From a virus, in the IMG/VR virus record IMGVR_UViG_3300020185_000033, positions 1 to 64,000 of that record: a DNA stretch of 64,000 nucleotides. The stretch is one strand, 5' to 3'. A model generated the notes under the pieces. It did no database searches, was not told the DNA's origin, and saw only the letters and a list, made by a program, of their open reading frames with translations. The first letter of the stretch is position 1. Every line of letters starts with the position of its first letter. The position numbers and the translations under genes are program-made. Shown here piece after piece: positions 1 to 64,000 of the stretch.

Positions 1-543
1 TGCTGTGATGTTTGAGTACTCAGCTATATAGTTGTTCCGGTTTAATCTACCTATAATGCTTGATCCCACACCTATATGACAGCCCTCACCAACTGTATAG
101 AATGCTATGTATGTGTTAGGTGCTATCACACAATAGTCTTCGACTCTCACAGCATGACTGAACACACATCCATATAACAAACAATGGGAACCTATGTGAT
201 TATTACTGTCCAGTATGCTGTTCTGCATCATGATAAGTGTGTTAACTCCTATCTGATTTATGTCATAAAAAGGAAAACTGCATGAACGATCCACTATGCT
301 GAACCAATTATCAGTGTTTAGATTGTTTACCAAATGTATTTTTAAATCCAATCCGCTTAAAGCACAAAAGAATTGACGTGACTTTGCCCATTCCGGAGGT
401 TGTGCTAGTGCATATTCAACGCTCACCAGCTCTGCATCTACACCATTCGCATTAAAATGTCGGTGTAGTTCTCGATTAATGTTGCCTTTGTTGCCTATAA
501 AACAACATCTTAATCCTCTGTCATGTATAATATCAAACTGCAT
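1..543 (-). CDS. NeuD-like left-handed beta-helix acyltransferase (partial, runs off left edge)
   Basis: The frame is open from an ATG at 543 to the window edge, giving 181 visible residues. The N-terminal part (IIHDRGLRCCFIGNKG) resembles the small nucleotide-binding-like domain of NeuD/PglD-type sugar O- or N-acetyltransferases. From about residue 110 on there are imperfect hexapeptide-type turns (IGVNTLI, ILDSNNHIGSHCLLYGC, VIAPNTYIAFYTVGEGCHIG), as in left-handed beta-helix acyltransferases. Such enzymes move an acetyl group from acetyl-CoA to a sugar. The gene follows the 165-aa gene by 6 nt and continues the same transcription unit. It lies in a block with sugar-modifying genes, which fits surface-glycan decoration. 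The C-terminus is outside the window, so the catalytic histidine and exact family cannot be confirmed. Confidence 0.65.
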   Translation of the reverse strand, partial: MQFDIIHDRGLRCCFIGNKGNINRELHRHFNANGVDAELVSVEYALAQPPEWAKSRQFFCALSGLDLKIHLVNNLNTDNWFSIVDRSCSFPFYDINQIGVNTLIMMQNSILDSNNHIGSHCLLYGCVFSHAVRVEDYCVIAPNTYIAFYTVGEGCHIGVGSSIIGRLNRNNYIAEYSNITA

Positions 544-549
544 TACTGT

Positions 550-1047
550 TTACCAAGTGTGTTGCCAATGTCTAACTGACTCTGCCCAATCTAAATGTGC
601 ATTAACAGCCAAGTACACTGCTGGAGTATGTGAATGAATGTTGCTCAAATGGAATGGATGGTGACTGCTCAGTATAAAAGTCTCCCCAAGCGCCACAGTT
701 TTGCTGTGATACTCATTGTTTCTAGGATCTGTGTAGCCTAACTGACTGGGTTCTTTACCCAAGTATAACAATAACATTGCTTTACGTTCACTGTTTGATG
801 CAAATGAATGCTTGTGACTCTCTCCACCTGCACTGATTGTGAACACGTTCATGCTCATACCACTACGCAATCTCAAGTCTTTAATAGCTTTGGAACCAAA
901 TGCATACATCAAGTCTCCTGGTACACTATGGCTTGTGGTGTGTATGTTCATGTGATTGGGTGGTTCAGGTGCTAGTGAATGTGTATGTTTCTCCACTGCT
1001 GTGCTTATGCTGTTAGCAATTCGTTTGCCTATCATTAATGGTGTCAT
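550..1047 (-). CDS. Hypothetical protein, histidine-rich, possibly cupin-like
   Basis: 165 aa and not recognised with confidence. It is rich in histidine and has beta-strand-like stretches: GGESHKHS near residue 75, then LGETFILSSHHPFHLS and HSHTPAVYLAV near 120-145. This pattern is reminiscent of cupin or JmjC-type metal-binding folds, but I cannot assign a clear motif. The ATG at 1047 overlaps the stop of the upstream methyltransferase gene by 4 nt (ATGA), so the two are probably translationally coupled. The C-terminal residues end six bases before the start of the NeuD-like gene. A role in the same modification pathway is inferred only from context. Confidence 0.6.
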   Translation of the reverse strand: MTPLMIGKRIANSISTAVEKHTHSLAPEPPNHMNIHTTSHSVPGDLMYAFGSKAIKDLRLRSGMSMNVFTISAGGESHKHSFASNSERKAMLLLYLGKEPSQLGYTDPRNNEYHSKTVALGETFILSSHHPFHLSNIHSHTPAVYLAVNAHLDWAESVRHWQHTW

Positions 1048-1736
1048 CGTTGTTTGTATCCTATCTGCATGAAGCGTGTGTACGCAGGTGTAATCATTTC
1101 TCCCACGTATGAGCTTCTACGAACGTCTAGTGGGTATTTTCTTTGTACGTCTGCAATACTGCTACAGGTATTTATATGCCCGTCATAGTCCTCACTGTTA
1201 TTTGTTTGCATCACTATTAACTGATCCTTTGCAACAGTGTCAAACCAATCCTGGTTCATATGCTCACAACTGGTGTTAATGATAATGTCTGGCTTAACAG
1301 TTATAAGTTCTCCACTAGTTTCAAACTGCATGTTACCACAGTCTAATTGACTTACATCTGCTACTACACCTTTATATCGCCAACCGTCTTGCACATACTT
1401 TTGATTAAGTTTCTCTGACTTAGTGATAGCATCAGCATCCATGTCAAAGCCATATACTCTTTGCGGTTCAATAACATGTATTAAAGGTTCCACCAGTGTG
1501 CCAATCCAACTGCCCAATATAGCAACAGTACAACTTCGATCAGGGTGTACAGCATTTAACTGTTCCAGTAACCAATTCTTTGACGCCAACTGCCCTTTGC
1601 TAAACGCATGTGCAGGATAGTAATTGCGATGCTGTATCACATGTTCGAAGTAACTGGGTGCTGGTATATAAAAGCCGTTGTCAATGTACTCGCTTACAGC
1701 CTCCCATGTGTCCAGTTGTATTGTTTCCAGTTTCAC
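1044..1736 (-). CDS. Class I SAM-dependent methyltransferase-like protein
   Basis: 230 aa starting with GTG at 1736. Residues 71-81 (VAILGSWIGTL) look like motif I of the Rossmann methyltransferase fold, which binds S-adenosylmethionine. The acidic residues in VYGFDMD (about 95-100) fit the ribose-binding end of strand 2. INTSCEHM near 155-162 is the equivalent of motif IV. The substrate is not evident. Its start overlaps the stop of a 37-codon gene (GTGA), and its stop overlaps the next gene (ATGA), so it sits inside a coupled operon. With metK and eight radical SAM genes in the same window, it is another SAM consumer. The fold assignment is fairly secure; the target (sugar, protein or small molecule) is unknown. 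Confidence 0.7.
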   Translation of the reverse strand: MKLETIQLDTWEAVSEYIDNGFYIPAPSYFEHVIQHRNYYPAHAFSKGQLASKNWLLEQLNAVHPDRSCTVAILGSWIGTLVEPLIHVIEPQRVYGFDMDADAITKSEKLNQKYVQDGWRYKGVVADVSQLDCGNMQFETSGELITVKPDIIINTSCEHMNQDWFDTVAKDQLIVMQTNNSEDYDGHINTCSSIADVQRKYPLDVRRSSYVGEMITPAYTRFMQIGYKQR

Positions 1737-1846
1737 TTCTTTTGTCTCTCTATTAGTTCTAACACATAACTCAGTTCACCCACACATTTATCTATCACCA
1801 TGTGAGCAACTTCGTTATCGTTCTTGGCACGTTCTTCACATAACAT
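1733..1846 (-). CDS. Small hypothetical protein (37 aa)
   Basis: ATG at 1846, two bases after the stop of the 1524-aa repeat gene, running to TGA at 1733-1735 where it overlaps the GTG of the methyltransferase gene. The product is charged and probably helical (ends ELSYVLELIERQKK). It exactly fills the gap between its neighbours, and both junctions have the coupled architecture seen elsewhere in this genome; that is the main support. No family is recognised. Confidence 0.5.
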   Translation of the reverse strand: MLCEERAKNDNEVAHMVIDKCVGELSYVLELIERQKK

Positions 1847-1848
1847 AT

Positions 1849-4800
1849 CTATTCTAACTCTGATGTATTTCTCAACTTTGTCCATTCTGCTCCCAACCAT
1901 TCGTAATCGTTAATCTTGTTTAATTGTTCAGCATTGTCCTTGTGCTTGATAGCAAACTGTTTTCCTTGTTCCGCACCTGCTTTTGCTTCACTTCTAAAGT
2001 ATGCATCAGGTACAGGATGTAACCAACTTTCCAGTCTACGCTGTGCATCAGGATCACGTTCCCTACTCAATGTTAACTTAACAGATTCTCTAAATGCACT
2101 ACGCCATGTACTCTCTGCATCTACATTAAAGTTTGTTACACAACTAATCTGTGGCATTGATTTAAATCTATTACTTAACCCTGTGGTAAAGTCTAAACCC
2201 CAACTGGTTGCACCACGCACTTGTTCTGTGTTAAACAGTTTAACTCCACCGTAACCGTACTCTTCACCCGTTACAGGATTCTTACTTGCCCACACATGTA
2301 CCACATCTTGGTCATACACATCTGGTATGTAATCAAAATTAAAGTCATCATGTACTAGTGCATCAGCATCAACTACCCAAAACAGTTTAGTGTCGGCTTG
2401 TTCTGCACAGTGCTTGTGTGCATTAAAGATACCTTTTAAACCCCTTACATGTTTTACTGTTAGTCCTTTACGTTCGATTGCTTGTATGTGTTGCTCAACA
2501 ACATCTATATCTTCTTTGTAACTGAGCATAAACACGTTGTAAGGTTTAATCTCACTTGCTGGCTGTTTAACATACTGTAACTTACCTGCATCAAGTTTAT
2601 TCAAACGTATCTTATCTGATGTTACTTCTTTCATAACATTAGTTACAGGATTGGGCCAAAGTCTAACTCCACCATAACTCTGTGTTAAACCTGTTGTTGG
2701 ATTAAGTCTTTGCCACACATGTGCTTTACGCACACTGTCTAGTTGAGGTGTATATGAGAATACAAACTGTTCTAGTTCTTGTACGTCATCATCTATTGTA
2801 AAGAACCAATCTTCATTCTCTGATTGTATACTGTCCATGTGTTGTTTAAGTGTACCACTTATCACAAGTTCTTTAAACATGTATTGCTTCCAATGTGTAG
2901 GAACTGTTGCTATTGTGTAAACTTTCTTTAACTTGCTGAAACTGTTATTAACAATCTGTTTAATGCTGTACTGCTTGTCGTCAAACGTGCCTTTGGGTAC
3001 TAGTCGCACACTTCTAAAGTCTTGGTTAGTGTCTTGGAACACATGCACAATATCTTCTTCCCACTTAGTAGGTATAAAGTCGTAGTTCCAATTAGTTGCT
3101 AATGTGATATAAGGATCCATTACCCAATACATAGCACTGTCACATCTAGTATCAAAGTCTGCAAGTTGTTCTAGTATATCCATCTCTCCGTCTAACCAGT
3201 ACTTAGGATATTCTTTTTGCTCTCCAGCCACAGCATCTAGAATAAACTGATCCGGGATACTACAAGTTAACACCTGCTCATCGCTTAACACACTTGCATC
3301 ATAACATGTGGGCCACAATCTAAGTCCGCCATGTCCAATAACTAAACCTTCTGAGTCTGTTCTCTTCCACACATGTACTATGTTGCTGTTATCAGTGTGT
3401 GGTATAATACTCTGAGCAATGATATCTGCATCTAGTTCTATGTCAGGATCAACTGTCCACACATAGCCTACGCCTTTGTGTTTGTTTAAAATTGATTGTA
3501 CTTCTTTACTAGTAAGGTCGTGCAATTGCTCTACGGGCCAAACAGGGTCTTTACTTGCTATGCCAGTCATTTCTTTTAAACTAGGATAACTGTTATCCTT
3601 AACCTCTTGTTGCTTGTAAGTGCCTTTAGGCATTAACTTAACGCCACTGTTCTTACTGTTACCTTTGTGTTGCCATATGTGTACAACTTGACCTTCCCAT
3701 CTGTTAGGTACATAATCAAATGTCCAATCGTCCATTAGTTCAACATGCGGGTCAACTACCCAGAACATATTACTTTTACAATTGTTACTGAATTGATTTA
3801 TTTGTTCTAGTAAACTGCTATCGCTATCCAAGTAACAAACAGCATACTCTTTATGTTCTCCTGCTACAGCATCTATAATTAATTGTTCGGGTATACTACT
3901 TGTTAGTACTTGTTCATCAGTTAGTTTGCTTGTATCATATGTAGTAGGCCACAGTCTTAACCCACCTGCTCCCACAGATGTTTTCCAAACATGTACATTG
4001 CTAATAAACTTTTCGTGCGGTATAATACTTTGTGTTATAATGTCGTTGTCTTGTTCTACATCGGGATCAACTGTCCAAACATAATGTGAATCACTGTGCT
4101 TGTCTAGTATTGCTTGTACACCTGCAACAGTTACTTCTGTTAACTGCTCACAAGGCCATACTGGTTCTTTACTTGCTACCTTAGGCATTTGTTTTAGTCT
4201 ATCGAACTTGTTCTCTATAATTTGTTCTGCACTAGTGTACTTTATATTAGTAGGTAATAGTCTAACACCTGTTTCTCTACTACTACCGTTGTGTTCCCAT
4301 ATATGAACAACGTCTTTATCATACTGTGTAGGGTAATAACTAAAGTCAAAGTCATCTTCTACTTCAACTAAACTGTCAACTACCCACATCATACTAGTGC
4401 TAGTATTACCTGCTAGATTCTCATAGACGCCGTCTAAGCCACGTTCGATGTCTTCTGGCTGTATGTGGTACACTGGAAATTCTTGTTGCGTACAAGCAGG
4501 TTCTCGTATGTATTTAGGTCTACCTTTCTTTTCATCTTTGTGTCTTAAACTAACACCGCCATAGTCGTATTGCTTGTTGGTGATTGGATTAAGTTTCTGC
4601 CATACATGTTGCTTGCCTTCGTCAAACACATTAGGTTGGAAGTTAAAGTCAAATGTTTCTAACACTGTAACGTCTTTGTCTATTACCCAGAACCAATTGA
4701 AACTACTTTCGGCAAGTCCTTGTGCATATGAATCAAACTGTTCAAACTGTATGTCCATTACAACAGGACTAAAGTCGTGTTCTTTTATTTCACCATTCCA

Positions 4801-6423
4801 GTCTGCAGGCATCCAACGTAAAAACCCATTGGCAAATACATGTTGTGTGTTCTTTTCAAACACACTGGGTTGCCACGGTATGCTACTAATAGCATCTTCA
4901 AATGCTGTAGGTACTATCCAACTATCTTCAGCAAGTGATTCAGCTGATGCATCAGTAAATCTGATGGGGTATGTCTTACCACCGACTGGGCTTTGCTCGT
5001 TGTATTTGGTATCGCCACTCCCATTGACTGGAACAAGTTTGATACCTCCTGCTCTGTTGTCGCTGATATTTGTAATTGCTCTTGGGTATTTGTGTTCCAA
5101 GTCATTCGGAAACTTGAATACTTGTATACACTTTTGGTCATGTCGTTGTGGTACATATTTAAAATCCTCGTTTATTTGATGTTCGCTGTCTACAAGCCAA
5201 AACATTTTAGTTCTGCTTTTCCTTGCAGGTGTTTCGTAATCGTTAATGTCGTCTGCATAAAATATATCATAACGTACTGGGCATATATCTTCTTGATGCT
5301 TATGCTTTGTCATGTCAAAGTCTTTGTGTACTAAACGCACACCTCCACATCTGTTATCCCATGCGTCTGTGCAGTCTAACGGATAACGTTCTTCTAAGTG
5401 TCCTGGTATCTTAAACACATGAATGTATTCACGCTCATGTACACTAGGCACGAATAATAGTTTACCATTGAATGTGTAATCTCTATCCACAATCCAAAAC
5501 CAATCAGTCTTACTACGCTCTGCATACTCACTGTATGTTTCTGCTGTAAACTCGTCATCGTCGATATAAAATACATCATACGCTTCGTCTTCTATAGGAC
5601 ATGCTTTGTGTATTTTTATTTCTGCATCTTTAAATTGCTTTGGTACTAAACTAATACCACCCATTGCTTCTGGGTACTTCTCTTGTAATTGGTAAGGCAT
5701 CTTAAACACATGAATCATTTCTGCTTCAAATGGATTAGGTACCCAATCGAAAGTGTGTAAGTTAGTTTTGTATTGTACATCTACTACCCATACATAGTCA
5801 TGATTGTATGTATTACGTTGTGCATACGCTGTAGGTGTCTTTGTAAACAACACAGGATAGTCTGCTTTAGTATCTAAGAACTTGTGATACTTTGTATCTG
5901 CTTGTTTCCAATCGCGTGGATATAACTTAACACCGCCTTCCTGTTTAGGATACTTGTGTTCTAGTTGTCCACGCAAATGAAAACTGTGAATAAAGTTAGG
6001 CTCGAAGTTCCCTGGTGCCCAATCTATATCTTCCCCTAAGATGTATTCACTGTCTATACACCAAACGTGAGTACTGTTAGGATTATGTTCAAAGTAGTTC
6101 CCTGGTGCTTCCTCAAACAACATATCAAAGTATTTCTTACATACCACTTTGTTATGCCATACAGTTTCTTTATTTTCACGTTTGGGTAATAAACTCACCC
6201 CTCCATAATTTTCGCTGTTCCATTTCCATACATGCTGATATTTCTCTGTGTGGGTATCAGGCTTAAAGTCAAATATTTCCCAATCGGTTATCTTTGTATT
6301 AGTATCTACTAGCCAATACATTTTTGTATTAGGCTGTATACTTGTAACCGTGTCTATTTGTTTTGCAAATGGCAATCTTTCTTTTAGTGTGTCGTTGTCA
6401 CCAATGTAAAAAATATCGTACAT
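1849..6423 (-). CDS. Giant repeat protein with about 14 glycosyltransferase-like modules
   Basis: 1524 aa built almost entirely from a module of about 100 residues: aromatic-x-W-x-V-D, a short acidic segment, a hydrophobic/aromatic-P stretch, VHVW or VHIW, then (Y)GGV-x-L-x-P. W-x-[VI]-D-like motifs occur near residues 37, 121, 212, 310, 409, 579, 680, 783, 888, 989, 1100, 1207 and 1349. A degenerate copy (SWIVP) lies near 502. The last module (about 1290-1524) is the fullest, with NAHKHCAEQADTKLFWVVD and an AFRESVK-type C-terminal part, and is homologous to the whole 332-aa protein at 28971-29969. The VDxD-like acidic motif suggests a GT-A-type nucleotide-sugar site or a binding module derived from one. 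Its ATG overlaps the upstream stop by 1 nt (TGATG). Enzyme versus adhesive/scaffold role is unresolved. Confidence 0.7.
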   Translation of the reverse strand: MYDIFYIGDNDTLKERLPFAKQIDTVTSIQPNTKMYWLVDTNTKITDWEIFDFKPDTHTEKYQHVWKWNSENYGGVSLLPKRENKETVWHNKVVCKKYFDMLFEEAPGNYFEHNPNSTHVWCIDSEYILGEDIDWAPGNFEPNFIHSFHLRGQLEHKYPKQEGGVKLYPRDWKQADTKYHKFLDTKADYPVLFTKTPTAYAQRNTYNHDYVWVVDVQYKTNLHTFDWVPNPFEAEMIHVFKMPYQLQEKYPEAMGGISLVPKQFKDAEIKIHKACPIEDEAYDVFYIDDDEFTAETYSEYAERSKTDWFWIVDRDYTFNGKLLFVPSVHEREYIHVFKIPGHLEERYPLDCTDAWDNRCGGVRLVHKDFDMTKHKHQEDICPVRYDIFYADDINDYETPARKSRTKMFWLVDSEHQINEDFKYVPQRHDQKCIQVFKFPNDLEHKYPRAITNISDNRAGGIKLVPVNGSGDTKYNEQSPVGGKTYPIRFTDASAESLAEDSWIVPTAFEDAISSIPWQPSVFEKNTQHVFANGFLRWMPADWNGEIKEHDFSPVVMDIQFEQFDSYAQGLAESSFNWFWVIDKDVTVLETFDFNFQPNVFDEGKQHVWQKLNPITNKQYDYGGVSLRHKDEKKGRPKYIREPACTQQEFPVYHIQPEDIERGLDGVYENLAGNTSTSMMWVVDSLVEVEDDFDFSYYPTQYDKDVVHIWEHNGSSRETGVRLLPTNIKYTSAEQIIENKFDRLKQMPKVASKEPVWPCEQLTEVTVAGVQAILDKHSDSHYVWTVDPDVEQDNDIITQSIIPHEKFISNVHVWKTSVGAGGLRLWPTTYDTSKLTDEQVLTSSIPEQLIIDAVAGEHKEYAVCYLDSDSSLLEQINQFSNNCKSNMFWVVDPHVELMDDWTFDYVPNRWEGQVVHIWQHKGNSKNSGVKLMPKGTYKQQEVKDNSYPSLKEMTGIASKDPVWPVEQLHDLTSKEVQSILNKHKGVGYVWTVDPDIELDADIIAQSIIPHTDNSNIVHVWKRTDSEGLVIGHGGLRLWPTCYDASVLSDEQVLTCSIPDQFILDAVAGEQKEYPKYWLDGEMDILEQLADFDTRCDSAMYWVMDPYITLATNWNYDFIPTKWEEDIVHVFQDTNQDFRSVRLVPKGTFDDKQYSIKQIVNNSFSKLKKVYTIATVPTHWKQYMFKELVISGTLKQHMDSIQSENEDWFFTIDDDVQELEQFVFSYTPQLDSVRKAHVWQRLNPTTGLTQSYGGVRLWPNPVTNVMKEVTSDKIRLNKLDAGKLQYVKQPASEIKPYNVFMLSYKEDIDVVEQHIQAIERKGLTVKHVRGLKGIFNAHKHCAEQADTKLFWVVDADALVHDDFNFDYIPDVYDQDVVHVWASKNPVTGEEYGYGGVKLFNTEQVRGATSWGLDFTTGLSNRFKSMPQISCVTNFNVDAESTWRSAFRESVKLTLSRERDPDAQRRLESWLHPVPDAYFRSEAKAGAEQGKQFAIKHKDNAEQLNKINDYEWLGAEWTKLRNTSELE
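2224..6336 (-). repeat. Array of about 14 protein-coding repeats (W-x-V-D / VHVW / GGV-x-L-x-P)
   Basis: Coding repeats of roughly 300 bp inside the 1524-aa gene. Spacing between W-x-V-D motifs is about 84-111 residues in most of the array and about 142 before the last copy. Residues of about 650-1180 show a higher-order two-module unit of about 209 residues. For example VWTVDPDVE...IITQSIIPHE (about 783-803) recurs as VWTVDPDIE...IIAQSIIPHT (about 988-1010), and DEQVLTSSIPEQ recurs as DEQVLTCSIPDQ. This indicates tandem duplication within the gene. Confidence 0.8.
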
Positions 6424-6704
6424 CAGCCCTTACCTTTTATTAATGTATCTAGTTGTGTGCTGGTTAACGTTATAGGAGTAGCATTAAACAGTTCGCGTTC
6501 CATCCTGCGATCCATGTTGCCCCATGTGAGTTGTACAGAACTCCATTCACAATCGTCCTTATGGAATCTAGCATCAATACCACACACATGACATCTGCCT
6601 TTCATCTTCCACATCATTCTTTCTTCATCGGATAATGATTCATCGTGCAACCACGGTTCGCGTGATATTTTTAGAATTTCCTCTCTGCTAATCGTCTTTG
6701 ACAT
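6423..6704 (-). CDS. Small protein with possible zinc-binding Cys cluster
   Basis: 93 aa when started at the ATG at 6704 (MSKTISREEI), which lies within the end of the carbamoyltransferase gene (17-nt overlap) and has AAGG about nine bases upstream. A longer frame exists, but its extra N-terminus is out of frame with any sensible signal. Residues 36-52 contain CHVCGIDARFHKDDC, a C-x2-C plus distal H/C pattern compatible with a small zinc ribbon or treble clef. The rest is polar and helical. Its stop overlaps the start of the repeat gene by one base. Function unknown; perhaps a regulator or partner of its neighbours. Confidence 0.6.
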   Translation of the reverse strand: MSKTISREEILKISREPWLHDESLSDEERMMWKMKGRCHVCGIDARFHKDDCEWSSVQLTWGNMDRRMERELFNATPITLTSTQLDTLIKGKG

Positions 6705-8256
6705 GAACGGGGACCTTGTAGTGTGTGGCAAATTCTTCTGCCTCTTTGGCTGTGTTAACAATAGGTTGTCCTTTAATATTTAAACTTGTATTAAGAACAA
6801 CTGGGCATCCTGTCTCGGCATACCATTGTCGCATAGCATGATATAGTTCTGGATGATTCCGTCTGTTTACTGTTTGCACTCTGCTTGTACCATCCCCATG
6901 TACAACCGCAGGTATTACGTCTGGCTTCTTACACTTGGCAACGAATTGCATGTAAGGCGAATCTATCTTGCCGCCAGGCATCTCAAACCAATCACTAGCA
7001 TGTTCTTCTAACACGATAGGAGCAAAAGGTCTGAACTGCTGTCTACGTTTAATCTCATTTACTTTATCCTTAATAGTGTCCCCTCTAGGATCAGCAAATA
7101 AACTTCTGTTTCCGAATGCTCTCGGTCCATACTCTGCAGGACCATTTGCAACTCCAAATATCTCTCCCTTGCGTAGACTTGCAAGGAACTTTTCTTTAGG
7201 CCAATCACCGTTAATGGTGTATCCCAAGAAAGGTGTTTTCCAATTAACACGTTTACCGGTTTTGTTATAATAAAATAGTGCCGCGGCTCCTAAACTGGAG
7301 CCAGCGTCACCTGGGTTAGGCATGATGTGTACGTTCTGATAGAGGTCATATAGTCTACTGTTGGCTACACAATTTAATGCACACCCTCCCATAAAAACTA
7401 AGTTGTTACTTTTAGTATATTCTTTGGCTAATTTTGCGTATGCCATAATACGTTGCTCACAAACTACTTGGGCACTTGCGGCTAAGTCAAACTGTATCTG
7501 CTCGTCTGATAGTGCCTCTTTGCTCACAAAACTTTCAGGTAAGCCTTTGCTCATGTCAATAGTCTGTAGTGCTGTTGACAAATTGCCTGTTATTTGACCA
7601 TTCCGTGTTTCACTTATTTCGCTTATGAATAATTCTTTGTTCATTTTTTCTACATACACAGGATTGCCGTAAGCCGCCATACCCATCAATATGTATTCAT
7701 CTTCCATAGGCTTTAATCCTACAGCACCTGTAATAGCACTATAAAACAAACCTAAACTATTTGGAAACTTAACTTCGTGCATTAAGTCTAGTCTAGTTGA
7801 TCCGCCTCTTTGTGTTTCCCATCTATAAATTGTTGCAGTCTGATATTCACCGATAGCATCAATTGTCATAATAGCACAATCGTCAAAGTTACTAGTTAGC
7901 ACTCCTGCCGCGGCATGACTCTCATGATGTAAACAGTTAGTAACAGGAATACCTTTTAGTTGTGGATAATACTTCGCTATCCACTCTTCAGCAGTAGGTT
8001 CAGTAAACGCCGACTTAATACTAGACCATGTCATTTGTTTTAGTTTACGCTTCTGTTTTAGTTTACTGCTTTCGTGTAAAACAACAACATCGGGTAGCCC
8101 ATGCTTGAGAGTATCCTTCATAAGTTTTTGATTTATGTAGGCATCGTTTTTTATTCTGCTGTATCGTTCAGCATGTCCGGCGAATAATATATCGCCATCT
8201 TCTATAACGCAAGTACTTGCGTCATGATACATACTGCTAATTCCTAATATTCTCAT
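6688..8256 (-). CDS. Carbamoyltransferase, NodU/CmcH/TobZ family
   Basis: 522 aa, near full length for the family. The N-terminal YrdC/Kae1-like domain starts MRILGISSMYHDAS and has the metal-binding LHHESHAAAG motif (about 109-118). The C-terminal region holds the family hallmark GPAEYGPRAFGNRSLFADPR (about 373-392). These enzymes transfer a carbamoyl group from carbamoyl phosphate, through carbamoyl adenylate, to a hydroxyl on sugars or secondary metabolites. The start overlaps the stop of the acidic 71-aa gene by 4 nt (ATGA). Family members occur in several marine T4-like phages. Here the surrounding glycosyltransferases, NeuD-like acyltransferase and SGNH-like esterase point to decoration of a glycan, but the acceptor is inferred, not shown. 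Confidence 0.93.
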   Translation of the reverse strand: MRILGISSMYHDASTCVIEDGDILFAGHAERYSRIKNDAYINQKLMKDTLKHGLPDVVVLHESSKLKQKRKLKQMTWSSIKSAFTEPTAEEWIAKYYPQLKGIPVTNCLHHESHAAAGVLTSNFDDCAIMTIDAIGEYQTATIYRWETQRGGSTRLDLMHEVKFPNSLGLFYSAITGAVGLKPMEDEYILMGMAAYGNPVYVEKMNKELFISEISETRNGQITGNLSTALQTIDMSKGLPESFVSKEALSDEQIQFDLAASAQVVCEQRIMAYAKLAKEYTKSNNLVFMGGCALNCVANSRLYDLYQNVHIMPNPGDAGSSLGAAALFYYNKTGKRVNWKTPFLGYTINGDWPKEKFLASLRKGEIFGVANGPAEYGPRAFGNRSLFADPRGDTIKDKVNEIKRRQQFRPFAPIVLEEHASDWFEMPGGKIDSPYMQFVAKCKKPDVIPAVVHGDGTSRVQTVNRRNHPELYHAMRQWYAETGCPVVLNTSLNIKGQPIVNTAKEAEEFATHYKVPVHVKDD

Positions 8257-8468
8257 CTATATATAAATGGATCATTCTTCCTGATATTATCAAGTTTCTT
8301 CTTTAACATTTCTTCTTCCTCTTCTGAAAGTTCAATGTCATCTAGATCCAAGTCCTGTTCTGTGTTTTTAGGTTTGTCTTCTGTCTTTGGTATAGGATTA
8401 CCGTACAAGTCACCTTGGTCTATAACCTTAGTTGTCTTACCTAATCCATTCATTTCATCTTCGCTCAT
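8253..8468 (-). CDS. Small acidic hypothetical protein
   Basis: 71 aa and strongly acidic in the second half (DLDLDDIELSEEEEEMLKKK), ending NDPFIYR. It is predicted to be disordered then helical. AGGA precedes its ATG. Its stop overlaps the carbamoyltransferase start, and it begins one base after the SGNH-like gene ends. No family is recognised. Position and size would fit an adaptor or a protein-protein tether, but this is speculation. Confidence 0.6.
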   Translation of the reverse strand: MSEDEMNGLGKTTKVIDQGDLYGNPIPKTEDKPKNTEQDLDLDDIELSEEEEEMLKKKLDNIRKNDPFIYR

Positions 8469-8469
8469 T

Positions 8470-9219
8470 TTACATTCCTGCTAATTCAGTTTTAAATTTG
8501 TTGTAGTACTGCTCGTGTATAAAAGCATCAGCATGTAGCCAATCGGAAAAGTGATTAGCATGTGTATCCTTATACTGATCTACAAAACTGTCATACGGTT
8601 CAAAAAATGTATCAAACGGAAAAGATTCTTTTAGGTGTTCTATGTTTAAGAACTCCCATTGACCTTCATCCATCTTTGCACAACTATTTGTTTGTATATA
8701 CTCTACACCTGCCTTCTTTAGGAAAGTGTCTAGTAGAGTAATATTTATTACACGTTTTGTCATTCCGAAGTCAAAGTCGGTATGATATAGTTGCAATGCT
8801 TTGAACCAATTTTTAAAGTTAGGACCGTCACCGTCTCTATAAAAAGGTTTATAGTCACAGCCGTTTGCCCAATGATAATGTTGCGTATGTCCGTTATGTT
8901 CGTGTGTAAACTCTATACGTTCGTTTGTGCTCCATCCTATTACTACTAACAGTTCACTAGGATCTCTACCTTGTTGTAACCATTTAGAAACAAACTGCAT
9001 GGTGCTTCTAACTATGTATTCATTACTTGCTCCAGGCACACACTGATTAATATAATTTAGATTGTAATCGTCTGCAAGTAAGCCAGGCCATACTAAACTA
9101 ATTGCTTTATTAGTTCTAGCAGTATTACCTTGCTCAACTACTTCGCTACCCGCTAAGTGACTACAGCCGCTAACGTATAACCACTTCTTATTGCTTACGT
9201 CCAACCTAGTAACTCCCAT
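8470..9219 (-). CDS. SGNH/GDSL hydrolase-like protein
   Basis: 249 aa. Block I is a variant GCSH-type motif (YVSGCSHLAGSEV, about 15-27) where GDSL esterases have GDS. QCVPGASNEYIVR (about 58-70) matches the block II/III glycine and asparagine region. VVIGWSTNERIEF supplies the following strand, and SDWLHADAFIH near the C-terminus resembles the D-x-x-H catalytic block. Members remove or transfer acyl groups on sugars or lipids; phage proteins of this type are common but poorly characterised. The gene overlaps the upstream radical SAM gene by 25 nt. The serine in GCSH would be the nucleophile if the protein is active. It pairs logically with the NeuD-like acyltransferase. Confidence 0.65.
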   Translation of the reverse strand: MGVTRLDVSNKKWLYVSGCSHLAGSEVVEQGNTARTNKAISLVWPGLLADDYNLNYINQCVPGASNEYIVRSTMQFVSKWLQQGRDPSELLVVIGWSTNERIEFTHEHNGHTQHYHWANGCDYKPFYRDGDGPNFKNWFKALQLYHTDFDFGMTKRVINITLLDTFLKKAGVEYIQTNSCAKMDEGQWEFLNIEHLKESFPFDTFFEPYDSFVDQYKDTHANHFSDWLHADAFIHEQYYNKFKTELAGM

Positions 9220-10496
9220 AGTTCAGGAATACTTTCCTTCATACTTTGTTCACGTTTACTATCAAGTAGCAATGTATATTCTTTAAACACTTGCATTTGT
9301 TCTTCACTGTCTTCGTTGTATGATTCTTTTAATGCTTTAATTAGTCCTAGTACTGTTTGCTTGTTACGTTCGTCAGCATCAAAGTACTTACTTGTTGCGG
9401 ACCATGTCTCTAATTGTTGTATAGCAACATCACGAACGTTCTGTGGTAAGTTTCTAATATCTAAACACTTTGGGTAGTTGTTTAATAAGAAACTTATATC
9501 AATCCTACGCCCACTCTCATTTGATATCTCTTCAGCATAGTCAAGTAAGTCTGTAATGTTTAGTATGTTATATATTTGTATAACAGGACTAAACAAAATA
9601 TTACCTACTACTTCAGAATCAGCATAGTCTCTGATGTGCTTGTCAATAACGCTCCATGTACTTCCACTTCTAATATAGTCGTTGTATTGAGCATAGCCGT
9701 CTACACTTAAACACATCAATACATCTCTAAACTGTCCTATAGTTTCTAAAAACCTAGGCTGTATATTAGTCATGTTACTGTTAAACACTAAGTCGATATC
9801 CTTTGCTATTCCGAGCTCGATGCATTTGTTGAGGATCCAATACACTCGCTGTATAATAGTGGGCTCACCGCCGGTGAAGTATAACCTGTTGACATTAGGC
9901 AACCATTCTTCGACTGTTGCAAGGAAGCTAGGATCATCAAACCAAGGCTGAGTATAATCACTGAAATCGCCCCAGTGACTTGTATCCACGACAAACTGTC
10001 TTTCTTTTTCGGTGTATAATTCTTCATCTTGTAACTCCTTGTAGATTGCACTACTGTTTTGACTTTGGCACATTCTGCATCTTAAGTTACATAGTGTTCC
10101 TAATCTAAAGTCTAAGTATTGCGGTGCTTCTTCTACAACATAATTATTATCAATACTCTTATCGACTATCTCTTTTACTTGCTTTGCATTTCTGTGGAAG
10201 CCCATCCAATCCTCAATATAGTTTTCTCTATAACTAGGAATGCCTAGGTCTTCTAATTCATAACAAGGCTGGCAACCATCTACACGATCACCTTCTATCA
10301 TCTGCTTTCTTATCTCTCTATAATGATTATTGTTCCACACTGTGGATATATCATCGCCTTTGTTAAGCATTAATATACTGCCGTCATCTTTTTTAATTTG
10401 ACCACTAGCAACACAGCATATATTAATAGTACTACTAGGCTGTGTCATAATGTGTATCCACGGATACGGACAGAATGTTTTACTATAACTTGTCAT
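9195..10496 (-). CDS. Twitch-domain radical SAM protein (copy 1)
   Basis: 433 aa with the architecture of N-terminal-twitch radical SAM proteins. The N-terminal cluster motif is FCPYPWIH (Cys9) then ICC (27, 28), followed by GCQPCYELEDLG (Cys75, Cys78); these can ligate an auxiliary Fe-S cluster. The radical SAM motif CNLRCRMC follows at 136, 140 and 143, with GGEP at 209-212 contacting the SAM methionine moiety. The enzyme would cleave SAM to a 5'-deoxyadenosyl radical; the substrate is unknown. The C-terminus has the SIPELWELLGW motif shared with several paralogues here. The gene overlaps the next upstream paralogue by 14 nt and the SGNH-like gene by 25 nt. Confidence 0.9.
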   Translation of the reverse strand: MTSYSKTFCPYPWIHIMTQPSSTINICCVASGQIKKDDGSILMLNKGDDISTVWNNNHYREIRKQMIEGDRVDGCQPCYELEDLGIPSYRENYIEDWMGFHRNAKQVKEIVDKSIDNNYVVEEAPQYLDFRLGTLCNLRCRMCQSQNSSAIYKELQDEELYTEKERQFVVDTSHWGDFSDYTQPWFDDPSFLATVEEWLPNVNRLYFTGGEPTIIQRVYWILNKCIELGIAKDIDLVFNSNMTNIQPRFLETIGQFRDVLMCLSVDGYAQYNDYIRSGSTWSVIDKHIRDYADSEVVGNILFSPVIQIYNILNITDLLDYAEEISNESGRRIDISFLLNNYPKCLDIRNLPQNVRDVAIQQLETWSATSKYFDADERNKQTVLGLIKALKESYNEDSEEQMQVFKEYTLLLDSKREQSMKESIPELWELLGWT

Positions 10497-11724
10497 GTTT
10501 ATTACCTGCTTTTAGAAACTGCATTTGCTCTTGCAACTCCATTATACCTTCCTTTTCAAACCAAGGTCTAACATACTTGTATAACTCAGGGAAGGTACTA
10601 GCAACACTCTCGTCTCTGTACCTATCACTGAATGCTGTTTGTCTTACAAACTCATCCATGTAGCCGTCATAGTCTTCTTGGTTCATAAAGTTTAATGTAC
10701 TTTGTATTCTAGGATCGCTGTGTGTCTTATACTTCTCTGTGATGGCTTCCTTTGCTTTCTTAGGCAATGCTTTAGGACTAATGTGTTGTGGTACATACAC
10801 CATATTGAAATGTATTTCAGTTTCGATATTGTGTTCCTTTTGGTACTCTAGTAACTCATCCATGTACATAATATTAAATATACTAACTGTGTAAAATATA
10901 TTTGTTCTTATAAAGTCTGTATTTTTAAACTTCCAATAGTTTTCCATTACTTCATCAAACTGTTGTGGATGTCTAATGTAATTAAACCTTTCACCTACAC
11001 CGTCTATACTAAAGAATACTTGCACATCTTTAAACTGTTTAAGCAAGTCCATGTGTTGTGCCGGGTATATAGAACCGTTAGTATTATAACTTAGTGTTAT
11101 ATCTTTTGCTCTGCCTTTATCTGCTAATGTTTGTAATATATCGAAATGTCTTTTAATTAAGAACGGCTCACCGCCAAAGAATTCCAAACTCTCTACTTCT
11201 TCGATTTGACTTTCTATATCGTCCCAGAACTTTTCATTTAGTTCGGGCCAACGTCCTAGCCTGCCCATTAGTTGTGCAAACTGATTAGACTCACCGTCAC
11301 GTTCTATTTCTTCCGGCACCCACTGACTACTTGCGAAGCCTGTGCATATTCTACACTTAGTATTACAGATGTTGCCTAGTTTCAAATCCATGCTCTTAGG
11401 TTTGGCATGCTCCAAGTTATCTACGTGGTGTGCAAACTTTCTAAGTTCTCGTAAACGTTTACTATCAATGCCTGCGTCTTCTTCGTTCCAGCAGTTGTAA
11501 CATGCCTTAGGCTTCTCTCCTGCTAAGAAGTCTTCCTTAAGGTCTGCTAACCATTTACTATCCCATGCATCCTTTAATGTAGCACCATCAGCCAAGTTCA
11601 TGTCTGGTACAGTTTCCTGCATAACACAGCACACACCAATCTCTCCGTTGGTACGAGCCTCTTGGTTTATCCAAGGTAGTATACAAAAATGTTCTGGTCT
11701 ATTCGCCAAAAGGTGCACCCTCAT
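10483..11724 (-). CDS. Twitch-domain radical SAM protein (copy 2)
   Basis: 413 aa. N-terminal twitch residues: FCILPWIN (Cys14), VCC (32, 33), CYNCWNEEDAG (75, 78). The radical SAM cysteines CNTKCRIC lie at 120, 124 and 127, and GGEP at 184-187. The central part (LSYNTNGS, FFSIDGVGERFNYIRHP) is typical of the TIM-barrel core of sugar- or peptide-modifying radical SAM enzymes, but no substrate can be named. The C-terminal FPELYKYVRPWF motif is shared with sister copies. Overlaps of 26 nt upstream and 14 nt downstream show operon packing with its two paralogues. Divergence from its neighbours outside the motifs suggests different substrates or steps. Confidence 0.9.
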   Translation of the reverse strand: MRVHLLANRPEHFCILPWINQEARTNGEIGVCCVMQETVPDMNLADGATLKDAWDSKWLADLKEDFLAGEKPKACYNCWNEEDAGIDSKRLRELRKFAHHVDNLEHAKPKSMDLKLGNICNTKCRICTGFASSQWVPEEIERDGESNQFAQLMGRLGRWPELNEKFWDDIESQIEEVESLEFFGGEPFLIKRHFDILQTLADKGRAKDITLSYNTNGSIYPAQHMDLLKQFKDVQVFFSIDGVGERFNYIRHPQQFDEVMENYWKFKNTDFIRTNIFYTVSIFNIMYMDELLEYQKEHNIETEIHFNMVYVPQHISPKALPKKAKEAITEKYKTHSDPRIQSTLNFMNQEDYDGYMDEFVRQTAFSDRYRDESVASTFPELYKYVRPWFEKEGIMELQEQMQFLKAGNKHDKL

Positions 11725-13021
11725 TGTAGTATGAACTTATGTCGCTCAGCTCAGGGAACACTTCAAACAATGTCTCTGCTCTAAACCTGTCCATCTCTTT
11801 AGCCTCTTGCATACTGTCTGATAGTAAGTGGCTGTCGTCACCTTCCATAAACTGTAACAGGCTGTTGAATGTATCTGTTGCACGACCCACAGGGTCTTTA
11901 CCTTCGATCCATGCTAACGTTTCTTTAATCTGATTTATTGCTTTAGTTCGTAAATGTAGTGGTAATACTGTTGCTCTATGTACATGCTTACCTAGTAAAA
12001 TATTAACACCAAAGTCTTTTGGTTCTATAAATTCTATATCACATAACTTCCTATAAAAGTTGCATACGTCTAATACATTAAAAATACTAACCGTACAACT
12101 AATGTTAAAGTCGTGTTGCGGTAGCTCTTGCTTTAGACGTTCTCTATTTGCAAGTGTATCACTCCATATAGTTCCTTTACGCAAGTACTCGCCTTTCTCC
12201 CAGCCTGCATCTAAACTGGCTCCTATGCTAACATTCTTAAACTTCTTCCAGAGCTCAACGGCGTCTTCGTCTTTGTATGTTAGTTTACTAAAGTTGGTGT
12301 TGTAAAATATTCTTACATCTGTTCTGCCCATTTCTACTAACTTGTTCATGATGTACCAATGTTCATCCATTAGTAACGGCTCACCGCCTGCCCAATAAAT
12401 TTTCTCTACTGTGTGCAAGTACGGATCGAACTGTTCCATAAATGCAGTATTTCCTTTTCTTATTTGCAATATCTTTTGTTCAGGAGTTCTGTTAAATTTA
12501 CTGTCTACTGCCTCGTCGAACCATTGACTGCTTAAATCAGGTCCACATGTTCTGCAACGCATGTTACATATATTACTAAATCTGATATCCATATAAGTTA
12601 GATGTACATCATCTAAACTGCCGTCTTCTTTTGTCTCTTGTACAATATGCGACTTATCTTTGTGTAAGTCATACTTTTCAAATATGAATTCATCGTTGCT
12701 TCTCTTACGCAACGTATCATGTCCTACTTCTTCTAGCTCGTAACATCTATTACAGTTAGATACTTTCTTATTGTCGAGCATGTCTAATCTAAACGACTTC
12801 ATGTTATCACTGTTATAACATTCATCTAGGTCCATTTCGTTTAAGTTACCGATAGGTGCGTCATGCTCACTCAAGCAACATGTAAACACTCTGCCATCGG
12901 GCCAAGGGTGCATGTGTATCCAAGGTAGGATACAGAACGCATCGCCTTCTGCTAACTTTTTTATTTCTTCTACTGTTTTATTAATCTTATTATCCATGCG
13001 TTTAAATCCCATTCCCACCAT
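11699..13021 (-). CDS. Twitch-domain radical SAM protein (copy 3)
   Basis: 440 aa from the ATG at 13021 (AAGGTG a few bases upstream). An alternative start at 12997 (MDNKINK) is possible and would cut the overlap with the desaturase gene from 52 to 28 nt. N-terminal twitch: FCILPWIH (Cys30), TCC (48, 49), CNRCYELEEVG (90, 93). Radical SAM motif CNMRCRTC at 152, 156 and 159; GGEP at 212-215. The C-terminal end carries VFPELSDISSYY. A polar helix of about 25 residues precedes the twitch cysteines, unlike copies 1 and 2. SAM cleavage and an auxiliary cluster are inferred from family knowledge; the substrate is unknown. Confidence 0.9.
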   Translation of the reverse strand: MVGMGFKRMDNKINKTVEEIKKLAEGDAFCILPWIHMHPWPDGRVFTCCLSEHDAPIGNLNEMDLDECYNSDNMKSFRLDMLDNKKVSNCNRCYELEEVGHDTLRKRSNDEFIFEKYDLHKDKSHIVQETKEDGSLDDVHLTYMDIRFSNICNMRCRTCGPDLSSQWFDEAVDSKFNRTPEQKILQIRKGNTAFMEQFDPYLHTVEKIYWAGGEPLLMDEHWYIMNKLVEMGRTDVRIFYNTNFSKLTYKDEDAVELWKKFKNVSIGASLDAGWEKGEYLRKGTIWSDTLANRERLKQELPQHDFNISCTVSIFNVLDVCNFYRKLCDIEFIEPKDFGVNILLGKHVHRATVLPLHLRTKAINQIKETLAWIEGKDPVGRATDTFNSLLQFMEGDDSHLLSDSMQEAKEMDRFRAETLFEVFPELSDISSYYNEGAPFGE

Positions 13022-13734
13022 TTCTCACCTTGATGCCAAGCACCAGGGTTGCGGTGATGATTATTGTGCCATCCTTCGCCAAACGTTATTAAGTTGACCA
13101 CGTGATGGTTAACACTTTTGTCTTGCGTGTCCCAAGTTCTATATCCTAAACTGCGTAACCCGTGCCCATGTCCCCATGTGTTAAAGGCACCTGTTGCCCA
13201 TACGCATAAACTTGCTGGTACAAGGTATGCATATATAATTAACATAGGATCTATAATTACTAGCAATGCTATATATAATAATATATATGCAAAAAAGTAT
13301 TTGTGAGCATTCATTACGTCTTTGTTCTTTATCCAGTCTTTAGCATTACGCAGATCCCAACGTCCTGTATCAGTTAAGTCTAATGTCCAACTGCGCCATG
13401 TACTCATATGATGTGGGCTGTGGGGGTCTAAAGCATCGTCTGTGTGCTTATGATGTTCTCTGTGGGTAACTATGTATCCAAACACACTACTAACACTTGC
13501 CAACGTGGCACTTAGTATTAACACCCTTTCCCAAAGTTTGCTTGTCTTAAATGTTTTATGAGCAAAGTATCTGTGTTGTCCAACACTGTTGCCTATACTT
13601 GCAAACCAAAAGTATGCCACAAGTGATACCCACAAGTAGTTACTTGGTCCTAGTACCACAGCCGTAGCAAGTCCTAGATGCATTAAGCATCTTAACACTA
13701 CGAGTTTAGGTCTAGTAAATGCTAGTATGTCCAC
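12970..13734 (-). CDS. Membrane fatty-acid (acyl-lipid or acyl-CoA) desaturase
   Basis: 254 aa with the three histidine boxes of the di-iron membrane desaturases: HRYFAH at 54-59, HREHH at 91-95 and HNNHH at 223-227. There are hydrophobic segments near 15-50, 70-90 and 145-185. This is the delta-9-type pattern; such enzymes insert a double bond into a saturated acyl chain using O2 and electrons from ferredoxin or cytochrome b5. Length is close to the short bacterial and phage forms. It sits between two radical SAM genes and overlaps both (23 nt with copy 4, up to 52 nt with copy 3), so it is an integral operon member. It could alter host membrane fluidity or modify a lipid-linked glycan; the sequence does not decide. 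Confidence 0.93.
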   Translation of the reverse strand: MDILAFTRPKLVVLRCLMHLGLATAVVLGPSNYLWVSLVAYFWFASIGNSVGQHRYFAHKTFKTSKLWERVLILSATLASVSSVFGYIVTHREHHKHTDDALDPHSPHHMSTWRSWTLDLTDTGRWDLRNAKDWIKNKDVMNAHKYFFAYILLYIALLVIIDPMLIIYAYLVPASLCVWATGAFNTWGHGHGLRSLGYRTWDTQDKSVNHHVVNLITFGEGWHNNHHRNPGAWHQGEKWWEWDLNAWIIRLIKQ

Positions 13735-14956
13735 TTTCTTCTACCTTGTCTACAAGTTTACTGAATGCTTCTCTCCAGTTACTTTCATCATTCTTATCTA
13801 ATAAATCGTTATAACGACAAAACTGTTCCCACTTTAACTCGTCCCAGTCGCTGTTGTTAAACATGCTCAACAGTGTTCCTAGTTTGTGGTCATTGCCTAA
13901 TTCTTTTCTAAATTCTGTATGTATCAACTCTCGAGCCTTAACGGGTATAACCGCAGGACTTAGGTAATCAGGATCATACACGAAGTTCATGTCAACTTCT
14001 ATCCCATTCATCTCTGCCCATTTAAAAAACTCAGGCAACGTTGCATAATTGTATGCACTCACAGTTTGTGTTATTCTTAGAACTAACTTGTCTCTGTTTT
14101 GCTTTAAAGTTTCTATGGTCTTTAATACAGCATTCCAGTTAGTACCTGTTCGTATAAAAGCATTACGATCTTCTAGGTCGTCTATGCTTAAACATATTCT
14201 TGCTTCTTTGAACTCGGGCCACAGTTCTAAAGCAATAGGCGGTAGCATAGTGCAATTAATGTTGTACCATAGTATAACATTTTTACTTCTGCCACTGTCT
14301 ACTAATTTTTGTAAGTATGCCCAGTGTTGTTTAATTAATGTTGGCTCCCCTCCATTAATATATAGTAATTCTAAATTGGGTGCAGAGTCAAATAAATCAT
14401 CATAGAAGTTATCATCCTCTGCCCACTTAAAGTCTTCCGGAAAGTTTAATCCTAAGTAACCCTTGTTTATGAAGTCAGCCTTTTCAACAATGTCTTTATA
14501 ATCTTCGAGCCACTTTGAACTACTTGCTGGATTGCAAGTACGGCACCTAACGTTGCATACATTACCAAGCCTAAGCTCAACAAAACGCAAATCCATAGGT
14601 ATGCTCCCATCCTCACTAGTAAGTTTGGATGCCCAATCGGTGGTATTTTGTTTAAATACTTCGGTCTCATGTTGTCGTTTGCTTTTCACTCCTTTGTCTT
14701 CTTCCTCATAGCATCGCATACATGCTTTTGGTTTTTCGTCGTTTAGCATTTGCAGTCGAACTTCTTTATAGTAGTCACTATTCATATGCTGTTCAACTGA
14801 CTGCTTGTTTAAATCAAAGAATTGGTTATGGTCCTCCTTATAATTCCTTGCTCGATTCAAGCCATCAGTGTGATCACTTATACAACATAATGTTACACCA
14901 CCGTGTGGGTGTGTTGCTAAATGATTCCAAGGTAGTGGACAATATGTGTTACTCAA
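13712..14956 (-). CDS. Twitch-domain radical SAM protein (copy 4)
   Basis: 414 aa. Twitch motif at the very N-terminus: YCPLPWNH (Cys6), LCC (24, 25), CMRCYEEEDKG (79, 82). Radical SAM motif CNVRCRTC at 134, 138 and 141; GGEP at 202-205. Core strand motifs LWYNINCTM and ICLSIDDLEDRNAFIRTG resemble those of copies 1 and 2. This copy lacks a clear FPEL motif at the C-terminus and ends with a lysine/glutamate-rich helix. Its ATG overlaps the stop of copy 5 by 4 nt (ATGA). The function is that of the family (SAM-dependent radical chemistry); the substrate is not known. Confidence 0.9.
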   Translation of the reverse strand: MSNTYCPLPWNHLATHPHGGVTLCCISDHTDGLNRARNYKEDHNQFFDLNKQSVEQHMNSDYYKEVRLQMLNDEKPKACMRCYEEEDKGVKSKRQHETEVFKQNTTDWASKLTSEDGSIPMDLRFVELRLGNVCNVRCRTCNPASSSKWLEDYKDIVEKADFINKGYLGLNFPEDFKWAEDDNFYDDLFDSAPNLELLYINGGEPTLIKQHWAYLQKLVDSGRSKNVILWYNINCTMLPPIALELWPEFKEARICLSIDDLEDRNAFIRTGTNWNAVLKTIETLKQNRDKLVLRITQTVSAYNYATLPEFFKWAEMNGIEVDMNFVYDPDYLSPAVIPVKARELIHTEFRKELGNDHKLGTLLSMFNNSDWDELKWEQFCRYNDLLDKNDESNWREAFSKLVDKVEESGHTSIY

Positions 14957-16374
14957 TTGCTATACTCCCCTTGACTGACAGGCAGGAACCCTGCTGTCGA
15001 CACTGCTTCAAATTCTGCATCATAATCAAACTCATGTTTAATTAACTCATACAGTTCAGGGAAAACTTTAACAAAGTTTTCTTCTCGGTATATATCTCCT
15101 CCCACTATTTGAGATTTGAATATAGTCCATTTTTGCTGACTGCTACGCTCATCAAAGAACTTTAACTTTTCAGCATCAAATTTATTTTTTAAACTGCTAA
15201 CTACACTGTCGCCATTTACATATAGCGGTGAGTTCATAAAGTTTACTAGTGCATTGGCTTCTTCTCTGTACTGAGGTAACCAATCATATCTTAATAATTT
15301 ATCTGAAACCATCTTTTTCGCTGACTTCGGAAGTACTGGTGGCGATATCCATTTCGGATAGTGTACCGAATTATTCCAAATCTTAAAGTTAGGAAATGTA
15401 GTCTTAAAGTATTCGTGGAAGTCCGGCAAATATAAAATGTTCAGTGCGGTAACTGTGTGTGTTATTTGTACAAACACAGGGTGCTCACTGTTATGTAATT
15501 CATAATAGTAATCTAAATTTTGTTTTACTTCGTCCCACTTGCCTGGGTGCCTGAGGTACGTGAACTTATCTTCTACTCCGTCTATGCTAACACTAAATGC
15601 TATGTCCTTAAAGTTTTTAACCATCTTGTCTAGGAAATCTTTATCAGCAATAGTACCGTTAGTACTTAATGTTAATGCTACATTCTTTGACCTACCTGTG
15701 TCAATCAAATAATCCACAAACTGTTTGAACTCTTTCATATAGAAAGGCTCACCGCCCATTATTTCCATACGCATTACATCTTTAGTCCAGTCGTCCATTG
15801 TTTTCCAGAATGCACTACGCTCTATGTCGTTCATATTAATTTCAGCAGTTGTTTCCCAAAAAGGAATATTTCTGTCAATTGATTCTTCTCTCCACTTACT
15901 GCTGTAGTTTGTGTTGCAACTTCTACATTTTAAATTACATGTGTTATCAAATATTAACTGTACATCTATTAGTCTTTCAGGTTCAACGGAATAGTTAATA
16001 CAATCATCGCCATACCATTCTTTATAATAGTTATTGTACTGCTGTCGTTTAGACTCTTTTCCGTTGCTCTCATCTACCCAACACGTCTCACAGTTAGGAA
16101 TATCTTCGCCTCCACGAATTCTATTTCTCATGTTGGTCATTGTTTCGCTATTAAGTATTTCAAGCATCGAATGTTCACCTAGGTTAAAATCTTTGCCGTG
16201 TTTATCTTTAATTCTGTCTTTTGCAATACAGCAAGTTCTCACTGTGCCGCCAGGTTCATTACTAATATGACTCCATAGTAATGCACAGTATTTGAAATCC
16301 GGATCGAAATAATCCTTTGCATCAGCAGTGTCATACTCAAAACCGAACCTATTTATTTTTCGCGAAGTAGTCAT
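14953..16374 (-). CDS. Twitch-domain radical SAM protein (copy 5)
   Basis: 473 aa. A 29-residue leader precedes the twitch: YCALLWSH (Cys30), TCC (48, 49), CETCWVDESNG (95, 98). Radical SAM motif CNLKCRSC at 146, 150 and 153; GGEP at 207-210. The barrel has TLSTNGT and FSVSIDGVEDKFTYLRHP, very close to copy 2 (FFSIDGVGERFNYIRHP), which suggests recent common origin. The C-terminal VFPELYELIKHEF matches the shared end motif and is followed by a 24-residue tail. It overlaps the PLP enzyme gene by 26 nt and copy 4 by 4 nt. Substrate unknown. Confidence 0.9.
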   Translation of the reverse strand: MTTSRKINRFGFEYDTADAKDYFDPDFKYCALLWSHISNEPGGTVRTCCIAKDRIKDKHGKDFNLGEHSMLEILNSETMTNMRNRIRGGEDIPNCETCWVDESNGKESKRQQYNNYYKEWYGDDCINYSVEPERLIDVQLIFDNTCNLKCRSCNTNYSSKWREESIDRNIPFWETTAEINMNDIERSAFWKTMDDWTKDVMRMEIMGGEPFYMKEFKQFVDYLIDTGRSKNVALTLSTNGTIADKDFLDKMVKNFKDIAFSVSIDGVEDKFTYLRHPGKWDEVKQNLDYYYELHNSEHPVFVQITHTVTALNILYLPDFHEYFKTTFPNFKIWNNSVHYPKWISPPVLPKSAKKMVSDKLLRYDWLPQYREEANALVNFMNSPLYVNGDSVVSSLKNKFDAEKLKFFDERSSQQKWTIFKSQIVGGDIYREENFVKVFPELYELIKHEFDYDAEFEAVSTAGFLPVSQGEYSN

Positions 16375-17356
16375 AGTTCTCTAATAAAAATTTACTAACA
16401 CACAGTCTTGTTCTGTGGTTGCCTCTGTTTATGCTTTTATATTTTGCTTCTTGTGATGTAGCAAACAATACGCAATTAGTTACCTCTAAGTCGTTGTGTA
16501 AACACAAGGCATAGTAGGCGTCATAGTATTTAACTGGAATGTAATCAGGGCTCCAGTTTAACATACAGAACACACCTATCTTACAGGCAAAGTTATTCAC
16601 GATACCATTTTGGTTTGCAAACATTACAGGGTCGTCAATCTCATCACGCTGAAATCTTATACCTGCTCTAGCACCAATAATAGGAAATGTTTTGCCTAAA
16701 CTAAATGTTACTTCTTCGATGCACTTGTGGGATAAATCTATATTTATATTTGAACACATACCAAAGTAAGCCATGTCTATTAAAACAGGAATATCCATTT
16801 TTGTTGCTGTTAGTAAAAAGTCAGTTAACTGGTTATGCTTACAGCCGGTATCACTAAACGGACAACTAATTATTAAAGCATCGCCTGGCTCTAGTGCATT
16901 ATGTTCTGAAAGCCATTCCCAATCAAGATTCATTACGTTACAGGCAATCTTATGCATCATGAAGTCGCCTGTTGCTACTTTGAAGCGCCTGTTGTTATGT
17001 CTCATCATAAACATTTGAAATGCTTCCGATGTGCCGTTAGTAATACTTGCATGTCGATATAAGTCTAATCCATGTATAGTATTAAGTTTTGTAGAACCAA
17101 TCCAGTCTCTAAAAACTGTTTTATATTCTTCTTGTATAAGGTGCTTACCATCAGCAACAAATATATCAGTTAATCCATCTTTGGTATATTCTTTTAATTT
17201 CTTTGTTATGTCTTCATCTTGTAAAGCATAGCCGCCTTTAAATTCTGCTACATCTACATTTCTAAGGTCAATACTTTCTCCGCATCGTTTAAATAGCGGG
17301 TTATCGTATTTAGGTATGTTCACTTCGTTATTACATACTTCAATCTTCGTCAGCAT
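16349..17356 (-). CDS. PLP-dependent aminotransferase-like protein (fold type I)
   Basis: 335 aa. Although shorter than the usual 380-430, it keeps the signature order of class I/II aminotransferases: NGTSEAF (about 107-113, phosphate-binding loop), DMAYFG (Asp194 and Tyr197, for the PLP ring N and O), then FSLGKTFPIIGARAGI with the Schiff-base Lys222 and phosphate-binding Arg230. It may transaminate an amino acid or sugar-derived keto group, or have lost activity. The shortened N- and C-terminal regions suggest a divergent phage form. It overlaps the oxygenase gene by 17 nt and radical SAM copy 5 by 26 nt. The fold is likely; substrate specificity cannot be read. Confidence 0.7.
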   Translation of the reverse strand: MLTKIEVCNNEVNIPKYDNPLFKRCGESIDLRNVDVAEFKGGYALQDEDITKKLKEYTKDGLTDIFVADGKHLIQEEYKTVFRDWIGSTKLNTIHGLDLYRHASITNGTSEAFQMFMMRHNNRRFKVATGDFMMHKIACNVMNLDWEWLSEHNALEPGDALIISCPFSDTGCKHNQLTDFLLTATKMDIPVLIDMAYFGMCSNINIDLSHKCIEEVTFSLGKTFPIIGARAGIRFQRDEIDDPVMFANQNGIVNNFACKIGVFCMLNWSPDYIPVKYYDAYYALCLHNDLEVTNCVLFATSQEAKYKSINRGNHRTRLCVSKFLLENYDYFAKNK

Positions 17357-18131
17357 CTAACTCTCCATGTCCGTATTCAGTATCAATGTGATAAGGCTGG
17401 TTCTTATCATTGTCATACCAATATAAACTTTTATGTGGTGGATCTCTCCAATCATGTACACTGTCGCTGATATAATAAAATAGTCTAAAGCCTACTCTAA
17501 ACTTATCCTCAGGACAATCTATCGGATTAGGATGTCCATGAAAGCCACGTTTGTGATATTTCCAAATTACAACATTGCCCATCTCTGGGAAGTAACTTAC
17601 AATTTTATCTTTCTTCTCGAAGTCCCAAAATTGTAAATCTCCATTCCACTCTGGCTCCCATTCAGGAGTAAAATATAGAATCAAACTTAATGCCCTATGT
17701 GTTTGACATTGTTCATTCCAATTAAAGTCAGTGTGTATTTTTAAACTATCACCTTTATAACTTTTCATGTACCCTGCCCCCACAAGATACGGATCAGGGA
17801 GTAAATGACCTACGTCACAAACTTTGCTTAACCATGTCAAGAAAGGTTTGCTATGTAAGGCACTAACTACTGCTCTGGCAACTGGTGCCTCTTCTAAATC
17901 ATTACACTCTTCCATATAACTATCAGCTCTTGTGAACGTTGTCCAAAATGCTTTAGGTATAGTTTTACTTTCTTCGTATAATGCTTTTGCTACATGCGGA
18001 GGAACAAAGTCCTCGACATGTAACGTAGGATAAGGCGGAGTATATCGATACTTCTCATTTAAAGAACGCATCTCTTCCTTCTTGCCCCACTTAGTAAAAA
18101 TATAATCTAGTATTTCCTGATCCGTAATCAA
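17340..18131 (-). CDS. 2-oxoglutarate/Fe(II)-dependent oxygenase (prolyl-hydroxylase-like)
   Basis: 263 aa if translation starts at the TTG at 18131, which has GGGGAGAG a few bases upstream and lies 1 nt after the previous stop. An in-frame ATG at 18071 is the alternative. A farther upstream ATG at 18215 would overlap the dehydrogenase gene by 83 nt and lacks support. In the 263-aa form the iron ligands are H133-x-D135 (IHTDFNW) and H198 (GFHGHP), with R212/R216 (FRVGFRLFYY) for 2-oxoglutarate. The double-stranded beta-helix spans about 110-225. Typical reactions are hydroxylation of proline, lysine or small molecules. 2OG oxygenases are frequent in marine T4-like phages, with mostly unknown targets. 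Confidence 0.82.
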   Translation of the reverse strand: MITDQEILDYIFTKWGKKEEMRSLNEKYRYTPPYPTLHVEDFVPPHVAKALYEESKTIPKAFWTTFTRADSYMEECNDLEEAPVARAVVSALHSKPFLTWLSKVCDVGHLLPDPYLVGAGYMKSYKGDSLKIHTDFNWNEQCQTHRALSLILYFTPEWEPEWNGDLQFWDFEKKDKIVSYFPEMGNVVIWKYHKRGFHGHPNPIDCPEDKFRVGFRLFYYISDSVHDWRDPPHKSLYWYDNDKNQPYHIDTEYGHGELDADED

Positions 18132-18132
18132 T

Positions 18133-19452
18133 TTACTCTCCCCTGGTGTTACCGTAATGTATAACAGTAATACCTTGAGCCTTAGGAGTCTTCCTCCACG
18201 GATCAATAACAACACTGCCTTCTGGGAAGGATAAGTCTGTGCCGTTACCCGTCTTAACAGTTAATGCAGTATCACAGTCTGTAACATTGTGATCACCGTA
18301 CCACTTAGACACAAAGTCCAATTGCTCACCGTAAGTGACCTCTGGGTTATGTGCTAGTAAGTAAACTGCTGGTTGGCTTAATACTTCTGCTGTAGGAATA
18401 TCTCCTGTTTGTTCGTCATAGTAGTAAAGGGTATTACCTGCTTTCTCTACATAATGACCTACGAGCATACTGCTAGAGCCTGCTTCGTATGGAACCATTG
18501 GCTTGTATGCTTTACCTACAATAATTATAGGCTTCTCATCATACATCTTACCTTGGAACATATATCCACTAGTGTGCTTGATAAGTTCCTTTGCCATGTT
18601 CTCTGCTTGTACTTCTCTACTACGCATTACTGCATCAAATAAGTCATAGCCTAAGTCCAAGTCCTCTGCCATCCAACGCAAGGCAATATTATCTCTAGGG
18701 TGGCAAGCACCACCATCGCCCATACCTGGCTTCATATAACCTGGTCCCATAATACGTCTGTCACTGTTAGCAAGTGCATCACATACAACTTCTGCATTGA
18801 TGTTGCCTGCCTTTTGAGCAACGTCTTGAATCATGTTTACTAAACTTACTTTTGCACTAATAAATGTGTTATAGAAAACTTTGATACATTCTACTTCGTC
18901 CCAAGTACCGATAACATAGTTTGGTTCATTCTGCATAATTGTATCGTAAAAGTCTCTTAACTGTTTCGCATCACCAGTTTCGCTTCCGTCTTCTGTACCT
19001 ATCATTACCATTTCTGGATTAACCATATCCCACTTGACTGTGCCCATAGCAATTAAGTATGGGTTGTAAATGAAACGTGCATTAGTAATAAGATGTACGA
19101 AGTCTCGTCTTACCGTTCCCGGTAGTACTGTTGATATAAGGACGACTAGTTGGTCTTTTGTTGCTACCTCATTCACCTGAGTTAGAACTCGCTTGACTGT
19201 ACTATAGTCGAAGTCCTTATTTGGTAAATGGCTGGTAGGTGCTTTTCCATCATATTGCGGATCATGTGGAGTTTGTACTGCAATAAAAACAATGTCTTGT
19301 CCTTTTACAGCATCTTCCATCTCGTTAACCATTGTAAAGTTTTCAGGCTCTACCGGGTTAATATCATATCCAACAACATCATGTACTTCGGCGACCATTT
19401 CGGCGCAGGCTTGTCCTAACTTGCCAACTCCGATAAATCCGATTGAGGCCAT
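18133..19452 (-). CDS. UDP-glucose/GDP-mannose dehydrogenase family protein
   Basis: 439 aa, full length. N-terminal NAD-binding GxGxxG motif IGFIGVGKLG (4-13) with Asp30 at the end of strand 2; STVLPGT (107-113). The catalytic lysine is probably Lys191 in ECIKVFYN, and the catalytic cysteine is Cys250 in GMGDGGACHPRD, where the family usually has GFGGSCFPKD. Members oxidise a nucleotide sugar's C6 hydroxyl to a carboxylate with two NAD+. The altered residues around Cys250 may mean an unusual sugar. AGGAG lies upstream of the ATG, and a late-promoter-like octamer is about 50 bp upstream (19503-19510), so this gene probably heads its own transcript into the oxygenase, PLP and radical SAM genes. 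Confidence 0.88.
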   Translation of the reverse strand: MASIGFIGVGKLGQACAEMVAEVHDVVGYDINPVEPENFTMVNEMEDAVKGQDIVFIAVQTPHDPQYDGKAPTSHLPNKDFDYSTVKRVLTQVNEVATKDQLVVLISTVLPGTVRRDFVHLITNARFIYNPYLIAMGTVKWDMVNPEMVMIGTEDGSETGDAKQLRDFYDTIMQNEPNYVIGTWDEVECIKVFYNTFISAKVSLVNMIQDVAQKAGNINAEVVCDALANSDRRIMGPGYMKPGMGDGGACHPRDNIALRWMAEDLDLGYDLFDAVMRSREVQAENMAKELIKHTSGYMFQGKMYDEKPIIIVGKAYKPMVPYEAGSSSMLVGHYVEKAGNTLYYYDEQTGDIPTAEVLSQPAVYLLAHNPEVTYGEQLDFVSKWYGDHNVTDCDTALTVKTGNGTDLSFPEGSVVIDPWRKTPKAQGITVIHYGNTRGE

Positions 19453-19502
19453 GTTGTTCTCCTAAATTTTTAAATATGTGTGTGTAGAATTAACTACTCT
19501 TA

Positions 19503-19510
19503 TATTTATC
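19503..19510 (-). promoter_or_regulatory. Late-promoter-like GATAAATA box
   Basis: Minus-strand GATAAATA in the 89-bp gap between two genes, about 50 bp upstream of the dehydrogenase ATG, which has its own AGGAG. It matches the NATAAATA late-promoter octamer known from T4-like phages. It is one of several copies in this window, all just upstream of genes. Confidence 0.55.
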
Positions 19511-19541
19511 ATCTAAGTTAAACAGTGTTTTAAAGTTGTGA

Positions 19542-20663
19542 TTAAGTATTTCTTGCTGAGAAAACATTTTCTATAAGACGTTGTCTATATATGTCTCGGT
19601 TTTTACCTGACAGTGTTTTGTAATTGTATAATGCTATTTGTAGAATACGATCCCAATCATATGTATCTATGTTATTAATAATGTGTATAATATTATCATT
19701 CGTTTCTGCCCAGTCTAGACTTATGTAGTCGCCAAATATTTCTGTGTAGGGATTATATCCCATGTCTCTTAATGCGTCTAGAATATACCTACTACCATTT
19801 ATAACAAACGGCATACCATACAAAATAGGCTTAAATGTTTTTTCTGTTATTTGTGTTATAGGATATAAGTCAGAGCCTACATCAGGAAATGTTTCCATAC
19901 TGATCCACAATTTAGATTGTGTTACCCATTGTTGTTTAACATCTCTATCATTACATTGTAAGGGATTACTTTCGTATTTTGGATTTATTATATGTTTATC
20001 CCAACTACCTATTATATTATTTTCCACTAGACTGTTATTACAGGCTTTGAACCACATATCTAATCTGTGTGATTTAATTTTACCCAGTAAGCATGTAAAG
20101 TCATGCTTTTTATTATTATGCGTGTTATCTTTAATGAACCTTTTTATGTCAACGTCTTCTAACCATTCAGGTATAAGCCTGCTAGTATTTGCTTCTTGTT
20201 CCCAAATATTTGCATGTACCCAATTAATATCTGGATACTTTTTTGCCAGTCTTGGATCAACGTTGTCACTCACAATAGTAAATGATTTAGTATTGGACAC
20301 CCAGTTAAACAGTGTGGGATCATCGTATACCTTGGGCAGGTAATCTAGTTGCTCAAAAAACGGTATGCCCGGTATCCATGGCTCAGCAGGATTAGTTATT
20401 AAAATATGTTTGTCTCTAATCCAATCTCGTTCTTTTAATGCATAAAAAAGGTGAGTCGAAAGTTCTAGTATATCTGTTGTGTTCTCTTTAGCATCGTCGT
20501 AATCAACAAGTTCTATGTCTGTGCCTAACAGTTTGTTAAGACTAAAGTGAGACACTGCTGTCCATGGACTAATTGGATCAAGTAGTGTGTTGATATCTGT
20601 TAGCCGGTCGATGTCAAACAAATTACTATTATGTCGAGTAAAATTTATTGTTTTAATTTTCAT
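19542..20663 (-). CDS. Putative glycosyltransferase-like protein (ITEKTFK family, copy A)
   Basis: 373 aa. The C-terminal half holds ITQITEKTFKPILYGMPFVINGS, a motif like the nucleotide-sugar-binding C-terminal domain of GT-B glycosyltransferases (fucosyltransferase-like E-K-x-x-x-A/P-...-G-x-P). The N-terminal domain has alternating strand/helix stretches (LITNPAEPW, FTIVSDN). It is distantly related to the proteins at 20668-21990 and 32044-33303, which share the ITEKT(F/L)K core. It starts 4 nt after the previous stop. The donor and acceptor are unknown, and the family call is by motif only. Confidence 0.55.
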   Translation of the reverse strand: MKIKTINFTRHNSNLFDIDRLTDINTLLDPISPWTAVSHFSLNKLLGTDIELVDYDDAKENTTDILELSTHLFYALKERDWIRDKHILITNPAEPWIPGIPFFEQLDYLPKVYDDPTLFNWVSNTKSFTIVSDNVDPRLAKKYPDINWVHANIWEQEANTSRLIPEWLEDVDIKRFIKDNTHNNKKHDFTCLLGKIKSHRLDMWFKACNNSLVENNIIGSWDKHIINPKYESNPLQCNDRDVKQQWVTQSKLWISMETFPDVGSDLYPITQITEKTFKPILYGMPFVINGSRYILDALRDMGYNPYTEIFGDYISLDWAETNDNIIHIINNIDTYDWDRILQIALYNYKTLSGKNRDIYRQRLIENVFSARNT

Positions 20664-20667
20664 AACT

Positions 20668-21990
20668 TTACTGTCTTTTAAAATGCTGAGCGTTTATATT
20701 AAACGGGTCATTGTTAGCCATTAGTGTAATTAGTTTTTTGTTATGTTTTATTTTTTCCTGTACCTGGGGTGAAAAAAACTTTTCATGTATTTCTATTAGT
20801 GGTGTCTCTAGATAGTTAACTAATACTTCCTTTATAGCTTCCATACGCTCTCCGTCATCATGTATGTTGTCGAATGAATAGTCGAATATCTCTGGGAAAA
20901 GTTTAAAGCCTAATCCAGATATATGTTGATGAGAGTGGCGCAATCCCACACATAACAAAGGCAATTCAAAATAAAATGCTTTAAAGGTTTTCTCTGTTAT
21001 AAATCCTGTGAATGAACTGTGCTCATACTCTCCCCAGTCATTTCCTCCACCAGATGTAGGATTGGTGTTTGAATTAAAGTATGTTTCACATGCTATCCAG
21101 GAATACGCACTTGATATAACTCTATAAGGAGGACTATCTTGGTTACGCAAAAATCTGCCGTCTCTGTGTCTAGAATAAGAATTAACTGCTTCCTTCTTTA
21201 AAAATATTCCTTTGTCTCTGTATGAGTAATATATGTCTCGTTCGTAAGGAGCAATAGTGTCTACTACTTGTGTGCGATGGGTTTTCGTAAAGTTATTTAA
21301 GCACACTAGTTTTTTAAATCTAATCTTGTTCCCTGTTTTATCTAGAATACTGTCGGGCCAAGATTTTTTGCCCGGACTATCTGATATGCGTAGAGGATAT
21401 ATAGTAAAGTACTGTACATCTGCTCCTTGCAAGACACGTTTATACTTTCTACAAATTGTCCAGTTAGCCATTAAAAATTTAAGACGGTCATACCCTATAG
21501 GCTCAAAATCCTTTGCAAGTTTCTCTGCTCTATCAAACTCTCGAAACTCATCTAGATACATATCCCACCCATTCACGAATGCTATGTGCAAGTTTTTGCA
21601 ATTAGCATTAATAAACTCTTGTACTAATCCACTAAAGTCTATATTTTTATCGTTGTATGGATATGTAGATATACCCATGGTGTAATACATATTCTTATTA
21701 GGATATCGATTACAAAGGTCTTTTATTTGATCCCAATCATCTACAATAATAATCGAGCCGTAAAAATTTGTTCTCTCAAACTCGCCTTCTAAGAAGTGCG
21801 GACTTATACTAACGAAGTTTCTGTTATCGTCGCTTTGTCCTTTCTCCAAGCAAATGCCGCCTTGGTCGTCAGTAGTACAAATACTGTGATAGATATATAG
21901 TTCGCTTGTTGAAGATATATCCGGGTTGGTATTCAGTAGTTTGTCGTATGACCAAACTAAATGTTCTGATACTCCTCCTATTTCAATCAT
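20668..21990 (-). CDS. Putative glycosyltransferase-like protein (ITEKTFK family, copy B)
   Basis: 440 aa. The C-terminal half contains FITEKTFKAFYFELPLLCVG (about 345-364), followed by GLGFKLFPEIFDYSFD; both are nearly repeated in the 419-aa protein at 32044-33303 (YITEKTLKSAFFKLPMLICG, RLGFKSFPEFFDESYD). The central part has KKLVCLNNFTKTHRTQVVD, also similar (VLTLNNIVKDHRTAVV) in that protein. So these two are clear paralogues, and copy A is a more distant one. The layout fits a GT-B-like fold with the donor site in the second half. The start overlaps the radical SAM copy 6 stop by 4 nt. Substrate unknown. Confidence 0.55.
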   Translation of the reverse strand: MIEIGGVSEHLVWSYDKLLNTNPDISSTSELYIYHSICTTDDQGGICLEKGQSDDNRNFVSISPHFLEGEFERTNFYGSIIIVDDWDQIKDLCNRYPNKNMYYTMGISTYPYNDKNIDFSGLVQEFINANCKNLHIAFVNGWDMYLDEFREFDRAEKLAKDFEPIGYDRLKFLMANWTICRKYKRVLQGADVQYFTIYPLRISDSPGKKSWPDSILDKTGNKIRFKKLVCLNNFTKTHRTQVVDTIAPYERDIYYSYRDKGIFLKKEAVNSYSRHRDGRFLRNQDSPPYRVISSAYSWIACETYFNSNTNPTSGGGNDWGEYEHSSFTGFITEKTFKAFYFELPLLCVGLRHSHQHISGLGFKLFPEIFDYSFDNIHDDGERMEAIKEVLVNYLETPLIEIHEKFFSPQVQEKIKHNKKLITLMANNDPFNINAQHFKRQ

Positions 21991-23402
21991 CTGCTGTTAT
22001 GCTTCGGGTCTGTTCGTGTGTACCAATTATATAGTTCTTCGTCTGCACTGTATATGTCCTGTATAGTTAATGCTTCGCCTGGTGCTCCATCGTTTCGTAT
22101 TTCTGCAATAGTTTTTTGCCACTGTCTGCCGTTAAAGAACTGTTCTTCGTGTGTGTCCGGAAACTGTTCTGCAAACGTGGGTGTATTTAATATTGCCTCT
22201 AATTGTGCTATCACTGTGCTTTGTTTTTCTGTAACTATAGGGCGTAAGTCATTTAGTAAACTGTTTACTATCCTATCTAGTATATGCCTAGGCCAACTCA
22301 TAAAACTAAACACAATGTCAGGGTGGAATGCAAACATATTCTTTGTTTCTATTTTAACGTTAAGGTCTATAGCATACTGTACAAACTCGCGTAAGCCAAA
22401 TAGTCCCGGGCCTGTTAGTGTTAAGTCCATTAACATTTTACTGTCACCGCCTGGACATGCAACACCTTCTCTAAAGTTTTTATCCCACTCTTCCCAAACT
22501 AATCCTGTGCGAATAAACTCTCCGATTTTTCCAATGCCGTCTATACTAGCACACATAGTCCAATCTTTTGCTTGTGGTAACCAGTCATACAAATAATTTT
22601 TACCGTAGCGAACTCTACTTAGATTACTGTTGTAACGTAAGTGTACTTTGTTTAAGTTTCCATCTTCGGCAAGTCTAGCCATACTTTTCCAATGTATATC
22701 ATACATCAATGGCTCACCTCCTACCCAGTATATTTCTTCTACTGTGCCTGACTTAATGGCTTCCCAAAATTCTTCTTCTACTACTTCTTGCTGAAACTTT
22801 TGGATTATCTCTTTATTTTCCGGGACCATGAACGGCTGACTCTCCGGCGTCCAATGATCGTTCTGTCTCTTTTCTGTTTCCCATGCCGAGCTAAGTTGTT
22901 CACCACACATACGGCACTTAAAGTTACACAGATTGCTAACCCTATAATCAAAACTGATAGGGTCCATAGTTGTACTTCCATCATCGGTTGTCTCCTCAAA
23001 ACATTTGTCTATCTTGTCTTCAAATAAGAAGCCTGTAAACCACTGACGATATGTGCTTTGACTTAGTATACTGTCATTACAAACAGCACATTGCGGAATA
23101 GTTTCTCCAGCAAGTAGTTTAAGGCGTATGTCTCTCATATACTTACTGTTCCAATGTTCTTTTAAACTTATCGGCTGGTAGTCTGCAATAGTGCCACTCT
23201 CTTTAAATAAGCCTGTGCTTTCATCATTACTGGCATCAATGTACTGCTTTTGAAACTGGTGTTCTTCTCTACTAGCACAGCACATACGTCTTTCAGACTG
23301 CGGACTAATATATGTATGAGTCCATGGTGCTGTACAAAAAACTTTGTTCTCTGATTCTGGGTGCATAGAACCATGCTCCCATTTAGGTTTAACTCTTTTC
23401 AT
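21987..23402 (-). CDS. Twitch-domain radical SAM protein (copy 6)
   Basis: 471 aa from the ATG at 23402, chosen because GGTGGAG lies six bases upstream; an in-frame ATG at 23423 has weak signals. Twitch: FCTAPWTH (Cys23), MCC (41, 42), CAVCNDS (105, 108). Radical SAM motif CNFKCRMC at 159, 163 and 166; GGEP at 228-231. The region between the twitch pair and the second pair is about 15-20 residues longer than in copies 1-5. ASIDGIGKIGEFIRTGLVW is the core match to its sisters. It overlaps copy 7 by 14 nt and the downstream glycosyltransferase-like gene by 4 nt. Substrate unknown. Confidence 0.9.
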   Translation of the reverse strand: MKRVKPKWEHGSMHPESENKVFCTAPWTHTYISPQSERRMCCASREEHQFQKQYIDASNDESTGLFKESGTIADYQPISLKEHWNSKYMRDIRLKLLAGETIPQCAVCNDSILSQSTYRQWFTGFLFEDKIDKCFEETTDDGSTTMDPISFDYRVSNLCNFKCRMCGEQLSSAWETEKRQNDHWTPESQPFMVPENKEIIQKFQQEVVEEEFWEAIKSGTVEEIYWVGGEPLMYDIHWKSMARLAEDGNLNKVHLRYNSNLSRVRYGKNYLYDWLPQAKDWTMCASIDGIGKIGEFIRTGLVWEEWDKNFREGVACPGGDSKMLMDLTLTGPGLFGLREFVQYAIDLNVKIETKNMFAFHPDIVFSFMSWPRHILDRIVNSLLNDLRPIVTEKQSTVIAQLEAILNTPTFAEQFPDTHEEQFFNGRQWQKTIAEIRNDGAPGEALTIQDIYSADEELYNWYTRTDPKHNSR

Positions 23403-25071
23403 CGACTGCTCCACCAAGTCCATCTGTCTCGGTGTCCCAACCTATACTGCTACCTGATTTACGTTTGATATTCGGATTGTAGTCTGGATCATCTTTATAT
23501 TTTTCATCGTCGTAATCGTCATCGCTCTCACCTGTTTGACGTCCACGTACTTTCATTTCTACAACTTTAACTTCTCCATCCTCTGTAACAATACGTTTAG
23601 CATACAGTGTATTTGTTACACCAACACTATCCGGTGCTTGTATATCGTGGTCATCACTGATGTCTAAGACTTCAATACTGTCATACCATTCTGCAAGTCT
23701 TGGGAATGTTTCTTTAAAATTAAATCCTCGTCTTGCATCATACTGTTCATAAAATACTTTGAAGTCATGATGTAGTAAGTGTTGTTCTGCAGTATTTCTG
23801 TGCGGAGTCTTTACAACATCTAAGTATTCAATTAGTCTACTAATTTGATCTTGCTCCCACGGTTGCAATAATTCAGCGCCTGTGATTTCTGACTTCTCAC
23901 CTTTTGCTCTAACGTTATCTAGCCAATCACTAATTTCATCATGATACATTTTACGCAAGTGATCTGGTAATGTTAACGGACTTTGGAAACTAGGAAAACG
24001 TAATATGTTCACACTAATACCAGGTACATGATGTCCGTACTTACGTTTCATTTCTAATGTCCAATCCCAAAACTGCGTGATTGTGTCTAAGCATAAAGCA
24101 TTAATAGTCATCATACAATGTACACCTTCGAACCTTGCTTCACTGGCAAAACGTTCAAACTGTTTCGTCCATATGTCCCATTCCAGTCCGTCCCTAATGT
24201 ACTCTGCTTGTGCGCCAAAGGCTTCATTACTAGTGTACACATGGAAGTGTTCAATGTGTTGTGTTGCATCGATAAACCTATCGAGCAATGCTGGCTTAGC
24301 CATTAAGTTACTGTTAATTGCCAAACGCATTTTATGTTTGTTCGGATCATCAGACTCTTTAAACCAATCAAACAACTTATAAATTTCAGGAGTCATTAAT
24401 GGCTCACCGCCTGTAACTCTAATCTCTTCTAAGTCCTTACTTAGTTCGGGCCACCACTTCCAAAAAGCATCAACATAAGGATTAACATCACCGCGTTCAA
24501 ACGGCTCGGCATACGGAGCATCATCAATAAAGTGACCTCTTGCATCACTCTTAATACCTTGATATCCACCATTAGTTCTAATATCTTTAACCCATGTACT
24601 ACTAAATGCTGGGTTACAATAACTACATGCAAGTTGACATGTCCTATCAAAAGCAATTTCCATTGTTTTTAAATTAACATCTTCTTGCGGATCTAATGTT
24701 GCAATAAGATCCAAGTCATCGTCTTCGTAGATAACTGTCTTATAAACTCTGTCAGACACTGGCTCATTACCGTCTGAGTCTTGGCCCATGTCTTCTATCT
24801 TCCAACAGTACTCACACTCTTTTGGTCGATCACCTTTCTGCATCATATCACGCATCTTTTTCTTATGCCGTGTGTTATGAATAGCTGATGGATTTGTTTT
24901 AATTTCTTCTGTATCTATTTGGTGTGCCGGGGGATGATGGCAACTGGTTGTACCGCCATGGCCCAACCATATTGTTGCGTTAAACCACTTAGCTCCACAG
25001 AACGAATTACTAACAGGATCAATCTTCCGTGCTTTAAACTCTCTGTGTGTCTCTCCTACTTTTCTTACCAT
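23389..25071 (-). CDS. Twitch-domain radical SAM protein (copy 7, CHHPPAH subtype)
   Basis: 560 aa. Radical SAM motif CQLACSYC at 145, 149 and 152; GGEP at 221-224. The N-terminal cysteine region differs from copies 1-6: FCGAKWFN (Cys25), then SCHHPPAHQI (Cys44) instead of a CC pair, then CEYCWKIEDMG (86, 89). Copy 8 shares this subtype and also DVNPYVDAFWKWWPEL (about 195-210). The C-terminal FPRLAEWYDS motif is followed by an acidic, disordered tail (about 500-560) unique to this copy. The TAATG junction with the SDR gene (1-nt overlap) shows coupling. Fe-S and SAM roles follow the family; the substrate is unknown. Confidence 0.9.
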   Translation of the reverse strand: MVRKVGETHREFKARKIDPVSNSFCGAKWFNATIWLGHGGTTSCHHPPAHQIDTEEIKTNPSAIHNTRHKKKMRDMMQKGDRPKECEYCWKIEDMGQDSDGNEPVSDRVYKTVIYEDDDLDLIATLDPQEDVNLKTMEIAFDRTCQLACSYCNPAFSSTWVKDIRTNGGYQGIKSDARGHFIDDAPYAEPFERGDVNPYVDAFWKWWPELSKDLEEIRVTGGEPLMTPEIYKLFDWFKESDDPNKHKMRLAINSNLMAKPALLDRFIDATQHIEHFHVYTSNEAFGAQAEYIRDGLEWDIWTKQFERFASEARFEGVHCMMTINALCLDTITQFWDWTLEMKRKYGHHVPGISVNILRFPSFQSPLTLPDHLRKMYHDEISDWLDNVRAKGEKSEITGAELLQPWEQDQISRLIEYLDVVKTPHRNTAEQHLLHHDFKVFYEQYDARRGFNFKETFPRLAEWYDSIEVLDISDDHDIQAPDSVGVTNTLYAKRIVTEDGEVKVVEMKVRGRQTGESDDDYDDEKYKDDPDYNPNIKRKSGSSIGWDTETDGLGGAVDEKS

Positions 25072-25667
25072 TACATATTCCCTACGTCAAAACTTAGATT
25101 TCTAACCTGTACATGTCTTTTTAGATCTATCAACCATTCGATTTGTTCTGCTACACTATCAGCTGTCATCATAAAGTCTTCTGCAAAGTCTTTAAATATT
25201 GCTGTACTGTCAGTGTCAACAAATCCCGGTTTGATTAGACTCACTCTACACTTTCCCTGTTTGTGCATATTGGCTAATTGTAAACTTGCCCAGTCTAATC
25301 TGGCTTTGTCGCTTACATAGGGCGTCCATTCTGCACTGTAACCCATTTGACTAAAGTTAGTTATACTGTCGCTACTAGTAGCACTCATATTAACTATTAG
25401 TCTAGGTTTATTTTGCCATTGCTCATACATCAAATACAATAACCTAACTTGGTTATCTGGAACGTATGCATTATTTATAAATGCATCAGCGTTCCATTCT
25501 ACTGCTTCTTTAACAACTTTTTTGCATGTACTTACTTTCATTAAGTTGTAGCCATTGGACTTACTAAAGCCTTTAAGTTCAAAACCCCTGTCCTCTAAAC
25601 GATTCCAAAGCTCTTTTCCTATACCTCTAGTGTGTCCTGTTATAGCAATTCTTTTAAGATGTGGCAT
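25071..25667 (-). CDS. Short-chain dehydrogenase/reductase (SDR)
   Basis: 198 aa, short for an SDR (usually about 250). Cofactor motif TGHTRGIGKEL (10-20) matches TGxxxGIG. NNAYVP (65-70) replaces the usual NNAG. SATSS (95-99) contains the catalytic serine, and the active-site pair is Tyr117/Lys121 (YVSDK). KPGFVDT (about 150) is the PG motif after the active site. It would oxidise or reduce a carbonyl or hydroxyl with NAD(P)H. It lies directly upstream of radical SAM copy 7 (1-nt overlap), so it likely acts in the same pathway. AGTAAATA sits five bases before its ATG, the same spacing as three late-promoter boxes elsewhere. Confidence 0.85.
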   Translation of the reverse strand: MPHLKRIAITGHTRGIGKELWNRLEDRGFELKGFSKSNGYNLMKVSTCKKVVKEAVEWNADAFINNAYVPDNQVRLLYLMYEQWQNKPRLIVNMSATSSDSITNFSQMGYSAEWTPYVSDKARLDWASLQLANMHKQGKCRVSLIKPGFVDTDSTAIFKDFAEDFMMTADSVAEQIEWLIDLKRHVQVRNLSFDVGNM

Positions 25668-25672
25668 GTGTA

Positions 25673-25680
25673 TATTTACT
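25673..25680 (-). promoter_or_regulatory. Variant late-promoter-like AGTAAATA box, 5 nt before ATG
   Basis: Minus-strand AGTAAATA lies exactly five bases upstream of the SDR ATG at 25667. A second match, AATAAATA, lies at 25690-25697 over the metK stop codon. Either could drive SDR and the following radical SAM genes. The spacing equals that of the boxes before the genes at 38480, 34726 and 62338, which would give leaderless or nearly leaderless mRNA. Confidence 0.4.
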
Positions 25681-25692
25681 CTATTGTGTTAT

Positions 25693-26793
25693 TTATTCAA
25701 ACAAATCTACGTTTTCCCATGGCATATTTTCTTTGCCAAAGTGTCCGTAGTTTGTGGTCCAACTAAGGTCTAAATTAAACAAATCAAACTTGTCTATGAT
25801 ACCTTTTGGTGTTAAGTCTACAAGTTGTCGTATTTCTTGTGTAATGTCGCTTCTGACTTCACCGTCAGCATATACATACACACTAGTTGGCTCTTTAACG
25901 CCAATAGCATAACTTAGTTGTACAGTACAGTTGTCTGCTTTACCTGATACTACAATGTTCTTTGCCAAGTAGCGAGCCATATATGCGGCTGATCTGTCGA
26001 CTTTAGTAGGGTCCTTACCGCTAAATGCACCGCCACCATGTGGAGCATACCCGCCATAAGTATCAACAATAATTTTCCGTCCAGTAAGTCCAGTATCTCC
26101 ATCCGGTCCTCCAATTACAAATTTTCCTGTTGGGTTAATTAAGTATTCGGTGTCATCGTCAACAGGAGCATTAACACCCTTCAATGCTATTTTAACAAAC
26201 GTTTCGATTGTTTCTCTAGTAACATCTAATGAAAACTCTTCTGTGTGCTGACTGCTACACACTACTCTACTAACTCGTAGAGGAGTATTAATGTCGCTAT
26301 ATTCCATTGTAACTTGCGCCTTACTGTCTGGACCAAGCCACAATTCCTTATCTCGTCTTCTTCCTTCTAGGTATTTTAATATTGCATGACTGTAATATAT
26401 TGCACTTGGCATGTGCGTGGGTGTCTCATTACATGCATACCCAAACATAATGCCTTGGTCTCCGGCACCAAAGTCATCTGTGCCTAATGCAATGTCGGGT
26501 GATTGTCCGTGTAGCTCATTGTAAACTTTTAGTGTGTCCCAATGAAAACCTTCTTGCTCGTAACCAATTTCTTTTACAGTATCTCTGACAATTTTTTCAA
26601 TAATTTCCTTGTCAAAGTTATCCGATTTATATTCGCCCGCCAACGTTACCATGTTGGTAGTTACAAGTGTTTCGATTGCCGCTCTATGAGTGGCGTTGTT
26701 GTTTAGTAAGTAAGTAGCAACTCTGTCTGAAATCAAGTCTGCTATCTTATCTGGGTGTCCAGTACTAACACTTTCGCTCGTAAATTCGTACAT
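25693..26793 (-). CDS. metK: S-adenosylmethionine synthetase
   Basis: 366 aa, slightly shorter than the 380-400 of bacterial MetK, with all three repeats of the fold. GHPDKIAD (12-19) holds the ATP/Mg His13 and Asp15. GAGDQGIMFGYA (about 109-120) and GGGAFSGKDPTKVDRSAAY (about 252-270) are the two family signature motifs. Lysine and aspartate residues that bind triphosphate are in the latter. It makes SAM from methionine and ATP. CGGAG precedes the ATG. It is the sixth gene downstream of the leading start at 29969 and sits between an SCP2-like gene and SDR/radical SAM copies. It can support the eight radical SAM enzymes and the methyltransferase in this window. Confidence 0.96.
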   Translation of the reverse strand: MYEFTSESVSTGHPDKIADLISDRVATYLLNNNATHRAAIETLVTTNMVTLAGEYKSDNFDKEIIEKIVRDTVKEIGYEQEGFHWDTLKVYNELHGQSPDIALGTDDFGAGDQGIMFGYACNETPTHMPSAIYYSHAILKYLEGRRRDKELWLGPDSKAQVTMEYSDINTPLRVSRVVCSSQHTEEFSLDVTRETIETFVKIALKGVNAPVDDDTEYLINPTGKFVIGGPDGDTGLTGRKIIVDTYGGYAPHGGGAFSGKDPTKVDRSAAYMARYLAKNIVVSGKADNCTVQLSYAIGVKEPTSVYVYADGEVRSDITQEIRQLVDLTPKGIIDKFDLFNLDLSWTTNYGHFGKENMPWENVDLFE

Positions 26794-26829
26794 TTATTTC
26801 TCCGTTATAGTTTATATAGAATAGTTATA

Positions 26830-27153
26830 CTATCTGACGAATAAGCCTTTAAGTTCTTTGCCTTTAGCCATGTCGCCGTTGAACGTCATTTTGCCGCCCA
26901 TTACCAATGATATAGGATTGCCACCTGCTAAGAACATTTCTAACAACGTGTCCTCATTAACAAACCCAACAGTGATATCTGATTTGTCTAACTGCTTGTG
27001 TGCAATACTAAATTCTTTGTCGTGAATACTAACAGAAAATTTACCGTTAGTCTCACTAATAACATTAATATTAATGTCAATATCAATACCATCTGCTTTT
27101 TGTACTTGGAAGTTTTCTTCCAATTGTGTTTTAATTTTATCGTAGTCTAACAT
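26830..27153 (-). CDS. SCP2 sterol-carrier-like lipid-binding protein
   Basis: 107 aa. The second half is typical of the SCP-2 fold: SDITVGFVNEDTLLEMFLAGGNPISLVMGGKMTFNGDM, matching the hallmark region with a small residue turn and the G-K-x-x-x-x-G-D-x-x-x-x-x segment. These proteins have a hydrophobic tunnel that binds sterols, acyl chains or other lipids. The ATG has GAGGAG upstream. It lies between radical SAM copy 8 and metK. With the desaturase in the same window it hints that the pathway handles a lipid or a lipid-linked intermediate; this is an inference. Confidence 0.8.
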   Translation of the reverse strand: MLDYDKIKTQLEENFQVQKADGIDIDININVISETNGKFSVSIHDKEFSIAHKQLDKSDITVGFVNEDTLLEMFLAGGNPISLVMGGKMTFNGDMAKGKELKGLFVR

Positions 27154-27178
27154 TATGTGTTCTCCTCTTGTATTGTGT

Positions 27179-28816
27179 TTACTCTAACAATGCATCTGCT
27201 TCCTCACAGATAAACCAGAAGTCGTGCATCTCTGGAAATGTTGCTAGGAAGTTTGTGTTTCTTCTTATGTCATGTTCTGTAAAAAATTTATAAAAATCTG
27301 CTCGGTCTCTTATTAATTTTTCATTTGATAACTCTACTTTCATAAAATCTAAATTTCTTTTTGCTTTTGCTATCTCAAAATCCTTGAAGCCTTTGTAGTC
27401 GACATAATCCTCATTGGCTTTGTTCTGCTCCATAAAGTCAATTGCTTCTTGCATATATTCTTGATACTGCCCAGGTAGTACTTGTATACTTTGCCACGCA
27501 GGAGCTCTGAGTAATGGAATGTCAAACCATATACGTTGCTCTGGAACTTCCCACCCCATTGCGTATTGATTCTCTTTACTCCATTTTTCTCTAAGCTCTA
27601 AAATTCCCTGCAAGAATTCTTTGAAACTTGTTACACTTAAACAATTAAATGTGTTAATAAAATTGATACTAGTGAATCTTGTTTCGTCTAAAAATCTATG
27701 ACAGTTGCTCCACACAGTCCAAAAGTCCATACCATTACGCATGTACTCTGCTTGTTCGCCCCAACCATCTAAACTACAGAATACACTAAAGTTATGATAT
27801 GCTTTATCATTGTATTCGTATATGTATGTGTAACTGTTATTGTCTTGTTCCTCACATTGTCCAACTTGCATAAACGTTTGTGGTATTTGTTCACGCTCTA
27901 TAACTGGTAGTTCGCTGTCATGATAACGTTTTGCATCAGCACCTATAATAGAATGTTGCCATGTCTGCCAGTCAGTGCCGTCTAATGGATCAGTAACATA
28001 TACCTCAGCACCATGTTGTACGTTGTCTAACTGCTTAACTGCATCTAAAAACTTAACAAACAATTTATCGTTGACAGGACACATGTTTGTTGTTATACTT
28101 AATTCTAAATCTTTATTTGGATTATCGTATACATAATCAAGTACCTTAAATGTATTCTTATCCATTAATGGTTCACCGCCTGTCATACGAAACACTCGTA
28201 GTGTTTTATACATCTCGGGCCACCATTTCCAAAAAGCAGTAACGTATGGGTTAGCATCCTGACTTACTTTAAGTGGCATAAGTCCTTTTTTGTTTAAACT
28301 GTTTATGTTGTTATGCGGTGCTGTAGTTGGATACTCACCGAACTCGTCAATCTCTTCTTGCCATGCAGTACTTAAATGCGGTGAACAATAACTACACTTA
28401 AAGTTACATGCTTGGTTAAAGTTTACTTCTACATAACGTGGATTGATGTTACCACTAGCACCAGCATCCATAATATCTTCTTTACTTTCCTGTGCCCAGT
28501 ATTCTCCACTGCGATATACCCTATCACTTCTGTCGCCTTGGTCTTCGATGTTCCAGCAATAACTACAACCGTCAGGCCTCTCACCTTTAAGCATTTGTCT
28601 TCGTTGTTCTTTCTTCTCTTCGGTGTTATGTAGTGCCGTAATATTTTTATCTAATTCATCTAACGGAATTTTATGTGTGGGAGGGTGATAACAACTGTGT
28701 GTCATACCATTCGTTAAATGCATAGACACTTGACTCCACTTAGCATAACACATGCTAGGACTAATATTGTCTAGTTGTTTTTTTGCCTTATCTGCGGCTT
28801 GATCGTATATGCTCAT
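27179..28816 (-). CDS. Twitch-domain radical SAM protein (copy 8, CYHPPTH subtype)
   Basis: 545 aa from the ATG at 28816, which overlaps the stop of the upstream 52-aa gene by one base (TAATG). A longer frame reaches 28963 but its extra 49 residues are the other frame of that small gene. Twitch region: MCYAKWS (Cys23), SCYHPPTHKI (Cys42), CSYCWNIEDQG (84, 87). Radical SAM motif CNFKCSYC at 137, 141 and 144; GGEP at 213-216. An insertion of about 70 residues lies between the barrel strands (about 260-340, with CEEQDNNSYTY). NPYVTAFWKWWPEM matches copy 7. The C-terminal TFPEMHDFWF completes the shared end motif. Confidence 0.9.
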   Translation of the reverse strand: MSIYDQAADKAKKQLDNISPSMCYAKWSQVSMHLTNGMTHSCYHPPTHKIPLDELDKNITALHNTEEKKEQRRQMLKGERPDGCSYCWNIEDQGDRSDRVYRSGEYWAQESKEDIMDAGASGNINPRYVEVNFNQACNFKCSYCSPHLSTAWQEEIDEFGEYPTTAPHNNINSLNKKGLMPLKVSQDANPYVTAFWKWWPEMYKTLRVFRMTGGEPLMDKNTFKVLDYVYDNPNKDLELSITTNMCPVNDKLFVKFLDAVKQLDNVQHGAEVYVTDPLDGTDWQTWQHSIIGADAKRYHDSELPVIEREQIPQTFMQVGQCEEQDNNSYTYIYEYNDKAYHNFSVFCSLDGWGEQAEYMRNGMDFWTVWSNCHRFLDETRFTSINFINTFNCLSVTSFKEFLQGILELREKWSKENQYAMGWEVPEQRIWFDIPLLRAPAWQSIQVLPGQYQEYMQEAIDFMEQNKANEDYVDYKGFKDFEIAKAKRNLDFMKVELSNEKLIRDRADFYKFFTEHDIRRNTNFLATFPEMHDFWFICEEADALLE

Positions 28817-28974
28817 TACCAATTGTGTATATTGCCGGCTATGATAAAGAAGCAAGTGATAAAGTTTACGCCAACAATAACTGTGCGTATTAAAGCAATC
28901 TTGTCTGCTTCTGAATCCGTTGCGCCTTCCTTTTCGCCTATAGCCTTGGCCCATAGTCTCCAAAGTTGCTTCAT
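28816..28974 (-). CDS. Small membrane protein (52 aa)
   Basis: ATG at 28974, overlapping the upstream stop by 4 nt (ATGA), and TAA at 28816-28818, overlapping the next ATG by one base. The product has a charged amphipathic N-terminus (MKQLWRLWAKAIGEKEG) and one hydrophobic segment (about 27-47, IRTVIVGVNFITCFFIIAG). Short proteins of this form (KQLW...GEK, then one membrane span) recur in marine T4-like phages; that statement is from memory. It is probably a membrane-anchored accessory protein, with the charged end likely cytoplasmic. Confidence 0.8.
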   Translation of the reverse strand: MKQLWRLWAKAIGEKEGATDSEADKIALIRTVIVGVNFITCFFIIAGNIHNW

Positions 28975-29969
28975 TGAATTAAACCTTTTTCTAGTAAATC
29001 TTGAATTTGTTTTTCTCTAATCATTGCACCCCAACGCCTAGGATTAACATAAGTTTTCTTAAAGAATCTACACATCTGTGGGTTAGGATCAAACAACATC
29101 ATTTCATTAATATCGCTGTTAAGTTCTGCTCCCAAGTCTTTGATTGCGATCTCTAACATTTCTTTATTCCATGTTGCTTTAGAGTATCTACATACTTCGT
29201 CTCCAGGGAAACGAGGTAATACATCATTATTAAAAAATGATTTAAACCAATCGTAGTCCGATATTAAATTGGTATCCCAATCACTTAACACAGTCATTTT
29301 ACAACCAAGTCTTGCACCATACATAGCCCATAAGCCGTTGTCCACATCACTGCCTATGTTACACCATGTTTGTAATCTGTTATAGTTACCGTACCATATC
29401 TTATCTTTGAATTCGTCCGGTCTAACTCTTGCACCTTGGTCAGTACTCATCTTTACACCTTCTCTAAACCCTGCTCTAAAGGCTTGGAAAGGACTTGCTG
29501 TTTGATGTACTTCACTGAACGTGTCGTTGAGTTGTATGTAATCTAACTTCCAACAAAACTCCATGCCCTCACCGTCTGTCGCGGCTTCATGTGTGTTGAT
29601 GCTTTTAGTATATTCAGTAGGCCAACATTTAAGTCCACCGTTACCATACACTAATCCGTTGAGAATGTTTTTAGCATTCCAACTAAAGATGCATTTGCTT
29701 ATGTCATTGCCATCATGGTCTGTTTCAGGTACGTCAAGTTCCTGTTCAAAGAAATCGTCCATTACAATGTTATCACCGTCAACTGTGATAAAGCGATCTG
29801 TTTCTGATTGTTCAGCACATGCCTTATGTGCGGCATCGAAGCCTGTAACTCCGTGTACTCTTTTTGCCCAAGGGACTTTATTTAATAAGTCTGCCCAATG
29901 TTCTTCACAGTTGGGCTCGTCGTAACTGATATAGAATATATCAAGTTCGGTAACATCAATTTTTGCCAT
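28971..29969 (-). CDS. Glycosyltransferase-like protein, single-module relative of the 1524-aa repeat protein
   Basis: 332 aa from the ATG at 29969, which has AGGA seven bases upstream; an in-frame GTG at 29996 lacks a ribosome site. The N-terminal half (FYISYDEPNCEEHWADLL, HGVTGFDAAHKACAEQSETDRFITVDGDN) has the same order as the last module of the 1524-aa protein (NAHKHCAEQADTKLFWVVDAD). The GNGGLKCWP motif equals the GGV-x-L-x-P motif there. AFRAGFREGVK and SDYDWFKSFF also match its C-terminus. VDGD fits a DxD nucleotide-sugar/Mn site of GT-A enzymes. The gene begins a transcript from the octamer at 29998-30005. Activity is inferred, not shown. Confidence 0.6.
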   Translation of the reverse strand: MAKIDVTELDIFYISYDEPNCEEHWADLLNKVPWAKRVHGVTGFDAAHKACAEQSETDRFITVDGDNIVMDDFFEQELDVPETDHDGNDISKCIFSWNAKNILNGLVYGNGGLKCWPTEYTKSINTHEAATDGEGMEFCWKLDYIQLNDTFSEVHQTASPFQAFRAGFREGVKMSTDQGARVRPDEFKDKIWYGNYNRLQTWCNIGSDVDNGLWAMYGARLGCKMTVLSDWDTNLISDYDWFKSFFNNDVLPRFPGDEVCRYSKATWNKEMLEIAIKDLGAELNSDINEMMLFDPNPQMCRFFKKTYVNPRRWGAMIREKQIQDLLEKGLIQ

Positions 29970-29997
29970 GTGCGTGTCCTGTGTTTTGCTATGCACA

Positions 29998-30005
29998 TAT
30001 TTATC
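29998..30005 (-). promoter_or_regulatory. Late-promoter-like GATAAATA box
   Basis: Minus-strand GATAAATA directly after the stop of the gene ending at 30006 and about 29 bp upstream of the ATG at 29969, which is preceded by AGGA. It gives a short leader and would head the group of the glycosyltransferase-like, small membrane, radical SAM copy 8, SCP2 and metK genes. Confidence 0.55.
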
Positions 30006-30599
30006 TTATTTAATGCTGTAGTTCTCGAAAATCTTGTGAGTGTACACACTATATGACTCGGGTAGTGTATCTTTATGCTTTACTTTTGCTGTATCGCTGT
30101 TTGCAAACTGTTCTACATTAACAACAACACGTTCTATTAATATATGCGGATCTCTTAAAGGTGTAACATAAAATACTAACTGCTGTTTTACTTTTAGTGC
30201 CTTACTTTTAGTGATCTTCCATTCTTTCTTTGTTGTAGAAAACTGTATATCGAAATCTTTTGATGTTGCTGTTATTTCGGATAAAAAGTCTCTACTTGCT
30301 TTAACTTTTTCCGATTCAAATGTTTTTAATTTAATATGACACACATCATGTTCATCTTCTTCTATCATAAACTGTGCTACACTCTTACCACCTTCGGTGA
30401 TTTGAACATCTGTTGTTTTGAACATATAAGTTTTACATTCAGGATATAAACTCATATCAGGCACTGTTAGTCCTTTATATACTATGTCGCCTTCGTCATT
30501 GTATACCATGTGCGTGTGCTCTTGTTGAGCTTTTACTACAGCACTTAAATTGCCATCTAATTCTGTTTTTGCTAATGCAAGCCTTTCACCTGGTGTCAT
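30006..30599 (-). CDS. Hypothetical protein
   Basis: 197 aa, unrecognised. After an N-terminal helix (about 1-28) it is predicted mainly beta: FMIEEDEHDVCHIKLKTFE, KQQLVFYVTPLRDPHILIERVVVNV. No catalytic motif is seen. It could be an assembly or binding protein. The ATG overlaps the stop of the upstream glycosyltransferase gene by 4 nt (ATGA), so it is translated as part of that operon. There is no sign of a signal peptide or membrane span. Its place at the end of a transcript before the next octamer suggests it is the last gene of that unit. Confidence 0.6.
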   Translation of the reverse strand: MTPGERLALAKTELDGNLSAVVKAQQEHTHMVYNDEGDIVYKGLTVPDMSLYPECKTYMFKTTDVQITEGGKSVAQFMIEEDEHDVCHIKLKTFESEKVKASRDFLSEITATSKDFDIQFSTTKKEWKITKSKALKVKQQLVFYVTPLRDPHILIERVVVNVEQFANSDTAKVKHKDTLPESYSVYTHKIFENYSIK

Positions 30600-31459
30600 T
30601 TGTTTACCTCTATTTCCATCTGTTGTATTTTATCTTTTGTCATCCATGCTTTGTCCACATAGTGAAAAGGCTGAGTGATTTGAAAGTTGCCTATCTTAAA
30701 GTTATTATATGATTTATAGTATGTTGGAATACTGTCTGTCCAGTTATCTTCTATTTCGCTAGTGGGAATATTTTGTATAAAACTTTTCATATGCACAAAC
30801 GTAGGCAAGTCTGTTATATGATCCATTGTGCATTCGTCTTCTATACCTAGTAATTGTATTGCTAAACTAAATGCCACATCGGCACTTAACCAATCTGGTT
30901 TGCCTTTAGGCATATATTTAAAATAAAACCTTTCCCAATTTTCAAAGATAATTTGTATCATTTTAAACAGTTCACTTGCTAAGTCACTTTTCTTAAAATA
31001 AAAGAATGCAGTATATACATTAGGCATCTTGTTTCTTTTCATGTCTAATCTATAATGCATATCAACTGCTAATTCGTCTCTGTATGTTTTTACATTTGTA
31101 CATGCCCATACATCTCTAGTAGACAAGTGGTCCCACCAATGACTTACATCAAACGGAAATATCATGTCTGTGTCTAGTATCACAGTCTCTTCGTAAGGAG
31201 ACATATAATAGTATTTCCATTTATTATTAATTTTCCATTGTGCATCTGCGGCATGGTCTTCCCATGGTATATCTACAATATGGTCAAACGCACGTTTGTG
31301 TTTAGGCTGTATTAATGCTTTAGTCTTGGCATCTACACACACCGTAAGACTGCTTATAGTGCCCTGTGTTAGTTTTAAATTCAATGCGAGTGCATACGCT
31401 TGTTCTAGATAATCAACCGTGTCGTTGTTTTGTGCTATTACTATGTAGCCTTTACTCAT
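30596..31459 (-). CDS. GT-A glycosyltransferase (DxD), copy A
   Basis: 287 aa from the ATG at 31459 (MSKGYIVIAQNN), chosen because it forms an ATGA overlap with the upstream stop and aligns with the start of its paralogue at 33490-34374. A 7-residue longer start at 31480 is less likely. VILDTDMIF contains the DxD motif (Asp96, Asp98) for metal and nucleotide-sugar binding, following the SPYEETV strand. TAFFYFKKS and SADVAFSLAIQLLG resemble GT8/GT-A elements for the acceptor side. The paralogue has the same order (SPYDETILIDADYLI). It likely transfers a sugar to an unknown acceptor. Confidence 0.72.
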   Translation of the reverse strand: MSKGYIVIAQNNDTVDYLEQAYALALNLKLTQGTISSLTVCVDAKTKALIQPKHKRAFDHIVDIPWEDHAADAQWKINNKWKYYYMSPYEETVILDTDMIFPFDVSHWWDHLSTRDVWACTNVKTYRDELAVDMHYRLDMKRNKMPNVYTAFFYFKKSDLASELFKMIQIIFENWERFYFKYMPKGKPDWLSADVAFSLAIQLLGIEDECTMDHITDLPTFVHMKSFIQNIPTSEIEDNWTDSIPTYYKSYNNFKIGNFQITQPFHYVDKAWMTKDKIQQMEIEVNK

Positions 31460-31878
31460 TTGAGCTTCTTCTGTATCCATTTTATAGCCGCATATATTGT
31501 TAATCCATATACTGCAAATATTGTTAGTGGTACTGCCATATTAAGTATAACATCTATATCCAAGAACAACAAGTCCTTAGTAAAGTCGATGATTGCTTCT
31601 GCATCACCTTGTGCTGGCTGTACTGTTTCCGTTACATAATCATACTCCATACCAGCATCCATCATCATTGTGTTTAGTGCATCTTCTGTTAAACACTTGT
31701 AATATTGCTCCGGGCAATCTCCGACACCGCCATATCCTGTGCCAACTGGACTACCAAATATATCTGTGCCACCGGCTTCTAATTCTGCCTGTGTTTCGCC
31801 AGTTACACCAATCGGCACTGTGTTGTATGCATCGTCACCGACTGTGTGTCCGTGAAATGTTAAATCTTCATCATTCAT
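31456..31878 (-). CDS. Hypothetical protein with C-terminal membrane anchor
   Basis: 140 aa. The N-terminal 90 residues are acidic and glycine-rich (GGTDIFGSPVGTGYGGVGD) with two cysteines (in DCPEQYYKCL). A hydrophobic segment follows at about 108-130 (VILNMAVPLTIFAVYGLTIYAA), ending in a basic tail (KWIQKKLK). This is the layout of a C-terminally anchored protein with the tail probably on the cytoplasmic side. GGAGG lies upstream of the ATG. Its stop overlaps the glycosyltransferase start (ATGA). Function unknown. Confidence 0.65.
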   Translation of the reverse strand: MNDEDLTFHGHTVGDDAYNTVPIGVTGETQAELEAGGTDIFGSPVGTGYGGVGDCPEQYYKCLTEDALNTMMMDAGMEYDYVTETVQPAQGDAEAIIDFTKDLLFLDIDVILNMAVPLTIFAVYGLTIYAAIKWIQKKLK

Positions 31879-32044
31879 CTAATTTCCTCCATGACTCTTT
31901 AAACATGCAGAATCTTCTGTTACCGTCTTTTGTCTCGTAAACAAACTGCATTGATAAGAGTTGTACTACTTTGCCTTCGAACTTACCATTCAAAGTGCAA
32001 GTGTGTTCTATATTGTCTCCTAAGTTAGGTGTCTTTGTTGCCAT
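31871..32044 (-). CDS. Small hypothetical protein (57 aa)
   Basis: ATG at 32044 overlaps the upstream stop (TAATG), and TGA at 31871-31873 overlaps the next gene by 8 nt. The product is beta-rich (CTLNGKFEGKVVQLLSMQFVYETKDGNRRFCMF) and ends in a short basic helix. It occupies a space that is otherwise empty. The coupling at both ends, as with all neighbours, supports that it is translated. No family is recognised; it could be a small SH3-like or Tudor-like barrel. Confidence 0.7.
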   Translation of the reverse strand: MATKTPNLGDNIEHTCTLNGKFEGKVVQLLSMQFVYETKDGNRRFCMFKESWRKLDE

Positions 32045-33303
32045 TATACTGTCTCCATCATTCTGTCAACTAGTGGATGTATGCCTTCTTCATAATTAAA
32101 TGTGTGGTAACGCAAATAATTTTTAGAATGCTCAAAAAACTTCCGCTGATTAAATTCCAACTTTTGCTGTACAGAATCACTGTAAAATAACTTGTGCAAT
32201 TCCTCTGCAGGAGTTTCTATTATTTTACTTATTTGTTCTTCTACTTTACTTAGTCTTTCTTCTGCATCTAGTATGTCATCGTATGATTCGTCGAAGAATT
32301 CGGGAAAACTTTTAAAGCCTAATCTCTTCCATGTTTTCAAACTGCCTGGCAGTCCACATATCAGCATTGGTAATTTAAAAAATGCAGACTTTAATGTTTT
32401 CTCTGTAATGTATGCATACGTTATATCGTCTGTGTGTAATCTACTAGAGTACGGACTATGGTCGTAATTAAATACTTCCTTATGGTCAAAAAATGTTTCG
32501 GTGCTAATATAAGTGTATGCAGAGTTCATCATTTCATGCTCAGGTCTATCCTGTAACTCAGATTGAGTAATCCTGTTAGAAAATGGTGCATCGCTTGTGT
32601 CTCTCTCCCAGTATGTGTACTTGCATTTATCCTTATGTTTCTCACATAAATTAACAACGGCAGTTCTGTGATCTTTTACAATATTATTAAGTGTTAATAC
32701 ATGGTATTGCTTTTTATTATCTGTTTGTTCATAAACAGTATCACGGGCTAAGTTGTTGTAAATCATTCTAGGAAAATATATAGAATAATAGTTTATTGTT
32801 GCTTTAGGCAATGCTTGCCTATATAAATCGACTACATCATAATTTACTAAATCCATAATAATATTTTCTTGCTTTACTTTCTGTGTAGCATTTATGAACC
32901 ATTCTATTCTCTTTTGCTCGTTGCCTCCATATAAATCGTAGCCGTTTGAAAAACGCCATTTTAGATTATCGAAGCCAGGTGTTCCCACATACTGATCTAT
33001 TATTCCTTCTAGTTCGTCGCAATCAATGTCGTACCATGGATACACCCTAAAGCCTAAATCAATTATGTACGATACTGTATTTCTTCTTGCATCTGCTTCC
33101 ATCATTTGCTTCAATGTAAATGAGGTAACTTGACGTAACTTTATATCATACCCATATTCTGTTAATTTAGTAAGCACTTGGTGGTCATAATTGTGTGTAC
33201 AAATTTTATTATTGAACTCTCCTAAATAGAACATGCCCCTATCTTGCATCTGTGGTTTGGGCGTAAAATAATGCACAAGTTTTTCAATCACTGCACGTTC
33301 CAT
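32044..33303 (-). CDS. Putative glycosyltransferase-like protein (ITEKTFK family, copy C)
   Basis: 419 aa, paralogue of the protein at 20668-21990. Shared blocks are LNNIVKDHRTAVV (about 210-222), AYITEKTLKSAFFKLPMLICG (about 299-319) and LGFKSFPEFFDESYD (about 330-344). The second half looks like a GT-B C-terminal donor-binding domain. The first half (residues 1-200) has its own region with CDELEGIIDQY and NGYDLYGG; NGWDMYLDEF in the paralogue is a counterpart of the latter. It overlaps the small gene at 33288-33497 by 16 nt. Substrate and donor are not known; assignment rests on motif similarity. Confidence 0.55.
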   Translation of the reverse strand: MERAVIEKLVHYFTPKPQMQDRGMFYLGEFNNKICTHNYDHQVLTKLTEYGYDIKLRQVTSFTLKQMMEADARRNTVSYIIDLGFRVYPWYDIDCDELEGIIDQYVGTPGFDNLKWRFSNGYDLYGGNEQKRIEWFINATQKVKQENIIMDLVNYDVVDLYRQALPKATINYYSIYFPRMIYNNLARDTVYEQTDNKKQYHVLTLNNIVKDHRTAVVNLCEKHKDKCKYTYWERDTSDAPFSNRITQSELQDRPEHEMMNSAYTYISTETFFDHKEVFNYDHSPYSSRLHTDDITYAYITEKTLKSAFFKLPMLICGLPGSLKTWKRLGFKSFPEFFDESYDDILDAEERLSKVEEQISKIIETPAEELHKLFYSDSVQQKLEFNQRKFFEHSKNYLRYHTFNYEEGIHPLVDRMMETV

Positions 33304-33497
33304 TCCATGTTTTCTTCTAATGCATACTGTACGCCATGTATGTAATCTCGATCCTCTTCGCTAAGAACCTCCCATGCAAACGTTACCTTATCTAGTAAGT
33401 CGTGTACTTTTTGCGGGTCTGCAAGATGTTCATTTGCTTCCATGATACGTTGTATCTCATCCATCCTGTTGTTTAATTTATCTCTTAGGTTAGACAT
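33288..33497 (-). CDS. Small hypothetical helical protein
   Basis: 69 aa, predicted almost wholly helical, with heptad-like hydrophobics (LRDKLNNRMDEIQRIM and VHDLLDKVTFAWEVL). It is bounded by coupled junctions: 8-nt overlap with the upstream glycosyltransferase gene and 16-nt overlap with the downstream one. No conserved function is recognised; it could be a helper of its neighbours. Confidence 0.65.
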   Translation of the reverse strand: MSNLRDKLNNRMDEIQRIMEANEHLADPQKVHDLLDKVTFAWEVLSEEDRDYIHGVQYALEENMEWNVQ

Positions 33498-34374
33498 ACT
33501 GTAATAACTCCTTGCTTATTCTGTTTATTGCCCACTTGTTCATTACATGAATATCCAGTCCCCGCCACTTACATAACATAAAGTCGCCTAAACTTTTTGG
33601 TTTCTCGAGATAAAAAATAAGTTCATTTAGTGCCGGAGCACTGTGAACGTCATCTGTATCAAAAGTTTTATATAAGTGCGGGACCGGAAGTTGTGGAATA
33701 CCTTTGTCTACGAAACCACCTAGCATGTGTGCCGCGACACTAAAACTGTAGTCATTTCGGTATAGTTGCCCAGGCCATTTGTATACGTCTTGGTAAAATT
33801 CTCTGTTGTCTCTAACATGCTTAACGGTCTCAAACATTTGTTCTGCAAATTCTGTTTTACGAAAATACACCACAGTTGCCCAATACATTGTTATGCCAGT
33901 TGGACTTAAACGTCTTAGTGTATCGTCAGTACGTTCGGTCATTATATCTTCGTATGACCAGTTCATCATAAACTCGTTGTCATGTCCCCAACAACTATTC
34001 AAGGTGTTGCTTAATATTAAATAATCAGCGTCTATTAGTATAGTTTCGTCGTAAGGTGATATATTGTATGCGTCACATCTATCAACGTTGTAGAAGGGCA
34101 ATGGCTTGCTTGTATGGCTGGTATCTTTGTACAGTCTGGTATTGGAACGTTTAAAGTTTTTATCTTTTTCTGTAATTACAATATTAGATACTGCATCGTG
34201 TACAAAGTCTTTGCCTAGTTTTTCTGTTGTATAATCGTAACTGTGTTGGTTTGTTACAACTGTGATGTCATGTATGTCGCAATTTTTTTTGATTAGATAT
34301 GCATTTACTACAGCAAGTTTAAGATAGTCTATTTCCTCATTGTTATGAGCAAACATTAAAAAGCCTTTAGTCAT
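33490..34374 (-). CDS. GT-A glycosyltransferase (DxD), copy B
   Basis: 294 aa. DxD motif at Asp115-Ala-Asp117 in ETILIDADYLI, preceded by the SPYD strand. The N-terminal Rossmann-like part is MTKGFLMFAHNNEEIDYLKLAV, parallel to the start of the protein at 30596-31459. The middle has ATVVYFRKTEFAEQMFETV, also matching its paralogue (TAFFYFKKSDLASELFKMI). It has a longer loop (about 70-95) than copy A. This is the pattern of nucleotide-sugar-dependent retaining transferases near GT8, but family and substrate cannot be fixed. The start overlaps the upstream gene by 8 nt. Confidence 0.72.
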   Translation of the reverse strand: MTKGFLMFAHNNEEIDYLKLAVVNAYLIKKNCDIHDITVVTNQHSYDYTTEKLGKDFVHDAVSNIVITEKDKNFKRSNTRLYKDTSHTSKPLPFYNVDRCDAYNISPYDETILIDADYLILSNTLNSCWGHDNEFMMNWSYEDIMTERTDDTLRRLSPTGITMYWATVVYFRKTEFAEQMFETVKHVRDNREFYQDVYKWPGQLYRNDYSFSVAAHMLGGFVDKGIPQLPVPHLYKTFDTDDVHSAPALNELIFYLEKPKSLGDFMLCKWRGLDIHVMNKWAINRISKELLQYV

Positions 34375-34726
34375 CTAAATCTAAATCTATCAACTTATGT
34401 ACTTTTCTACTTTTCCTCAACTTAGTGTATTCTGCGTGATATTCGTTAGTTGCTTCAAAGTACCTTGATAGAATTTCCTCTAGAAACTCGTCTAAATCTT
34501 CGACTTGAATTGGATTGTTATAAACATCCAGCAGTACTGCATTGTCATATCCTTTGTCCATTAATAGTTTAACAAACGATATAAGCTCTTGTGATATTTC
34601 AAACGTACCTCCATTAAGACTGTAACTTAACAGTGTTTGAACTTTTGCCTTCAAGGCATTGTGTTGTACATTAAGAGTTGTTCTGTAGTTCGCGAACTCT
34701 AATGCTTTAGTTAGTTTAGACGACAT
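34367..34726 (-). CDS. Hypothetical helical protein heading the accessory operon
   Basis: 119 aa from the ATG at 34726; the ATG two codons upstream at 34732 overlaps the promoter octamer. The product is mainly helical, ends in a basic/acidic tail (KLRKSRKVHKLIDLDLDD) and has no catalytic motif. It is the first gene after the structural block terminator. GATAAATA lies exactly five bases before the ATG, so the mRNA may be leaderless. Function unknown. Confidence 0.65.
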   Translation of the reverse strand: MSSKLTKALEFANYRTTLNVQHNALKAKVQTLLSYSLNGGTFEISQELISFVKLLMDKGYDNAVLLDVYNNPIQVEDLDEFLEEILSRYFEATNEYHAEYTKLRKSRKVHKLIDLDLDD

Positions 34727-34731
34727 AGTCA

Positions 34732-34739
34732 TATTTATC
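34732..34739 (-). promoter_or_regulatory. Late-promoter-like GATAAATA box, 5 nt before ATG
   Basis: Minus-strand GATAAATA lies between the intrinsic terminator (34744-34776) and the ATG at 34726, with five bases between box and ATG. It is the apparent start of the long accessory transcript that runs left through the glycosyltransferase and later genes. Confidence 0.6.
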
Positions 34740-34743
34740 AGTC

Positions 34744-34776
34744 AAAAAAAAGCCAGTTACGATGAACTGGCTTTTT
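34744..34776 (-). terminator. Intrinsic terminator for the structural block
   Basis: A 12-bp perfect stem (AAAAAGCCAGTT and its complement at 34747-34758 and 34765-34776) with a 6-base loop. On the minus strand it is followed by an unbroken T run. It lies 15 bp after the stop of the tail-fibre-like gene at 34791. The stem is also flanked by T on the plus strand, so it may work in both directions. Confidence 0.9.
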
Positions 34777-34790
34777 AATTTGTTTAAATT

Positions 34791-35837
34791 TTATATACCA
34801 TTTGTGGTACTAAAAGTTGGTGCAGATATAACAACACCGTTATTTGCACGTTTAGTTTGGATAGTACTTGATATTGTACCGTCTACACTGTCAACGTATC
34901 CAACACTATCGTCACTGTTACCGTCGATACCGTCAGCACCAATACCATCGCCTAATGCGTGGTCGTCTCTCATTGTAACTGTGAATGTTAAAACAGTTGG
35001 GTTAGTTGTTGAATTCACTTTCCCTTCTATTCTATAATAGTTACTTGCATACGCACCTGAACCATACTTAATATATAGTTGCTGATTACTTGTGGACAAT
35101 TCATAAAAACCTTTACTTGCACTTGTACCTGTTGCACCTGAACTAGATAAGTTGTTTAAATCAAATGTTAATGTTCCCATTGCACTTAATAATGCTGTCC
35201 AGTTTGCATTCTGTGAACCAATTGTTCCTGCGGCACTACCTGATGTACCACCACTTCTTGCGCCTGTGAATAATACTTTGCCACCTGCATTAAAGAATGC
35301 TCTACAATGTGCTTCACTGCTGAATGTCAAAGTAAATATGTGGTCAATAGCTGGTGTACCTGAACTACCCCATCCTGTTGTTCTTGAACTTGAACCTGCG
35401 GAATCTGTTGTTAAACTTCCGTTAGGTACATTTAATCTACCGTCAAAAACATCTTTAACATCATCCATTAAGTTAGACCAATCACTTGCTGTCATTGAGT
35501 CACCTGCAGAACTATCTGAAGATGAACTAGAATTAAGTGAATGTCCTACGAATGTTGCCAGTGCCTGAACCTCATCCTGCAGGTTCTTATATCCGGTTGT
35601 ACTATCAACTGCTTGGATCGACGATCCTGAAGTAGCATTTAAACTACCTGTTGATTGATTGTAACCCCATGTGTTACTGGCAGTATAAGTGCCAAGTGTG
35701 ATGTCATTGGGTGTGCCTAACTGTCTATAAACGTTAGCCACCATATTATTGAAATCAGCAGTACCAATTGTGTCACCCGTTACGACCTGAGTCATATTAG
35801 TTCCACCTGTTACTGTTAGTGTTGAGCCGCTTGGCAT
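34791..35837 (-). CDS. Tail fibre/virion structural protein
   Basis: 348 aa, very rich in Ser, Thr, Gly and Asn, typical of phage fibres. Near residues 168-185 it has HIFTLTFSSEAHCRAFFNAGGKVLF, a motif found in structural proteins of large marine phages (from memory). The N-terminus (residues 1-50) has VTGDTIGTADFNNMVANVYRQLG, a pattern seen in fibre attachment regions. AGGAG is upstream of the ATG, with a GGTAAATA box before it. It ends at the strong terminator. It is likely a short fibre or a decoration protein at the baseplate; the receptor is not known. Confidence 0.75.
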   Translation of the reverse strand: MPSGSTLTVTGGTNMTQVVTGDTIGTADFNNMVANVYRQLGTPNDITLGTYTASNTWGYNQSTGSLNATSGSSIQAVDSTTGYKNLQDEVQALATFVGHSLNSSSSSDSSAGDSMTASDWSNLMDDVKDVFDGRLNVPNGSLTTDSAGSSSRTTGWGSSGTPAIDHIFTLTFSSEAHCRAFFNAGGKVLFTGARSGGTSGSAAGTIGSQNANWTALLSAMGTLTFDLNNLSSSGATGTSASKGFYELSTSNQQLYIKYGSGAYASNYYRIEGKVNSTTNPTVLTFTVTMRDDHALGDGIGADGIDGNSDDSVGYVDSVDGTISSTIQTKRANNGVVISAPTFSTTNGI

Positions 35838-35865
35838 AATCTTCTCCTACGAAATTTATTACTAC

Positions 35866-35873
35866 TATTTACC
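35866..35873 (-). promoter_or_regulatory. Weak late-promoter-like GGTAAATA box
   Basis: Minus-strand GGTAAATA, next to the stop of the 654-aa fibre gene and 28 bp before the ATG at 35837. One base away from the GATAAATA box. It could give the small fibre gene its own transcript. Confidence 0.35.
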
Positions 35874-37838
35874 TTATTTAACTCCGATGACCGCTTCTAT
35901 AGTTCCTTCATCGCCGTTATCTTTATCTTCTAATGATCTTCCTATAACTGCTTGTATCGGAGTCTCTTCGTCTGCCGCCCATGCTAGTCCTGGAACATCA
36001 CTTGATGTTAATCTTTGTCCTTTCTTAACCTTACCAATTACTTTAACTGGAACTCGTCCTGCTAATGCTACTGGAACACCGTCTGCTTGACTGTTCATTA
36101 AGTATGCTGGACTAGTAGATACTACACCAAATACTTCAATGTCTGCATGTTCAGTTGTCATTGTTACTTCAGCTTCACCGCCTATTTTAACAACTGTGCC
36201 TGCTTCGTAGTCCGTATCAGCTGAATATATCTCAGCCAAATCCGCAAACTGTGCCGAAGTTGCTTCACCGTCAAATGTCGTTGCTGTTACTGTTCCACTA
36301 AACGTACCGTTAGTACCGCCTGTAATTGAGCCGCCGTTAATACTAAGTGCTCCATCAGTAACTGTACTACCTTGAACAGTACCAGCGAATGTGCCTGTTG
36401 TACCGTTAAGTGTAGTTATGTTACCTGTTGCAATTGTGGCTACACCTGTTAAGTTTGCAGTTACACCGTCAAATATTGAACTGAATACTGTGCCAAACTT
36501 TGTACCTGCATTACCTAACGTTGCTGAGTTATCAGCCGCCAATGTTGCGCCATCTAATGTTTTGTTACTCATTGTGGCTACACCATTTGTTGTGATAACT
36601 GCGTCACCACTAACATCTACTACAATAGCACCTGTTACAGGATTTCTTAAATCTCCGTAGAAACCTAAGTTATTAGTCCACACATTGCCTTCATTAACAA
36701 CTACGTTTGAAGCCCAAACTTCATCAATTGGTGCTGAGTTAGAACCAAATGTTTCTACGTTTAGACCACTAATGCCGCCGCCGTTTGCAAGTGTAATATT
36801 AGATACATATAAGTTATCAACAGGAGCATCACTTTCACCAATGTCTAAAACAACACTAGTTGAACCGCCTGTTTTTGCTTTCTTGATGTACTGTGACGTA
36901 CCTGATGCTGGGTCACCAATAAATATAGTGTCAACGTGTAGCTGACTAAATCTTGAACCAGCCGCACCCAACGTTTCGTTATCTGTTGTTGTAGGCACAT
37001 AGCTCTTACCCTCATGGATAATTGCGTTTGCATCTACTTCACCTGCACCTGTTAGAATAGCATTTGATCTATCAGCCTGTGTTGCCACGTTTGCCAATGC
37101 AATAGCCGTTGATGCATATTTGTTTCTAAGGTTTAAACCAGGCTTAATAACACTTCCGATACCATCTGAATCTGTCATTTGTGAATATAAGTTTGTGTCT
37201 GCTAAACCTTCAATCTTCCATGATAGGGCAGAATCAATAGTAAATGCCGCATGGTCACTGAATATAGCCATGATGCTCTCACCACCACTAAATCCTGCTA
37301 AACCATTGTTGCCGTCATTCACATACATAAGTGCTAATACTGAATGGAAAATACCATCATCGCCTGGTACATACATACTTCTAAGTCTTGTACCATAAGC
37401 ACTTGGACTACCTACATTAGATGTTCCACTGTATTCGTTTGACACTTTACCTGCATACGAAGTATCTACAAAAGTAGTTCCGTTATGCACTTTTAATTTG
37501 TCGTCCACTGTATCAAAGTAAGCAGTACCTGAATCTACACCGCCGCTAGGTGCCGCCGCACTTACTGTGATACTCATTCTTTGCCAACCAGATCCGTCAT
37601 AAACTCTCATCACGTCTTCTGTCTTATCATACCAAATCTGACCTTCTAAAGGAATATCAGGAGTTGGTGCTGATGTACTGGCAAAGTTTTCTAAATGTCT
37701 TATAGAGTTTTGAACAAAATATTGTCCATATCCCGATACATTTCTACCGACCAGTGCAACGCTGAAAGAAGAGTTAACCTGACTAGCGGCTACGTTGATG
37801 GTCTTCGAACCATCTGTATTTTGTACTGAATAAGTCAT
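35874..37838 (-). CDS. Tail fibre protein
   Basis: 654 aa. The N-terminal region carries GQYFVQNSIRHLENFAS and IPLEGQIWYDKTEDVMRVYDGSGWQRM, a motif typical of fibre attachment domains in T4-like marine phages. The middle has repeated GTVTA-like and N-G-T-rich beta motifs that suit a trimeric fibre. The C-terminal 140 residues (ADLAEIYSADTDYEAGTVV... VSTSPAYLMN) match the conserved head domain of cyanophage-type fibres. There is no S74 chaperone motif. GAGG lies upstream of the ATG. It probably helps recognise the host. Confidence 0.85.
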   Translation of the reverse strand: MTYSVQNTDGSKTINVAASQVNSSFSVALVGRNVSGYGQYFVQNSIRHLENFASTSAPTPDIPLEGQIWYDKTEDVMRVYDGSGWQRMSITVSAAAPSGGVDSGTAYFDTVDDKLKVHNGTTFVDTSYAGKVSNEYSGTSNVGSPSAYGTRLRSMYVPGDDGIFHSVLALMYVNDGNNGLAGFSGGESIMAIFSDHAAFTIDSALSWKIEGLADTNLYSQMTDSDGIGSVIKPGLNLRNKYASTAIALANVATQADRSNAILTGAGEVDANAIIHEGKSYVPTTTDNETLGAAGSRFSQLHVDTIFIGDPASGTSQYIKKAKTGGSTSVVLDIGESDAPVDNLYVSNITLANGGGISGLNVETFGSNSAPIDEVWASNVVVNEGNVWTNNLGFYGDLRNPVTGAIVVDVSGDAVITTNGVATMSNKTLDGATLAADNSATLGNAGTKFGTVFSSIFDGVTANLTGVATIATGNITTLNGTTGTFAGTVQGSTVTDGALSINGGSITGGTNGTFSGTVTATTFDGEATSAQFADLAEIYSADTDYEAGTVVKIGGEAEVTMTTEHADIEVFGVVSTSPAYLMNSQADGVPVALAGRVPVKVIGKVKKGQRLTSSDVPGLAWAADEETPIQAVIGRSLEDKDNGDEGTIEAVIGVK

Positions 37839-37856
37839 TTGTTTTTATCCTCTATA

Positions 37857-38480
37857 TTAATTTAACTGTACTCTGACAGTATATATTATTTCTATTGTTC
37901 TGTTTGCACTCTTTTGAACTGGGTGAAATATTACATGTGTTAACAACTTACTATCCGCTGGATCTGTTGCATAACTTAGTAAACCTAGTTCGTCAAAAAC
38001 ATAAGTTCCTTCGTTAGTAGTGCTACTATCGAAGTCGTCCTGTCCCGCAGGCTGATTATAGCCTAACGTACAAGTAATTTTTAAATCTGTAAAACTAGTA
38101 CCTGTGATTATTTCTATCTTGTCTGTACTAGTATTATTACTTACAACTTTCTCATAAGTTCTACTGTACAGAGTGGCACTATTTTCAAATGATTCACTTA
38201 CCCTCGGTGCTTTGTAAATTACTTTACCTGCAGAGTCAACCGATGTTGCTCCGTTACCAAAAGCCATAAAGTGAATGTATGCACCTGCTTGGTTAGTAAG
38301 TGCATTTGCAATCATGTTAGCCATATTACCGTAGTGGATGGCGTTTCTCTTATTGATAAGTTCCTCACCGGTATCTACATCTCTAATCAGGATATGTCCT
38401 GACATCTTGATACCTGCTTGTTCGTCTATCGGCTTGTCATTTTTCATGTCAATCTCGGCTTTATCATTGCTGTTGTTCAT
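37857..38480 (-). CDS. Virion structural protein
   Basis: 207 aa from the ATG at 38480, which has GATAAATA five bases upstream; the five-codon longer GTG start at 38495 would overlap that box. It contains IHYGNMANMIANALTNQAGAYIHFMAFGNGATSVDSAG (about 48-85), a pattern I associate with conserved virion proteins of large T4-like marine phages. The rest is beta-rich (TYVFDELGLLSYA, IIYTVRV). It probably forms part of the baseplate or fibre network beside the 6342-aa protein. The exact position is unknown. Confidence 0.7.
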   Translation of the reverse strand: MNNSNDKAEIDMKNDKPIDEQAGIKMSGHILIRDVDTGEELINKRNAIHYGNMANMIANALTNQAGAYIHFMAFGNGATSVDSAGKVIYKAPRVSESFENSATLYSRTYEKVVSNNTSTDKIEIITGTSFTDLKITCTLGYNQPAGQDDFDSSTTNEGTYVFDELGLLSYATDPADSKLLTHVIFHPVQKSANRTIEIIYTVRVQLN

Positions 38481-38485
38481 ATTCT

Positions 38486-38493
38486 TATTTATC
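38486..38493 (-). promoter_or_regulatory. Late-promoter-like GATAAATA box, 5 nt before ATG
   Basis: Minus-strand GATAAATA, five bases before the ATG at 38480, in a 40-bp gap after the giant gene. If T4-like spacing holds, transcription would start at or next to the ATG. Confidence 0.6.
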
Positions 38494-38520
38494 ACTTTTC
38501 ATTATATATTGTTTTAATTC

Positions 38521-41500
38521 TTACTCAAAATTGTGCAAAAAGTCAATTATACTTACATTTGATTTAAGTACCGTACCTTTATCAGTAAGACTGCCTGCTT
38601 CTTTCTGCTCTTTATCACCTGAATCCCAACCATTAACTTCATCTATGTCAAAGGATGGTAGTGTGAAATTCTCTACCTCGTTTGAAGTAGGCTTAAATGC
38701 ACCCGCTACATTGGCATTAGCAAATGTTACATTACTATTATCTTCTAACCAACTAGAGTCAAAACCATATGTAATATTGCCTGCATCACCATCATACGTT
38801 ACGTTTGCATAGTTTACATTGGCACTAGTTACTGTTAGGCTACCATTACCATCCCAATCGTCATCAAACGGTATAGTGTCGTCAAAGATTTCAACTGGTT
38901 TAATCCAATTAAAGTCTTCCGGATCTCTGATTAACTTACCATTCGCATCACGCAATCTAATGTTCTCAGTTTCTTCACCGTTATACACATGTGCGCCTAC
39001 TTGAATAATTGTATTAGGCGTAGTACCTTTTGTTCCTCTTATAATACCAGATATAGAATTAGTGAGTGTGTTTACTTGTTCGTACTCTATTCTCTCACCA
39101 TTAATCCAAATAACTGCTCTGTCTTGCTTAGTAGCTCTCGGTAACTTACTAACATCAGCAAATATAATTTCATTATCCCAAACTTCTAGTTCTGTTGCTA
39201 CTGTTGTTAACGGTGTAACATTACGTCTGTAATATTCTGTATGGCCAAATATGTCCATGAATACCATAAAGCGTACATCTGTACTGTCTTGGCTAATTTG
39301 GACATTACCCTGTGTAGTAACATCCATTACTAGTGTTTCTAGTGGTTGTACAACTACAAGTTCTTCTGGTCTATCTGGACCGTACTGTGACTTCAAGAAT
39401 GTTACAGAATCGAAACCGTATACTGTTTGATCGTCAACTCTATAATTAACATTACCTTGTGTGTCTTCGTCAAATATGCCTATGAAGTTGTTAACTTCTA
39501 CTTCTCTATCAAACAAGCCATCGTCCCAACCAAAAGTATCAAAACCTCTTGTGTCAGTATAATGTGTTGTGGGATGAGTTCCAGGAACAACATCAGTAAA
39601 TATATTTCCGTCTAACTCTTGTCCTTGGAATGTTGCATGTACTTTGCTCTTCACTAAGTTTAGTGCTGTTGTTAAATTACCACTGTTAACCATATCAGTT
39701 ACTAAACTAATATTTGTAGTTATAGCAGTATTTGAACCTGCACCTACACCATATGCTAAATCAAATGCATTAGTTACTTCTGTACGGACTGCTGGGTTAA
39801 ACTTCCATAAACGTTCTGGTGCTGTCCACTGTAGTGAAGTATTTGATATTGAAGTATTGGAAGCAGTTTCTACAGCAACAATATTCTTAGCAATAGAAAC
39901 ATTCATAGTTTCTAGAGTTGGATCAAAACCGTCTATATACTTAACTTCTATCTTGTCACCGTTGTTTGGTAGCCCAATTGCATTATTAACATTTGCGTCA
40001 TTACTAAATGATATGAACGAGTTACCAACATCAACGGCATAATTAGTAATTGTTGCTCCGGCGCTTGTTGAAGTTTTATCAACCTTCTTGCCATTTACAA
40101 ATATCTGTAGTCTATCCGAATCTTCTACTGCAAAGTTTAAGTTAAACACAGATGCTGTTCCGTCTGCAATAATAGTTTGCACTGCACCGCCTGTGCTGTT
40201 CTCATACAATGCACCTTTAACTCTATCAAACACAATTGTTTGATCCAAGCTTCTTATTTTAGAAGGTGTAGAGCTAAAACCAGTATAGTCCTTGTCAGTA
40301 TTAAGCACCACTAAATCATCTGCATTGTTGGAATCTAATATTCTAACAGACTTTGTGTCTTCATCATAAAACGGAGGCCTATCAAAGTCAGATGTACTGC
40401 CGGACATTATTTCTACTGGTGCTTTTTTAATATCGCTATAGTTTCTAATTTTACTACTGTAAGGTTTCACTTCATTAAAGTACTCAACTGCTTTATCAAA
40501 GTTATCAATCTTAAATCCTTTAAATGGTATTAAGTCTGTTTCTTCTTTAACAATTTTCAAGTAAGTCGTCTTAAATGCCCAATCAAGTTCTCCTTGTTCT
40601 GCGTATGCATACTTTAACATTTCAAAGAAGAACTTGTTCCAATGTACTGCGTATGTGTCAACAAACACATGTTTGTAAAGCACATCTAGTATTTGTCTAA
40701 CTTCTTTACCTAATGTTAGGCTTTGTCCTGAACTGTATACACTCTTAACCCAACGTATAGTTTCATTTTCCATTGCAATTAACTTAAAGGTATCAGTTTT
40801 CTTAGTGTATTCGTAAAGTGTATACCTTGTAGAATCATTCTTCTGTACTTGTATAATACTCTTGTCTAGTACATTTTGTAATAAATCGAACTGTTTTGTA
40901 TCAGTAACCTTTCTAAGTGGCTTGTATGTATTATCGTAATATATTACAGCATTATTAGTTTTGTCTGTTCTTAGATGCTCATACCAGTTTACTCTTTCTA
41001 TATAAGAGTAGGCTGTTGGCAAGTTGTCTCTCCAATTTAAGAATGTTGATTCCATCTGTATTTGCTTGAATATGTCATTTAGAATAACAAACATTTGCTT
41101 TCTTGCTTTCTTAATATCTTTAAACATTGTTTGTCTAGGTCTAAACTTAGAGCCGTATCTTTCGGAAACACTAAGCCCGGAACCAGGTACTGCTTGATCC
41201 AATGCATTAAACCCTGCTAAACTGTCAATCAATTTAACACTTAAATTGTCTGGTATAGTTCCATCTCTATCTCCTTCGCCCGCTAATGACCAACTGCTAT
41301 GCTTTTGTGCATTTTCAGTATCCTTACGTTTAAAGTTTACACTTAATATGCTATCGTCTGTTTTAATCAATGAGCCCATGGTATTAACAACCAATCCATC
41401 AGGTGATATAATACCTGTATATGGAACTCTTTCAGCATCTAAATTCTGTAGTAGTCTGGTTATTTCAGCAACGCTTCTTTCTTTTTGGAAGTTCACTCTA

Positions 41501-44500
41501 GCCGCATCAGAAACAACTGTTAAGCCTGTTTGCCAGAAGTAATAAAACGTTTGTGGTTTTCCATTTATATCTGGGTGTACTTCCGTTATATAGTCACGTG
41601 ATGTTGTAGGTGCAGTTAAACTTTCTACCCATTCATAAATTACTACTCTACTACCTGGGAACATCTCTCCCCAATTTTGTGAGCGTTCGTAATTGTTATA
41701 GCCCAATGATCCATATGTACCTAAACCTTGCTCATACCATGTATAACGTAATGTTGATGTATCCCACCATCTCAGACCTACATCTTTTTTGCCGTATTTT
41801 ACTTTACGAGGATCGTATACAACAGGGTCTCTTTCGGTCTTAAAGTCAATTTCTTTACCAATAAATCCTGGTAGTATACCTTTAAACGGATCGTATAAGT
41901 CCACATCAAATTCTTTTTCAGCACTTGCTTCATCATATGTGAATACGTCTCTGATAAATTTAGTATCTACTAATTTCTCTTGCTGTCTTATTACCGTATT
42001 ATTTTCTAAGTATGCCCACTTACCTGTGTTTTGATAATCGTCAATCCATACGTTACTTAAATTTGAAACATCAACCTTAATGGCTCCGTTTGCATGTAAG
42101 TCATTACCGATACGTTGACTCTGTAATGCATAAGCATTAACATGCATTGCACTAACATCTGTTGCAGTAATATTGATAGGCGAAGAACCATCTAATCTTC
42201 TTAATTCGTATTTGTACAACTCACCGGATGCTACTAAGTCACCTATAGAACTACTAATACCAAATGGGTTAGTGCTCTTAAATCTAATACTCTTATTTGC
42301 ATCTGGGCCTGTTCCCGAAGCAATAGCATTACCATTTATGTCGAGTCCGTCTCCGTTAGGGCCGCCTGTCTTGTCTCTATTTCCGGACCATGCAGGGCCA
42401 CCTGAAACGACATCAATGATTGGCGGTATCTCTGGTATATATGCTCCTTCGTCTATGTTCATTTCTTTCAGCATACCAGGTTCACTGCCTTTGATATCAA
42501 AACCGTCACCTTCTTCAGTGGTGATTATAATACCTGGAAGTCCTCCGCCGGTTTCTAATGAAGCACTGAAGTATGGGAAGCCGTTAGGGTCTTTAGTACT
42601 GTGATCGTTAATATAATCTACTAGGCTTTGTTCGTAATTCTTACCTTTTTGTACACCTTCTGTTAATCCCATGTCTTGGATTGCTGTGCCTTTTTGTGTG
42701 CAATCGCCTATTAATCTTCCTGTTAAAAATACCCTTCCGCCTTTGCCTTGGCTTCTTTGTACCGGTGGAACTGATCCAACTCCCGCCGGACTAAATGCTA
42801 AACCGCCGCCAGCACTTGCCTGGCCATCGTTATTTAATTTCGAAACATGGTATTCTAACGGAACACCACTGTTAAGATCACCTGGGAATGTTTGGTATAG
42901 TCCTCTGTTTAGTATTTTTAACTCTAAAATAGCGCCGTCATCATCTACGTCTGTAACTTTAAATACTGCAACTTCTTCCTGATTAGAAGGTGCATCAGCA
43001 TTAAAAATTACTATACCTTTGGCTCTTCTGCCTTTACCAACAATAGTCACAGTTGGAGGATTATTATATACATAATTTTGACCAAACAAGCCTGTGCCGT
43101 CGTTATTTCCTGTAGGAATAGCTGGTAGACCTTGGTAATTAGTAACGCCGTCAGTCCAGTTAACTCCAATCAGTGCGCCAGTCGTTGGATCAATTTTAAT
43201 ATCACGTTCGTCAAATTCAAATCCGTAACCACTCTGCCCGGGCCCGCCAACAATAACTCTTGTACTGCCATCATTCTCATATTCGCCTGTTGCGGGATTT
43301 ATTTTTCCGTATCCAAAACCGCCTTGAGCAAAACTTATTCCGTATATACCAAGTCCTTCACCTCCACTAAATGCAGGATTACTTTGTTGACTTACTGCTA
43401 TACCGCCAACTGCTCTAAGAATATCGTCTCTCTCATACCCGGATCCATTAAAGCCCTGTGTTATAGTAGAAGGTTTTTTTCTGGCCAAACGTTGTTGTGC
43501 TGTTATAGTATTTGTTATATAATCAGTACCTGATGCTGTTGTTGACACACTACCAACTTTTACGGCTGCCGTGTTAGCATCGCTATCTGTGTCAGCTGAT
43601 ATATCTGTACTTACATTTGTTGTGCTTGTTCTAGTACCTGCAAGGGTTGTTGTCTCACCATAAGCATAATTCTTTTTATTATTAACAGTATAGTCTAGTA
43701 CTTCTTTTAATTCTCCGCCTTTGCAACCATTTCTTAAAATTATTGGATCCGGAGTGTTATCTCTCATCCTAACTTCGACACAACGTCCGCCATACCCATC
43801 ATCTATCTCTGTTACGTCGACTGCTCCACCAATCGATGATTGTTGAATAGCCGCCCTCATACTTTCCGTAGATGTTACGCCTGTTAGTGTTATTTGTGTA
43901 TTGTTAATCCAAAACGAGTCACCTGCTCTCACACTATATATAGAATGCGATGATGCAATACCGGCAGGTCCATTAGCGCCTGGATTAATCCATTTATTAT
44001 CCGCACAGAACTTAACTTTCTTGCCCATACAGTATTCGTCCATTGGTATAGATAATGCCCCTTGTGACGCTCCTACAATAAGAGGTCCGTACATTCCTGT
44101 CTTATTTTTCTTTAACAGTGAAATTGTCATTACACGTGGCTTAGGCTTTTGAGGATTACTATGCGGATTAAACGCACTGTTATCGGGTATTGGTGATTTT
44201 GTGCTTGGCACAAACGAGCCATCTGCCGCCGCAAATGACGGTCTGCCACTTAGTGGGCCTGTAGGTTGACTTCCTGAATTATTAAAGTTAGTTGCACTTG
44301 CTGTTATACTACCTTTATAAAATGATTCCTGGTTATCAAAACGTTTAACTGTGGTAGTTTGTGCGCCACCGCGAATATTTGGCTTAGTACCTAATCCTGG
44401 TCCATTACCCACCAGGTTGATATAGGCTCCTATATATGGATTAGTGAGTCCGTTATACTGTGCAACTGCTACTGGGTTAACGTGGACCTGATGACCCACC

Positions 44501-47500
44501 TGATTAACCTGATGAGTAGTACTACCAGTTTTGTTACCACTTACTGTGTTATACTGCACTGAAGTACAGCCTTGATTATTTCTTTGACTATTTCTACGTT
44601 GATTAGTATTACCACCAGAGTTACTGCCACCGCCTTGTCCATTTTCATTTCCAACACCTGCACCGCCTTGATTAGATGCGCCGCCAGTCTGGGCACCAGT
44701 ACCTTGGGAACCATTTGATTGCTCGAAGTACCAAGGATTTTGTCCTCTGTCTATTAAGAATCTATCTGCGGCCCAAAGGAACACAGACGAGCCAGTACCA
44801 CCAATACCTCTTGTTGTTTTAACTGTTATCCATCTACCGTTACCTGGTCTATAGTTAAAGAAGCATTTACCTACATTCTTTCTGCCGCCGCCGGCTGTGA
44901 TGCCGCCCATGTCCGCATAACCTGTGAGGTATCCATCACCACCACTCAGGTTTGTTTTTATTTCGTCAAATCTGTTCCTTTCTGCTGTTGTCAGTGTAGT
45001 ACAGTTTGGATTAGAAGATGTTGATGCAACGTGTCTTTGTGTATTACCTTTTGTAGTACCTTGGTATACATCCATTCTATCTGCCGCACCATACATGTTA
45101 AAGAATATGTTTAATGTTTTATTAATACTGGTGTCTGCCGCTAAGTGAAAACTTGTGATTTCAGTTGTAGGACCGTTACTATGGTACAAGTAGTAATCTA
45201 CTTCTTCAAAATCAGGTACTGGGCTTACTGAAGTATCGTCAATCACAACACTAGCAGTACCTATATCTGATAACCCTTCACTTGCTCCATTAGAGTCTGC
45301 CCCTGCAGGTGTTAGTATTAATGTTTCGCTACCTTCTGTTAAAACGTCTTCCTTTGTGACTACAGATGCAGTGCCTATCCAGTTGTTGCCGTTTGTTGGC
45401 ACCATATCAAATGTTATTGTCATTGAATCAGATAAATCACCGCCACTATCAAAGTCAGCACGTTGTACGCCTGTCATTGTGGCTGTGAGTGTTGCACCTG
45501 ATTGTAAATTTTTACCAGATACTGTAAACTCTATTCTTTCGCCATTTTCACTTACTTTACTCTTATCAGCCTGTATATTAGTATATGTCGGTACTGGGTC
45601 TAAACTTGTATCTCCTACTGCAACCGTGTCTGCTGGTCCGCCAGTAATACTACCTTTGTTTGTTGTTCCTCTTAATTTGAATTTTAATGTTTCCTGTCCT
45701 TCCGTGTTACTATCAGCAACAAATTGTACTGTTTTTGTTGCGGTACCTTTGCCGTTCCCATCAACACTAAATGTCATAGTAAATGGTGATGTTATTCCAC
45801 CTGATATATCAGTAACGCCAATGAGATCTACACTACCTGTTGCATCGACTTCAATTGTTTCGCCTGCTACAACGTTATCAGCAGTTACAGTAAATGTTGC
45901 AGATGTTCCTTCGTTAGCAACGTCTTTATTCCATAGTGCTGTGAAGGACTCTGCATAAGGCTTATAGCAACTTGCAATACCGTCTACATATCGTGTTTCT
46001 GTCTCTTTACTACATTTACCATGCTTAGGATCAGTTGCATTTTTACACTTCCATATTTGTATTTCTGTACCTGCGCCGTTATAGCCATTCGCATCGATGA
46101 AACACGACTTGCTCTGCAATTCATACGCATGTGTATGTGGTATTAAATCTGCACAATCTACATTTGCATGTTTTATTGTAAGTCCCGGCATTTCTTCAGT
46201 GACTGTTGCACCTAACTGCACATCATTAAACAATGCAATTTTACCTGTCAAAGCAGGATTATTAGGTGAGACAGTTAGTGATCCACCTACACCGTATTTT
46301 TTACCGTAATCGCTGAACTGATCTCCTAATGCACCCATTGTGCCTTTTTCAGTTCTTGTCGATGATGTTACCCATATAGTTCCATCGTCGGCTTCAATTG
46401 TTCCATCACTCATCATTGTATATGTTACGCCGTCTCGTTCCCAAGATGTGCCTACCTCTACTGACTCCCACGCACCTGTAACATGATTATATACTGATTG
46501 CTCAGTGCCCCAGCTACTGCCGCCGTCACCGTAAGTAATGTTGTCGTCTGTAAGTTGTCCACCGCCTAACGAATATCCCTGCTGGTTATTCTGCAAGTAA
46601 GTCTGTGCTTGTGGTGATACCATTGTTTGTTGGTGTGGCAATACATTATCTACAAGATTTTTTAACCCGGCTACTAATGCCTGGTTTGCAATCTCTTGTG
46701 GCGTTAGAGTGGGCTTTTCTTTCGGTTGAGAGTTTTTTGTCGTAGTTTGAATAGTATTCATTAAATCATTAAACGTGTTCTGGGGGTTTCCAGCCGTTGC
46801 TGGCTCTGGCGCTACATATCCAGGTGGTTGCTGAGGACCAAACGTTACCTTTGCTGTCGTCATAGCTGGTGCTGTACTTTTTTTCGTTGTTCCAACTGAT
46901 AAAGGCGCCGCCTTTGCACCAGGTCGTGCATCTGGTCTGCCGCCAGCGGCTTGGTATGCCGCTACAGCGTCTTTTATGTTAATGAAATTCATATTAATAC
47001 CGAAGGAGCCTTTTTTAACTACTGTACCAGCTTTGCTGTACATAGTGTCTCTGATGTCATTAGCATATTGTTCCACACTGTGCCACGGGTAAGCACCCTT
47101 AACAACATCTGCCCCATTCATTTTGATATCACCTAGGTGGTCTGCAATGAGGAATGGTATGAAGCCTGCCTTGCCGGTCAATTTGTTTGCATCTTCTCCG
47201 TGCATAAGATATTCGAATCTAGAACTATATGTTTCGCCACCTATTTGGTATGGGTGTGCAAATCCTGGATAGTCAACAACTATTGTATTTGCTGTTGGGA
47301 TATCAACTACGGTGAATGTATTATTATAATAATCAGGCTCAAACGCATTTACTGTTATTTCTTTTCCTATTAACTTGTCTGAGCCGTCTGTTGCAAATGA
47401 GTGGTCTTCTCTAGTTGTAATAACTGTGTTTGCACTCATAAATGTTGCTTCTTCATACAGTGTCATTGTGGTTTGAATTGTGGCACCTGCACTCAATGTG

Positions 47501-50500
47501 ACTGCATTTGTTAATGTAATATCTGTTTCGTTGTCGGATACGGACTCAACTTTTGTATTTGCTGGAACACCTGTGCCGCTAACATTCATTCCAATAACTA
47601 GTCTATTAGTAGTACCTACTACGCTTATAGTTGTGTTTGCTGTAACATCACGTGCCACAGTAAATTCATCTTCTATAGGTGCTAACATTGTATCCAGTAT
47701 AACAAAACTATTTGTTGTAGTGTCGAGCTTTCTTATTTTTTGTATAATAAGTTCAGGCGACATTTTATTAATTTTCACATAACCTAAATTTTCAAGTGTG
47801 GATAGATCTGCATCTGTTGTAATTTTTGTTGCTTCGTTGATTGTGAACGATAAGTTTGTTTCGTCTAAGTTACCGCCTGTGTAGGTATCAAGTTCAATAT
47901 CGAATACAACAAGATCTACAGTCTCCGCAGGAGTACCTGGAACTATCTCGCGAATTGCTTTTGCAAATTCTATTGTGTCGTTCGATGATAATGTTACTGT
48001 GTTCTTAACTGTAACATTAGCAACTTGTCCATCGCCTTTATGCCTAAACTTCAACGTATCGTTATTATTAATCACTCTGCCGTCAGCTAGAGTAATATCG
48101 TAATAATCAAATTGTGTTTCGTCCCATAAAATATTATAAGGTTCTCCCTCTGGTGTTATACCCACCGTTGTAACTGATGTAATGCCCTGTGACAACGTTA
48201 TGTCTCTTCCTGATATACTTGCTACTGTTACAGTGTCCTCTTCGGCATCTATTACACCTGTTAGTGTAATAAAGTCGCCTACACGAATATTTGATGTACT
48301 CGATAATGTAAGTGTGTTGTTTGTTGCGTTAGCACTTTCAATAAACCTTGCAGGCTCGGATCCTTCGTTGTCAAAATCGAAATTAACACTCATAACCTCT
48401 ACTGGTTCTGCTATACTTTCATGGAACAAATACATGCCCGGTTCAATTAGTTCAGGTGTTGTTACATCTACTATTGTGCCGCTTACAACACTATTTTCAA
48501 CAGTGCCTTGTAAAGGTACAGATACATTTCCTAATTTACCTACACTGTCTGTTATAAGATCTTTATTAAGAACTCGCTCTCCTCTGATATTCTTTGGAGC
48601 AAAACTGTTGCCTGCTAATTCAGTACCCGAAGCATCTTTGAATCTAACTGTTATGCCGTTAACTAAAGCGTCTGATATTTCTTCGTAACTATGACCCATA
48701 GTTGAAATGCTGTTTGGAACTGCTGTAATCTTTAATGTTGTTTTTGCTAATGAAACATTTGCACTGTCTGTGATTACATCCAATGATGAATTAGTGCCAT
48801 ATAGCCTAGATCCAACTGTAAATGTGTCGTTAGTAGTTGCGTTAACAGTGAATACTTCGCCTGCACTACCACCTAGGTTATCAACATCAAACACAATCTC
48901 TGTGCCTGTTCTAAAATCGTGTCCAGGTGAATACATTTGTACATCATAATCAATACTTGTATTGCCTGTTTTGTTTTTACCAAAGTTTATAAAACTAATG
49001 TTTGCTTTAGGCACTGTGTTAGTCATTCCGCCTAATACTGTTGTGTTAGCATATAATTGTACATCGCCAGCGCCTGTTAGATTTGCAACTTGGAATATGT
49101 TTCCATTTAAATTTGAACCGCTGTTGTCGTTAAACTTTAAATAATGTCCAATTGCAACTCCGTCTGTTGCACCATTATTAATTGTGAACGTTAACTGGTT
49201 GTTAACAATTCTCATGTCGGGGACAGCATCTACACTTCTAAAGATTGTTATGTCTGTTGTTGTAGGTACTGTTGCTCTAGCAAACTGGTATGCATGTTGT
49301 AATGCAACTGGTTCAGCACTTATAATATTACCACTTAGTTGTGGTCTAATCTCGAGAATTGAATTAACAGCTGGAATTGTATATTCGATATTGCCCATCT
49401 CAACAGATTGTTCAGCAACTTTTTCTTCGCTTACAAATCTTGTTACAGGATGGTCAACTTCTGCTTGTTCTGTTACATATATTGGGTTGCCGTCAAAGGA
49501 TACCAAGTCTTTGTATGCGTCCGATATAACGTTGTCGCCTTTAAGTGCTAATACCTGATCAAACCACTTAGTGTGGTCATACTCTGTGCTTGTATTAGCA
49601 TTATCATTGTTGTCTAGTATAATATCGGACAACTTAACATCTGCCCAAAGGAACGATGTTCCAACAGTGTTGTCGTATTCTACATACGAAATAGTTGCGC
49701 CAGTGTCTGTGAGTTTATAAACTTCAAATTCTTCGTGCTCGCCTTTTGCAAAGTGAACTGTATCGTTTACTTTTGGCAATTTGTTTGTTCTAGTAATTTT
49801 AGTAATATCAAATAAGTTTTCAAAATCATAAATGTCAAATGCTTGGTACTGTACATTATACTTGGATACATATCCTGAGTTAGGTAAAGGCGCATACTTG
49901 CTGTCTACCATGCCTACATAACTAACACTTGATGTCATAGGCCATAAGCCTTTCTCCGCCATGTCAGTAGGTCTTACTGTCAATCTTAGAGGATCATCGA
50001 CATCAATTAATATTGTTGCATCATCTTTTGAATCTGGATAAATTTCAAATGTTCTTATCTGCGTTAACTTAGCCGCTAATGCATCGTTGGCAAATACCTT
50101 AATGTTCAACGATGAACCAGGTAAGTCACCTTGGTATGAATCTTCCAAGTCAATTGTGCCACGTTCAATAATTTCTATAGTTGAATTAGGCTGTATAGGT
50201 GAACCAGGAATAGCACCACAGTCTAGGAATGTTATAGTAGATTCCCCTGAGGAAACATTACTAGTAATTGTGTATAATGCTTCTTCGCTAGTTTCTGGTA
50301 GTTTAATACCGTTAATTTCTACATCGACATGCGGATAACTGCCGTTAATAATTTGTAAATTGTCTGCGGCTATTTCATCTGTTGTTGTTATACCGTCACT
50401 AACACTTACTGGTGTAAACGTAAAGCTCTGTGAAATATTACCGGATAATAATGCGTTAGTAACAATTGTTGTTCTGCTACCTTCGTCAAATTCCCAATCA

Positions 50501-53500
50501 TGCGAGCCAGGCGGAGTACCTACAATATTACCTGTTGTAGTTGCACCGTCAACAGAAACAATAATGTCACTAAACGTTGTGCTGTTTGCAGTTTCGAAAC
50601 TGTAACGTTGTCTTGGCTGGTATCGCTTTGCAGGTAAGTTTAATGTGCTTTCTAACGTACTGCCTGCACCTTGCTCTGCTAGTGTAAAGTCATTGCCCTT
50701 AATTGTTAAGAAGAATTCTTCAGTGCCTGTACCTGCTGTTCTAGTAAACGTTGCTGAAATATTTGCACTAATTTCTGCTGTATTATTAATTGCATTAGCA
50801 ACATCTTCTACAGTAGTAACTGAGCTTAGATCAATAACAGTGTTTACATTAGAACTAAAATGATCTGTGATTAAAATATTACCAGCCGAAGTTAAATCTG
50901 CAACTGTTATGTTGCTTGTAGAAACAGCATATGGCTTCAAGAATGATGTAGTAATATTTGCTGTAAATAACTGTGCCGCAACTACTGTTACACTAGGATT
51001 AATAGTGTAACCGTACCCTGGTTCGTCTACAGTCACATCAGATATTCTTCCGTCTGTTCCGATATTAACTGTGGCTTTAGCAGTTGTGCCGCCGCCGTAT
51101 TCGAAACTACCTGGAATGTCTGCAGGAGGTGGTTCAATTTCTAAGAATGGTCTTTGATAGAATTTAGTTGTTCTATCAAGCACTTCCACTTCGTTAACTT
51201 TACTAACAATGTCTTCTGGGTAAGCAACTTGTATAAGTTGTCTTTCGTTTGTTATTTCACTCTCTGCAATTTTTAAATCTATTGTTTGGTAGTTTTCTAT
51301 GTCACCGAAGTCGCCCGCTTTAAGAGCCCATTCGTCATAAATTGCAACACTACCAGGAACAAGAACTTTGTCGCTGTTAAGTAATACTTCGATACTGTTC
51401 TTAGTACCTTTACTTCTGATCATTCCAGAATAAAAATCATACTGGTCATCTTGCGTAAGTTCAAATTCTCTTAAATATTTTCTTTCTTCATAACCGTACT
51501 GTCTTCTACTTGCTTCGTATAGTTGTTTCTCAACTGGTACATGTCCAATCTCATTATATTTGCCCATGTCGCCTGCAAGTGTATCAAAGTTTGGCTTTAA
51601 GCCGTTGTCTGTGATAATATAGCCATCTGCTGTTAATGTGCCGTTCCAATTAGCAGTACGTTTACCTTTAATTTTTATTCTACGTTGTCTTTGACTTAAA
51701 ACGTTGTCAAATATTGTATCACCAAATATAGTTTTATTTGATAATACCATTGCATGTTCAATTTCATTTGTGTATAATATTACACCGTAAATCTGTTTGC
51801 CTTCAGGTGGATTAATAGTAATCTTATTCGTATCTCTAATAATCTCGCACTCGGAAGTTTTAATTGATCTACCTTCTTGATCCAATATGCTGTACTGACT
51901 TTGGTCAACATCAATAATTTTACTTACTCTACCAATTGGTGCTGTAAACTTGACCCCAGACGCTAATGGACTTAAACTTAATGTGTTACCTGCGGCCCAT
52001 TTGCCTATGCTCCAGAACAGGAATTGCCTTCCGCTGTATAGCCAGTTATTAACGTCATTGATATCTCCGTTAAACTCGCCGAAGTCGAAACCCATTGCTT
52101 CTTGCTTTCTGCCTAAACTATTTAAGAAATCAAATACTTCGTTAACTGTATCAAGTACTGTGCCATATTCCACTTTCTTAATTGTACCTGTGCCTGTTAA
52201 GTATAATGTTGCTTCAGCGGCGCCAGTCATTGGCAATGAAGGTAGTCTCTGCCAAATTGCTGTGTCTGTTACAACACTGCCTGCAGGAGCAAACTCTTTT
52301 GCTCTATAAAAGTTATAGCCTGATTTTACTATTGAACCTATTTGATAATTTGTACTGTTGCTATAATTTGCAAATTCAACAGGTTCTCCGCCAACAGTAA
52401 CTTCTGTTGCTGGACCACTAGTGTTACTTTCTTCTATTTCAAAGAAGCGTTTTACTGAATTATAGCCGTCTATCTTGTACTTGCCGTCAGTTGTGTAAGT
52501 AATTAATACACCAGTAAAGTCATTTGTTGTGCTGTAAGGTCCTACATGCACATTTACTTCAATATCTTCTTGGGGCAATATTAAACTTGAACTGTTACCA
52601 GTTGAACTGTAACTATCACTGAACACTGTCATAGTATCTTTGTCTATGTAGCCAGCAAATTTATGACCAAGTTTGCTTATAATTGATCTGTAAGGTTTAA
52701 CAAATTCTGCTGTTGTGTTAAGACCTTGGAATTTCATAAATGCATGGATGAACTGGGTAAAGCCCACAGTATAAACTGTTTGCTCAGACGCATTAATTTC
52801 GCCGTGTATATCTACTAATTTAGTTTTAATTCTTCTCTTTGTATCTCTATCTAATAACTGCTTAGAGTTAGCAAGTCCTCTAAACGGTTTTCTCGGATCG
52901 GAGAACACACTGGCAAACTTACCAGGCTGTGCTAATAATAGCGCCTGCATAACCGCAAATGGATAACCTTCTGAGATTCTCCATGCATTTTCTACAGGAG
53001 CATTGTCTCCAAATTTCCAATTTTTATTTGTAAGTTCTGTGTTTACTGAGTATGTTGTATCTAATGTACTTAAAACAGTAAACGTTGCAAGAGACTGATC
53101 CTGGGTAGTAGCAGTACCGTTATTATTTGTACTAACAGTTCTCGGTGTTGATGCAAAACTTGGTCCTGTTGTGTATGGATATGCTGGGTTACTGTCAGCA
53201 TCCACAGTTGCAACATAGTAATATGTGCCTGCAGGGAATTCAGGAGTTATGCCGTGACGGCCATTGTATGCATCAAGATCACCAGTTGAAGAACTATACT
53301 CGTAGTCTTCTACAAACTCTCCTGTAGGCAAGCCGCCTATTGTCGATCTCGTTGTTGTTTTTAAACTGTAACTACTTTCTATTCTTTTAATGCTACTCGA
53401 AGCATTTGCTCTGTCTGAGTATCCATATGGTCCGTAAATTGGGAAACCATCAAATGCCCAACCTACTATAGGTGAATGAGCAGTTGTATTCCAGCTGTCT

Positions 53501-56500
53501 AATCCAACTGCTTGTGGGCTAGGTTGAATATATCCGTAAATGCCGTTGTTGTCAGGTGCGCCGCCGGCTGTATCTCTGCTAACTTCATTTCTATACATGC
53601 TGTTGTAAGTAAAGTTAGTGCTATCGCTGTGTGCTATACCTGAGTTAGCATTAGTAATTAATGCACCGTTAGTTGCTAGACCAATTGCAGTGTTGCTAGT
53701 TGAAGTTGCGTTTGCATAACTTGTTCCTAAACTACTAGGATCTACTCGTCCTACAAACGATTCTATTGTGTACGAATAAGATTTATCTTCTATTGTATTA
53801 GCATTATCTGACGTAGGAAAGTTGCCTACTGGGTGATTCATAACATTGTGTGTTGTTATGTTCATCACCGTGCCTACTTCCCACACACTTAACCCGTCAA
53901 CATTTAAAATTGTATCTGCATCGGCACCCGAAGTACCACTTGTGGTTGACGTCCAACTAGTTGATTTTGTTGTTGCTGTTGTGCTAATAATATTAGCAGG
54001 TGCAATCAACTCGCCACTTGCATTAACAGGTAGCTCATATGCTAATCCGATACGTCTGTACGGATTATTTTCTCTGTATCTATTGTTAGTTACATTTTCT
54101 CTGTTACCTTGCCTAATAATACCTTGTTCCAAGTCAGCCCATAAATTAACATTAGTCGAACTATAATCTGTGCCGTATGTTGTTTCCCACCATGTAGGCT
54201 TTCTAGTAAATCCTAGCATTTCCCACGGATGTGTATGAGGGCGTTCTGTGTCATAACATGATTCGAATATTCCTCTCCAGTAAGCAGGCTTAGGCGTGCC
54301 GGCATTGTAATTCCAAGTCCATACGTCGTCTTCTCTGTAGAATTCATTCTTAACAAAATCTACGTTGTTTCTTGTGATATAGTTGTTAAAGTTAGAACGT
54401 AACAATGCATAAAATTCGTCTCTGTTTCTACCTGTTGTTCTAAATCTGCCTGGTCTAATGTCTGTAACATTTAAGTCAGGTAAACTATCAGAATTCCTAA
54501 ACTGTTGTAGTGTGGCATTGTAAATTCTTTTCTCAAATTCTAACAATATAAAGTCGTGTACATCATCTAGTGCAACAGACTTACTACCATCGTGTCCTAC
54601 TACCATCTTTATAGGACTAACAAATGATGTATCAGTGATAATCTCTGGATATGTGATAGGGTACATTCCCAATGCACTAGGTGTTGAAGGTACTTGGGCA
54701 CTTTCTCTGTTAGCATCATATAGCCTAACTTTAATAGTGTTGCCTAGTGTTGGCGTGTAATTGGTTGTAAATGTAATTGTAACAACGCCATTGCTAGAAC
54801 TTACAGCATAGTCGATATCAGCACACAACAGTTTGTCAGGTGTAACACCGTCTGATTCGTATACATAAACTGTGTTGTCAATTTTTAATAAATCTAAGTA
54901 GTGCGAACAAGTGTATTCTTTTGTTAGCACATTATTAATAACAATCTTCTCTTCGATATATTTGTCACCGAATGCTATCATGAATGTATCATCAAATACA
55001 TTCTTACCTTGGTTATATGCTATAACATTTTCTATTACTAACTCTAGCATGTCGCCGTAGGACATAGCACTGTAATCATTGCCATTTACAAAGTTAACAA
55101 TCTCTTTCTTTAATCTGTTTTTATACTTGACGTATTCTTCAGCAACAAAATCCATACTGTCTTTGATATTAAATTTATCGTTGCTGAATAAGAATGCTGA
55201 CAACCTTAAATCATCGTCAGTTTGTAAAATCTTGTCTGCATATTTTAATTCTGTTTTTATGTCTGCAGAGTTGTTTGCACCTAGAGAATCACCTTTTGCA
55301 TCTTCTTGGAGCTCTAATAAGTTTTTAAAATGCTCTAAATATTCGGGCTGTGATATAGAAAGAATATCAGCATTATCTAAGTTCGAATGCCAACTGCCTG
55401 GAACGTGATATCTGCCATCTGTGTTTGCATTAATAAAGTAACCAGTTTTTGTTTCAGTAAATATATCAATTATATCAAATTTGCTAAATGTAAAACTGCT
55501 AAATTTAATAGCAATTTGTTCACTGTCGTATGAGAACAGTTCTGTTCTAATACCGTTAACATACACTCTAATACTTTTTTCTACTAAGCCTGCAATATCA
55601 CTATCTGAGTTTGTAGGTACTGCTGATATATGGTACAATCTTCTAGAGGTTTCGAAATCACTATCGCTTATGACATACCTGTCTTCTACACGTTGCTGTA
55701 GTTTGTCTTCTAATGGTCTCCATGCCGTATCGTATGTTACATCATTATTATTTCTCTTATAATATATGTAGCCTTTAATTTGAGACTTAGTTGTTCCGCC
55801 AAAAGGAACATACGATTCAAAATAATCATCTATATGGTTTGTAAAGGATATTTCACTAAAGTTATTAAAGTTTTTATACTCTAACGGAAATCCTAAAACA
55901 GTATCTTCTGTAGTATTTACTTTCGCGGGTGTATACCCGAAGATATTATTACCTGTAAATGTACTGTTAGGGTACACTGCATCATCGTCAAGTCTAACTT
56001 TGTTACTGTCGTACATAACAAATTCAATTGGTGTATTAATTTTTGTCTTTTGTTGTCCTGCTACCCAGTCAGTGCCTGACCAGTGGTATTCTATACCCTG
56101 ATACCTAGCACCAAACTTAATTGTTATTACATCACCTTTTTGTGCAACGTAAGGTATAAAACCTACATCACCATCTAATAATCCTGCAGGGCTACTTTCG
56201 TCTGCCAGTCTAGATAATGCTACATTGCCTGAACCGTCATCATTAATAACGTATGCATATTGGGAAATAGACGCACTGTCACTTGCAAGTAGTATTGTAT
56301 TACCGGGTTGTAGTGTTACTGAATCAATTGACGCTCCTGTTGGACGTCCGACTACTTCGGATTGCAGATAACCTTCAGTACTGATATCTACTGCAAATTT
56401 ACCTGTAGTACCAAAATTGTACAATTCGATATTTCTTTCAAATTCTATAATAGGCCTTACTGCACGTTTGGTTTTTGGAGGTAATTGATCTCCGACATCT

Positions 56501-57549
56501 AAGAAATTATTCTTATGATGCCAAAAGTTAATTCTACTCCACACATTGTTATCAGTTGCTCCACGCTCCATAATAATATAGTCGGGATTTTCTTGAGTGT
56601 TGTCACTGTCAAAAGGCTCAACATCAAAAGCGCCTTCTCCGCCTACAGTATATACAAGTTGTGTGCCTAAAGGTGCAACATAACCGCCCCACAGTGCAAT
56701 GCCTGTATCTGGGTCTGTTTGGTCAAATGTATAGTCCGGGGTTGGCCAATTATTTTGTCCTGCGGTTGAAACATAATTTTCAACACCTGCTAAACCACCA
56801 CTGTTAAATTCTGTTGTGCCGTCTGGTACAGTTGCAACGAGGTCGTCATCACTATCAATTATAGTTTGGTCATACGGTATATAATCTTCAGTACTGAACA
56901 CAGTTGCAAAGTTTTGTTCTTTGTCGTGTAGTATAATACCTTCGCCCACGCCTTCTACAATAAATCGTTTTTCGTTCTTAAATCTATTTGGTATAACATA
57001 GTTTCCAGAAAAGGTAACAACCATTCCTGTTTTAAACTCAACTCCGCTCGGTGTTGTAAATGACTTTTTACCTACAATATCTTTTTCAATGTTTACAGGG
57101 TTTGTATCTGTACCTTCTACAATAACTGGTGTTGGACCGTTTGGGCTCCAAAAATACTCTTGGTAGTTAATGAATTTATCAATACTTATTGGTGGTAAGA
57201 ACGTATACGCTTCGGTATCAAAGATACTATTTTGATTTAGTGTATTAACACCATAACTTTTAAGTACATTAATATAGTCCTCATAGAACATGATATTTGT
57301 ACTTTTACCCGTTGTTTGGTCAATTGAGCTTACTGCTGGTTCTAAACTAAATTTATCTCTGTCAGCAGTTGGTTGCAAAATATATGTATCTCTTGCATCT
57401 AATAAGTCTTCTTCGCGCCTGCCCACATAAGCAGACATTGACTCAACGTTTGCTTTACTAAAAAGTTGCTCTACTGTAGTATCGAAAAAATTCTTTATTA
57501 CAGGAGTCTGGTGAATTACCGGAAGTTTTGTATATTTTTTATCAGCCAT
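38521..57549 (-). CDS. Giant virion structural protein (6342 aa)
   Basis: An uninterrupted 19-kb frame following gp6 by 5 nt, in the position of T4 gp7/gp8. The N-terminal part (1 to about 1350) includes INYQEYFWSPNGPTPV and HPWEMLGFTRKPTWW (about 1105-1125). A YHYH-like domain lies at about 1355-1462 (GWAFDGFPIYGPYGY, YNGRHG, GTYYYVAT, YPYTTGP). Beta-rich repeats with PGYGYxxxPxVTV-type motifs follow. Residues of about 3550-3690 are Pro/Gln/Thr-rich linker; a five-cysteine patch is at about 3796-3865; two Calx-beta-like modules (ending GDTSLDPVP and DDTSVSPVP) are at about 3865-4110; a Gly/Asn-rich linker is at about 4280-4360. The C-terminal quarter (LRWWDTSTLRYTWYEQG, NKFFFEMLKYAYAEQGELDWAFKTTYL, NEVKPYSSKIRNYSD) is typical of large marine myophage structural proteins. 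Confidence 0.9.
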   Translation of the reverse strand: MADKKYTKLPVIHQTPVIKNFFDTTVEQLFSKANVESMSAYVGRREEDLLDARDTYILQPTADRDKFSLEPAVSSIDQTTGKSTNIMFYEDYINVLKSYGVNTLNQNSIFDTEAYTFLPPISIDKFINYQEYFWSPNGPTPVIVEGTDTNPVNIEKDIVGKKSFTTPSGVEFKTGMVVTFSGNYVIPNRFKNEKRFIVEGVGEGIILHDKEQNFATVFSTEDYIPYDQTIIDSDDDLVATVPDGTTEFNSGGLAGVENYVSTAGQNNWPTPDYTFDQTDPDTGIALWGGYVAPLGTQLVYTVGGEGAFDVEPFDSDNTQENPDYIIMERGATDNNVWSRINFWHHKNNFLDVGDQLPPKTKRAVRPIIEFERNIELYNFGTTGKFAVDISTEGYLQSEVVGRPTGASIDSVTLQPGNTILLASDSASISQYAYVINDDGSGNVALSRLADESSPAGLLDGDVGFIPYVAQKGDVITIKFGARYQGIEYHWSGTDWVAGQQKTKINTPIEFVMYDSNKVRLDDDAVYPNSTFTGNNIFGYTPAKVNTTEDTVLGFPLEYKNFNNFSEISFTNHIDDYFESYVPFGGTTKSQIKGYIYYKRNNNDVTYDTAWRPLEDKLQQRVEDRYVISDSDFETSRRLYHISAVPTNSDSDIAGLVEKSIRVYVNGIRTELFSYDSEQIAIKFSSFTFSKFDIIDIFTETKTGYFINANTDGRYHVPGSWHSNLDNADILSISQPEYLEHFKNLLELQEDAKGDSLGANNSADIKTELKYADKILQTDDDLRLSAFLFSNDKFNIKDSMDFVAEEYVKYKNRLKKEIVNFVNGNDYSAMSYGDMLELVIENVIAYNQGKNVFDDTFMIAFGDKYIEEKIVINNVLTKEYTCSHYLDLLKIDNTVYVYESDGVTPDKLLCADIDYAVSSSNGVVTITFTTNYTPTLGNTIKVRLYDANRESAQVPSTPSALGMYPITYPEIITDTSFVSPIKMVVGHDGSKSVALDDVHDFILLEFEKRIYNATLQQFRNSDSLPDLNVTDIRPGRFRTTGRNRDEFYALLRSNFNNYITRNNVDFVKNEFYREDDVWTWNYNAGTPKPAYWRGIFESCYDTERPHTHPWEMLGFTRKPTWWETTYGTDYSSTNVNLWADLEQGIIRQGNRENVTNNRYRENNPYRRIGLAYELPVNASGELIAPANIISTTATTKSTSWTSTTSGTSGADADTILNVDGLSVWEVGTVMNITTHNVMNHPVGNFPTSDNANTIEDKSYSYTIESFVGRVDPSSLGTSYANATSTSNTAIGLATNGALITNANSGIAHSDSTNFTYNSMYRNEVSRDTAGGAPDNNGIYGYIQPSPQAVGLDSWNTTAHSPIVGWAFDGFPIYGPYGYSDRANASSSIKRIESSYSLKTTTRSTIGGLPTGEFVEDYEYSSSTGDLDAYNGRHGITPEFPAGTYYYVATVDADSNPAYPYTTGPSFASTPRTVSTNNNGTATTQDQSLATFTVLSTLDTTYSVNTELTNKNWKFGDNAPVENAWRISEGYPFAVMQALLLAQPGKFASVFSDPRKPFRGLANSKQLLDRDTKRRIKTKLVDIHGEINASEQTVYTVGFTQFIHAFMKFQGLNTTAEFVKPYRSIISKLGHKFAGYIDKDTMTVFSDSYSSTGNSSSLILPQEDIEVNVHVGPYSTTNDFTGVLITYTTDGKYKIDGYNSVKRFFEIEESNTSGPATEVTVGGEPVEFANYSNSTNYQIGSIVKSGYNFYRAKEFAPAGSVVTDTAIWQRLPSLPMTGAAEATLYLTGTGTIKKVEYGTVLDTVNEVFDFLNSLGRKQEAMGFDFGEFNGDINDVNNWLYSGRQFLFWSIGKWAAGNTLSLSPLASGVKFTAPIGRVSKIIDVDQSQYSILDQEGRSIKTSECEIIRDTNKITINPPEGKQIYGVILYTNEIEHAMVLSNKTIFGDTIFDNVLSQRQRRIKIKGKRTANWNGTLTADGYIITDNGLKPNFDTLAGDMGKYNEIGHVPVEKQLYEASRRQYGYEERKYLREFELTQDDQYDFYSGMIRSKGTKNSIEVLLNSDKVLVPGSVAIYDEWALKAGDFGDIENYQTIDLKIAESEITNERQLIQVAYPEDIVSKVNEVEVLDRTTKFYQRPFLEIEPPPADIPGSFEYGGGTTAKATVNIGTDGRISDVTVDEPGYGYTINPSVTVVAAQLFTANITTSFLKPYAVSTSNITVADLTSAGNILITDHFSSNVNTVIDLSSVTTVEDVANAINNTAEISANISATFTRTAGTGTEEFFLTIKGNDFTLAEQGAGSTLESTLNLPAKRYQPRQRYSFETANSTTFSDIIVSVDGATTTGNIVGTPPGSHDWEFDEGSRTTIVTNALLSGNISQSFTFTPVSVSDGITTTDEIAADNLQIINGSYPHVDVEINGIKLPETSEEALYTITSNVSSGESTITFLDCGAIPGSPIQPNSTIEIIERGTIDLEDSYQGDLPGSSLNIKVFANDALAAKLTQIRTFEIYPDSKDDATILIDVDDPLRLTVRPTDMAEKGLWPMTSSVSYVGMVDSKYAPLPNSGYVSKYNVQYQAFDIYDFENLFDITKITRTNKLPKVNDTVHFAKGEHEEFEVYKLTDTGATISYVEYDNTVGTSFLWADVKLSDIILDNNDNANTSTEYDHTKWFDQVLALKGDNVISDAYKDLVSFDGNPIYVTEQAEVDHPVTRFVSEEKVAEQSVEMGNIEYTIPAVNSILEIRPQLSGNIISAEPVALQHAYQFARATVPTTTDITIFRSVDAVPDMRIVNNQLTFTINNGATDGVAIGHYLKFNDNSGSNLNGNIFQVANLTGAGDVQLYANTTVLGGMTNTVPKANISFINFGKNKTGNTSIDYDVQMYSPGHDFRTGTEIVFDVDNLGGSAGEVFTVNATTNDTFTVGSRLYGTNSSLDVITDSANVSLAKTTLKITAVPNSISTMGHSYEEISDALVNGITVRFKDASGTELAGNSFAPKNIRGERVLNKDLITDSVGKLGNVSVPLQGTVENSVVSGTIVDVTTPELIEPGMYLFHESIAEPVEVMSVNFDFDNEGSEPARFIESANATNNTLTLSSTSNIRVGDFITLTGVIDAEEDTVTVASISGRDITLSQGITSVTTVGITPEGEPYNILWDETQFDYYDITLADGRVINNNDTLKFRHKGDGQVANVTVKNTVTLSSNDTIEFAKAIREIVPGTPAETVDLVVFDIELDTYTGGNLDETNLSFTINEATKITTDADLSTLENLGYVKINKMSPELIIQKIRKLDTTTNSFVILDTMLAPIEDEFTVARDVTANTTISVVGTTNRLVIGMNVSGTGVPANTKVESVSDNETDITLTNAVTLSAGATIQTTMTLYEEATFMSANTVITTREDHSFATDGSDKLIGKEITVNAFEPDYYNNTFTVVDIPTANTIVVDYPGFAHPYQIGGETYSSRFEYLMHGEDANKLTGKAGFIPFLIADHLGDIKMNGADVVKGAYPWHSVEQYANDIRDTMYSKAGTVVKKGSFGINMNFINIKDAVAAYQAAGGRPDARPGAKAAPLSVGTTKKSTAPAMTTAKVTFGPQQPPGYVAPEPATAGNPQNTFNDLMNTIQTTTKNSQPKEKPTLTPQEIANQALVAGLKNLVDNVLPHQQTMVSPQAQTYLQNNQQGYSLGGGQLTDDNITYGDGGSSWGTEQSVYNHVTGAWESVEVGTSWERDGVTYTMMSDGTIEADDGTIWVTSSTRTEKGTMGALGDQFSDYGKKYGVGGSLTVSPNNPALTGKIALFNDVQLGATVTEEMPGLTIKHANVDCADLIPHTHAYELQSKSCFIDANGYNGAGTEIQIWKCKNATDPKHGKCSKETETRYVDGIASCYKPYAESFTALWNKDVANEGTSATFTVTADNVVAGETIEVDATGSVDLIGVTDISGGITSPFTMTFSVDGNGKGTATKTVQFVADSNTEGQETLKFKLRGTTNKGSITGGPADTVAVGDTSLDPVPTYTNIQADKSKVSENGERIEFTVSGKNLQSGATLTATMTGVQRADFDSGGDLSDSMTITFDMVPTNGNNWIGTASVVTKEDVLTEGSETLILTPAGADSNGASEGLSDIGTASVVIDDTSVSPVPDFEEVDYYLYHSNGPTTEITSFHLAADTSINKTLNIFFNMYGAADRMDVYQGTTKGNTQRHVASTSSNPNCTTLTTAERNRFDEIKTNLSGGDGYLTGYADMGGITAGGGRKNVGKCFFNYRPGNGRWITVKTTRGIGGTGSSVFLWAADRFLIDRGQNPWYFEQSNGSQGTGAQTGGASNQGGAGVGNENGQGGGSNSGGNTNQRRNSQRNNQGCTSVQYNTVSGNKTGSTTHQVNQVGHQVHVNPVAVAQYNGLTNPYIGAYINLVGNGPGLGTKPNIRGGAQTTTVKRFDNQESFYKGSITASATNFNNSGSQPTGPLSGRPSFAAADGSFVPSTKSPIPDNSAFNPHSNPQKPKPRVMTISLLKKNKTGMYGPLIVGASQGALSIPMDEYCMGKKVKFCADNKWINPGANGPAGIASSHSIYSVRAGDSFWINNTQITLTGVTSTESMRAAIQQSSIGGAVDVTEIDDGYGGRCVEVRMRDNTPDPIILRNGCKGGELKEVLDYTVNNKKNYAYGETTTLAGTRTSTTNVSTDISADTDSDANTAAVKVGSVSTTASGTDYITNTITAQQRLARKKPSTITQGFNGSGYERDDILRAVGGIAVSQQSNPAFSGGEGLGIYGISFAQGGFGYGKINPATGEYENDGSTRVIVGGPGQSGYGFEFDERDIKIDPTTGALIGVNWTDGVTNYQGLPAIPTGNNDGTGLFGQNYVYNNPPTVTIVGKGRRAKGIVIFNADAPSNQEEVAVFKVTDVDDDGAILELKILNRGLYQTFPGDLNSGVPLEYHVSKLNNDGQASAGGGLAFSPAGVGSVPPVQRSQGKGGRVFLTGRLIGDCTQKGTAIQDMGLTEGVQKGKNYEQSLVDYINDHSTKDPNGFPYFSASLETGGGLPGIIITTEEGDGFDIKGSEPGMLKEMNIDEGAYIPEIPPIIDVVSGGPAWSGNRDKTGGPNGDGLDINGNAIASGTGPDANKSIRFKSTNPFGISSSIGDLVASGELYKYELRRLDGSSPINITATDVSAMHVNAYALQSQRIGNDLHANGAIKVDVSNLSNVWIDDYQNTGKWAYLENNTVIRQQEKLVDTKFIRDVFTYDEASAEKEFDVDLYDPFKGILPGFIGKEIDFKTERDPVVYDPRKVKYGKKDVGLRWWDTSTLRYTWYEQGLGTYGSLGYNNYERSQNWGEMFPGSRVVIYEWVESLTAPTTSRDYITEVHPDINGKPQTFYYFWQTGLTVVSDAARVNFQKERSVAEITRLLQNLDAERVPYTGIISPDGLVVNTMGSLIKTDDSILSVNFKRKDTENAQKHSSWSLAGEGDRDGTIPDNLSVKLIDSLAGFNALDQAVPGSGLSVSERYGSKFRPRQTMFKDIKKARKQMFVILNDIFKQIQMESTFLNWRDNLPTAYSYIERVNWYEHLRTDKTNNAVIYYDNTYKPLRKVTDTKQFDLLQNVLDKSIIQVQKNDSTRYTLYEYTKKTDTFKLIAMENETIRWVKSVYSSGQSLTLGKEVRQILDVLYKHVFVDTYAVHWNKFFFEMLKYAYAEQGELDWAFKTTYLKIVKEETDLIPFKGFKIDNFDKAVEYFNEVKPYSSKIRNYSDIKKAPVEIMSGSTSDFDRPPFYDEDTKSVRILDSNNADDLVVLNTDKDYTGFSSTPSKIRSLDQTIVFDRVKGALYENSTGGAVQTIIADGTASVFNLNFAVEDSDRLQIFVNGKKVDKTSTSAGATITNYAVDVGNSFISFSNDANVNNAIGLPNNGDKIEVKYIDGFDPTLETMNVSIAKNIVAVETASNTSISNTSLQWTAPERLWKFNPAVRTEVTNAFDLAYGVGAGSNTAITTNISLVTDMVNSGNLTTALNLVKSKVHATFQGQELDGNIFTDVVPGTHPTTHYTDTRGFDTFGWDDGLFDREVEVNNFIGIFDEDTQGNVNYRVDDQTVYGFDSVTFLKSQYGPDRPEELVVVQPLETLVMDVTTQGNVQISQDSTDVRFMVFMDIFGHTEYYRRNVTPLTTVATELEVWDNEIIFADVSKLPRATKQDRAVIWINGERIEYEQVNTLTNSISGIIRGTKGTTPNTIIQVGAHVYNGEETENIRLRDANGKLIRDPEDFNWIKPVEIFDDTIPFDDDWDGNGSLTVTSANVNYANVTYDGDAGNITYGFDSSWLEDNSNVTFANANVAGAFKPTSNEVENFTLPSFDIDEVNGWDSGDKEQKEAGSLTDKGTVLKSNVSIIDFLHNFE

Positions 57550-57554
57550 GTTTA

Positions 57555-60500
57555 TTAATATCCACTTGAGTCGCTTGAGTTATTGCCTGAACTACTTGCA
57601 CTAGTACCTGAAATCTGATTATTGATTACATTGTCCTGCGTGGTAGTTGCTGTATTCGTACCTTCTTCTGCTACATAGTTGCCCATGTACGTTGTTATGC
57701 CGTTAGGCATAAAAAATGTCTTTCCAAAGAAATCATGTGTATGAGATGTTCCGTTACCCACAAAGTCTGATGCTTCTTTAGTTGGGTACAACGGATAGTA
57801 ACCGTTGATTGCGAATGGGCCAATTTCACTTTCTGGATTTTCATATGCAGTAAATGTTGGAGTACCACTTGCAGGTTTAATATTGTCTTTAGTAATTTTG
57901 TCAACTATGTCAATGTCGTCGACAGATGCTGTACTTAAAAATAACTCGTCACTGTCGCTTTTCACTTGAAATAAATCTCCAAATACGCCTGATGTTTTCT
58001 TGGGCACAATAACAATACTACCAATTGAGTTACCTACTTGTTGATGTATGTAACTACTCAATTCTGTGAAGTAGAATGTATCGCCAAATTCCCAATTATC
58101 TATACTGAAATATTTAGTAATAGCAGTAGCAATATTGGTTTTAATCTCGTTGTCACTTAACGAGGTACCAGGTAATCTTACTACCTTGAATCTTGCTTGT
58201 AACTCTGCTAACGCATCGTTACCGAATAATAACTTAAATCTGCCACTTTTGAATAAAATTTGATCACTAGCCGCTTTGTAAGTTTGTAAATTTTGGAACT
58301 CTGTTTCAAGTTCTAATGTGGATGGCTCTTCGGGCCATGCTGTTCCTGGAACATTAACATACGAAAGTACTTGGTCATAGTAGTTGTCTGTTAGCACGAA
58401 AAATTCGTGTACATTACTAATACTAGGATCTATTCGCATATCGTTATTTGCTATGTGGTTCCATTTAAATACTACACTCTCTTGTGTAGAATTATTTGTA
58501 TCTTGAGTAAAACTTTTACCAATCTTAGCTCTGTGTTTTGAGCTTTCGTAGTTGTTGACTACATCGAGATTCGTACTGCTGTAAGATAACAAGTAAATTT
58601 TGCCTGTATCTTTTGCATAAACTTTTTTGTTATGTAATTTACCTTGTGTATTATTAAATGTATCCACAATGGCCTTTGTCTTAACTAAAATAATATCATA
58701 GTCTGCTAGGCTATAATATGTGCCTGTTAAATTCAATGCACTACCAGTAGAATTACCTGCAATTTTATCTCTTGTTGCACTAAAGTTTACACCTGGTTCT
58801 CTGCGTAAGTCCAATATACCTGTCTTAACAGGCTTCGTATATGTGTAACCGTCGAAACTATCAAAGTCTTCAAAAATAACAATATCGCTTGGCCCAACAA
58901 ACTCTTCGAATTGAATAGGGTTATCAGGACTATCATCGTTAGTGGAATTAAAAGGAGTTACTTGTACTTTTCTTGCATCGGTATGTCCATCTGGATATAT
59001 AAAGTTTTTAACAGCACTCCACACAATAGGGGATTCCAGTCTATCTTTTGATCTCACATAGTCTACGTTAATAAGATCTTTACTTGACAAACCAGAACTG
59101 TCAATTGCATAGTGCCTTGTAGTATTAAAATTAGTTATTGTTAATGTTCCTGACTGTGTAGAAACATTTGCGTTAGAAACATAAATGTGTCCGCCACCGG
59201 CATTTGATTCTATATTGGACTCAAATAATGCAGAGTCACGTTTATACGCAATGTTACCACTAGCATTTAATATTGGAAATCCAAATGTTGTACTATTAAA
59301 GTCTATGTCTAACTTGCTCGGCAGTGAGTGTACAACACCTGTGTTGTTTGCAATAGTAACATTGATGTTACTTGTTAAATCTGATGTATCGAAGTTAGAG
59401 CCTAACGGTATAGTTAGGTTGTGTACAAAAGTATTACCGCTAGAATCACCATTTTTGAATATACCAAAGTTCGAGTTCAATGTAAACTCAACCTGACTGT
59501 AATTTACGCTTCTGGATTTTAATGGAATATCATTAAAGTTAACACCGTCTTTAGTTGAATACCATTTATCGCCAATATAGTCTGGTGTAGGCGATGTAGT
59601 ATCTCTCCATTCAAAGCCTTCTTGTGTTTGACCTTGGCTGTTAAGAGTGGTTAGTTCTAATGTGTCGTATTTTGCTCTACCTGTAAAACTGTCTACAATT
59701 CTGTTTTGATTTATGTTGTAGAATCTGCAATCTTCGTAACTTTCGAATATGTATTTAGTACCTCTTAGTTCCACATTATATCTAAACGACAATGTGTCAA
59801 TTGGCTCATATGAAAACTTCATAATCCAACTTCTATCTCTGTTGTTGCCTGAAGTGTCTTCTGCGTTACCTATGTCAAATGTTCTGTTCAAATCAATGTC
59901 GTTGTTATTGATAACATAAAACGTATCACTTGTAGCATTGTACCCAATGCCAAATGATTGTTTTTGGCCAATTGCTGTAGCAATTCTTGTTGCTTCAACT
60001 TCGTAGAACTTACTTCTCAATGTAGTAATAATTTCCTTTCCAGTCCAACCGTCTCTTACATTTTCGCTTAATGCGAATGGACCGTTTGCTGTAGTACTAG
60101 AGCTAACACGTCTGCCGTTATCTCTAACAGAAACAATTTTAACCCATTTATATTTCGTAATATCGTCAGGGTCTACAAATTTTATCATGTGCCCTGGTTG
60201 TATAAGCGCCAAGGCTACTTTGGAAATATTTACATCACTTATTGTACCACTGGTCGTAAATGTTTCTGTCATGTACCCTGTATCGTTTTCAGTTGTCTTA
60301 GGCAAAGTCTTCCATACTATACCGTACTGATCTAACTTAAATTTATTTGGTTGTGTTTCGATCCACTTATTTCTGAAATCACTGTAAATAAAATCTCTTA
60401 ATTCCAAATTCTTCAAATAAGTTGTGAACACTTTTTCAATTTGTTCGGATGCTGTATTGTTGCCATCAATGATAAATGAATAGCTCTGTGGAGAATCTTC

Positions 60501-61964
60501 TTTGTATAATGCTCCATCTTCAGCAATAGTTGTTGTTGTCTGGAATGTGCTAGTAGGATCAGTAATATCGATATACCTACTATGTCCAGCATGTGTTTTA
60601 TTAGTAACTTTTAGTTTTCTAATGTTATTACTTTTTGCTAAAGGTAACACTTGATAATCTTGTGCTGACACCATTCTGTCTTGGGCATAGTATGCCTGTG
60701 GTGCTCTTTCTTTTATGCCTGCTAATGTTTCTGAAGGTAATGCATTATTAATACTAGTTTGTAGTCTAGCAGTAATAGTTAACACATATTTTTGACCAGC
60801 AGGTGTCTCATAAGTAATATCAGTTGAAACGTTGCCAATATCATCTGGCTGTATGCTATACCTTTCGTCGGCACTTGCTCTATAAAATGCTCTATAGTTT
60901 CCTACTGGAACATTAGCAAAGTTACCATCAGCAAACTGTAATTTAATACCGCCTGTGCCTAAGTTTTGGACAGCATATAAGTTAGGCGAGTTTTTTGCTA
61001 AAGTATTGTACTGAAGTGTTTGCCCAACTGTGTTAGGAATCTTTTTCCACTTGGACAAAACACCACCGATTGTACTTACTTGTTGAAAAAATACATCATT
61101 TTCATTAATACCGTCAACCGCAATTGTTTGCGATCTGTTTTCTTCTGGTGTTTCAAAATTGTAACTCTCTGTTTGCAATACTCCTTGTTTGAACATCAAG
61201 AAGAATCCGTTATTTGCACTAGAAAGTCCCATCCCGTCATTTCGATGGATTATACCAAAGTTGTCTGCAGGGTCAGGATGCTTTTCGAAGAAAAAGTTAT
61301 TATCTTCGAAATCTGCATTTACAATTTCAAAATCCCTACTTACACCGTTTATACTCTTTTTAAACTTGTAAACAAATGGCGCATTTATTTGAGTGTTAAT
61401 TTCATATAAGTCGGTAATAATATCGTTAATAGAACCAGTTTTAACTGGCTTACTGAATCTATTTACATTGCCAAAGGCATTGTTCATTATTGTAATGAAC
61501 TGCTCGTAACTGTCAGGATTGTTAGCATCATTCCAAGTAACAGCTCTGTTACCTATTTGTGTGCCTGCACTATCCGTTAATGGCTGTGTGGTGCTAACAC
61601 TTACAACTTTTAGTAAGCCACTTGCGGAAATATTTCTTTTAGGATTATATCCTAACTGTCTTGCAAGTTTGTAAACAGAATCTTTTCTCTCTGCTGTTTC
61701 TAAAAAGTTCTCTCTTGTATTAACATCCATTCTAAATGCAATACTTTGAGCCAAGTATGCAAGTAATTCTATAATAGCAATAAACTCTGAACTTTCGATA
61801 TAATCGTTGAAGTTTTCAGGGAAATTAGTTCTGATATATTCTATCATTGCGGTGCGAATAGTTTCAAAATCGTATGCTTGGAAGTTTACATTACTATATG
61901 CCTTGTAGGCTATGTCCCAATCTTCCGCCGCAAATAAGTTGTTTTGTCTGTTGCTAGTTGCCAT
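57555..61964 (-). CDS. gp6: Baseplate wedge subunit gp6
   Basis: 1469 aa, over twice T4 gp6 (660). The N-terminal region matches the family (about 25-110): FETIRTAMIEYIRTNFPENFNDY, ELLAYLAQSIAFRMDVNTRENFLETAERKDSVYKLARQLGYNPKRN. The C-terminal part matches too (FGDTFYFTELSSYIHQQVGNSIGSIVIVP). The extra sequence lies in the middle and includes beta-rich regions (about 500-1150) that may be additional domains. The C-terminus is Ser/Asn/Thr-rich. gp6 dimers join neighbouring baseplate wedges. It begins 3 nt after gp25, as expected for a T4-like cluster. Confidence 0.92.
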   Translation of the reverse strand: MATSNRQNNLFAAEDWDIAYKAYSNVNFQAYDFETIRTAMIEYIRTNFPENFNDYIESSEFIAIIELLAYLAQSIAFRMDVNTRENFLETAERKDSVYKLARQLGYNPKRNISASGLLKVVSVSTTQPLTDSAGTQIGNRAVTWNDANNPDSYEQFITIMNNAFGNVNRFSKPVKTGSINDIITDLYEINTQINAPFVYKFKKSINGVSRDFEIVNADFEDNNFFFEKHPDPADNFGIIHRNDGMGLSSANNGFFLMFKQGVLQTESYNFETPEENRSQTIAVDGINENDVFFQQVSTIGGVLSKWKKIPNTVGQTLQYNTLAKNSPNLYAVQNLGTGGIKLQFADGNFANVPVGNYRAFYRASADERYSIQPDDIGNVSTDITYETPAGQKYVLTITARLQTSINNALPSETLAGIKERAPQAYYAQDRMVSAQDYQVLPLAKSNNIRKLKVTNKTHAGHSRYIDITDPTSTFQTTTTIAEDGALYKEDSPQSYSFIIDGNNTASEQIEKVFTTYLKNLELRDFIYSDFRNKWIETQPNKFKLDQYGIVWKTLPKTTENDTGYMTETFTTSGTISDVNISKVALALIQPGHMIKFVDPDDITKYKWVKIVSVRDNGRRVSSSTTANGPFALSENVRDGWTGKEIITTLRSKFYEVEATRIATAIGQKQSFGIGYNATSDTFYVINNNDIDLNRTFDIGNAEDTSGNNRDRSWIMKFSYEPIDTLSFRYNVELRGTKYIFESYEDCRFYNINQNRIVDSFTGRAKYDTLELTTLNSQGQTQEGFEWRDTTSPTPDYIGDKWYSTKDGVNFNDIPLKSRSVNYSQVEFTLNSNFGIFKNGDSSGNTFVHNLTIPLGSNFDTSDLTSNINVTIANNTGVVHSLPSKLDIDFNSTTFGFPILNASGNIAYKRDSALFESNIESNAGGGHIYVSNANVSTQSGTLTITNFNTTRHYAIDSSGLSSKDLINVDYVRSKDRLESPIVWSAVKNFIYPDGHTDARKVQVTPFNSTNDDSPDNPIQFEEFVGPSDIVIFEDFDSFDGYTYTKPVKTGILDLRREPGVNFSATRDKIAGNSTGSALNLTGTYYSLADYDIILVKTKAIVDTFNNTQGKLHNKKVYAKDTGKIYLLSYSSTNLDVVNNYESSKHRAKIGKSFTQDTNNSTQESVVFKWNHIANNDMRIDPSISNVHEFFVLTDNYYDQVLSYVNVPGTAWPEEPSTLELETEFQNLQTYKAASDQILFKSGRFKLLFGNDALAELQARFKVVRLPGTSLSDNEIKTNIATAITKYFSIDNWEFGDTFYFTELSSYIHQQVGNSIGSIVIVPKKTSGVFGDLFQVKSDSDELFLSTASVDDIDIVDKITKDNIKPASGTPTFTAYENPESEIGPFAINGYYPLYPTKEASDFVGNGTSHTHDFFGKTFFMPNGITTYMGNYVAEEGTNTATTTQDNVINNQISGTSASSSGNNSSDSSGY

Positions 61965-61966
61965 GT

Positions 61967-62338
61967 TTAAATCTCTCTGCTATCCTGTGTGTATTCCACA
62001 AGCAGGGTTTCTTCATCTAGAAAAGGCTTAAGAGTTAATTGAACTTGCACTCTAATTGTATGATCAAGCACTGTAGTAAAAATTGATTGAACATTGATCC
62101 TCGGATCTTTAGTGCATATTCTTATAACTTCGTCTTTAACTTCTTGCTCTACATATGAATCTAAAGGATTCATAATAATATCATAAATAGTAGTACCAAA
62201 CTTAGGACGCATTACTCTCTCGCCTCGTCTAGTGTACAATTCGTTCAAAAGGTCAATCTTCACTACTTCACCATTAGTAACGGTGTAAGGAGGTCTAATT
62301 TTTCCTATTGTACTAAAGCCTTTATATATGTTTGCCAT
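61967..62338 (-). CDS. gp25: Baseplate wedge subunit gp25
   Basis: 123 aa from the ATG at 62338 (MANIYKGFSTIGK); a GTG five codons upstream overlaps the promoter box. The GPW/gp25 family signature is clear: LLNELYTRRGERVMRPKFGTTIYDIIMNPLD, followed by EVIRICTKDPRINV. Length is close to T4 gp25 (132). gp25 anchors the sheath initiation site on the baseplate wedge. GATAAATA ends five bases before the ATG. It heads the structural operon gp25-gp6-giant protein. Confidence 0.95.
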   Translation of the reverse strand: MANIYKGFSTIGKIRPPYTVTNGEVVKIDLLNELYTRRGERVMRPKFGTTIYDIIMNPLDSYVEQEVKDEVIRICTKDPRINVQSIFTTVLDHTIRVQVQLTLKPFLDEETLLVEYTQDSREI

Positions 62339-62343
62339 ATCAA

Positions 62344-62351
62344 TATTTATC
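62344..62351 (-). promoter_or_regulatory. Late-promoter-like GATAAATA box, 5 nt before gp25 ATG
   Basis: Minus-strand GATAAATA five bases upstream of the gp25 ATG. It begins the structural operon and faces a plus-strand promoter in the same divergent gap. Confidence 0.65.
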
Positions 62352-62404
62352 ACACTTAGTTAAAACTAGTTTTAATACAGCCTAAAAAGGCACCAAAAAA
62401 AAGG

Positions 62405-62433
62405 TTGACTTTGGGTATAATAGAATACATAAT
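62405..62433 (+). promoter_or_regulatory. Early-type sigma-70-like promoter
   Basis: TTGACT (62405-62410), 17-bp spacer, CATAAT (62428-62433), about 50 bp before the ATG at 62490. A TATAAT at 62416-62421 offers an alternative extended -10. The remaining part of the 151-bp divergent gap is A/T rich and holds the gp25 late-promoter box; nothing else is visible. It probably drives the three plus-strand genes early in infection. Confidence 0.6.
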
Positions 62434-62489
62434 ACTGAAGCATAAAACATTTTATGTAATTTTTTTCACTACGAAATATAGGACAGTTA

Positions 62490-62774
62490 ATGAAAAACGT
62501 TTTAGACAAATTTAACAGCATTGTTGAGCTTGCCGATAAGGCAAATAAGGTTATTGCAAGTAATGGCTACAAGTGGACTACTGGCTACGGGCCTAGGTTC
62601 AGAAAGATGATGCATTTTGATAACAGACGAGTACACTCTGTTGGTATATACGATTACCATGAGAAGAAATATATACTTTTTGAGATGGTAAACATGGTTG
62701 GTCAGTCGAAGCACTCGGTTCCAAAAGAGTTGCGTCAGATGGAGAGACTGATATTAGATGCCAAAATTGCCTAA
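62490..62774 (+). CDS. Hypothetical protein
   Basis: 94 aa; AGGA is six bases before the ATG. An N-terminal helix (1-25) is followed by a beta-rich part (MMHFDNRRVHSVGIYDYHEKKYILFEMVNMV) and a final helix. No motif is recognised. It is the first gene of a plus-strand group and overlaps the hydrolase gene by 17 nt. It is on the strand opposite to the rest of the window, so it is probably expressed at another time (early) than the structural genes. Confidence 0.65.
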   Translation: MKNVLDKFNSIVELADKANKVIASNGYKWTTGYGPRFRKMMHFDNRRVHSVGIYDYHEKKYILFEMVNMVGQSKHSVPKELRQMERLILDAKIA

Positions 62775-63408
62775 TGTAGTATTTGTACACGGATCAGGTC
62801 AAAGCGGACTAAGTGTAAATTATCTTCAAGTATTCCTACCCGAGTGTAATCTATTAACCCTAGAGTATGCAGTTCAGGAAAATCCTGATGATATACTAGA
62901 ACGCTTTGATAAAGAAGTTAACGACACGTTCGGTGAAGAACATTACCATATCATAGCACACAGTTATGGTTGCTTGTTGTCCACACTGTTAGCAGATAAA
63001 ACAAAACGAGTTTTGACCATGGTGACCATGAGTGCCCCATGGGGAGGAAGTCATACAGCACGTTGGATCTCAATGGTGTTTAGGCAAAGTAAGTTGTTTT
63101 CTAATGTCAAACCCAATAGCATGTTTTTACAAGATATTCAGAAAATACAGTTAAGCATTCCTGTTGCTAATATCATAACAACAGGTTCAAAAGGTTCTGC
63201 AAATGATCTTGCTGGTTTAGGCAGTCAACATAACGATGGACTGCTCACAGTTGAGACGCAGAAAAAACTTCCCAGCAAGTTTATTTACGCAAAATCAATT
63301 GAGCTTCCTTTGAGCCACAATGAAGTGCTTTTGTCATTCGACACTATAAATATAATTAAGCAACACATATTTGGAGACACTAGTGGAACAGAATACTTCA
63401 CTGAATAA
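62758..63408 (+). CDS. Alpha/beta hydrolase (lipase/esterase-like)
   Basis: 216 aa. FVHGSGQSG (9-17) is the oxyanion-hole loop; AHSYG (67-71) is the nucleophile elbow with Ser69, where most members have GxSxG. Asp160 (QHNDGLL) and His187 (LSHNEVL) complete the likely triad. The order and spacing suit a small serine hydrolase. It may cleave lipid or acyl esters, for example during host takeover or lysis; this is inference. Its start overlaps the preceding gene by 17 nt and its end overlaps the coiled-coil gene. No signal peptide is visible, so it likely acts in the cytoplasm. Confidence 0.82.
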   Translation: MPKLPNVVFVHGSGQSGLSVNYLQVFLPECNLLTLEYAVQENPDDILERFDKEVNDTFGEEHYHIIAHSYGCLLSTLLADKTKRVLTMVTMSAPWGGSHTARWISMVFRQSKLFSNVKPNSMFLQDIQKIQLSIPVANIITTGSKGSANDLAGLGSQHNDGLLTVETQKKLPSKFIYAKSIELPLSHNEVLLSFDTINIIKQHIFGDTSGTEYFTE

Positions 63409-63571
63409 TACACTTGAAGAAGAACTAAGAATTATGCTTGTTGAAAAAAATGAAGAGTGTAACGCACTTAAAGAACATATCAAAATGCTCAAACAAAATA
63501 TCGCAGACGAGCAAGAACAAAAATACAGAGCATACGTTAAAATAGCAGATTTACAAAAAGTAAGAGCTTAA
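63383..63571 (+). CDS. Small coiled-coil protein
   Basis: 62 aa from the GTG at 63383, chosen because GGAG lies six bases upstream; a TTG at 63371 is in frame but has no such site. Nearly all residues fit a charged helix with heptads (ELRIMLVEKNEECNALKEHI, KMLKQNIADEQEQ). It overlaps the hydrolase stop by 26 nt, and its stop overlaps the stop of the convergent lysozyme-like gene by two bases. Possibly a regulator or scaffold; function unknown. Confidence 0.65.
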   Translation: MEQNTSLNNTLEEELRIMLVEKNEECNALKEHIKMLKQNIADEQEQKYRAYVKIADLQKVRA

Positions 63572-64000
63572 AAACCTTTTTGGATTTTGTGCAATCGGTA
63601 AAGATATTGATTAATCTCGTCCCAGCCATGGCCTCCTTTCATTATCGTTAATATGTCTGGACGCATCGAGTCTGGCGATGACCATAATTTACTTAAAGCA
63701 GTGCCTTGACTTTGGTATATAGTTTTATTACCTGCTTCACTTGTCATTCTGATATTTCTAGCAATTTGGTCATACTGTCCAGCTTGAATAGACTTTAATA
63801 CTGATGACTGATCAAATCTGCTTGGACCAAGCCGTTGTGTTAATATCGTTAATGCCATACCTTGTTGTACAGACATCGGTGACTTAGCACGATTGAATGC
63901 ATACAGAGCCGATTGTTTTAAATCATTATTCAGTAATTGTTTACTTGCTTCTTTACTCATGCCAGCCGCTGTTTGGTTTATGAATATAGGTTCCTTGTAT
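63568..64000 (-). CDS. Lysozyme-like (GH24-like) C-terminal region, partial (runs off right edge)
   Basis: About 144 residues are visible and the frame is open to the edge (an internal Met lies at 63960). The pattern GMSKEASKQLLNNDLKQS, then PMSVQQGMALTILTQRLG and SSVLKSIQAGQYDQIARNI resembles the second half of GH24 phage lysozymes (I-T-x-x-x-A-x-x-L-L-x-x-D-L ... STLLKKLNAGDY). The catalytic glutamate would lie upstream, outside the window. It may be an endolysin or the lysozyme domain of a gp5-like hub; convergent orientation with the plus-strand operon is clear. Confidence 0.5.
   Translation of the reverse strand, partial: YKEPIFINQTAAGMSKEASKQLLNNDLKQSALYAFNRAKSPMSVQQGMALTILTQRLGPSRFDQSSVLKSIQAGQYDQIARNIRMTSEAGNKTIYQSQGTALSKLWSSPDSMRPDILTIMKGGHGWDEINQYLYRLHKIQKGF

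Follow-up and report, generated by a model that had tools for sequence, protein, structure and literature searches.

The window, a 64,000-nucleotide stretch of viral DNA from an IMG/VR fragment of 75.8 kb, carries on its minus strand a gene for a giant virion structural protein of 6,342 aa (38521..57549), recognized from its reading frame and its orthologues. Its start comes 5 nt downstream of the stop codon of a gp6-like baseplate wedge subunit of 1,469 aa (57555..61964, minus strand; phrog_10646, 1019 bits), which is in turn preceded by a small baseplate wedge subunit of 128 aa at the gp25 position (61967..62353, minus strand; phrog_261 and phrog_43), while a conserved 212-aa gene (37857..38495, minus strand; phrog_11259) comes after the giant gene. 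This order of small wedge subunit, gp6 and giant gene is the same as in phages of the RaK2/PA5oct type. Among the six jumbo-phage records that we inspected in detail, the giant gene directly follows a gp6-like gene in all six and a small wedge-type gene stands before gp6 in five, with a very long chain there instead in SCTP-2; an ORF of ~200 aa after the giant gene is also found in PA5oct, SCTP-2, Phosso, and Vibrio 2.275.O. Farther along the same strand, positions 6688-28963 are occupied by a dense cluster of radical SAM/SPASM genes, in which an aminotransferase, a fatty-acid desaturase, and a carbamoyltransferase are encoded as well. The cluster looks like an island for modification or biosynthesis, and in Atu_ph07 and Phosso, too, radical SAM genes are found close to the giant gene. 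A 1,524-aa protein encoded at 1849-6423 (minus strand) matched no PHROG and, at the cut-off, no Pfam family.

The giant frame runs from ATG to TAA with 0 internal stops over 6,342 codons (19 kb), a length expected of a chance open frame with a probability of ~1e-162 at the base composition of the window. GC content by codon position is coding-like throughout (0.24-0.29 at the third position), and the other five frames contain between 179 and 783 stops across the gene. A promoter scan gave results near chance, and an NCBIfam search returned no match. Intact, full-length orthologues of 6,327, 6,361, and 6,289 aa were found on three independent IMG/VR contigs, aligned over residues 1-6342 at 60-72% identity, and a fourth, truncated at its 3' end by the end of the contig, is 89% identical over 5,348 of its 5,389 aa. 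More distant IMG/VR relatives have uninterrupted frames of 5,403 to 7,187 aa. Three other distant relatives, from genome contigs and at only 25-28% identity (L186, L187, and L188), lie in metagenome bins labelled as an uncultured bacterium, an Endomicrobia MAG, and a Gammaproteobacteria MAG; they are probably jumbo-phage contigs that ended up among bacterial sequences, and they led to no host assignment. For the closest pair of orthologues, dN/dS was 0.08-0.43 in each 400-aa block covered, with higher values at aa 3600-4400, which points to purifying selection along the full length of the gene. The sequence-only reading had taken this frame as one uninterrupted, true gene, a view that these results uphold, and had named an assembly error joining several genes as the outcome that would overturn it. 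Since independent full-length orthologues exist, the gene cannot be an assembly join; colinear, uninterrupted frames on many contigs from different samples and purifying selection along the whole gene both argue against one. A single base of difference between two relatives (G017 and G016) yields a stop in one copy and speaks for such an error, the chance of which we nevertheless consider negligible. The contigs of these two relatives (L119 and L120) are near-identical, with 7 differences in 23.8 kb, and the substitution at position 20002 of the L119 locus that creates the stop within the giant gene is either a nonsense variant or a sequencing error.

The protein belongs to a family already known from jumbo phages. 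PHROG 10938 ("virion structural protein") matches both its N-terminal and its C-terminal parts, so that the marine myophage structural motifs previously noticed at the two ends are real, and tblastn recovered homologues in Pseudomonas phage PA5oct, Agrobacterium phage Atu_ph07, Sinorhizobium phage Phosso, Salicola phage SCTP-2, Klebsiella phage RaK2, Vibrio phage 2.275.O, and many Rak2-like phages. Two members of this family have been detected in virions by mass spectrometry: the record of the PA5oct gene carries an ESI-MS/MS note, and CBB_236, which lies directly after the gp6 of phage CBB, was identified in CBB virions from 21 peptides with 7.72% coverage (PMC5259590). By analogy with these relatives, the protein of the window is likely to be present in the virion as well, and its initial description as a virion protein is borne out at the level of the family.

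Anchoring the protein by BLAST to marine relatives and to the named jumbo phages revealed a conserved core of ~3,200 residues, made up of the N-terminal ~2,190 aa minus one insert and the C-terminal ~1,150 aa. From the N-terminus, the chain consists of an N-terminal module (aa 1-586; 55792..57549), core block 1 (aa 587-1186; 53992..55791), an insert with a YHYH domain (aa 1187-1511; 53017..53991), core block 2 (aa 1512-2189; 50983..53016), a variable insert of 3,000 aa (aa 2190-5189; 41983..50982), and a C-terminal core (aa 5190-6342; 38524..41982), all on the minus strand; both core blocks were placed from BLAST anchors, the variable insert from anchors and dN/dS, and the C-terminal core from PHROG and BLAST matches. 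The counterpart of aa 590-1186 measures 588-597 aa in marine relatives and PA5oct, that of aa 1512-2100 is 588-590 aa long in every marine relative and in PA5oct, and that of aa 5190-5440 about 250-285 aa. The second insert (aa ~2190-5190), by comparison, is ~200 aa long in PA5oct, RaK2, and Vibrio 2.275.O, 1,481 aa in Atu_ph07, roughly 1,800-3,000 aa in most marine relatives, and 4,068 aa in G028. With core lengths near-fixed and the middle ranging from ~200 to 4,068 aa, the extra length has therefore been added mainly at one place, which is also the fastest-evolving and least conserved part of the protein, where identity falls and dN/dS climbs. Growth of the gene by tandem-repeat expansion was considered and rejected, as no tandem repeats were found in it and a BLAST search of the protein against itself detected no self-similarity. 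In a sister clade (G028 and G030; L131 10001-24429 and L135 10001-24507, respectively), the N-terminal ~587 residues are encoded by a separate gene of 789/815 aa, followed by a gene of 7,187/7,162 aa, and the junction consists of a TAATG stop/start overlap with GGAGG just upstream. This natural split indicates that aa ~587 is a true module boundary and that the chain is modular.

The first insert contains a YHYH domain (PF14240) at aa 1282-1452, with a Pfam score of 126.6 bits against a cut-off of 25. In the named jumbo phages, the matching interval is short, ~10-20 aa in those cases where an anchor was available on each side, and the insert is therefore missing from PA5oct, SCTP-2, Atu_ph07, RaK2, Vibrio 2.275.O, and Phosso. 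YHYH proteins have been predicted to be metal-dependent hydrolases on the basis of conserved histidines, the proposed metal ligands (PMC7824862, a review). The tetrad reads YYYV here, and YCYF, YSYF, YAYF, and the like in cyanophages, and the other histidines of the phage copies are not constant. Because the tetrad is not kept and the other histidines vary, a binding or structural role appears likelier than catalysis for the phage copies.

Within the variable insert, Pfam detected no domain in the window's protein, adhesin and Calx-beta domains included. An AlphaFold2 model of aa 3840-4680 had a mean pLDDT of 55.3, with folded parts mostly at 65-85, and Foldseek identified in it two tandem Calx-beta-like (Ig-like) domains (aa 3863-4106; 45232..45963, minus strand), with NCX1 CBD12 as the best match (E 4.6e-8, prob 1.00). 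Superposition of the pair with VIA gave a Z of 8.5 over 219 residues at 12.3 A rmsd, so each domain matches while their mutual orientation differs; the likeness to NCX1/Calx CBD12 is one of predicted fold, at ~15% identity, and concerns one module rather than the whole protein. Among viral proteins, those that match the insert model in structure include lectin-like proteins of phages and virion proteins. A Calx-beta fold can also be found in domains that act simply as spacers. Low-complexity linkers lie at aa ~3560-3700 and 4280-4470. Inserts elsewhere in the family carry a GLEYA adhesin domain (G028; 8.6e-7) or Big_9 and cadherin-like domains. In core block 1, a predicted beta-sandwich at aa 862-950 (54700..54966, minus strand) resembles phage tail and fiber docking domains: VIA matched it to a P1 baseplate chain, Carin-1, the N-terminus of T7 gp17, and CBA120 TSP4 with Z values of 7-8.9, and nearly all of its 18 best matches are phage tail, neck, or fiber chains. 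Pfam gave no match for aa 862-950, and since the local pLDDT is about 50-70, the assignment of a T7 gp17-type docking fold is tentative. Sequence searches against solved structures with aa 1-1000, the A1 profile, the middle region, and the YHYH region returned nothing meaningful. The suggestion that adhesin modules are included in this chain is thus matched by the tandem Calx-beta-like folds and the YHYH domain, while the accompanying proposal that it joins several baseplate functions is plausible, and the fission at aa ~587 supports modularity.

The position of the giant gene invites comparison with T4, in which gp6 is followed by gp7 and gp8, and the sequence-only reading had equated the two slots. 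The shared position after gp6 stands, but no homology to gp7 or gp8 was detectable. T4 gp7, the baseplate wedge initiator, is six times shorter (1,032 aa), and comparison of three core profiles with it in hhalign gave probabilities of 0.0-0.2, against 0.1-0.3 for reversed controls. A model of aa 1-1190 was too poor, at a mean pLDDT of 39.6, for the lack of a gp7 match in it to carry any weight. Domains of gp8 (PF09215) and gp9/10 (PF07880) were found neither in the 340-kb relative G016 nor in PA5oct, RaK2, Atu_ph07, or SCTP-2, while the positive controls, T4 and one cyanophage, were matched. This pattern agrees with a giant chain that may take over peripheral wedge roles. A fusion of T4 gp7 and gp8 was rejected, as neither gave a profile signal. 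Six cyanophages also hold chains of 4,067-6,817 aa in the slot after gp6, among them Syn19_088 (6,483 aa, cluster T4-GC969), the P-HM2 protein (4,454 aa, annotated gp7), and ACG-2014d gp071 (6,817 aa), the last of which means that the size of the window's protein is not exceptional. These chains, assigned to PHROG 701/2885, occupy the same slot as the window's protein, are of similar size, and share with it the YHYH domain as well as a GxGY beta-repeat. The T4-GC969 cluster is named as a virion structural protein in a passage on those identified by experiment (PMC3037559).

One reading of these similarities is that the giant protein is a true gp7 orthologue, that is, a wedge initiator that has diverged past sequence recognition and been enlarged by insertions. 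The exact position after gp6 in the RaK2/PA5oct lineage, cyanophages, and T4 is consistent with this, as are the YHYH and beta-repeat modules that it shares with cyanophage chains, and T4 gp7 itself diverges too much to fall into a single cluster (PMC3037559); cyanophage annotators have assumed as much, with labels such as "gp7" in P-HM2 and "baseplate wedge initiator" in Bellamy. Against it, the T4 gp7 profile scores equal those of reversed controls, and in profile comparisons the cyanophage chains lack core homology to the giant protein, aligning with it at the YHYH and beta-repeat modules only. A study of pelagimyophages further held gp7 to be absent in marine T4-likes and suggested VrlC as its substitute (PMC7029224). 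We regard orthology to gp7 as a serious possibility, if a doubtful one.

The putative docking fold at aa 862-950 and the beta-rich insert could instead suggest that the protein forms a tail fiber or whisker and is no part of the wedge, and tail whiskers are present in relatives such as CBB (PMC5259590). Yet the giant gene is consistently linked to those for gp6 and the small wedge subunit, its product has a large conserved core, and tandem repeats are absent, all of which makes a fiber or whisker unlikely. A polyprotein, cut after translation into several virion proteins, seems more improbable still: fission at aa ~587 identifies at least one junction that tolerates separation, and many domains are strung along a single chain with low-complexity linkers, but neither a protease domain nor a cleavage site was identified, and the chain stays fused in other lineages, at up to 6,539 aa.

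Taken together, we consider it reasonably probable that the giant protein is a baseplate-wedge-associated scaffold of a T4-related marine jumbo phage, equipped with fiber-docking and surface-binding modules. The conserved core, translated directly after gp6, would probably assemble with gp6 in each of the six wedges and form a peripheral scaffold at which fibers dock, a role played in T4 by gp7 and its partners. Two insertion points would carry exchangeable, outward-facing modules: the YHYH module, which separates core block 1 from core block 2, and a chain of beta-domains of ~3,000 aa, which separates core block 2 from the C-terminal core and includes the tandem Calx-beta-like folds. Both inserts probably form loops that extend from the baseplate and touch the host surface, where they may bind receptors, and they are perhaps stabilized by calcium. 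In a bolder and rather unlikely version of this scaffold, one giant molecule per wedge position would replace T4 gp7, gp8, and gp9/10, with the 3,000-aa insert serving as an exchangeable, built-in receptor-binding organ. If so, host range would evolve by swaps of modules within one baseplate protein and not by swaps of fiber genes.

The giant family reveals at which sites, and in what way, a very large phage protein gains length, namely around a fixed core with two insertion points and one natural split junction. The boundaries between core and inserts provide concrete limits for expression, structural, and host-range work on giants that databases list only as "virion structural protein". The nearest known giants are PA5oct gp355, Atu_ph07 gp180, RaK2 ORF070w, CBB_236, SCTP-2 gp140, Vibrio 2.275.O_424, and Phosso 294. 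Alignment to other phage giants, proposed earlier as a check, revealed a colinear core shared with the PA5oct/RaK2/Atu_ph07 type, at 22-39% identity (up to 45% in one short piece) across the N- and C-terminal parts. Unlike the window's protein of 6,342 aa, however, the named jumbo-phage giants measure 3,326-4,555 aa, do not have the YHYH insert, and have a second insert of ~200-1,500 aa in place of 3,000, with RaK2 carrying the smallest member of the family. As judged from these comparisons, the protein described here is an enlarged member of the known PHROG 10938 family rather than a new category or a size record, single chains longer than its own being encoded by both sister loci with the split gene.
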